From the NCBI GenBank assembly GCA_030608465.1, contig JAUWEC010000009.1, forward strand, positions 1-32,588: a DNA stretch of 32,588 nucleotides. The letters are read 5' to 3'. A program made the translations under genes and the position numbers. Below the pieces are notes generated by a model. That model was given only the letters and a program-made list of their open reading frames with translations, did no database searches and was not told where the DNA came from. This DNA comes from Chloroflexota bacterium. Its GTDB lineage: Bacteria > Chloroflexota > Anaerolineae > Anaerolineales > UBA11858. Positions 1-32,588 of this stretch are shown in pieces. Positions within the stretch are counted from its first letter, which is position 1, and each line of letters begins with the position of its first letter.

Positions 1-870
1 TTCAGAGTGAGAGTCATCTGTGCAAAGAATAAAATGGCGGGAATCCAAGCCTTCTTCGGTAATTGCCTTCACCGGGTCTTCAACATCCAGCCAGGCCGAT
101 CCATATCGGAGCATAGATTTCATTCCCTGTCTCACCCGGGCAACTGCGTCTTCCTTACTTGTCCCTTCATGGTCATCTTCCGGTCCACCGGCAACGTATC
201 CGTGAAAAGGAATTCCCAGATCCGGTGCAGCAAAATGCCCGCCGATAACTTTCCCGACCTCCCGGGTTGCAGCCATTTCATCATGCATTTTGAAATCACT
301 GGAATATACGCCGGGGAAATTCATCATCTCTCCCAAGCCGATAATTCTCTTCCAGCCCATCGCTTCTACCACATCCTCCGGATCGATGGACGATCCAGGA
401 GTTTCTAACCCGGGTGCAGAGGGCACACAGGAAGGAACCTGTACCCAAACATGAATTGGTTGGGATTCTGCTTCATCAGCCATGAGTCGGACCCCTTTTA
501 AACCAAAAACATTGGCGATCTCATGGGGATCAATAAACATCCCGGTCGTTCCCCGGGGGGCGACAGCCCTGACGAATTCGGTGATAGTAACCATGCCAGA
601 TTCGACATGCATATGCGCATCCAGTAATCCGGGAACTAGATATTTTCCTTCCGCATCGATGATTTTTGTATTTTCACCGATCGTGTGGCTCGCATCTTCA
701 CCAACATAAGCAATCCGGTCTTTCAGGACAGCTATGTCTGTTCCTGGAATAATCTCTCCAGATTGAACACAGATCCATTGTCCATTGCGAATTACCAGGT
801 CGGCTTTTTCCCGACCCATTGCGACATCTACCAAACCGCGTGTCCGAGTGCTGATCTGTTCTCTAGTCAT
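1..870 (-). CDS. adeC: Adenine deaminase (C-terminus cut off by window edge)
   Basis: This amidohydrolase-superfamily enzyme hydrolyses adenine to hypoxanthine and ammonia in purine salvage. It is absent from the ORF track because it runs off the window; I translated it by hand and 290 codons are visible. Family motifs are clear: the metal-binding DAHMHVESGM at about residue 85, then FIDPHEIANV, VPSCVPSAPG, GLGEMMNFPGV, GGHFAAPD and ILCTDDSHSE at the cut end. The run DPHEIANV followed by GEMMNFPGV is typical of adenine deaminase rather than of other amidohydrolases. The ATG at 868-870 is preceded by GGGAAGAGA. It lies 36 bases downstream of the 8-oxoguanine deaminase on the same strand, with no promoter or terminator seen between them, so the two are probably cotranscribed. 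Confidence 0.9.
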   Translation of the reverse strand, partial: MTREQISTRTRGLVDVAMGREKADLVIRNGQWICVQSGEIIPGTDIAVLKDRIAYVGEDASHTIGENTKIIDAEGKYLVPGLLDAHMHVESGMVTITEFVRAVAPRGTTGMFIDPHEIANVFGLKGVRLMADEAESQPIHVWVQVPSCVPSAPGLETPGSSIDPEDVVEAMGWKRIIGLGEMMNFPGVYSSDFKMHDEMAATREVGKVIGGHFAAPDLGIPFHGYVAGGPEDDHEGTSKEDAVARVRQGMKSMLRYGSAWLDVEDPVKAITEEGLDSRHFILCTDDSHSE

Positions 871-906
871 TGGATCTCTTCCCTTAAATGTAGTACGCGT
901 AACCTT

Positions 907-2292
907 TTATCCGTTTAATAATCGAGCTGCAGCCTGGTTATGAGTTTCAATCAATTTTGGCAGTTCCAAGGTAGTCAGCTTACCTTCTTTAACCACTAAT
1001 TTTCCGCCTACAACTGTGTAATCTACTTTTACCGGGGCACAAAAGATAACTGCTGCCACCGGATCATGGAGAGCGCCGGCATAGTCAATCCGATTGAGGT
1101 TAATGGCTGTAAAATCAGCTGCTTTTCCCGGTTCAAGGGAGCCAATATCCTTTCGCCCTAAAACCGCTGCCCCACCACGAGTAGCCAATTCCAGTACCTG
1201 CCGGGCTGACATGATCGGGGCATTTTCCTCTCCAGAACGGGAAGCACCTTTTATACCTGCCCGGAGGCGGGCGAGCAGCATAGCCTGCCGGGCCTCTTCA
1301 ATCATGTGGGATCCATCATTACTGGCAGATCCGTCTACACCCAATCCTACATCCACACCTGCCGCAGTAAGATCAAGGATCCGCGCTGCCCCAGAAGCCA
1401 ATCTCATATTTGAGCTGGGACAATGGGCTACACCACAATCATGATCCGCATACACACCGATTTCTTCGTCGTTCAGGTAAACCGAATGCGCAAACCAGAC
1501 ATCAGAACCGATCCAATTAACTTCTTCCATGTAAGCAACCGGTCTTTTGCCGAATTTTTTAATTGTAAAATCTACTTCGTCTTCTGTCTCAGCCAGATGT
1601 GTATGCAGCTGAACGCCATACTCCCGGGCTAGTGCCGCGCTTTCGCGCATTAAATCTCCAGTTACGCTAAACGGAGAACAGGGAGCGAGGACTATTTGGG
1701 TATAGGAACCAGGTGTGCTGTCGTGATAAGCCTCAATCAGCCGTTGAGAATCCTTGAGGATTTGCTTTTCATCTTCGACCACACTATCAGGGGGTAGTCC
1801 GCCTTTGCTCTCACCAAGGCTCATTGATCCCCGGGAAGCATGCAACCGTACACCTACTTCCAGGGCAGCTTCGATTTCATCATCCAGGCGGGAACCATTT
1901 GGAAATAAATATAAATGGTCGGAAGCGGTGGTGCAACCGGAAAGTGCCAATTCAGCCAGGGCAGTTTTAGTCGAAATCCGGATATCTTCCGGTTTCATCC
2001 TGGCCCAAATCGGATAAAGGGTTTTTAACCAGTGAAATAAATTAGCATCCTGCGCTTCCGGAACCACTCGGGTTAATGTCTGATAAAAATGATGATGGGT
2101 ATTTACCAATCCGGGCAGCACTATATGCCCTGTTAAATCCAAAACCTGATCTGCTTTTGTTGGCAGCTGGTCTGACTCTCCGACCTGCTCGATAAAACCG
2201 TCTTTAATAAAAAGACCACCATCCATTATTTCACGGCGGTGATCATCCATTGTAACAACTACTTGAGCATTTTTAATCAGGAGCGTTGACAT
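907..2292 (-). CDS. 8-oxoguanine deaminase-type amidohydrolase
   Basis: This 461-residue amidohydrolase most likely deaminates 8-oxoguanine to urate, or a related purine. The signature NTHHHFYQTLTRVVPEAQDA near residue 65 is the hallmark of the 8-oxoguanine deaminase branch. Further metal ligands lie in HTHLAETEDE, WFAHSVYLND and GVGVDGSASND. The track starts it at 2358, but I prefer the ATG at 2292 (MSTLLIKNAQ), where homology to the family begins. The longer start would place a good sigma-70-type promoter and both palindromic operators inside the gene. A guanine or hydroxy-purine substrate cannot be excluded. It is the first gene of an operon with adenine deaminase, which suggests purine-base catabolism or salvage under a dedicated repressor. 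Confidence 0.85.
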   Translation of the reverse strand: MSTLLIKNAQVVVTMDDHRREIMDGGLFIKDGFIEQVGESDQLPTKADQVLDLTGHIVLPGLVNTHHHFYQTLTRVVPEAQDANLFHWLKTLYPIWARMKPEDIRISTKTALAELALSGCTTASDHLYLFPNGSRLDDEIEAALEVGVRLHASRGSMSLGESKGGLPPDSVVEDEKQILKDSQRLIEAYHDSTPGSYTQIVLAPCSPFSVTGDLMRESAALAREYGVQLHTHLAETEDEVDFTIKKFGKRPVAYMEEVNWIGSDVWFAHSVYLNDEEIGVYADHDCGVAHCPSSNMRLASGAARILDLTAAGVDVGLGVDGSASNDGSHMIEEARQAMLLARLRAGIKGASRSGEENAPIMSARQVLELATRGGAAVLGRKDIGSLEPGKAADFTAINLNRIDYAGALHDPVAAVIFCAPVKVDYTVVGGKLVVKEGKLTTLELPKLIETHNQAAARLLNG

Positions 2293-2313
2293 AGGGAATA
2301 CCTGGGTTTTAAC

Positions 2314-2324
2314 TTGTCTGACAA
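2314..2324. promoter_or_regulatory. Operator-like palindrome, copy 1
   Basis: TTGTCTGACAA is a perfect palindrome around a central base. It fits TNGTNNNACNA, the consensus I recall for FadR-subfamily GntR repressors. It lies at about the expected transcription start of the deaminase operon, where binding would block initiation. Confidence 0.6.
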
Positions 2325-2329
2325 TATCA

Positions 2330-2358
2330 AGTTTAACAAAAATCCCCTCATCTGTCAA
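2330..2358 (-). promoter_or_regulatory. Promoter of the purine deaminase operon
   Basis: Read on the minus strand there is a perfect -35 TTGACA (2353-2358), a 17-base spacer and -10 TAAACT (2330-2335, four of six matches). One palindromic operator abuts the -35 and another begins five bases beyond the -10, so both would overlap bound RNA polymerase. Confidence 0.65.
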
Positions 2359-2369
2359 TTGTCTGACAA
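2359..2369. promoter_or_regulatory. Operator-like palindrome, copy 2
   Basis: This is an identical TTGTCTGACAA whose centre is 45 bp from copy 1 and which directly adjoins the -35 box. When reversed, copy 2 also matches copy 1 in the flanking bases (ACTTGTCWGACAAT). That extended match supports a genuine duplicated protein-binding site. Confidence 0.6.
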
Positions 2370-2408
2370 GTGCTGGGGCAAGAATATGATTTTAATCATG
2401 TGGTGCCG

Positions 2409-2448
2409 GAAAAATTGATGTTCTGCTCGCAGAACTGCTTCTGAAGCA
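2409..2448 (-). terminator. Tandem hairpins ending the gyrB-kinase operon
   Basis: Downstream of the kinase stop, the minus strand reads TGCTTCAGAAGCA followed immediately by GTTCTGCGAGCAGAAC, then ATCAATTTTT. These are two adjacent perfect stems and a short U-tract. The loops are very small, so terminator strength is uncertain. Confidence 0.5.
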
Positions 2449-2483
2449 CTTAATTCCTGGTATTCCCCCTTACTTTTAGCGAA

Positions 2484-3599
2484 CTAGAACAGAAAATTAA
2501 ACAAATTCTTAGCCAAAACTGGATTCAATAGGGAAAAAACGGCTAAACCCAAGATCAGGACAACACTGAGCAGGGCAATCAATGACAGGCATCCTCCTCG
2601 ATCAATTCTCTTCCGGGGTGTTTTTAGTTTTTTTTCTTTTTCAGGGGGTTCAGCTCTTTCTTTATCATTCTTTTTGGTGATTTCTTTGGTAATCACACCG
2701 AGCGAAGATAACTTATCCCCACTCTTTTGATCTGGCTTTTTTGCTTGTGTTGGAACGATCTTGTCAAAATTAAAATTAATATTGAATCGGCCGCTTTGCG
2801 CTTTCAGCAGCTCATTTTTAAATTCCGCGGCCAGCTGGAATCTGTCGTTAGGATGAACTTGAAGTGCTTTTTCCACTGCTTCTGCAACCCGTTTGGAAAC
2901 TTTTGGATTTCTTTCCCTGACAGGTGTCAGCTCTATCTGGTCCATGGTTTGAGCCAGGCTGTCCTCCGGAGTTAACCCAGTCAGAGTAGTATACAATGTA
3001 GCTCCCAGGGAATAGATATCAGTCCGGGCATCTGTCCTGGCTGCCCCATACTGTTCAGGAGGAGAAAAACCCATGGTCATTGCCCGGGCACCAGTAGTGG
3101 TCGTTTGATCCCCATGGATGATTTTTGCCAGACCAAAATCAACCAGGTACACCCCTCCTCTTGGTGTGATCCTGACATTAGCTGGCTTGATATCTCGATG
3201 CAGGACTACTGGATCCCGGGAATGCATATATGCCAGCGCATCACATAGCGAAGCACCAATAAAAACAACTTCTTCCTCATCAAAGGGACTCAGGCGTTCC
3301 AGTCTCTCCTGGAGATCTTCCCCCTCAATGTAATCCATGATCAGGTACTGACCCTGGTCTTCAATACTGAAGTGGTCTGAAACTCGGGGTAAATTTGCAT
3401 GCCGGAGGTTGGCAAGAATGGTTGCTTCTCGGCGGAATTGCCTGGCATAATCTTCAATCGTAAATAGGTTCTCCTTTACAGCAACTTCGACACCCAGGTT
3501 TTCATCCACCGCGCGGAAAATAGAACCCATTCCACCGTGGCCCAACACCTCGATGATTCGGTATCTGTCAAGAAGGAGCTCACCTTGTTTAAGAGTCAT
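2484..3599 (-). CDS. Membrane-anchored Hanks-type Ser/Thr protein kinase
   Basis: This 371-residue PknB-like kinase has an N-terminal catalytic domain of about 270 residues. It shows a glycine loop LGHGGMGSIFRA, the lysine in VAVKEN, the catalytic HRDIKPAN at about residue 132, VDFGLAK at about 152 and an SPPEQY activation-segment end, so it should be active. A charged Lys/Glu-rich linker (about 275-330) leads to one transmembrane helix (SLIALLSVVLILGLAVF) and only about a dozen residues beyond it. It has no PASTA or other outer sensor, so the domain is tethered to the inner membrane face and probably senses through partners. It starts 20 bases after the gyrB stop and is very likely cotranscribed with it. 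Its substrates are unknown. Confidence 0.9.
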   Translation of the reverse strand: MTLKQGELLLDRYRIIEVLGHGGMGSIFRAVDENLGVEVAVKENLFTIEDYARQFRREATILANLRHANLPRVSDHFSIEDQGQYLIMDYIEGEDLQERLERLSPFDEEEVVFIGASLCDALAYMHSRDPVVLHRDIKPANVRITPRGGVYLVDFGLAKIIHGDQTTTTGARAMTMGFSPPEQYGAARTDARTDIYSLGATLYTTLTGLTPEDSLAQTMDQIELTPVRERNPKVSKRVAEAVEKALQVHPNDRFQLAAEFKNELLKAQSGRFNINFNFDKIVPTQAKKPDQKSGDKLSSLGVITKEITKKNDKERAEPPEKEKKLKTPRKRIDRGGCLSLIALLSVVLILGLAVFSLLNPVLAKNLFNFLF

Positions 3600-3619
3600 T
3601 GATATTTAACTATCGTATC

Positions 3620-5560
<1,941 letters not shown>

Positions 5561-5592
5561 TTACGCAAAACCGCATCATACCATGATTTGGA

Positions 5593-6612
5593 TTATTTCT
5601 CTAACGTCGGACGTTCTTCCACAATCGACTGGGACTTTCCAATCAGTTGAAGTTCTTCAACCCAACGGATCATTTCCTGATAATACACGAAACTTGCTGC
5701 CAACATACCGGTTGTTACAAAAGCATGACCAATAATACTGATCATCATTAACCAGGAATTTTCCGGTGGAACCTGCCACACAATATTCAACCCCTGATTA
5801 ACCAATATTGCCAGCATAATAAATAAACCGGTTTTAAAGAAAGTCATATTAGTTAACCGGATGCTTTGCAGCATGGATTTCCAGGCTTTTTGATGTTGGG
5901 AATATATTCCGTGAGGTGAGAAAAACAATGGAAATATCAGCCAGAAGGAAACGATTCCAAAGAGGATGATCACGAGTTGTCCCAGAGAGACACTGAAAAA
6001 CGAAATGCCCGTAGCTATACAACTTCCAAGCACTAGAATTCCCAGGAAGAGGATAAACCACATCAAGCTCAACAGGAATGATTGGATACTTATCCGGGGC
6101 CACTCGCCCAGAATCGTTCGCCATTTTACTTCATCAAAAAGAGCTGCCTGCCTTACACTAGAAAAATACAAACCACCCAAAGCTAATCCTGTCATAAACA
6201 GAGCAAGGCTAATCATTATCGCGATACTCAACTGGGGTATATCCCAAAAAATCGGGTTACCGATGGGGTTTTCAACTGGCAATATTGAAGATAACAAACT
6301 GAATATGCCTATCGGAAAAGATCTGAGAGTGAGAAATAGATTGAACCGTTCAGCAGCGATCATCCATATTTCTTGACCAGTTTCGATCATCTCCCCGAAG
6401 TCGGGTGATAGAAGTCCTGATACTTCATTCATTTCCGCAATAATCCCCTCAATTAGGGTCGTAATTCGGAGGTGCGGCGCAAACCATAAAACCAGATCTA
6501 ACCCAATCGGAAAAAGCAATAAAATCAAATGTTTGGTGATAGAGTCAAACCCATTTTGGATGGATTTAAGAACGTTGGGGGATTCTGGCAAGGCTATTTT
6601 ATTTATCTTCAT
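5593..6612 (-). CDS. Multi-pass membrane protein of unknown function
   Basis: I do not recognise this 339-residue protein. Hydrophobic stretches suggest six or seven membrane helices, for example LILLLFPIGLDLVLWF near 33, LSIAIMISLALFMTGLALG near 130, SLMWFILFLGILVLG near 178, LVIILFGIVSFWLIF near 210, LFIMLAILVNQGL near 260 and MMISIIGHAFVTTGML near 287. The loop between the first two helices is about 50 residues. No enzyme motif is evident. It begins the gyrB-kinase operon (50 bases to the GTG of gyrB). No Shine-Dalgarno precedes the ATG, and a -10-like TAAAAT lies only nine bases upstream, so the message might be leaderless. Confidence 0.75.
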   Translation of the reverse strand: MKINKIALPESPNVLKSIQNGFDSITKHLILLLFPIGLDLVLWFAPHLRITTLIEGIIAEMNEVSGLLSPDFGEMIETGQEIWMIAAERFNLFLTLRSFPIGIFSLLSSILPVENPIGNPIFWDIPQLSIAIMISLALFMTGLALGGLYFSSVRQAALFDEVKWRTILGEWPRISIQSFLLSLMWFILFLGILVLGSCIATGISFFSVSLGQLVIILFGIVSFWLIFPLFFSPHGIYSQHQKAWKSMLQSIRLTNMTFFKTGLFIMLAILVNQGLNIVWQVPPENSWLMMISIIGHAFVTTGMLAASFVYYQEMIRWVEELQLIGKSQSIVEERPTLEK

Positions 6613-6988
6613 CGATGTACTATTTTACCATACAACATGCTCTCAAAACCCTTTGAAAACCCCTGCTAAATAGCGCTCTAATCCCCTGTTGATACCCCTG
6701 TCAGAGACCATACTAGATTACTATTTAGGGAATGAAATTTCCTTTTTAGAGTTGTTCTGAAGTGATACAATCTCTTCTACTCATTCCATGATAATAATGG
6801 CGGTTATCAAATTGCAAATACGCTGATTTAACGGATAGAAAGAGTGGATTACCTGGGATATGCTTAATGTTATAAGGCATGGAATGCACATTGGACAAAA
6901 TAGATTTACCCAGACACGTTTATCATCAGATCTCGCTGAAGAAGAAACAGATTAGTAATAGCAAGCCGGTTTATAAACTGAGGTAAAA
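6613..6988. other. Divergent intergenic region
   Basis: These 376 bases separate the minus-strand gyrB operon from the plus-strand deaminase-CYTH operon, and I see no gene in them. They hold the -10 element listed separately and an inverted repeat TGATAA-N9-TTATCA (6789-6809). A weak plus-strand promoter candidate is TTACCT-N16-TATAAG (6849-6876), about 110 bases before the deaminase ATG. None is strong enough to assign a regulator. Confidence 0.5.
6622..6630 (-). promoter_or_regulatory. Extended -10 element upstream of the gyrB operon
   Basis: The minus strand reads TGGTAAAAT nine bases before the ATG at 6612. TG one base upstream of the hexamer is the extended -10 form. No good -35 is seen. 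The 11-base string TTGTATGGTAA recurs upstream of rpmB. Confidence 0.4.
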
Positions 6989-8971
6989 ATGACCAAGAAG
7001 ATTGATACTTTATTCATAAATGCCCACGTTCTCTGCATGGATGATTCATTTACCAATTTCGAAAATGGAGCCGTTGCCGTTCTGGATGATCATATCCATG
7101 CTGTCGGACCCACAGATGAGCTTAAGAATACATGCCCCGCCGGGGAAGTGATCGACTGTGAAGGTAAGGTCCTCATGCCAGGTCTGGTAAACGCCCATAC
7201 ACACGTCCCGATGAATTTGCTTCGCGGACTAGCTGACGACCTCCGACTGGATGTATGGCTTCTTGGTTACATCATGCCTGTTGAGCGGGAATTCGTGAAC
7301 CCAGAATTCGTCCGACTGGGCACTTCCCTCGCCTGCGCTGAATTGATACGATCCGGGGTTACCTCTTTTGCAGATATGTATTATTTTGAAGACCATGTTG
7401 CAGAAATGGCTGCGGAAGCGGGGCTGCGGGCTATCTGCTGTCAGACCATTCTGAAATTCCCATCGCCAGATGCAGCTTCTTACAGAGAAGCTTTGGCTTC
7501 TTCTGAAATAATGATCAAAAAATGGAAAAACCATCCTCTGATCACACCGGCTGTTGCTCCCCACGCTGCCTATACATCGACAGTTGATATCCTGGTTTCA
7601 GCAACTGTTTTAGCCCAAAAATATGATGTGCCATTACACATTCACGTCGCTGAAACAGCTCAGGAAGTTGAAGACAGCTTAAGAGATCTGGATATGCCGA
7701 TAGTTCCCTACATTGAACAGCAGAACGTGCTGAAATCCAAAGTTATCGCTGCTCATTGTGTTCATATCGATGAACGGGAAATGCATACCCTGCAGAAATA
7801 TGGTGTCGGTGTTGCTCACAATCCCACCTCAAATTTAAAATTGTCATCTGGGATCGCCCCGATCAACCGCATGCTGGAGCTTGGTCTCAATGTTGGAATT
7901 GGTACAGATGGTGTGTCATCCAATAACGATCTGGATATGTTCGAAGAAATGCGGCTGGCAGCGCTGCTAGCCAAAGGAAGCAGTGGAGATCCCACAGTTG
8001 TTCCGGCCAGGACAGCTGTCGCCATGGCCACCAGCATGGGTGCAAAATCAATCCACCTGGGAGATCAGACCGGTTCTATCGTTAAGGGGAAGAAGGCAGA
8101 TCTGATCCTGGTAAACCTCCATACGCTGCATAATACTCCCCAGTTTAAAAATGACCCGGACGGCGTTTACGCACAGCTTGTTTATTCTACAAAATCTACC
8201 GATGTCACTGATGTGATGGTTAATGGAAAATGGCTTATGCGGTCCCGGGAATTATTAACTGTGGACCTGAGTAAACTGCTGCCAAAAGCCCAGGCCCTTG
8301 CGGAGGAAATTGACAAATTCCTGATCCAACGGTTCCAATCTGTCTACTCCAAATTGATTGCGGTCGGCGGCGCAGAAGAACAGGAAAGTTATGAGGTCCA
8401 GGTCAAAGTAAAAGTGGATGACCCTCAAGCCGTCATTGATAAGCTGCTCCAGTCTGAATTGGATATTCAGTATTTCCGTCACTACCATGAATACGATACC
8501 TATTTCGAATTTGAAGATCCTGAGGAATGTTGGCTCCGCTACCGTGAAGATGAATTTATAGATGAGGACGGCAATGTGGAGAACATCCGCTACAGACTTA
8601 CCTTAATCGGACCAAAACGCGAACGTCACTTCCCACAAGATGTTTTATTATCACGGAGCAGGTTTATTGCCCCCGCGCCACAAAGTCTCCGGTTTTATCG
8701 AGAATACTTCGAACCCTCGAATGAAACCTACATAGAGAAAGACCGGCGGCGGTGGAAAGTCCGTTTTCGTGATATCGAATTCTATATCAATGTAGACCGC
8801 CTGGACGACCCCGCTCTGGGAACCTTCCTTGAAGTTAAAAGCCGCACCTGGAGCCTCGATGATGCAGAGGAAAAAGCTCAAATTGCTGAAGACTTGTTAA
8901 GCCTGCTGGGCACTTTTCCCCAAGAGCGCGAATCTCTGGATTACGTACAGATTGTCTGGTCAAAATCCTGA
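6989..8971 (+). CDS. MTA/SAH deaminase-like amidohydrolase fused to a CYTH domain
   Basis: This 660-residue protein has two parts. Residues 1 to about 450 are an amidohydrolase of the 5'-methylthioadenosine/S-adenosylhomocysteine deaminase group. They show NAHTHVPMNLLRGLADDL, HIHVAETAQEVED, AAHCVHIDE and GIGTDGVSSNNDLDM, which supply the metal ligands and the usual active-site pattern. Residues from about 463 to 660 look like a CYTH (triphosphate tunnel) domain: YEVQVKVKV as a variant ExExK (second Glu replaced by Gln471), YHEYDTYFEF, LRYREDE, RLTLIGPKRE and the late FLEVKSRTWS followed by a terminal helix. GAGG sits six bases before the ATG. The frame is open throughout, so this is a genuine fusion. 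It is the first gene of a four-gene operon. Its substrate is inferred from family only. Confidence 0.85.
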   Translation: MTKKIDTLFINAHVLCMDDSFTNFENGAVAVLDDHIHAVGPTDELKNTCPAGEVIDCEGKVLMPGLVNAHTHVPMNLLRGLADDLRLDVWLLGYIMPVEREFVNPEFVRLGTSLACAELIRSGVTSFADMYYFEDHVAEMAAEAGLRAICCQTILKFPSPDAASYREALASSEIMIKKWKNHPLITPAVAPHAAYTSTVDILVSATVLAQKYDVPLHIHVAETAQEVEDSLRDLDMPIVPYIEQQNVLKSKVIAAHCVHIDEREMHTLQKYGVGVAHNPTSNLKLSSGIAPINRMLELGLNVGIGTDGVSSNNDLDMFEEMRLAALLAKGSSGDPTVVPARTAVAMATSMGAKSIHLGDQTGSIVKGKKADLILVNLHTLHNTPQFKNDPDGVYAQLVYSTKSTDVTDVMVNGKWLMRSRELLTVDLSKLLPKAQALAEEIDKFLIQRFQSVYSKLIAVGGAEEQESYEVQVKVKVDDPQAVIDKLLQSELDIQYFRHYHEYDTYFEFEDPEECWLRYREDEFIDEDGNVENIRYRLTLIGPKRERHFPQDVLLSRSRFIAPAPQSLRFYREYFEPSNETYIEKDRRRWKVRFRDIEFYINVDRLDDPALGTFLEVKSRTWSLDDAEEKAQIAEDLLSLLGTFPQERESLDYVQIVWSKS

Positions 8972-8974
8972 ATT

Positions 8975-9820
8975 ATGAAAATAGCTGCCCTAGCAGATAT
9001 ACACGGTAATTATCAAGCCTTAATTACCATTATCGATCATGTTGAACGCTGGAAACCCGACCTGGTTTATGTGTTGGGGGATATTATCAACCGTGGACCG
9101 CGCTCCAGAGATTGTCTGCATTTGATCCAGCAAAAACTAGAATCTGATTCCTGGCAGGCTATCACTGGAAATCATGAACAATATGTCCTTAGATTTAACA
9201 GTCCAGATGCCCCCAAAGCCGGGAATCAATTTGAACTGTTAAGAATAATCCATTGGACGTATCAAACTCTTTCTCCCGGGGATGTTCAATCGGTCACGGA
9301 ATTGCCGCTGGAGATCGAAACCCAATTACCGTGGAATCATATTTTAAAAGCCGTTCATGCATCTATGAGCGGAATCCGGGTTGGCATCTACCCGCATTCC
9401 AGCCAAAAGGAAATCCTCGGCCTCATTCAACCTGATGTGAATTTGTTCCTGATAGGTCATACCCATCAACCGCTGGTAAAGACCATTGGAAAAACAACTG
9501 TAGTAAATGCCGGATCCATCGGCCTTCCATTTGATGGCGATACCCGGGCCGGATATGCCCAAATCACACAAGAGAATAACCAGTGGACAGGCAAAATCAT
9601 TCGTATTGAATATGACCTAGAAGCCGCACATCAGGACTTTTTCAGCACACAATTTATTCCGGAAGGAGGTCCATTAGCTGAACTTGTCCTCACAGAGATG
9701 AAACTTGGCTGGCCTCAATTATCACACTGGTTTCGCCTCTATGAACAAGCCGTTTTGGACCACAAAATCAGTATAGAAGATGCAGTAGAACTATATTTGA
9801 AAAATCCTAACCTGGAATAA
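8975..9820 (+). CDS. Calcineurin-like metallophosphoesterase
   Basis: This cytoplasmic two-metal phosphoesterase has 281 residues. The metal-binding motifs occur in order: ADIHGNY (about residue 7), VLGDIINRGP (about 34), TGNHEQY (about 66), a His in KAVHAS, and LIGHTHQP (about 161) followed by VNAGSIGLP. This ordering matches the YfcE/ApaH-like group of small phosphodiesterases or phosphatases; the substrate cannot be read from sequence. It begins three bases after the deaminase-CYTH stop, so translation is probably coupled. The C-terminal 70 residues beyond the core are not recognised. Confidence 0.85.
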   Translation: MKIAALADIHGNYQALITIIDHVERWKPDLVYVLGDIINRGPRSRDCLHLIQQKLESDSWQAITGNHEQYVLRFNSPDAPKAGNQFELLRIIHWTYQTLSPGDVQSVTELPLEIETQLPWNHILKAVHASMSGIRVGIYPHSSQKEILGLIQPDVNLFLIGHTHQPLVKTIGKTTVVNAGSIGLPFDGDTRAGYAQITQENNQWTGKIIRIEYDLEAAHQDFFSTQFIPEGGPLAELVLTEMKLGWPQLSHWFRLYEQAVLDHKISIEDAVELYLKNPNLE

Positions 9821-9840
9821 AAACAATAACAGGAAAAAAC

Positions 9841-10647
9841 ATGTCTAATCAGAGATTAGAGTTCGCAAAATACGCTGCAATAGAAACAGGAAAAATATTG
9901 CTGGACCATTTCCATAACGGGAATCGGCAAGGAGAATTAAAGACAGATAAAACCCTGGTTACAAAAGCGGACCGGGTTGCTGATCGCTTATTGCAGGACC
10001 TGATCGAGAAAGAATTTCCGGCTGATGGAATTCTCAGTGAGGAAGGCAGTACAGTTTTTCCTGAGAATGAACATGTCTGGGTGCTGGATCCTCTCGATGG
10101 TACTGTCAACTTCAGCCTGGGGCTGCATTATTGGGGGGTATCTGTCGCCCATCTGAAACATGGAGTTCCGCAGACTGCCGCGGTATATTTTCCCGTTGTT
10201 GAAGAACTGTATACAGCATCCAGTGGCGAGGGGGCAGAATTAAATGGAACACCAATCTTGGTGTCAAATCCTCCTGTTGATTCTCCCTACGCTGTGTTTG
10301 TTCATTGTTCCAGAATGCACAGCCTCTATCAGGTGACCCTTCCCTATAAAACACGTTCATTGGGTGCGGCAGCGTATCATTTATGTCTGATCACAAAAGG
10401 AACTGCCCTTCTGGCTTTTGAAAGCACACCTAAATTGTGGGATTTTGCAGCCAGCTGGTTGATAGTGAAAGAAGCCGGAGGGTTGATTCGGGCAAATGGA
10501 AGTACCCAGCCCTTCCCTGCCCAGAACGGATTTGATTATAATGATCATCAATATTCAATTATCGCTGCCGCCTCCGAAGCAGTAATGGATAAAGCGGCAG
10601 CCGGAATTATTAATAACAAATTATCAGTAGAGGAGAAAAGACTATGA
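9841..10647 (+). CDS. Inositol monophosphatase family phosphatase
   Basis: This 268-residue Mg-dependent, lithium-sensitive-type phosphatase shows the family motifs ILSEEGS (about residue 61), [12 protein letters not shown] (about 80, canonical DPxDGTxN) and [16 protein letters not shown] (about 200). Likely substrates are inositol phosphate or 3'-phosphoadenosine-type compounds. It lies 20 bases after the phosphoesterase and overlaps the following aldo/keto reductase by four bases (ATGA), so the operon is tight. A phosphatase beside a metallophosphoesterase and a CYTH-bearing protein suggests a shared phosphorylated-metabolite theme, but that is inference. Confidence 0.87.
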
Positions 10648-11636
10648 AGTACAGATATTTGGGAAAATCAGGATTACAAGTGTCGGCATTATCATTTGGA
10701 TCCTGGGTTACATTTGGAAGCCAGGTAGATGTTGACAAAGCTGTTGAACTGATGACGATTGCCTACGATGCCGGGGTGAACTTTTTTGACAACGCAGAAG
10801 TGTACAGTAATGGACTTGCGGAAACAATTATGGGAGAGGTTATAAAGAAGACCGGTTGGAAACAAAAGGACCTTGTGCTCTCAACTAAAATATTCTGGGG
10901 TGGTGAAGGTCCTAATGAAAGTGGACTGTCCAGAAAACATATTATTGAAGGGTTAGATGGGTCCCTGGCAAGGATGGGTGTCGAATATGTGGATTTGATA
11001 TTCGCCCATAGGCCTGACATCCACACTCCGATTGAGGAAACTGTCTGGGCAATGAATCACGTCATCAATCAAGGCAAGGCTTTCTACTGGGGTACCAGCG
11101 AGTGGTCTGCACAGCAAATAATGCAAGCGCATGCGTTTGCCAGGCAGGAACATCTTATTCCTCCCTTGATGGAACAGTCTCAATACAACATGTTTCACAG
11201 GGACCGCGTCGAAAAGGAGTATCACCGGTTATACAGCGAAATTGGGTTAGGAACAACTATCTGGAGCCCGTTGGCAAGCGGATTATTAACCGGAAAATAC
11301 AACCAGGGAATTCCTAAGGATTCCAGGGCAAACCTTGAAGGGTATGAATGGCTCAGGAAAAGCTTCACGGATGAGACGGCCAAGGAGCGGATAGAGAAAG
11401 TGATTAAGTTAGCCAGCGTCGCTGAAATAATTGGTTGCACTACGGCACAATTAGCCATCGCCTGGTGTCTGCTGAACCCGAATGTGAGCACAGTCATTAC
11501 CGGGGCATCAAAACCATCTCAGGTGAAGGACAATATGAAAGCGATTGAATTTGTAGATAGACTCACCACTGAAGTGGTGGAAACAATCGAAGAAATCCTG
11601 GACAATAAGCCGGAGTTGGCAACTGATCTCAGATAA
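10644..11636 (+). CDS. Aldo/keto reductase (Kv-beta/YghZ-like)
   Basis: This 330-residue NADPH-dependent oxidoreductase has a TIM-barrel fold. It begins [19 protein letters not shown], typical of the potassium-channel-beta-like branch. Catalytic residues are visible in [10 protein letters not shown] (Asp, Tyr), LSTKIFW (Lys) and IFAHRPD (His). Cofactor-binding elements include [13 protein letters not shown] and [14 protein letters not shown] near the C-terminus. AGGAG precedes the ATG, which overlaps the stop of the phosphatase gene. It is the last gene of the operon, and a hairpin follows about 60 bases later. The physiological carbonyl substrate is unknown. Confidence 0.9.
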
Positions 11637-11694
11637 TCAGATAAAAAGAATTAATCTCAGAGCATCAGCGGTAATCTGAATTCGCCCATGCTTA

Positions 11695-11724
11695 CAGCGG
11701 CTGAGTTTTGACTATCAGCCGCTG
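11695..11724. terminator. Hairpin between convergent genes
   Basis: CAGCGGCTGA and TCAGCCGCTG form a perfect 10-bp stem around a 10-base loop. The stem overlaps the purB stop codon. T-tracts are poor on either strand (ATTTCT on plus), so it is only a probable bidirectional terminator for the aldo/keto reductase and purB transcripts. Confidence 0.5.
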
Positions 11725-13106
11725 ATTTCTACCTTGATTTTTCTAGCGAGCTTTTTCGCTCTTTCCACTGCATCCCCCAGATAAGCTGATCCATCCATCA
11801 CTTTTCTAATTTCCGCTTGAGATAAATATTCCAGTAAAGTTGGATCGTTTGAAACCAACTCCAACAAAGGATTTACCCCCCCCTCCCGCACGTCAGTCCA
11901 TGCCTGCAGGGAATGGTTTCGCAGCACTTGATGCATTTGCTGGCGATCCGCGCCGGCTTTGCTGAGGGTCATTAACAGCTTTTCAGTAGCCGCGAACGGG
12001 CCGTAATCTTGTAAGTTTTGTTTAATCCCGTGTTCAAAGACCTGAAGACTGGAAAATATTTCCCTGCATTCACGAAGCATTTCATCAGCAATGAGGAAAG
12101 CTTCAGGAAGGATCATCCGCCGGTTTGCGCTGTCATCCAGGGTTCGTTCGAGCAAGGAATGAGCCGCATTATCCCAGGCGGTCCTGGGAAGCTGTGCCAG
12201 GTACCTACCCAGCGAGTTAATCTTTTCAGCTATTACCGGATTTTGTTTAAAAGGCATAGCTGAAGATCCAATCTGTTTCTCTCCAAATGGCTCTGCCAAT
12301 TCAGCAAAGACCGGAGATTGCAGGATCCGCAAATCAAATGCCATTTTGTATAGAACGGCACCCAAACCTGAAAGGTTGGACAGTACCTGATAATCTTGAA
12401 TGCGGGGATAAGTTTGAGTAACAACCTCAAAAAACTCGATACCAAGTTTTTTCGCTAATCTGTCCTGAAATACTGCCAGGTTTTCCTCACCAATCAAGGA
12501 TGCATAAGACGCGCTGGTCCCCACTGCTCCGCAAAATCCTTTTGATTTTATCCCGCTCTCAAGCGCAATTAATAAACGGTAATAAATCAATAAATCCTGA
12601 GCTGGCTGGGCTAAACGGTACCCCAATGTTGTCGGTTCTGCCGGCTGTAGATGAGTGAACCCGATCATGGGCAATTCTGCCCAGCGGTCAATTAAGGCAA
12701 CCATCACATCCAGCAGATCACGAAGTTCCTGAAGAATCAGACCCAGAGCATCTTTAAGCTGGAGTATGAGTGCATTATCCTTGATATCCATCGAGGTCGC
12801 GCCCAGATGAAGTACTCCGCCTGCCGTTGGGCATTGATCTGCGAACACCTGAAGTTCCGCCATCAGATCATGTTGAATTTGCTCTTCTATCTTTAAAGAT
12901 TGAGCCAGGTCAATTTCTCCCGCACTGGTCCGTATTTCATTTGCCTGATCTGTTGTGACCAACCGGTATTCAGTTTGAACTTCTGCCAGACTTGCCCAGA
13001 TCTCTCTCCACAGCAGTCTGGTATTGTATTCTCCCCAAATTTCCCTCATCTGTGGTGAACCGTACCGCCAAGAGAAAGGAGATTGATAGGTTTTTTGGTC
13101 TTTCAT
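11715..13106 (-). CDS. purB: Adenylosuccinate lyase
   Basis: This fumarase/aspartase-superfamily lyase releases fumarate from adenylosuccinate and from SAICAR in purine synthesis. The 463 residues contain the three conserved regions: LGATSMDIKDNA at about 102, FTHLQPAEPTTLG at about 147, and the signature loop GSSAMPFKQNPVIAEK at about 276 with the catalytic serine. The length suits PurB. Tyr/Lys variation in the signature leaves a small chance of a related cycloisomerase. AGGA precedes the ATG, and a TATAAT hexamer lies 58 bases upstream. It stands as a single gene, convergent with the aldo/keto reductase and divergent from the kinase operon. Confidence 0.85.
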   Translation of the reverse strand: MKDQKTYQSPFSWRYGSPQMREIWGEYNTRLLWREIWASLAEVQTEYRLVTTDQANEIRTSAGEIDLAQSLKIEEQIQHDLMAELQVFADQCPTAGGVLHLGATSMDIKDNALILQLKDALGLILQELRDLLDVMVALIDRWAELPMIGFTHLQPAEPTTLGYRLAQPAQDLLIYYRLLIALESGIKSKGFCGAVGTSASYASLIGEENLAVFQDRLAKKLGIEFFEVVTQTYPRIQDYQVLSNLSGLGAVLYKMAFDLRILQSPVFAELAEPFGEKQIGSSAMPFKQNPVIAEKINSLGRYLAQLPRTAWDNAAHSLLERTLDDSANRRMILPEAFLIADEMLRECREIFSSLQVFEHGIKQNLQDYGPFAATEKLLMTLSKAGADRQQMHQVLRNHSLQAWTDVREGGVNPLLELVSNDPTLLEYLSQAEIRKVMDGSAYLGDAVERAKKLARKIKVEISG

Positions 13107-13163
13107 AAATTATCCTGGTGAAAGCGAAACGCTCCTGCTGTTTGGTTAATGAATTACATCCCC

Positions 13164-13169
13164 ATTATA
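13164..13169 (-). promoter_or_regulatory. -10 hexamer for purB
   Basis: A perfect TATAAT reads on the minus strand 58 bases upstream of the purB ATG. No good -35 accompanies it at 16-18 bases, so this is a candidate only. Confidence 0.4.
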
Positions 13170-13312
13170 ATACTTCCGGCATGATTCAGCGCTGCGGGTG
13201 GAACAATAACAACCTTTAAAACCCTCTGCGGCGTTCCTGCGATGTTAGCGGAAAACCGGGCACTTGTGATAAAATCCATCAATTAGGGGATACGATGAAA
13301 GACTAAAGAGGA

Positions 13313-13318
13313 TATAAT
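13313..13318 (+). promoter_or_regulatory. -10 hexamer for the kinase/PP2C/VWA/FHA operon
   Basis: A perfect TATAAT lies 34 bases before the proposed CTG start. It leaves room for a short leader that includes the GGGAGG ribosome site. The -35 region is poor, which may mean activator dependence or an alternative sigma factor. Confidence 0.5.
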
Positions 13319-13351
13319 ATACAGAAGTAAATTTCATCAGGGAGGATTGGT

Positions 13352-15235
13352 CTGGAGACTAGAAAAATAACCCAGAACCTGGACCAGAGATCAAAATCTC
13401 TTGAGTACCTTCAACCTGGCACGAAATTAGAAGGCCGATATAAAATCCTGTCAACGGTAGGTCGGGGGGGAATGGGAGCGGTGTATCGGGCACAAGACCT
13501 CCGGTTTAAGGTTGAAAAAATTGTTGCCGTCAAAGAAATGATTAACCAGGCAACAGACCCTGATATCCAGGCAACGGTTATTGAAACATTTGAACGAGAA
13601 GCCAATATTTTGGCAACAGTCAGCCATCCCTCAATTCCCACAATCTATGACTATTTCACGCTTGGTGTCCGTTCCTACCTGGTAATGGAATTCGTTGAAG
13701 GTGACAATCTGGAAATTAAACTTCAGCAAAGACGGGCTCCCTTCCAGGAGGAGGAAGCAATCGGGTGGGCGATAGCTCTCTGCGATGTTCTGGACTATCT
13801 CCATACTCATGAACCTGAACCAATCATCTTCCGGGATATCAAACCGGCCAATGTCATGATCACCAGGCGAAATCAGGTCCGGTTGGTGGACTTTGGTATC
13901 GCAAAAACCTTCCAAACTGGTGCAAAAGGAACTATGATCGGCACCGAAGGGTATTCTCCTCCTGAACAGTACCGAGGTGAAGCTTCCCCGCAAGTTGATA
14001 TTTACGCCTTGGGTGCGACCCTGCATCACCTGCTTACCAATCAGGATCCACGGACTGAACCTCCTTTTACATTTGATGAACGTCCAATCCGAGCAACAAA
14101 CCCGAGCATCTCAGTTGCCCTGGAAACCATCATCAATACGGCTTTACAGTACAACCCGCCAGACCGGTTTGAAAATGCGGCAATTATGAGAAAAGCCTTG
14201 GTCGCACTTGCACAGAAAACCGGCATGTTCGAGAATGAAATCTCGATTGCCCAAGCGACCCAATATTTCCAGGATCAAACCCATTCACCCCTCTGGACAT
14301 TTACCTGCGAGGATGAAATCCGCGGAACTGCAAGTTATCAGGATGGTGTCCTATATATCGGTTCGTACGATCACAATCTCTATGCTCTTGAAGCAACAAA
14401 CGGAAAATTTATTTGGAAATATGCAGCGGATGGCGGCATCGTCAGCAAACCGGAAATTCATGATAATAAGGTATATTTCGGTTCAACCGACCAATATATT
14501 CACGCCATATCCTGCCGGAATGGGAAAAAAGTCTGGGTGCAATCGACCGATGGGGCAATTTACTCCTCGCCGACGATTGCAGAAGGACATCTCTTTATTG
14601 GTTCCGATGATGAATATCTGCATGTATTAAATATATTAGCCGGAAGAGAAGCCTGGCGGGTGAATCTCGGTTCACCGGTCAGATCCAGCCCAATCGTTAT
14701 CGCAGACATGGTATATATCGGCAGCGAAAACGGAGAAATTCAGTGTTACGATTTCAGCGGAAATATCAAGTGGAGAACCGCCGCTAAACGAGCTGTCACA
14801 GCGTCACCCCATTTTTATGACAATGTTATCTACATCACATCTCTAGATGCTGTCCTGTATGCAATCGATGCGAAATCCGGCTGGGTAATCTGGCGGTACC
14901 GGATGGAAAATGGCTCAATCAGCACACCCACAACGCATGAGAAACACGTTTATGTAGGCTCAACAGACAACACCTTTTACTGCATTAATATCAATTCCTC
15001 CAAAAAAGTATGGAGTTTTGATACAGATAATCAAATTAACAGCTCACCTTTTTTCTATAAAGATTCCATCTATTTTTGCAATATTGATGGTATGGTTTAC
15101 AGTCTGCACGCCGCAAGCGGCCGCTTGCGCTGGAAATACCAAGCTGAGGGACAAATCACCGGATCTCCGATCATTGTTGACGATGTCCTTTATATTGGCG
15201 CTGCAGATAAAAAAATATATGCTTTGCCAGCTTAA
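13352..15235 (+). CDS. Soluble Ser/Thr kinase with C-terminal PQQ-type beta-propeller
   Basis: This 627-residue protein has a Hanks kinase (about residues 25-290) followed directly by a propeller (about 305-627), with no membrane helix, so it should be cytoplasmic. The kinase shows VGRGGMGAVYRA (about 36), VAVKEM, FRDIKPANV (about 159, Phe replacing the usual His) and VDFGIAK (about 179). Seven repeats of the form SSP..x..VYIGS..x..LYALxxxxGxxxW follow, and the first and last half-repeats (SPLWTFTCEDEIR and GSPIIVDDVLYIGAADKKIYALP) could pair to close an eighth blade. The track start at 13472 falls inside the glycine loop and cannot be right. The frame is open back to 13331 with no ATG, GTG or TTG. 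CTG at 13352, six bases after GGGAGG, is the best start. It is the first gene of a six-gene signalling operon. Confidence 0.85.
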   Translation: METRKITQNLDQRSKSLEYLQPGTKLEGRYKILSTVGRGGMGAVYRAQDLRFKVEKIVAVKEMINQATDPDIQATVIETFEREANILATVSHPSIPTIYDYFTLGVRSYLVMEFVEGDNLEIKLQQRRAPFQEEEAIGWAIALCDVLDYLHTHEPEPIIFRDIKPANVMITRRNQVRLVDFGIAKTFQTGAKGTMIGTEGYSPPEQYRGEASPQVDIYALGATLHHLLTNQDPRTEPPFTFDERPIRATNPSISVALETIINTALQYNPPDRFENAAIMRKALVALAQKTGMFENEISIAQATQYFQDQTHSPLWTFTCEDEIRGTASYQDGVLYIGSYDHNLYALEATNGKFIWKYAADGGIVSKPEIHDNKVYFGSTDQYIHAISCRNGKKVWVQSTDGAIYSSPTIAEGHLFIGSDDEYLHVLNILAGREAWRVNLGSPVRSSPIVIADMVYIGSENGEIQCYDFSGNIKWRTAAKRAVTASPHFYDNVIYITSLDAVLYAIDAKSGWVIWRYRMENGSISTPTTHEKHVYVGSTDNTFYCININSSKKVWSFDTDNQINSSPFFYKDSIYFCNIDGMVYSLHAASGRLRWKYQAEGQITGSPIIVDDVLYIGAADKKIYALPA

Positions 15236-15276
15236 TGGTTTAACAGCCTCTACTCAACTACAGCCAACGAGAGAAA

Positions 15277-16200
15277 ATGATAAACAGACTACTTTCAACG
15301 CTCAAGAAACAATTCCAATCAAAAGCAACTGATCCGCACTCCCAGAGTCAGGATACGGAAGCTTCAGCTATAACAAAAGAGCTGGATAAAGTAACCACCC
15401 CGGTTGAAACGGAAACCGTTGGTTACAGTTCCCCTCTTATAAATGTAGGGTACGGGTTATCTTCAGGGAAACAAAGAACACACAATGAAGACGCGTTCTT
15501 TACCCTGACGACAATGTTTTCTTTTAATGAAAGCGAGATTCCATTTGGTTTGTATATCGTTGCTGATGGCATGGGGGGTCATAAAAACGGAGAAATTGCC
15601 AGTGAACTTGCCATCAGAACCATCGTCGGTTATATCCTGACCGAAATATATACCCCCATGATGAGCCTTAATCCTCAACCAAGCGAGTTGTCATACCGGG
15701 AAGTATTTCAATCCGGGATTGAAAAAGCGAACAATGAAATATTAAAGAACTCATACGGTGGGGGGACAACAGTTACAGCTATCTTGATTGTAGGTGAACA
15801 AATGACAATCGCTCACGTTGGCGACAGCCGGGTGTACTCGGTAGACGAGGAAGGAAACTTGGAAGCATTGACCCGTGATCATTCACTGGTGAAACGCCTT
15901 CAGGAATTAGGACAAATCACACCGGAGGAAGCCGCTGTTCACCCGCAGCGTAATGTTTTGTATCGTGCTCTCGGCCAGGGAGAACCATTTGAACCAGAGA
16001 TTATTTCCACCAGCCGACCAGATAAAGGATCTCTCCTTATCTGCTCAGATGGCTTGTGGAGTATATTAACCCAAGAAATTATCAGTGAAATCATTAAATC
16101 CTGCACCTCCCCCCAGCAAACCTGCGACAAATTAATCGACGCGGCAAATGATGCTGGCGGTCCGGATAACATCTCGGCTATTTTTGTTGAAATATCCTGA
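15277..16200 (+). CDS. PP2C-type Ser/Thr protein phosphatase
   Basis: This 307-residue Mg/Mn-dependent phosphatase would reverse phosphorylation by the kinase encoded 41 bases upstream. PP2C motifs appear in order: KQRTHNEDAFF (about residue 66), VADGMGGHKNGE (about 95), GGGTTVTAI, AHVGDSRVY (about 180), LTRDHSLV, LLICSDGLW (about 250) and AGGPDNISAIFVEI at the C-terminus. All metal-binding aspartates are present. The first 55 residues are polar and probably disordered, without a membrane segment. The next gene begins three bases after the stop, which implies coupled translation. Confidence 0.93.
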   Translation: MINRLLSTLKKQFQSKATDPHSQSQDTEASAITKELDKVTTPVETETVGYSSPLINVGYGLSSGKQRTHNEDAFFTLTTMFSFNESEIPFGLYIVADGMGGHKNGEIASELAIRTIVGYILTEIYTPMMSLNPQPSELSYREVFQSGIEKANNEILKNSYGGGTTVTAILIVGEQMTIAHVGDSRVYSVDEEGNLEALTRDHSLVKRLQELGQITPEEAAVHPQRNVLYRALGQGEPFEPEIISTSRPDKGSLLICSDGLWSILTQEIISEIIKSCTSPQQTCDKLIDAANDAGGPDNISAIFVEIS

Positions 16201-16203
16201 ACT

Positions 16204-17661
16204 ATGACCAATAAGACTGATTTTTACAACAGGTTGAATATCAATACTGGAGCTTCCGAGCAAGCGATTAAAAAGGCTTACCGGCTTGCGGTTAAAAAAT
16301 CTCATCCTGATGTAAATAAAAATGATGGGGCTACCCAGCTGTTCCTGGATATCCAGGAAGCGTATAAAATCCTATCAGATCCCAGCAAAAAAGGTGCGTA
16401 CGACGAGGGTCGAGAACCTCTCGGGACACAGAGTGCTGTCCATATCGCTACCGAATACAGCAAGGATGCATTAACCAAGCTGGATGAACCTCAAATCATT
16501 TACGCCCTGGTTGATATAGTCTCCACCCAGACAGAGAAAGACACCACGGATCTTCCCCTCAATATCTCGTTCGTTCTCGATAATTCCACTTCAATGGACG
16601 GGGCCAGGCTGGAAGTATTAAAAGGTGCCACGAAAGAAATTATTCAAGAGCTGAACGATGATGATATTATCTCGGTTATCAGCTTTAATGATCGCGCGAA
16701 AGTGCTGCTCTCCAGCCAATCGCAGCCCCCGATGGCTCATGTTGAATCAAACATCAACAGCCTGTTCGCAGAAGGCGGCACAGAAATTTACCAGGGTTTA
16801 GAAGCAGCTTTTGAAGAAATCAAAAAAAATTCCGCCTTTAATTATGTAAACCACATCATTCTAATCACTGATGGACACACCTATGGTGATGAGGAAAACT
16901 GCATCACTCTCGCAAGATCAGCTGCCAAATTAGATATTGGAATCAGCGGATTGGGTATTGGAATTGAATGGAATGATGAATTTATTGATGAACTCTGTGC
17001 AAACACGGGTGGGCAGTGTATGTTTATCCAGGAACTGGATCAGGTGAAAAATTTCCTGAAACAAAGTATAACCTCCTTGCAGGAAGCTTATTCAAGGCAT
17101 ATCTTGTTGGAGATAATTCCTGCTCCCGGAGTTAAGATGCTTTCCGCATTCAGGATTTTACCGGAAGCCCTACCTTTGCCCACTCAGGAAGAGTTTTCGC
17201 TGGGAATCCTGAAGAAGGACAAACCCCACAGGATTTTGTTCGAATTCCTGGTGAATCCTATTCCTGAAGAAATTGATCAGGTGGTCATTGCTTCGGGAGC
17301 GTTCTTCCTGAAACGCAAATCCCGTGACTTCACCATCCCCTTCACACTGAATCGCCCAATAATTGCAGAATCCGAAGAATTTCCACCCCCGCCAGAAGAA
17401 ATCTTCAGAGCAATTTCTCATCTGACATTCTACCGTCTACAGGAAAAAGCCCAGAAAGATGTTGCTAGCGGTAACCCAGGAACAGCGTTCCAGCGGCTGA
17501 TCAACTTGTCTTCGCATTTAATGGCAAAGGGTGAGGAATCCCTGGCGAAAATCGCGATGAATGAAGCGGATTATATTAAATCACACAACAATTTCAGTCC
17601 TACCGGAAAAAAGCAGCTAAAGTATGGAACCATTCGGCTGATGCTTCCTGAAAAAACATGA
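16204..17661 (+). CDS. J-domain/VWA-domain fusion protein
   Basis: This 485-residue protein joins an N-terminal DnaJ-type J domain (residues about 5-72, with KKAYRLAVKKSHPDVN carrying the HPD motif needed to stimulate Hsp70) to a von Willebrand A domain (about 115-290). The VWA domain has an intact metal site: FVLDNSTSMDG (DxSxS), the Thr in EGGTEIYQG, and ILITDGHTYGDEE. A beta-rich and then helical C-terminal part (about 295-485) resembles the tail of bacterial VWA/chloride-channel-like proteins, ending GKKQLKYGTIRLMLP. No membrane helix is seen. Between the PP2C and FHA genes it probably acts as a scaffold linking the kinase/phosphatase pair to client proteins or Hsp70. That role is inference. 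Confidence 0.88.
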   Translation: MTNKTDFYNRLNINTGASEQAIKKAYRLAVKKSHPDVNKNDGATQLFLDIQEAYKILSDPSKKGAYDEGREPLGTQSAVHIATEYSKDALTKLDEPQIIYALVDIVSTQTEKDTTDLPLNISFVLDNSTSMDGARLEVLKGATKEIIQELNDDDIISVISFNDRAKVLLSSQSQPPMAHVESNINSLFAEGGTEIYQGLEAAFEEIKKNSAFNYVNHIILITDGHTYGDEENCITLARSAAKLDIGISGLGIGIEWNDEFIDELCANTGGQCMFIQELDQVKNFLKQSITSLQEAYSRHILLEIIPAPGVKMLSAFRILPEALPLPTQEEFSLGILKKDKPHRILFEFLVNPIPEEIDQVVIASGAFFLKRKSRDFTIPFTLNRPIIAESEEFPPPPEEIFRAISHLTFYRLQEKAQKDVASGNPGTAFQRLINLSSHLMAKGEESLAKIAMNEADYIKSHNNFSPTGKKQLKYGTIRLMLPEKT

Positions 17662-18179
17662 TTACCTGTAGAGTGTGCAATAACCAGGAATATCACGGCG
17701 TTTTCTTTTGCGGTGAGTGTGGATCTCAGCTGGTATTAGCCGATGATAAAAACGTGAACACATTCATCTATCCCTCTCAGGCAAGAGGATTAGAACTTGA
17801 TATTTCCAACACCATTCCCAAGAAATTGCTGGAAAATAAAACATTCATCCTTTATTATTTGGAACAAAAGGAAGTGATCAATATTCCTGATCAGAACGAA
17901 TTTACTATCGGGCGTATTGTAGATGGACAGGTTATTACTCCGGATGTGGATCTGAATCCATACAAAGCCTTCGACAAAGGTGTTTCCAGGCTCCATGCGA
18001 CAATCCGCATCAGTTCGGAGAAAAACAAAATTCACGTAATAGATCTAGGATCTGCCAATGGATCCAGTGTAAATGGATACGATATTCCAGCGAATTCAGA
18101 AGTACCTCTTAATCACGGTGACGTGCTAACATTGGGAAAATTCAGTATGAAGGTGATCCTGCCGAAGGAAATGAAATAA
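17658..18179 (+). CDS. Zinc-ribbon and FHA domain protein
   Basis: This 173-residue protein starts with a small zinc ribbon (CRVCNNQEYHGVFFCGECG, two CxxC pairs). A linker leads to an FHA domain at about 75-165 with FTIGR, GVSRLHATI and IDLGSANGSSVNG, the last two being the phosphothreonine-binding loops. FHA domains read phosphothreonine, so it is the expected reader for the kinase in the same operon. The start overlaps the J/VWA stop by four bases (ATGA), indicating translational coupling. The ribbon could mediate dimerisation or partner binding; no DNA-binding role can be shown. Confidence 0.9.
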   Translation: MITCRVCNNQEYHGVFFCGECGSQLVLADDKNVNTFIYPSQARGLELDISNTIPKKLLENKTFILYYLEQKEVINIPDQNEFTIGRIVDGQVITPDVDLNPYKAFDKGVSRLHATIRISSEKNKIHVIDLGSANGSSVNGYDIPANSEVPLNHGDVLTLGKFSMKVILPKEMK

Positions 18180-18190
18180 GGAAGGATATT

Positions 18191-18433
18191 ATGTCAATTT
18201 CAGTCATAGTCCACATTAGAAATGCAGAACCTATGCTTGCGGAAATTGAAGAGTTGCCCCAATCGAGCGACACGTTAATCAAACTCAGCAATCCGCGACA
18301 GCGAGATGGAAAGGATTTGATATTTCTTGAGCACAATGTGGTAAACGTCATTTGGCCCCTTGCAGAAATCAGCTTCATCGAAATCCTACCAGGAGAAACA
18401 GCAGAAGAAGTGATCAGCTTCATCAGGGAATAA
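18191..18433 (+). CDS. Conserved-looking 80-residue protein of unknown function
   Basis: I do not recognise this protein. It is 80 residues long, acidic, and predicted by eye to be mainly beta strand ([39 protein letters not shown]) with a short C-terminal helix ([10 protein letters not shown]). It has no signal or membrane segment and no cysteines. It sits 11 bases after the FHA gene and five bases before the response regulator, and has the ribosome site AAGGA. This placement and a clean frame argue that it is real and works in the same pathway, perhaps as a small adaptor. Confidence 0.7.
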
Positions 18434-18438
18434 CGCTT

Positions 18439-19167
18439 ATGAATTCTGAAAGCTCAAAATATAAAATACTTGTGGTGGATGATGAAAAACGCATGGTGAG
18501 ATTTATCCAATTGAACCTGGAGCAAGATGGTTATCAAGTTCTCACTGCCTTTAATGGATCGGAAGCCCTGGAACAGGTGCGCACCCAGCTTCCGGATTTA
18601 ATCCTACTAGATATCATGATGCCGGATATCAATGGGTTTGAAGTGTTAAAAAGAATCAGAGAGGTCAATACCGTTCCCGTTATTATGCTAACTGCAAAAG
18701 GCGAGGAAGAGGACCGAATTCAAGGACTGGAACTGGGCGCGGATGATTATATAACCAAACCATTCAGTCCCCGGGAAATGGTCAGCCGCATTCGCGCAGT
18801 ATTGCGCCGGACACGGTCATTTAAGGAAGATCAGATTGACTTAATCAAAGTTGATGACCGGCTGACCATTGACTTTTCACGCCGTGAAGTATGGGTTGAA
18901 GATAAAAAAGTTGATCTTCGGCCAACGGAATATCGCCTCCTCTACCATCTGGTAAAAAACGCCGGTTGGGTCAATACGCACGAGCAGCTGCTGTCAAAAG
19001 TTTGGGGTTTTGAGTATCAGGATGAACCTCATTATGTTCGCCTCTATGTAAATTATCTTCGAAAAAAATTAGAGCAAGACCCCTCAAATCCCAAATACAT
19101 ATTAACTGAGCGGGGTGTCGGATACCGGTTTGTTAATTACCGAAGGGACCAAGAGAAAGAAGAATAA
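18439..19167 (+). CDS. OmpR/PhoB-family response regulator
   Basis: This 242-residue two-domain transcription factor has a receiver (residues about 10-125) with the acidic pair VVDDEK, phospho-acceptor Asp in [10 protein letters not shown], Thr in VIMLTAKGE and Lys in [10 protein letters not shown] winged-helix DNA-binding domain (about 145-238) contains [39 protein letters not shown] and [11 protein letters not shown]. The ATG at 18439 ([11 protein letters not shown]) is preferred over the track's TTG at 18352, which gives 29 residues unlike the family. No histidine kinase is present. Being last in the kinase/FHA operon suggests Ser/Thr-kinase input or a distant sensor. Confidence 0.92.
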
Positions 19168-19316
19168 AATCGGGCGATCCTTTTCATTACCATCCCCCTG
19201 ATCAATCAAAGAAATAAATGGAATCCTGGGCCATATGTTTAATAATAGATAGGATCGGGGACTGATTTCCTTCAAGTTTCCCGTGGAGTTCACAGTAACC
19301 AAATAAATGAGCTTAC

Positions 19317-19345
19317 TTGCCAGCTTGTACAGACTAGTTTATACT
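19317..19345 (+). promoter_or_regulatory. Sigma-70-type promoter of the NarL-type regulator
   Basis: TTGCCA, a 17-base spacer and TATACT give five of six matches to each consensus box. The -10 ends 29 bases before the ATG at 19375. This is the best promoter seen for a monocistronic gene in the window. Confidence 0.7.
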
Positions 19346-19374
19346 CTTTCCAGAAAAATACAGGAGTCTAGAAA

Positions 19375-20046
19375 ATGTCATTTCAGCGAATATTATTAGT
19401 TGATGATCACGAGGTAGTACGCCTAGGACTAAAATCCCTCTTAGACCGGCATACCAAATTCCAGGTTGTAGCCGAGGCTGCCACAGGGGATGATGCATTT
19501 GCCAAAGTTGAACAATATCATCCGGATGTGGTGGTTATGGACATCCGCCTGCCTGGCGGCTCCGGGATTGAAGCCTGTGAAAAAATCATTGAAAAGTATC
19601 CGGATACAAGAGTCATCATGCTGACCTCATATGCCGAAGATGAAATGCTCTTCTCCGCGATCCGGGCTGGTGCATCTGGTTATATCCTGAAACAAGTGGG
19701 AAGCAATGATCTGATCGATGCCATCGAGGCAGTAGGACGAGGTGAGGCACTGCTTGATCCTGCGGTAACCCAGAGGGTTTTTAAGGAAGTCAGAAAAGCC
19801 GCCAGAGAAGAAGAGGCATCAGCTTTTACTGACCTCACAGACCAGGAAAAACATGTACTGATCCATGTGTCTGAAGGAAAAACCAACCGGGAGATTGCAA
19901 AAATACTTTATCTGGGGGAAGGTACTGTAAGGAACTACGTTAGCAGTATTCTCTCAAAACTGGATGTTCACAACCGGGCAGAAGCAGCGGCCTATGCTGT
20001 AAAACATAACCTGCGGAACCACCTGGTTCATCTCACCAAAGATTAG
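19375..20046 (+). CDS. NarL/FixJ-family response regulator (LuxR-type HTH)
   Basis: This 223-residue orphan response regulator has a receiver with [13 protein letters not shown], phospho-acceptor Asp in [14 protein letters not shown], Thr in [10 protein letters not shown] and Lys in GYILKQVGS. The C-terminal LuxR-type helix-turn-helix (about 150-215) reads [40 protein letters not shown], close to LiaR/DegU-type regulators. CAGGAG lies nine bases before the ATG. It has its own promoter and a strong terminator, so it is monocistronic. No histidine kinase lies nearby. Confidence 0.92.
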
Positions 20047-20080
20047 GTTCAGTTTAGAGATCGATCCAGATAATCAATAG

Positions 20081-20113
20081 AAACAGAAGGGAGATCCCTT
20101 CTGTTTTGTCTTT
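20081..20113. terminator. Bidirectional intrinsic terminator
   Basis: AAACAGAAGGG, loop AGAT, CCCTTCTGTTT form an 11-bp stem followed by TTGTCTTT on plus. On minus the stem is followed by CTATTG after the TTT of the arm. It separates the convergent NarL-type regulator and SH3-protein gene and plausibly serves both. Confidence 0.8.
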
Positions 20114-20570
20114 AAGGGTTTTGGGCGGGTTGGAGGTAATTGGATACTGCCCATCCATTCCGGGCTTCATTTAGCGGGGCTTCCAGATACCACCACAGGT
20201 AACCATCCTGATCCTCAGGTCCATCCTTCACCAGGAATACTTCATCCTCTAAACCAAGGTATATGATTTCTCCGTTCAGTGAAGGGTCCCGCCTGAGTCT
20301 GAGTCCTTCCCCTTCTGTGCCTGAAATTTTTACATAATCTCCAATCTGGATACCACTATTGGTCTCAAGTGTAGGAGTCAAAGCAGCGGTTGGCGGTATA
20401 ACGGTTGGCGTAAGGGTTGGAACCGGCAGCACTGTTAATGCAGCTTCACCATTATAGGCAAGCTGATCGGATGAAGTAATATTGCCGGCAGCCAAAAAAG
20501 TTACAGCGAGCAACACGCTCGCAACAAAAACCGCCCCGGCAAATACCCATGGATTCAGTAAATCTTTCAT
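20112..20570 (-). CDS. Membrane-anchored SH3-like domain protein
   Basis: This 152-residue protein has an N-terminal signal-anchor helix (VFAGAVFVASVLLAVTFLAAG, about 9-29) and a Pro/Thr-rich linker (VPTLTPTVIPPTAALTPT, about 48-68). It ends in a bacterial SH3-type domain (about 72-148: GDYVKISGTEGEGLRLRRDPS, WWYLEAPLNEARNGWAVSNYLQP). Such domains usually bind cell-wall or surface ligands outside the cell. Its ATG overlaps the stop of the DGK-like gene (ATGA), so translation is coupled. The function beyond surface display is unknown. Confidence 0.8.
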   Translation of the reverse strand: MKDLLNPWVFAGAVFVASVLLAVTFLAAGNITSSDQLAYNGEAALTVLPVPTLTPTVIPPTAALTPTLETNSGIQIGDYVKISGTEGEGLRLRRDPSLNGEIIYLGLEDEVFLVKDGPEDQDGYLWWYLEAPLNEARNGWAVSNYLQPAQNP

Positions 20571-21511
20571 TCTTGATCCTTCGAAAATAAGGGTCGCGGT
20601 ACATCCCGGGGTACAAGAACCCGGAGTGATTGGGGACGAATATCAATGGAAACTTCTTTCGCTGGGGAAATTGGCTCACCATCAAGCTGCAGATATAAAT
20701 CAGTCTTTGATTTAATTAGAATTTCCTTACAGGGAATTAAAGTGGTTTTGTCTGATGAAATGTGATTTCCCGAGGCAAGATCAAAGAGATGCTGAAGGGT
20801 TTCAAATAATGAGTCTCCTGCAAACAGCCACAAATCTATACTTCCATCATCTATGCGCGCCTTGGGAGAAATCTCTGCCAACCCTCCGGCATAAAGATGG
20901 ACGTTTGTCACTAAAGCCAGAACATATATCCCGGATACTTCCTCGCCATCAGCCCAGATATTCAAATCCATACCGGACCAGTTTCTGGCATACCAGGCAA
21001 CATTAGCAGCATAGTGGGGAGTTGCTAATTGTTTTTGCCAGCGTGATCTAGGTTCAAGGTGGTGAACAATAAAGGCATCAAATCCAATCCCTGCCCAGAG
21101 GAGAAAGGGGATTCCCTGGCAAACTCCCAGATCCATGGTTCGGATCGATCCATTCAGTAATCTTTTCACACTGGTTTCCAGCGCCCCCCAATTGGTCCAA
21201 GATAAACTTGGCAAACCCAGTTCCTGAGCCCATACATTTGCAGTACCTGCCGGCAGGACGGCGAGAGCGGTTTCACTGCCTATTAAACCCTCCGCGGCTT
21301 TATGAATCGAACCGTCACCTCCAGCTACAAAAATCGCATCCTGTCCTGATGCAGCAGCTTTTTTTGCCAGCTTCGTGATATGATCCCCCCCTTCAGTGCG
21401 GATAATTGTTATAACCCAACCATTGGTTACAAGGATTTTTGCAGCCCGTTCGACCAATGGCAAAGATGGAAATCGGCCTGCCATGGGGTTGTATATCAGT
21501 TGTCCCCGCAT
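20567..21511 (-). CDS. Diacylglycerol kinase-like lipid kinase
   Basis: This 314-residue member of the DagK/YegS/sphingosine-kinase family would phosphorylate a lipid such as diacylglycerol. It shows the N-terminal IYNPMAGR, the nucleotide loop VAGGDGSIHKAAEG (about 60), LPAGTANVWAQELGLP (family GTxND loop with Val for Asp) and a C-terminal beta domain with GSIDLWLFAG and LQLDGEPI. The track start at 21607 adds 32 residues unlike the family. The ATG at 21511 is preceded by GGAG at six bases and begins the conserved strand, so I chose it. It is divergent from the kinase at 21641 and forms an operon with the SH3 protein. Confidence 0.85.
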   Translation of the reverse strand: MRGQLIYNPMAGRFPSLPLVERAAKILVTNGWVITIIRTEGGDHITKLAKKAAASGQDAIFVAGGDGSIHKAAEGLIGSETALAVLPAGTANVWAQELGLPSLSWTNWGALETSVKRLLNGSIRTMDLGVCQGIPFLLWAGIGFDAFIVHHLEPRSRWQKQLATPHYAANVAWYARNWSGMDLNIWADGEEVSGIYVLALVTNVHLYAGGLAEISPKARIDDGSIDLWLFAGDSLFETLQHLFDLASGNHISSDKTTLIPCKEILIKSKTDLYLQLDGEPISPAKEVSIDIRPQSLRVLVPRDVPRPLFSKDQE

Positions 21512-21599
21512 TTTTTCTCCAATGGGAATGTTATCTTGAGCATCCTGCCTGATTTCTCTCACAGTGTACTCCATCCAGATATCACCGTCAATCAGTTGA

Positions 21600-21608
21600 T
21601 GGTACAAT
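21600..21608 (+). promoter_or_regulatory. Extended -10 element for the third kinase
   Basis: TGGTACAAT lies 32 bases before the ATG at 21641 and fits TGnTATAAT with one mismatch in the hexamer. No convincing -35 is seen, as is common for extended -10 promoters. Confidence 0.45.
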
Positions 21609-21640
21609 CAAACCGGTGGAATCTGAAAGGAAGCTACCCC

Positions 21641-22639
21641 ATGATTGAGATTTTAAACGATCGGTATCAGTTAGATAAACAGCTTGGTGAAGGGGGAATG
21701 GCAATCGTCTACCAGGCGAGCGATCTCATGTTGGAACGGACAATCGCAGTCAAAATTCTCAGAAAAGATTTCTCAAAATCCAAAGCATTTCAGGAACGGT
21801 TTAAAGAAGAAGCCCGGGCAGCTGCCAATCTCACCCATCCAAATATTGTGACTGTTCACGACTTCGGATTTGATAATGACCGGCTTTTCATTGTCATGGA
21901 GCACGTTCCTGGGACCGATTTAAAACAGATCATCAAAAAGTCCGGACCCCTGCCGATTGACCATGCTTCCCGGTTATTTATTCAAGCCTGTGCGGGTCTC
22001 GGATATGCTCATCGAGCAGGACTGGTTCACTGCGATATTAAGCCGCACAATATGCTGATCACTCCGGATCACCGGTTGAAAGTGACAGATTTTGGCATTG
22101 CCAGAGCACTTGCATCTGTAAAACACGATGAACAATCTCAAGCGATTTGGGGTTCCCCGGCTTATTTCTCACCGGAACAGGCTGCCGGGAGAGCGCCGTC
22201 CCCCGCCTCTGATGTTTACAGCCTTGGTGTTGTTTTATTTGAAATGTTAACGGGCGAACTTCCGTTTACAGATCCTTCTCCCCAGGAATTGGCTCTGCTC
22301 CACAGATATGAAACACCCCCCTCTCCCCGGGAAATAAATCCAGAGATTTCTCCCGAACTGGAGGAAATAATAATTAAAGTGCTTTCCAAAGAACCTAGTT
22401 CACGATACCGGACCGCGGATCAGCTGGGGAGGATCGTTATAAGTTTTACCGAAATGCTTGACACCCAAACCCAGGTGGAAATACCAGCTCCCCTTCCGGA
22501 AGACAAAGACCTGCAAGCGATCCTTAACCTCGAGAATAAAAAAACCAGTAAACAGTGGTTGACAATCTTGCTGGGTTTGCTGTCCCTGATCGCCTTGGGC
22601 GGGTTGATCCCCTTTTGGATTTGGGTATACTATCAGTAG
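21641..22639 (+). CDS. Ser/Thr protein kinase with C-terminal membrane anchor
   Basis: This 332-residue Hanks-type kinase shows LGEGGMAIVYQAS (about 15), IAVKIL, HCDIKPHNMLI (about 129; Cys replaces the Arg of HRD), VTDFGIARA (about 149) and GSPAYFSPEQAAG. The catalytic Asp, Lys and Asn are intact, so activity is expected, but loss of the HRD arginine suggests no dependence on activation-loop phosphorylation. The last 25 residues are a membrane helix (LTILLGLLSLIALGGLIPFWIW) with nothing outside. The ATG at 21641, with AGGAAG upstream, replaces the track's start, which lies within the divergent lipid-kinase gene. It precedes rpe, the position held by prkC in Bacillus. Confidence 0.9.
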   Translation: MIEILNDRYQLDKQLGEGGMAIVYQASDLMLERTIAVKILRKDFSKSKAFQERFKEEARAAANLTHPNIVTVHDFGFDNDRLFIVMEHVPGTDLKQIIKKSGPLPIDHASRLFIQACAGLGYAHRAGLVHCDIKPHNMLITPDHRLKVTDFGIARALASVKHDEQSQAIWGSPAYFSPEQAAGRAPSPASDVYSLGVVLFEMLTGELPFTDPSPQELALLHRYETPPSPREINPEISPELEEIIIKVLSKEPSSRYRTADQLGRIVISFTEMLDTQTQVEIPAPLPEDKDLQAILNLENKKTSKQWLTILLGLLSLIALGGLIPFWIWVYYQ

Positions 22640-22747
22640 AATTAGACTGTTCCCCCCTGACCTACCTTTATTTGGCCAGTAACATGTAAGAATCGAACAC
22701 AAATTAGATAATTTATTGGAAATATTACAAACATTTTTTGATTTCAT

Positions 22748-23413
22748 ATGAAAAAACCTTATTTATTCTCACCATCAATTCTCTCGGCAGACTTCACCCA
22801 GCTGGGGGATCAAATCAAACAGGCGGAAGAAGCAGGGGCGGATTGGTTCCATATCGATATCATGGACGGACATTTTGTGCCCAACATATCTATGGGCCCG
22901 TTCATCGTGGAAGCCTGCAAGAGAACAACTGATCTCCCATTAGATGTCCATCTAATGATTGAAAAACCTGAGGTATACTTGGAAGATTTTGTGAACGCCG
23001 GCGCAGGGGTTCTGACAGTTCACATTGAAACCTGCCCGGAGATGGATATAACCCTACAAAACATTCACAACCTGGGTTGTAAAGCCGGGATTACTTTTAA
23101 ACCAGCAACGGAGGTAAATAAAATAAAACCTTATCTGAACGATGTTGATCTGGTACTGGTGATGTCTGTAAATCCGGGGTTTTCAGGGCAATCATTTATG
23201 CCGGAAGTGGTCCCAAAGATCAGGCAGATCAGAAATATCCTGGATGAGATCAATCCTGATGCTTTAATAGAAGTGGATGGAGGGATCAATTCGAAAACTA
23301 TCCGGCAGACTTTTGATCAGGGGGCAGAGATTTTTGTTGCAGCCAGCGCGATTTTTAATCACCCCCTTGGGATACAAAAAGGTCTTCAATCGCTTCGGGA
23401 TATGCTCCCCTAA
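22748..23413 (+). CDS. rpe: Ribulose-phosphate 3-epimerase
   Basis: This 221-residue TIM-barrel enzyme interconverts ribulose 5-phosphate and xylulose 5-phosphate in the pentose phosphate pathway. Motifs present are SILSADFTQLG, FHIDIMDGHFVPNISMG (about 36), LDVHLMIEKPE (about 67), VLVMSVNPGFSGQSF (about 137) and IEVDGGINSKT (about 174). These cover both metal-binding His/Asp pairs and the phosphate loop. No good ribosome site precedes the ATG. It follows the membrane kinase by 108 bases without an obvious terminator, so cotranscription is possible. Confidence 0.93.
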   Translation: MKKPYLFSPSILSADFTQLGDQIKQAEEAGADWFHIDIMDGHFVPNISMGPFIVEACKRTTDLPLDVHLMIEKPEVYLEDFVNAGAGVLTVHIETCPEMDITLQNIHNLGCKAGITFKPATEVNKIKPYLNDVDLVLVMSVNPGFSGQSFMPEVVPKIRQIRNILDEINPDALIEVDGGINSKTIRQTFDQGAEIFVAASAIFNHPLGIQKGLQSLRDMLP

Positions 23414-23429
23414 ATAAGGCTCCCGGATC

Positions 23430-23470
23430 CAAAAACAAGTGTACCTGAGCTTCAAAAGCTCAGGTACACT
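23430..23470 (-). terminator. Long perfect hairpin terminating rpmB (and facing rpe)
   Basis: AGTGTACCTGAGCTT and its exact reverse complement form a 15-bp stem with a 3-base loop. On the minus strand it is followed by TGTTTTTGG, a usable U-tract for rpmB, whose stop lies 80 bases away. On plus there is no T-run, but the stem may still protect or end the rpe transcript. Confidence 0.7.
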
Positions 23471-23551
23471 ATTAAATGAATTGCGGGAGAAGGCAAAAAA
23501 TCGACCTATCTCCCACAACGAAATCTATACTTTAGTGTTTATGGTATTGAT

Positions 23552-23731
23552 TCAGACTTTCGTCAAAGTACGGATGCAGCGGGTGCACAATGTTTTCCGG
23601 ATTTTCTTTCCATCTTCATATACCGTAACTTGCTGCAAATTTGGTTTAAATTTACGTTTGGTTGTTTTTTTCGACCAGGGGCGGCTACGCCCAAATTTGG
23701 TAGTTTTTCCGCATTCTTCACATTTCGCCAT
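23552..23731 (-). CDS. rpmB: 50S ribosomal protein bL28
   Basis: This 59-residue protein is too short for the ORF track and was translated by hand. It begins MAKCEECGKTTKFGR, continues SRPWSKKTTKRKFKPNLQ, and ends LCTRCIRTLTKV. The order FG-R-x-x-x-SKKTTKRKFKPNLQ and the C-terminal LCTRCIR are diagnostic for bL28. The two CxxC pairs make it the zinc-binding form. GAGGG lies eight bases before the ATG. It is divergent from the Asp23/FakA operon, as in several Firmicutes. Confidence 0.95.
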   Translation of the reverse strand: MAKCEECGKTTKFGRSRPWSKKTTKRKFKPNLQQVTVYEDGKKIRKTLCTRCIRTLTKV

Positions 23732-23841
23732 AGGTAATGCCCTCGTTCAACAGTGATTATTTATGATTGCAAAATCCAGTTTAGTAACTGAAACTAAATC
23801 CAGAATCGAAGCCAGGATTATTCATTCAGCCAAGCCCGCCA

Positions 23842-23870
23842 ATCTTACCATACAACAAGTCAATCCACAA
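23842..23870 (-). promoter_or_regulatory. Promoter of rpmB
   Basis: Minus strand TTGTGG, 17-base spacer, TAAGAT, with an extended TG (TGGTAAGAT). The leader to the rpmB ATG would be about 100 bases, long enough for regulation, although I see no clear structure in it. Confidence 0.6.
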
Positions 23871-23898
23871 GAGGAGACCTACCGTTCCACTGTTTTTA

Positions 23899-23907
23899 TG
23901 TTATCAT
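23899..23907 (+). promoter_or_regulatory. Possible extended -10 for the Asp23/FakA operon
   Basis: TGTTATCAT lies about 52 bases before the proposed Asp23 start and fits the extended -10 form with one hexamer mismatch. There is no convincing -35. Confidence 0.3.
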
Positions 23908-23959
23908 TTGGCATCTGTAAGTTATCCTGACACATATTCCCTACAAAATGGTGAATTTA

Positions 23960-24319
23960 ATGAAAAAAGAAAAAGCACCTTTAGGCGACATTCAAATTTC
24001 CAAACAAGCAATCGCGACCATCACCTATCAGGCTGTCCAGCGCTCTTATGGTGTTGTCGGTCTGGCACCAAAAAACATCGCAGATGAGTTGGCCCATGCT
24101 ATTGTCAAGGATCCGACGCATGGAATTGATGTGGAATATAAAGATAAGGTAATTAATATCGATGTCTACATCATTATCGAATATGGTACCCGAATCAAAT
24201 CCGTTGCCGCCAGTGTCGCCAATACAGTACGCTACCAAGTTGAAAAATCCTTAGGAATTCCGGTGAACGAAATTAACGTTCACGTTCAAGGTCTCCGAAT
24301 CAGCAACGAAGAGGTGTAG
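23960..24319 (+). CDS. Asp23/YloU-family envelope stress protein
   Basis: This 119-residue protein has the Asp23 fold: ISKQAIATITYQAVQRSYGVVGL near the start, then VINIDVYIIIEYGTRIKSVAASVANTVRYQVEKSLG and INVHVQGLRI. Family members are cytoplasmic or membrane-associated and tied to envelope homeostasis. The track begins at 23948, but the ATG at 23960 has GGTGA six bases upstream and is a reasonable alternative; the difference is four residues. It lies next to the DAK/FakA gene, the usual yloU-yloV pairing. Confidence 0.9.
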   Translation: MKKEKAPLGDIQISKQAIATITYQAVQRSYGVVGLAPKNIADELAHAIVKDPTHGIDVEYKDKVINIDVYIIIEYGTRIKSVAASVANTVRYQVEKSLGIPVNEINVHVQGLRISNEEV

Positions 24320-24375
24320 TAAGCTCTCTGGCATTGGTAGTAATTGTTGCATCCTTTCTTCAGGAGTACTTAGGC

Positions 24376-26040
24376 ATGAGTGACGAATACCCGGAAAACA
24401 AGACCCCTCAAATTGACGGGAATCAATATAAAAAACTGATGAGTGCCGGCTTAACCTGGCTGCGGACGAATCAAGAATCAGTAAATGCTCTGAACGTTTT
24501 CCCTGTGCCGGATGGAGATACGGGCACCAATATGGTTCTCACCCTCCAGGCGGCATATGATGAAATATCCAACTCTTCTGAAAAACAAGTTGGTGCTTTA
24601 GCCGAGAAACTGGCACATGGGGCACTGATGGGAGCCCGGGGAAATTCCGGCGTGATTCTGTCCCAGATCTGGCGGGGATTTTCCAAAGGCATCGGGGATT
24701 CCAAAATTCTGGACGGGAAAAGTCTGGTGGAAGGACTGCTGCAAGCCCGCGACACCGCTTATAAAGGGGTTGTCCGTCATGTGGAAGGTACAATACTGAC
24801 CGTATGTAAAGATATGGCTCTGGCAGGTGAAAAAGCTCTCCAGGAATCAGAAGATCCATATTTCATCCTTGACAAAGTGACAGAAGCAGCCCAGGTCTCC
24901 GTTGATTACACACCAGAGCTGCTCGATGTTCTTAAAGAAGCCGGTGTTGTTGATGCAGGAGGGAAAGGGCTGCTGCATATCTTTGAAGGCATGCTGCGTT
25001 ACATCAAAGATGAACCTTTGGATATTGAACCGGTCCATGTCCAGCCGTTGTCAGTGATAGGAAAACAAGAAGCCCTCAACAGCATTGAACCCGGACAGGA
25101 TTACGAAGTGATTGTTGATTTCCAACCTCACAAACCATTGATACTGGAAGATTTTTACCAGGATTTAGAAGAAATCGGCACCTCCATTCAAGTTGGTGAA
25201 GGGGATGGCATATACCGGATGCACATTCATGTGCCAACTGAAAAGCGGTACGAGCCAATCGATTACACCATGACTATTGGAACGATAACCAAGGTTCATA
25301 TTGAAAACCTGATGGTGCAAATGGACACCTCCTCTGCTGAGCGTGAAAAAGAGGAACCCATTAAACTGATTAGCGTATCTCCGGAAGATGTCGCCACGGT
25401 AACTATTTCCCCCGGGGTTGGATTTTCTCGAATCTTCGCCAGCCTGGGAGCGGCCGCTATCGTAGAGGGCGGACAAACCATGAATCCCAGCACGCAGGAG
25501 ATCCTGGCAGCCTTCGAGGATTTGCCCACAGACCAGGTAATTATTCTGCCGAACAATAAAAATATCCTCATGGCAGCAAAATCTGCAGCTGAACTCTCAG
25601 TCAAAACGGTAGAAGTTATTTCGACTGTCACCGTTCCCCAGGGATTGGCCGCTATGCTGCGCCTCATTCCAGGCCAGGAACTAAGTCAGTTAGCTGCTGA
25701 AATGCGATCCGCCGTGAATGAAATAGAAAGTGGAGAAATTACCACTGCAGTCCGAGATGTGGAAATTGACGGTATTGATGTCAAGGAAGGAGAAATCATC
25801 TCCCTCCATAACGGAAAGCTGATAGGTTCAAACAAAACTCTCAAAGAGGGTTGTCTCACCTTCCTGGAAACGGTAAAAGCAAATGATTTTGAGCTGATTA
25901 CCATGTTCCATGGTGAGAATATCAGTCAGGAAGACGCTGAATCTATGGCTGAATTCATCCAGGAAAAGTATCCTGATCTGGTAGTTGAACTCCAATACGG
26001 CGGTCAACCCCACTACCAGTTTATATTATCCATTGAGTAA
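24376..26040 (+). CDS. fakA: Fatty acid kinase catalytic subunit FakA-like (DAK domain, YloV)
   Basis: This 554-residue protein has an N-terminal DhaL-type ATP-binding domain (about 15-200) with LNVFPVPDGDTGTNMVLT supplying the Mg-coordinating aspartates and ALMGARGNSGVILSQIWRG. Middle and C-terminal FakA regions follow (GVVDAGGKGLLHIFEGM, IYRMHIHVPTEKR, EGGQTMNPSTQEIL, ILPNNKNI). It would phosphorylate fatty acids bound to a FakB/DegV partner, and a DegV gene follows. I start it at the ATG 24376 (MSDEYPENK), with CAGGAG nine bases upstream, instead of the track's 24334. It is 56 bases after Asp23 and probably cotranscribed with it. Confidence 0.88.
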   Translation: MSDEYPENKTPQIDGNQYKKLMSAGLTWLRTNQESVNALNVFPVPDGDTGTNMVLTLQAAYDEISNSSEKQVGALAEKLAHGALMGARGNSGVILSQIWRGFSKGIGDSKILDGKSLVEGLLQARDTAYKGVVRHVEGTILTVCKDMALAGEKALQESEDPYFILDKVTEAAQVSVDYTPELLDVLKEAGVVDAGGKGLLHIFEGMLRYIKDEPLDIEPVHVQPLSVIGKQEALNSIEPGQDYEVIVDFQPHKPLILEDFYQDLEEIGTSIQVGEGDGIYRMHIHVPTEKRYEPIDYTMTIGTITKVHIENLMVQMDTSSAEREKEEPIKLISVSPEDVATVTISPGVGFSRIFASLGAAAIVEGGQTMNPSTQEILAAFEDLPTDQVIILPNNKNILMAAKSAAELSVKTVEVISTVTVPQGLAAMLRLIPGQELSQLAAEMRSAVNEIESGEITTAVRDVEIDGIDVKEGEIISLHNGKLIGSNKTLKEGCLTFLETVKANDFELITMFHGENISQEDAESMAEFIQEKYPDLVVELQYGGQPHYQFILSIE

Positions 26041-26073
26041 AGCAGCCTTGAAGTAATTATCATTTCAACTCAA

Positions 26074-26132
26074 TCCGGGTTTTTCCCGGAAATATAGATC
26101 CGGCGGACTTATCAATAAGTTCCGCCGTTTTT
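26074..26132 (+). terminator. Two hairpins and T-tract between fakA and degV
   Basis: TCCGGG-TTTTT-CCCGGA (26074-26090) is followed by CGGCGGACTTATCAATAAGTTCCGCCG (one bulge) and TTTTT (26101-26132). The second has the form of an intrinsic terminator. It could end the fakA transcript or attenuate the downstream degV-recG-coaD genes. Confidence 0.7.
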
Positions 26133-26151
26133 AAAGCCAGAGGAGTCCCTA

Positions 26152-26982
26152 TTGTCTACAGCCATCGTAACTGACAGCACATCGGATATTCCGTTTGACG
26201 TACTGAAAAAATATAACATCTTTCAGATTCCAGTGGATTTGATAATTGGCAATAAAACTTATCTGGATGGATTTGATCTATCCAGGAACGATTTTTACAT
26301 CCAACTTCCACATCTGAAACAGCTTCCGACAACCGCAGCTCCATCTGCTGGCAGATTCCTGGCTTTGTATGAAAAAATCTTTGATCAGGGGTTTTCCAAG
26401 ATTATATCCATTCACGCAGCAAGTGGGCTGAGCGGCATTTTTAATGCGGCGAGATTGGCGTCCCTGGAATTCTCACAAAAAATCTATGTGGTGGACAGCC
26501 AACAATTATCCTTGGGACTGGGATTCCAGGTGATCGCGTCTGCAAAAGCAGCTCAGGAGAACATCCCTTTCCAAACGATTCTTAAAGGTATCGAGTCAAT
26601 CAAGGAAAGAGTTCATGTTTATGCCTTATTGGATACTTTTGAATATATCCAACGCAGCGGTCGTATATCTTGGGCGAGAGCCCGGATTGGTTCGATTCTG
26701 AGTATAAAACCAATCATTGAACTCAAGGAAGGGGAAGTTATTAACCGGGGCCTGGCCCGTGCCCGGGAGAAAGGCATTAAGTTCCTGGGTGATGTTCTGC
26801 AGGGATTGGGAGATCTGGAAGATCTTGTTGTGCTTCATACCAATGCGATCCAGGATGGAAAAAATTTTATTCAGCAATTTGCGCCCAGCGGAATCCAAAA
26901 TCCTCTACTGGTGAATGTAACTACCATTATTGGCACTCACGTTGGACCCAATGGGTTAGGGTTTGCAGCAGTGGTAAAATAA
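26152..26982 (+). CDS. DegV-family fatty acid-binding protein (FakB-like)
   Basis: This 276-residue DegV protein binds a fatty acid and presents it to FakA. Visible motifs are IVTDSTSDIP (about 5), the Ser/Thr-rich PTTAAPSAGRF (about 62), SIHAASGLSGIFNAAR (about 87), VVDSQQLSLGLGF and FEYIQRSGRISWARARIGSILSIKPI (about 162). The start is TTG, six bases after AGAGGAG, with no ATG candidate before the first strand. It lies directly behind fakA, apart from the hairpins noted above, and five bases before recG, so it is coupled to both. Confidence 0.9.
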   Translation: MSTAIVTDSTSDIPFDVLKKYNIFQIPVDLIIGNKTYLDGFDLSRNDFYIQLPHLKQLPTTAAPSAGRFLALYEKIFDQGFSKIISIHAASGLSGIFNAARLASLEFSQKIYVVDSQQLSLGLGFQVIASAKAAQENIPFQTILKGIESIKERVHVYALLDTFEYIQRSGRISWARARIGSILSIKPIIELKEGEVINRGLARAREKGIKFLGDVLQGLGDLEDLVVLHTNAIQDGKNFIQQFAPSGIQNPLLVNVTTIIGTHVGPNGLGFAAVVK

Positions 26983-26987
26983 TTCAA

Positions 26988-29474
26988 ATGAAAACATCAG
27001 TCCAAAAGTTAAGAAAGTTTTTCAGATTAGAAGCTGAACGAGGATATGACAATAAGGCGGTCATGGGAGGATTGGCAAATATCCTATCCTCCTGGGAACT
27101 CGAAGCCCGAGAAGATCAATTGCCTGAACAGGTTATTCAAGCTGTTATCAGCCGACTAAGGGATTATCATCGCTTAAGTGAGGAGTCCCGCGAGGAAGCA
27201 TTAAAGGGGATCTGGAAACGGGTCAATAAGGAATCCCCGCTGGAACAAAAGCAGGACCAGGTGGATGAGGAAAATCTGCCAACTGAAAAGCCAACTCCCG
27301 CTCCCCAACAGATTTCAGAACCACCTGCCCAGGTTAAGAAACCTAGCCAACCTGATCAGAAAGAACTACAAACCGAAGAATCGGTCACTCCTCCAGTAGA
27401 AAAACTGGATGTTGAGGACCCGGTTAACAGCATAAAGGGCATAGGCGAAAAGAAAACTTCCGCTCTGACCAGGATGGGTATTTCCTCAATCAGAGATCTG
27501 CTGTACACTTTCCCGAGGCGCCATGATGACTACTCAAAACTAAAACCAATCGGCAATTTGTGGTTTGGTGAAGAGGTCACGGTAATTGGGACGATTGATA
27601 GCGTATCCACCCGAAGCATTCGAAGCGGGAAAATGAAACTGGTTGAAGCCGTGGTATCTGACAAAAGTGGAGCGCTAAAAGTAACTTGGTTTAACCAGCC
27701 CTGGTTGGAGCGGCAGCTATCTCGCGCAAAACATGTCGTCTTAAGCGGAGAAATTGAACAGTATCTTGGCCGATTGACCATGAATAACCCTGAATGGGAG
27801 CCGCTGAGTAAAAAGCAGCTGCACACTAACCGGATCGTCCCGGTTTATCCCCTCACCAAAAATATCACCCAGAAATGGCTGCGCGGTATCATGCACGACG
27901 CGGTCCAGAAATATGGACCCAGCATAGAGGATCCCCTGCCGGACCAGCTCCGTTCAAGTATCTCCCTTCCAAAATTACCCGACGCAATCCAGGAAATTCA
28001 CTTCCCGGACTCGGATCAATCCCTTCAAAAAGCAAAACAACGACTGGCATTTGATGAACTATTCCTGCTTCAGATGGGCGTCTTGAAACAGAAAATGCAG
28101 TGGGAAAATCGTCCCGGCCAGGTTTTTGACAGCCCGGATGATTGGATAAATTCCAGGGTGAAACAGCTCCCTTTCCAGCTCACGAAGGCACAGATCAAAG
28201 CTCTTACCCAGATTCGGGAAGATCTGCGCTCAGGTCATCCGATGAATCGATTGCTCCAGGGAGACGTAGGTTCTGGCAAGACGGTCATTGCTGCTCTGGC
28301 GGCATTAATTGTTATCCGGCAGGGAGCCCAGGCTGCTTTTATGGCACCCACCAGCATTCTGGCTGAACAGCATTTCAATACTCTGAAAAAACTACTGAAC
28401 AATGATCCAAATGAAGTAAAAGAAAACGAAATCAGTCTCCTGATCGGTTCGACACCGGAAGATCAAAAAGAACAAATCCGCAAAAAACTCTCTCAGGGTG
28501 AGATTAAATTGGTGATTGGCACACACGCTCTGCTCCAGGAACCGGTTGAATTCCAGAACCTGCAGCTTGCCATTGTGGATGAACAGCACCGCTTTGGGGT
28601 TGAACAAAGGGGCATATTGCGTCAAAAAGGCAACAATCCGCACCTGCTGGTGATGACCGCTACACCCATTCCCCGTTCACTGGCATTGACAACGTTTGGG
28701 GACCTGGAACTATCCGTGATCGATGAATTACCACCCGGAAGGTTACCAGTAGAAACCCATGTTCTCTATCCAAGGGAAATTGAACGGGCATATAGTCTAG
28801 TCCGCCGGCAGGTAGATAAAGGTAATCAGGCATTTATCATCTATCCGTTGGTGGAAGAGAGTGAAAAAATTGATGAAAAAGCCGCTGTGGATGAATTCAG
28901 CCGGCTTCAGGATGAAATCTTTCCTACATATTCGCTTGGGTTGTTGCACGGACAAATGCGTCCGGATGAAAAAGAGAGTGTTATGACTCTTTTCCGTGAT
29001 AAGGAAATCCAGATCCTCATTTCCACCTCAGTTGTGGAAGTGGGTGTGGATATTCCAGGAGCAACGGTAATGTTGGTCGAAGGCGCTCATCGTTTTGGAC
29101 TCGCTCAACTGCACCAGTTCCGGGGGCGAGTGGGACGCAGCGATCAAAAATCCTACTGCATCTTGATTCCCGGAAACGCAGAGGAAGTAGAAAATCAACG
29201 GCTGCAAGCAATGGTTGAAACTAATGACGGTTTTGTTTTAGCTGAAAAGGATCTGGCGATCCGCGGACCAGGACAATTCCTGGGAACCCGCCAATCAGGG
29301 TACACGGAATTGAAGTTAGCCAGCATCACAGATCTGCAATTGATCGAGCAGGCCCGTCAGCATGCATCAGAACTCTTCCGTCAGGATCCTGAATTAAGTC
29401 AGGAAAATCATCAGAAATTAGCTCTCGCAGTTAACCAATTCTGGACACAGAAAAACTCAGGCGATATCAGCTGA
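26988..29474 (+). CDS. recG: ATP-dependent DNA helicase RecG
   Basis: This 828-residue branch-migration helicase remodels stalled forks and recombination intermediates. A wedge domain (about 145-330: IKGIGEKKTSALTRMGISSI, FPRRHDDYS) precedes the helicase core. Helicase motifs are LTKAQIKAL, LLQGDVGSGKTVIAA (Walker A, about 425), MAPTSILAEQHF, IVDEQHRFGVEQR (DEQH box, about 530), VMTATPIPRSLAL, STSVVEVGVDIPGATVM and QFRGRVGRSDQKSYC. It is about 130 residues longer at the N-terminus than typical RecG. The extra part is helical, then Gln/Pro/Glu-rich and probably disordered. There is almost no ribosome site, so translation likely depends on coupling to degV. Confidence 0.95.
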   Translation: MKTSVQKLRKFFRLEAERGYDNKAVMGGLANILSSWELEAREDQLPEQVIQAVISRLRDYHRLSEESREEALKGIWKRVNKESPLEQKQDQVDEENLPTEKPTPAPQQISEPPAQVKKPSQPDQKELQTEESVTPPVEKLDVEDPVNSIKGIGEKKTSALTRMGISSIRDLLYTFPRRHDDYSKLKPIGNLWFGEEVTVIGTIDSVSTRSIRSGKMKLVEAVVSDKSGALKVTWFNQPWLERQLSRAKHVVLSGEIEQYLGRLTMNNPEWEPLSKKQLHTNRIVPVYPLTKNITQKWLRGIMHDAVQKYGPSIEDPLPDQLRSSISLPKLPDAIQEIHFPDSDQSLQKAKQRLAFDELFLLQMGVLKQKMQWENRPGQVFDSPDDWINSRVKQLPFQLTKAQIKALTQIREDLRSGHPMNRLLQGDVGSGKTVIAALAALIVIRQGAQAAFMAPTSILAEQHFNTLKKLLNNDPNEVKENEISLLIGSTPEDQKEQIRKKLSQGEIKLVIGTHALLQEPVEFQNLQLAIVDEQHRFGVEQRGILRQKGNNPHLLVMTATPIPRSLALTTFGDLELSVIDELPPGRLPVETHVLYPREIERAYSLVRRQVDKGNQAFIIYPLVEESEKIDEKAAVDEFSRLQDEIFPTYSLGLLHGQMRPDEKESVMTLFRDKEIQILISTSVVEVGVDIPGATVMLVEGAHRFGLAQLHQFRGRVGRSDQKSYCILIPGNAEEVENQRLQAMVETNDGFVLAEKDLAIRGPGQFLGTRQSGYTELKLASITDLQLIEQARQHASELFRQDPELSQENHQKLALAVNQFWTQKNSGDIS

Positions 29475-29508
29475 CAAATCTGCTGCCAGAAATATCTAGG
29501 AGAATTTT

Positions 29509-30033
29509 ATGATAAGAGCTGTCTTTCCTGGGACGTTTGATCCCATCCACCACGGGCATATCGATATCGCCCGACGTGCATCCCGCTTATTTGATGAAGT
29601 GATCGTTGCTGTGTACGACCAGCCGATCAAGAGATTGCTTTTTTCTCCTGAGAAGAGAATAAAACTGGCTGAACTAGCACTTCAATCCATCCCGAATATC
29701 AAAACCATAGGCTATAGCGGATTAACGGTTGATTTCTGCCATCAAATTGATGCCCAAGTCATTGTTCGCGGTCTGCGGGTGTTTTCCGATTTTGAATATG
29801 AGTTCCGGATGGCGCTTGCCAATCATAGTTTATCCCCAGATATTGAAGTGGTGGCATTTATTACAAATAAGGACCATACCTTCTTAAGCGGAGCGACTGT
29901 TCGGGAGATTGCTGCCCTAAACGGGGATGTCAGTTCAATGGTCCCGAAAGTGGTTGAGAAAGCCTTAATAGCTCGGTTTAAGGAACTCGGAAGCGATCAA
30001 AACATCGTCCCCTATACTTCACTGAGAGATTGA
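29509..30033 (+). CDS. coaD: Phosphopantetheine adenylyltransferase
   Basis: This 174-residue nucleotidyltransferase makes dephospho-CoA from phosphopantetheine and ATP. It shows the TFDPIHHGHIDIARRA loop (HxGH motif), KRIKLAELAL, VRGLRVFSDFEYEFRMAL (about 83) and FLSGATVREIA (about 124), where SGA replaces the usual SSS before VRE. The length suits CoaD, with about 10 extra C-terminal residues. AGGAG lies seven bases before the ATG. It follows recG by 34 bases. In many genomes rsmD sits between them, and it is missing here. Confidence 0.92.
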   Translation: MIRAVFPGTFDPIHHGHIDIARRASRLFDEVIVAVYDQPIKRLLFSPEKRIKLAELALQSIPNIKTIGYSGLTVDFCHQIDAQVIVRGLRVFSDFEYEFRMALANHSLSPDIEVVAFITNKDHTFLSGATVREIAALNGDVSSMVPKVVEKALIARFKELGSDQNIVPYTSLRD

Positions 30034-30056
30034 ACAAATCCTTTTCATGATATACT
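30030..30056 (+). promoter_or_regulatory. Possible promoter of the coiled-coil gene
   Basis: TTGAAC, 15-base spacer, TATACT with extended TG (TGATATACT), ending 30 bases before the ATG at 30087. The short spacer lowers confidence, though the extended -10 may compensate. The -35 overlaps the end of coaD. Confidence 0.4.
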
Positions 30057-30086
30057 AAAATCACACTTCTTTTGGAGGGGTAAATC

Positions 30087-30581
30087 ATGGACATCCTACA
30101 TCTAGTGGATCGATTGGAAGAGTTGATAAACCTCAGCCGTTCCATACCATTCACTCATAATGTGATAGTTGATGAAGACCGGATGCTTGATATTATCGAC
30201 CAGATGCGGGTAGCGATCCCGGAAGAAGTAAAGAAATCCCAGCAAGTACTAGCCCAAAAAGATCGGATAATCGCTCAGTCAAAAGAAGAAGCAGACCGGA
30301 CTCTCAACATAGCCAAGGATAAAAGCGATAAGTTAACTGACCGGGACAGTATCGTCCAGGATGCCAGGAAAAAAGCTTCCCAAATTGAAGCCGAAGCCGA
30401 GCTGAAGGCCAAGACCGCTCAGTCAGAGGCAGATGAGTATGTTACGGAAACATTAACAAACCTGGAAATTGCTTTGGAAAGAGTTCTCAACCAGGTCCGC
30501 AATGGGATTTATATCCTGGATGAGGAATCTTTACAAAAAGAGAATCCAACGGAAGAAAAATCAGAAGAGAAACAGGTATAA
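30087..30581 (+). CDS. Coiled-coil protein, DivIVA/SepIVA-like in layout
   Basis: This 164-residue soluble protein begins with a short conserved-looking module (MDILHLVDRLEELINLSR, then DRMLDIIDQMRVAIPEEV). A long charged coiled coil follows at about 50-140, rich in Ala/Glu/Lys/Gln (KKASQIEAEAELKAKTAQSEA). No membrane helix is present. The ribosome site TTTTGGAGGGG is strong. Size, layout and position after coaD resemble the DivIVA-like protein (SepIVA group) found near coaD in actinobacteria, which acts in cell-envelope growth. A generic ATP-synthase-b-like annotation is also likely in databases. The division role is inference from context. Confidence 0.75.
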   Translation: MDILHLVDRLEELINLSRSIPFTHNVIVDEDRMLDIIDQMRVAIPEEVKKSQQVLAQKDRIIAQSKEEADRTLNIAKDKSDKLTDRDSIVQDARKKASQIEAEAELKAKTAQSEADEYVTETLTNLEIALERVLNQVRNGIYILDEESLQKENPTEEKSEEKQV

Positions 30582-30668
30582 CAGGTCTTTCCTTACCATC
30601 ATAGCAAACAGCCCTTCCACTGGAGTTCACCCCATAAGGTGGACAAATAAATAAAAGCCTCTCAAAGC

Positions 30669-30746
30669 TTATTTTTCAAACTGACGTCTGAATTCGATAG
30701 GCGTCAGTTTTGTTTTTAACTGGATCCGATGATGATTGTAAAGGCT
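30669..30746 (-). pseudogene. C-terminal remnant of IS3-family transposase OrfB
   Basis: Minus-strand translation gives SLYNHHRIQLKTKLTPIEFR and then RQFEK before a TAA. YN..RIQ..L..LTP.EFR.QF is the characteristic end of the DDE integrase of IS3-family (IS150-like) elements. About 25 codons remain. Homology stops abruptly upstream, where a palindrome cluster begins. The stop lies 23 bases from the presumed element end. Confidence 0.7.
30678..30717 (+). terminator. Hairpin and T-tract downstream of the coaD/coiled-coil genes
   Basis: AAACTGACG and CGTCAGTTT make a 9-bp stem with a 15-base loop, followed by TGTTTTT. It would serve transcripts coming from coaD and the coiled-coil gene. The sequence is also codons of the transposase remnant on the other strand. 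Confidence 0.55.
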
Positions 30747-30759
30747 TGGTTGTCTTTGA

Positions 30760-30850
30760 AAAGCCCTCTCTGAGGGCGCAGTTTATTGCCTGGTGATTTA
30801 TCACCTGGCAGTATGAATTTCATGTCCATACTAGGTGCCAGGCAGCGGAA
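30760..30850. repeat. Cluster of palindromes inside the IS remnant
   Basis: Three adjacent stems occur: GCCCTC-TCT-GAGGGC (30763-30777), GGTGAT-TT-ATCACC (30792-30805), and CCTGGCA with GTATG pairing to CATAC and TGCCAGG across 30804-30842. They do not code for protein. They look like a REP-type or folded-RNA repeat, but the window has no second copy to confirm it. Confidence 0.5.
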
Positions 30851-30901
30851 AAACCCCAGATGCTCTGAACACCCATCCCCGGGCGCGTTTGGTAATATAT
30901 C

Positions 30902-31012
30902 CTCACCCGAGGCCTGTCCTGAGTGGAGCGCAGCGGAATCGAAGGGCCTGTCCTGCCTGTCCTGAGCGAAGCATAGCGAAGACGAAGTGAGCTTGTCGAA
31001 GAGACGGGTGAG
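30902..31012. repeat. Repeat module with CCTGTCCTGAG units, bounded by inverted repeats
   Basis: The module starts with CTCACCCG and ends with its exact reverse complement CGGGTGAG. Inside are two diverged units, CCTGTCCTGAGTGGAGCGCA (from 30913) and CCTGTCCTGAGCGAAGCATA (from 30956), with an extra CCTGTCCTG at 30947 and a GCTTGTCGAAGAG tail. I recall very similar sequences dispersed between genes in Chloroflexota genomes. Confidence 0.65.
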
Positions 31013-31144
31013 TGAGCACTGGCAGCTGGAGATCGGAAGCTCCTTATCTGAAAACAAAAACACCTCCTGTATTTTATAAGCCGAGAGATGTTTTAATTTC
31101 GTGTCCTGTTTACAGGGTTCAGTTCACGCTTGAGTGGCTGTTTT

Positions 31145-31963
31145 TTATTCTTCGGTATCCCGCCAGGCAACAGTTTTTCCTTCTTTACGGTAAAAGTATT
31201 TTGCCATCAGCCAGCTAACAGCTCCCGGGAAATGGGCATTAGCCCAGATAGCCAGCCGCATGATCCCAGGAATAATGGCATTATCTTTCTTCTTTTCAAT
31301 TACTTTAAGGATCTGGTGTGCTACATCGTCTGCGGTGAGTAATAGCCAATTTGGGGTGACCCTCGTGGTTTTCCAATGGACTCCTGCATGCTGATCAAAT
31401 TCTGTGTCCACTGCTCCCGGGAATATTCCGGACACGATGATCCCCGTTCCCCGTAGTTCCCTCCTTAAACTTTCTAAAAATCCTCTTAAACCGAATTTTG
31501 TCGCCGCGTAAATGCTGTAGGTTGGCACACCTACCCAGGAGGCAATTGAGGTAATGTGGATGATATGGCCTCCACTCTGTGCTATCATCCAGGGAAGAAT
31601 TTCCCGAGTAATCTGGATTGCTCCTATCAGGCTTACCTGAATCTGATCCTGAATACCAGCCTGAGCCTGTTCATCCAGCCAGACCAGCTTCCCATATCCG
31701 GCGCTGTTCACTAAAACATCAATTCGGTCGTAGGTTCGAAGGGTACTCTCTACCAGATGTTGAATTTGTTCCAACTGACCAAGATCCGTTGGAACTACCA
31801 GCGCTTCTCCTCCCCCCTCCCGAATTTGAGATGCCAAACTTGTCAAACGTTCTTTCCGCCGGGCTGCCAAAACTACCCGGTATCCATTGCTGCTTAAGGC
31901 TCTGGAAGCAGCTTCTCCAATACCGGAGGAAGCTCCGGTAATAATCGCAACGGGTTGAGACAT
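31145..31963 (-). CDS. Short-chain dehydrogenase/reductase
   Basis: This 272-residue classical SDR has a Rossmann fold. It shows the cofactor loop TGASSGIGEAA (about 10), AARRKERL (Arg/Lys suggesting NADP preference), VNSAGYG (about 87), the catalytic Ser in ITSIASWVG (about 138) and YSIYAATKFGLRGFLESLRREL (Tyr and Lys, about 150). The C-terminal 40 residues include a hydrophobic stretch (MRLAIWANAHFPGAVSWLMA) that may associate with membrane, as in some lipid- or sterol-acting SDRs. GGA precedes the ATG weakly, and an extended -10 lies 42 bases upstream. The substrate is unknown. Confidence 0.9.
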   Translation of the reverse strand: MSQPVAIITGASSGIGEAASRALSSNGYRVVLAARRKERLTSLASQIREGGGEALVVPTDLGQLEQIQHLVESTLRTYDRIDVLVNSAGYGKLVWLDEQAQAGIQDQIQVSLIGAIQITREILPWMIAQSGGHIIHITSIASWVGVPTYSIYAATKFGLRGFLESLRRELRGTGIIVSGIFPGAVDTEFDQHAGVHWKTTRVTPNWLLLTADDVAHQILKVIEKKKDNAIIPGIMRLAIWANAHFPGAVSWLMAKYFYRKEGKTVAWRDTEE

Positions 31964-32005
31964 ATCCGGTCCTTATTGCCTGGAAAACATTTTAATAATA
32001 CCTTC

Positions 32006-32014
32006 ATTCTACCA
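32006..32014 (-). promoter_or_regulatory. Extended -10 element for the SDR gene
   Basis: Minus strand TGGTAGAAT lies 42 bases before the SDR ATG and fits TGnTATAAT with one hexamer mismatch. No clear -35 is seen at 17 bases. Confidence 0.45.
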
Positions 32015-32064
32015 GAGGTCAAATTTCGATAAACTGGAAACCCGGTCCAAAACTCATATTTTAT

Positions 32065-32093
32065 TTGATTCTATAATCAGTTCAGTTTAGAAT
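32065..32093 (+). promoter_or_regulatory. Promoter of the acyl-CoA dehydrogenase gene
   Basis: TTGATT, 17-base spacer, TAGAAT (four and five of six consensus matches), ending 89 bases before the ATG at 32183. The untranslated leader would be about 80 bases. Confidence 0.5.
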
Positions 32094-32182
32094 ATAGGCA
32101 GAATGATCCCAGTTAATCAGAATGGCTGAGGGAGTCTGGGGAATTATCAGCCTGAACACCATCCATGAAAAAGGAGAACTAG

Positions 32183-32588
32183 ATGGATTTCCACTTATCA
32201 GAGGAACAAAGATTGTGGCGTAAAGCTGTCCATGATTTTGTATCTAAAGAGATTAAACCACTGGCCCAGGAAATCAATGAAAAGGAAGAGACTCCCCGGA
32301 GTGTGATTCAAAAAATGGGTCCAATGGGTTTATTGGGGATGAGCGTGCCGGAAACCTACGGAGGTTCTGAGCTGGATTCCATCAGTTCCGCTATCGCAAT
32401 TGAGGAAATCGCCTGGGGAGACGGAGGTACTGCCCTAACAATTGAAGCTCATAATGAGTTGGGATGCGCATCTGTAGCGCTATTTGGAACAGAGGATCAA
32501 AAACAAACCCTGCTTCCTCCAGTAACATCCGGAGAGGGGAAATGGACCTCCCTGGCTTTAACCGAACCCCAGGCAGGATCAGATCTAA
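32183..32588 (+). CDS. Acyl-CoA dehydrogenase (N-terminal part, cut by window edge)
   Basis: This flavoenzyme performs the first oxidation of acyl-CoA in beta-oxidation or branched-chain degradation. The track omits it because it runs off the window. The 135 visible residues give the N-terminal helical domain, beginning MDFHLSEEQRLWRKAVHDF, with MGLLGMSVPETYGGSELD at about 50 and the flavin-binding ALTEPQAGSDL at the cut end. The ATG has AAGGAG eight bases upstream. The acyl chain specificity cannot be told from this part. Confidence 0.92.
   Translation, partial: MDFHLSEEQRLWRKAVHDFVSKEIKPLAQEINEKEETPRSVIQKMGPMGLLGMSVPETYGGSELDSISSAIAIEEIAWGDGGTALTIEAHNELGCASVALFGTEDQKQTLLPPVTSGEGKWTSLALTEPQAGSDL

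Follow-up and report, generated by a model that had tools for sequence, protein, structure and literature searches.

Fusion of an MTA-deaminase-like amidohydrolase to a CYTH/triphosphate-tunnel domain with altered metal-2 ligands in Chloroflexota

CYTH domains are known chiefly as triphosphatases and, in a few cases, as cyclases, and most of their roles in the cell are still unsettled (PMC8233210). Metal 1, which bridges the protein and the triphosphate, is bound by the first glutamate of the ExE motif, and the water-activating metal 2 is bound by both glutamates of ExExK and the second glutamate of ExE; mutation of the metal-site glutamates lowers hydrolysis (PMC4641920, PMC8233210). Members with incomplete sites have been described. 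The triphosphate-tunnel (TTM) domain of the polyphosphate polymerase Vtc4 has metal site 1, lacks site 2, and keeps the RxR motif, and its acidic patch is replaced (PMC4641920, PMC9911596). Plant AtTTM1 and AtTTM2 lack both ExExK and ExE and use pyrophosphate in vitro (PMC8233210). CYTH domains have been found fused to HD, exopolyphosphatase, nucleotidyl kinase, CHAD, and phosphoribulokinase domains, and an amidohydrolase is not among these partners (PMC8233210). A literature search of incomplete coverage found no paper naming both CYTH and amidohydrolase. The described MTA and MTA/SAH deaminases, such as those of P. aeruginosa (4dyk, 4gbd), C. violaceum (4f0r), and T. maritima (TM0936), have no CYTH tail.

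The window analyzed here, a stretch of 32,588 nucleotides from a member of the Anaerolineales, encodes a protein in which the two domains are joined. The open reading frame at 6989-8971 on the plus strand has 660 codons in one continuous, stop-free frame, and it comprises the following parts.

6989..8971, plus strand: fused gene, adenosine-type amidohydrolase and CYTH/TTM domain (660 aa; open reading frame calls, Pfam, and AlphaFold)
6989..8308, plus strand: head, COG0402-type amidohydrolase (residues 1-440)
8267..8365, plus strand: linker helices (residues 427-459; secondary structure of the AlphaFold model)
8375..8968, plus strand: tail, CYTH/triphosphate-tunnel domain of eight strands and a plug helix (residues 463-660)

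The AlphaFold model of the full chain, built from a 93-sequence alignment, has a pLDDT of 92.6 and a pTM of 0.88, and the whole-chain pTM indicates a defined domain arrangement. The fusion is an undescribed architecture and its tail a fixed CYTH subfamily without metal site 2, each of a known kind. That an amidohydrolase runs unbroken into a CYTH-like domain had been proposed in a first-pass annotation of the sequence, and the single reading frame, Pfam, profile-profile comparison, AlphaFold, and Foldseek agree on this.

The head resembles stand-alone deaminases of adenosine derivatives. Pfam Amidohydro_1 matches residues 61-416 (E 1.9e-72), and the closest solved relatives are the MTA deaminases 4f0r, 4dyk, 4gbd, and 3lnp (35-39% identity). 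Three of these bacterial structures (4dyk, 4gbd, and 4f0r) have 35-38% identity to the head over its full length and share all of its metal ligands and its catalytic acid. From one end to the other the head can be aligned with stand-alone MTA deaminases, whose fold it has, and its superposition on solved structures of the MTA type gives 1.2-1.6 A. All six residues of the HxH, HxxE, H, and D signature of MTA/SAH-type deaminases are present, and each is found in 100% of 157 fused proteins.

7196..7204, plus strand: HxH, metal ligands H70 and H72
7643..7654, plus strand: HxxE, metal ligand H219 and catalytic acid E222
7754..7756, plus strand: metal ligand H256
7907..7909, plus strand: metal ligand D307

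The earlier assignment of the head as an MTA/SAH-type deaminase is supported. Among curated models the best is PRK09045, with 459 bits against a cut-off of 540, and the MTA/SAH model PRK15493 gives 301 bits against 779; the head is placed near the MTA, SAH, and 5'-deoxyadenosine deaminases, yet it is under every equivalog cut-off shown. Taken together, its sequence suggests a deaminase of a 6-aminopurine nucleoside of the MTA/5'-deoxyadenosine/adenosine class.

Other amidohydrolases are encoded nearby and elsewhere in the genome. A paralogue of the head is encoded on the opposite strand of the window at a distance of 5 kb (907-2358, minus strand; Amidohydro_1 E 2.4e-59), and there is a further weak match at 592-807. 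An unfused amidohydrolase with 34% identity to the fused head is found elsewhere in the genome (G000:C230, locus L223, about 3100-8200). It adjoins an MTA/MTI-type (inosine-type) phosphorylase with an INWAAG motif, an MtnA-like protein, and a class II aldolase, and the locus looks like a 5'-deoxyadenosine/MTA salvage locus resembling the DHAP shunt. The fusion is therefore not the only candidate MTA deaminase of the genome.

The tail has the fold of the CYTH superfamily. Pfam CYTH matches residues 468-646 with an E value of 7.4e-4 and 19.8 bits, just under the 23.2-bit cut-off. CYTH is matched at E<=1 by 45 of 93 diverse homologous tails (best E 7.8e-9), and several fused genes exceed the cut-off in whole-genome searches, for example those of G158 (36.5 bits) and G116 (36.7 bits). 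Comparison of the tail family with canonical CYTH proteins of Chloroflexota gave a probability of 94% and an E value of 8.7e-8. A profile search of PDB sequences with the tail gave nothing significant, 2aca matching at E 3.1, so the homology of the tail rests on Pfam, profile-profile comparison, and fold. In the AlphaFold model the strands are at residues 463-476, 492-507, 515-524, 530-540, 553-562, 578-593, 596-607, and 611-620, and a helix at 623-639 follows the last strand, giving a tunnel-plus-plug layout. The eight-stranded closed tunnel with plug helix that characterizes the superfamily (PF01928) is thus present, and the tail modelled alone has the same fold as in the full chain. The top Foldseek matches of the tail are all CYTH/TTM proteins (2een, 3n0z, 7ns9, AtTTM1, AtTTM3, ThTPase, and ygiF; best E 5e-9). 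Both the CYTH match and the tunnel barrel on which the first-pass annotation had staked its domain assignment were found. No protein of the window's genome assembly (86% complete) is above the Pfam CYTH cut-off, which apparently leaves the fusion as the one CYTH-like protein encoded there.

The tunnel of the tail is highly conserved, and part of its metal-binding residues are replaced in every member. Conservation was counted over 157 distinct fused proteins, and canonical CYTH sequences from the class (n=15 for the comparison of glutamates) were the alignment reference for the tail.

8393..8407, plus strand: ExQxK, E469/Q471/K473 (157/157); ExExK in canonical proteins
8495..8503, plus strand: DxY, D503/Y505 (157/157); motif from PMC8233210
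8537..8545, plus strand: RxR, R517/R519 (157/157)
8654..8662, plus strand: R556 (97.5%) and R558 (98%), the latter at the site of the beta-5 Glu in canonical RxE
8687..8710, plus strand: LRFYREYF helix, residues 567-574; signature of the fused family
8738..8752, plus strand: KxRxR, K584/R586/R588 (157/157)
8789..8797, plus strand: NxD, N601/D603 (157/157); D603 is the beta-7 Asp
8831..8839, plus strand: ExK, E615/K617 (157/157); ExE in canonical proteins, the metal-1 Glu being kept and the metal-2 Glu replaced

The tail shares the tunnel, the plug helix, the DxY, RxR, and KxR motifs, and the position of the metal-1 glutamate with SaTTM, ygiF, AtTTM3, ThTPase, and class IV adenylyl cyclase, and the substrate-ligand motifs of catalytic CYTH/TTM proteins (RxR, KxR, and DxY) are all found in 157 of 157 tails. 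It differs from canonical members in having ExQxK for ExExK, ExK for ExE, and RxR for RxE, in the loss of the beta-4 lysine, and in being joined C-terminally to an amidohydrolase. The ExQxK motif, first noticed in the one protein of the window, is invariant across the fused family, and the catalytic hallmark ExExK is absent from it. At the positions of Q471, R558, and K617 the canonical proteins of the class have an invariant Glu, at sites that published work attributes to metal 2 and its acidic patch (PMC4641920, PMC8233210), and at the beta-4 TxK lysine position (residue 540) the fused tails are variable and mostly hydrophobic. Two of the three metal-2 ligands are Gln and Lys in every member, and a further Glu of the acidic patch is now Arg. 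Because the metal-2 ligands are replaced while the metal-1 Glu and DxY, RxR, and KxR are conserved, it appears that the water-activating site has been lost and the phosphate site kept. The substituted residues are themselves invariant, which indicates that the tail is not decayed.

The synthesis of cAMP, raised in the first-pass annotation as one activity of CYTH enzymes, is not supported, given the absence of three signatures of class IV adenylyl cyclases (CyaB) taken from PMC8233210: there is no HF four residues before the ExExK position (E469), and R517 and K617 are invariant where the cyclase has a small residue and Ala, respectively. The thiamine-triphosphatase signature is not general in the family either, as the stacking aromatic of W/YxRxR is present at residue 515 in only 31 of 157 proteins (16 Trp and 15 Tyr). 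The residue is mostly Arg among the 157, and the protein of the window itself has W515. The scarcity of this aromatic also distinguishes the fusion from plant TTM1/TTM2, which otherwise resemble it in having two domains and a CYTH domain without ExExK and ExE but with DxY; their partner is a P-loop kinase-like domain. Proteins of the ygiF CYTH-CHAD type likewise join a bacterial CYTH domain to another domain, but their CYTH is catalytic, the CHAD partner binds polyphosphate, and there is no deaminase. By analogy, the nearest parallel to the metal-site pattern of the tail is Vtc4, with site 1 present, site 2 absent, RxR conserved, and the acidic patch replaced, in the tail largely by basic residues. 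Unlike Vtc4, the fusion is soluble and joined to a deaminase, and polymerase activity is not indicated.

The most probable interpretation, to which we assign a probability of about 0.45, is that the protein is an adenosine-type nucleoside deaminase regulated by a non-hydrolyzing sensor of a phosphate ligand. The zinc-type head would deaminate a 6-aminopurine nucleoside (of the 5'-methylthioadenosine, 5'-deoxyadenosine, or adenosine class), and the permanently joined tunnel domain would no longer activate water. E615 would hold the substrate-bridging metal, the arginines and lysines of the tunnel would hold phosphates, and the metal-2 site would have been rebuilt with Gln, Arg, and Lys. With the phosphate ligands kept and the water-activating site rebuilt, the tail should bind a polyphosphate-bearing ligand, such as an NTP, tripolyphosphate, short polyphosphate, or an alarmone, and when bound it may tune the deaminase. 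A phosphorylated ligand of the tail is likely. The earlier suggestion that the CYTH part binds rather than hydrolyzes is well supported by the replacements at Q471, K617, and R558 and by the conserved phosphate ligands, far beyond the one altered residue on which it first rested.

The high conservation could instead reflect catalysis of a different reaction. According to the main alternative, which we consider unlikely, the tail is still an enzyme with one-metal or altered chemistry (pyrophosphatase-like or phosphotransfer), and the protein is bifunctional. The conservation of the tunnel is higher than a relic would show, and the tail retains DxY and RxR, like the plant TTM1/2 cluster that acts on pyrophosphate (PMC8233210); the activity of AtTTM1/2 means that loss of ExExK and ExE is no proof of total loss of activity. 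In addition, Vtc4 is still a catalyst with metal site 1 only and an acidic patch exchanged for basic residues (PMC4641920). However, every member has lost two of the three glutamates that position the attacking water through metal 2, residue 540 at the site of the canonical beta-4 lysine is hydrophobic or variable, and no equivalent of the catalytic plug-helix lysine of Vtc4 has been demonstrated.

It is improbable that the tail is only a module for assembly or stabilization, with a tunnel that binds nothing important. Structural or regulatory domains of the TTM fold exist, and Mediator Med18 is also among the fold matches of the tail. An interface could be formed by the helices of the linker and by the LRFYREYF helix. 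Invariance is concentrated in the tunnel, however, where 11 of 14 positions are invariant, compared with 13 of 177 in the rest of the tail (Fisher p 3e-9). The LRFYREYF helix lies between beta 5 and beta 6 and is nearly invariant, and none was seen in the aligned canonical CYTH proteins; it is possibly a domain interface or a lid.

The distribution of the fusion and the phylogeny of the head show that the fusion is old and has a single origin. A survey for the same architecture, suggested by the first-pass annotation, found the tail in 55 of the 60 related genomes searched from the order (56/61 with the window's own genome), at one copy per genome, and in 89 of 150 genomes sampled across the class. 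In a phylum-wide sample it is present in 40 of 201 genomes, 18 of which are outside the class. Identity reaches 91% with named records, which belong to Anaerolineales/Chloroflexota genomes. Among heads with at least about 44% identity every complete gene is fused, and two close heads that seemed unfused (G064 and G182) proved to be genes cut by contig ends. The next relatives of the head, at 41-43% identity, are stand-alone deaminases of about 440 residues, and the fused clade is separate from them: in a tree with 47 fused heads and 16 unfused ones, all fused sequences are on one side of a branch with support of 100/99. This single clade and the lack of complete, close, unfused homologues underlie the conclusion of an old, single origin. 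Head and tail distances are correlated (Spearman 0.84), and no splitting was seen. No stand-alone tails were seen among the class genomes, where a few short open frames are present, and none was found in the plasmids and viral contigs searched. The unfused sister deaminases (loci L214-L218) come from two families, and in one of these, fused and unfused forms occur together in three genomes. In two class genomes of family f36 (G116 and G186) the fused gene has one in-frame TAG.

The gene neighborhood of the fusion is variable. In the window it is followed by three genes on the same strand.

8975..9820, plus strand: metallophosphoesterase (Pfam); beside the fusion only in close relatives
9841..10647, plus strand: inositol monophosphatase (IMPase)-family enzyme (Pfam); a neighbor in a minority of relatives
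10644..11636, plus strand: aldo/keto reductase (domain matches)

The two phosphatase genes had been noted earlier and read as an operon with the fusion. The genes are indeed present, but that functional reading is not supported, the arrangement being local to close relatives. Over 150 loci a metallophosphoesterase comes next in 16 and an IMPase in another 12, chiefly in genomes close to that of the window, and the order of metallophosphoesterase, IMPase, and aldo/keto reductase is confined to close relatives. Elsewhere the flanking genes, as named from reading of their sequences, are CinA, M14 peptidase, CoaE, RNase III, or MoeA. Most Anaerolineales loci have CinA or M14 peptidase upstream, and loci outside the class share neither these nor the phosphatase and aldo/keto reductase genes. 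The changing flanks look like drift. The phosphatases are outside the conserved unit and should not be used as a guide to the function of the fusion. Past these genes, on the opposite strand, is an adenylosuccinate lyase of purine synthesis (11715-13106, minus strand), which is kept in close relatives. No RNA families were found in the window, and promoter and terminator scans were not above shuffles.

The neighbors that point to a pathway are nucleoside phosphorylases, suggesting nucleoside salvage. An MTA phosphorylase is convergent with the fusion, at a distance of about 20-450 bp, in ten genomes from six families (G061, G099, G130, G108, G076, G201, G078, G113, G080, and G089), and a purine nucleoside phosphorylase is beside or near it at three other loci (L129, L137, and L151). 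Most of the 150 fusion loci have no adjoining purine gene. The MTA phosphorylases next to the fusion carry a TDYD motif, which we take to mark specificity for 6-aminopurines (adenine type); these enzymes would then use MTA itself and not the deaminated product. Phylogenetic profiles of SAH hydrolase, MTA phosphorylase, and MtnA gave no signal, these being near universal in the class, and MTA/SAH nucleosidase is above the cut-off in only 16 of 150 class genomes and is uninformative.

These neighbors also bear on the hint of the first-pass annotation at metabolism of a phosphorylated adenosine compound. Under one such reading the phosphates of the head's own substrate would sit in the CYTH tunnel. 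Such an arrangement would suit two domains that are never separated and evolve together, and a tunnel that retains its phosphate ligands. It is nevertheless quite unlikely: the full-length head aligns with stand-alone deaminases of unphosphorylated nucleosides, the phosphatase neighbors are local only, and the phosphorylases indicate nucleosides instead. A phosphorylated substrate of the head has no support.

A role of the protein as an SAH deaminase that supplies an S-inosylhomocysteine route, like those of Methanocaldococcus and Thermotoga, is highly unlikely. In its favor are the homology to the deaminases DadD and TM0936 and the SAH hydrolase of the window's genome, which is of the archaeal type without the 40-residue insertion (PMC10978960). 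But the motif of this hydrolase is HVTTE (HxTxE), which marks enzymes that prefer SAH to SIH (PMC10978960), and SAH hydrolase is found in 143 of 150 class genomes, with or without the fusion. The SIH route (DadD with SIHH) needs an HxExK motif at this site and was rejected.

The preferred reading, a nucleoside deaminase with a regulatory tail, may be extended. In a more specific and rather doubtful version, the non-hydrolyzing tunnel sensor would read the level of polyphosphate, tripolyphosphate, or NTP and gate purine-nucleoside salvage, and this control would go back to the ancestor of at least two Chloroflexota classes. If true, the tail would represent a new class of bacterial sensor, in which a triphosphate-tunnel domain is fixed in a non-hydrolyzing state. 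A clade-wide fusion with a pathway enzyme makes a regulatory role of the CYTH fold in bacteria directly testable. Automatic annotation of these proteins as 'amidohydrolase' or 'adenylate cyclase' would be corrected.

The window also has a gene cluster at 13472-22639, encoding eukaryote-type protein kinases (one with a PQQ-like beta-propeller), a PP2C phosphatase, and a DnaJ-VWA protein.
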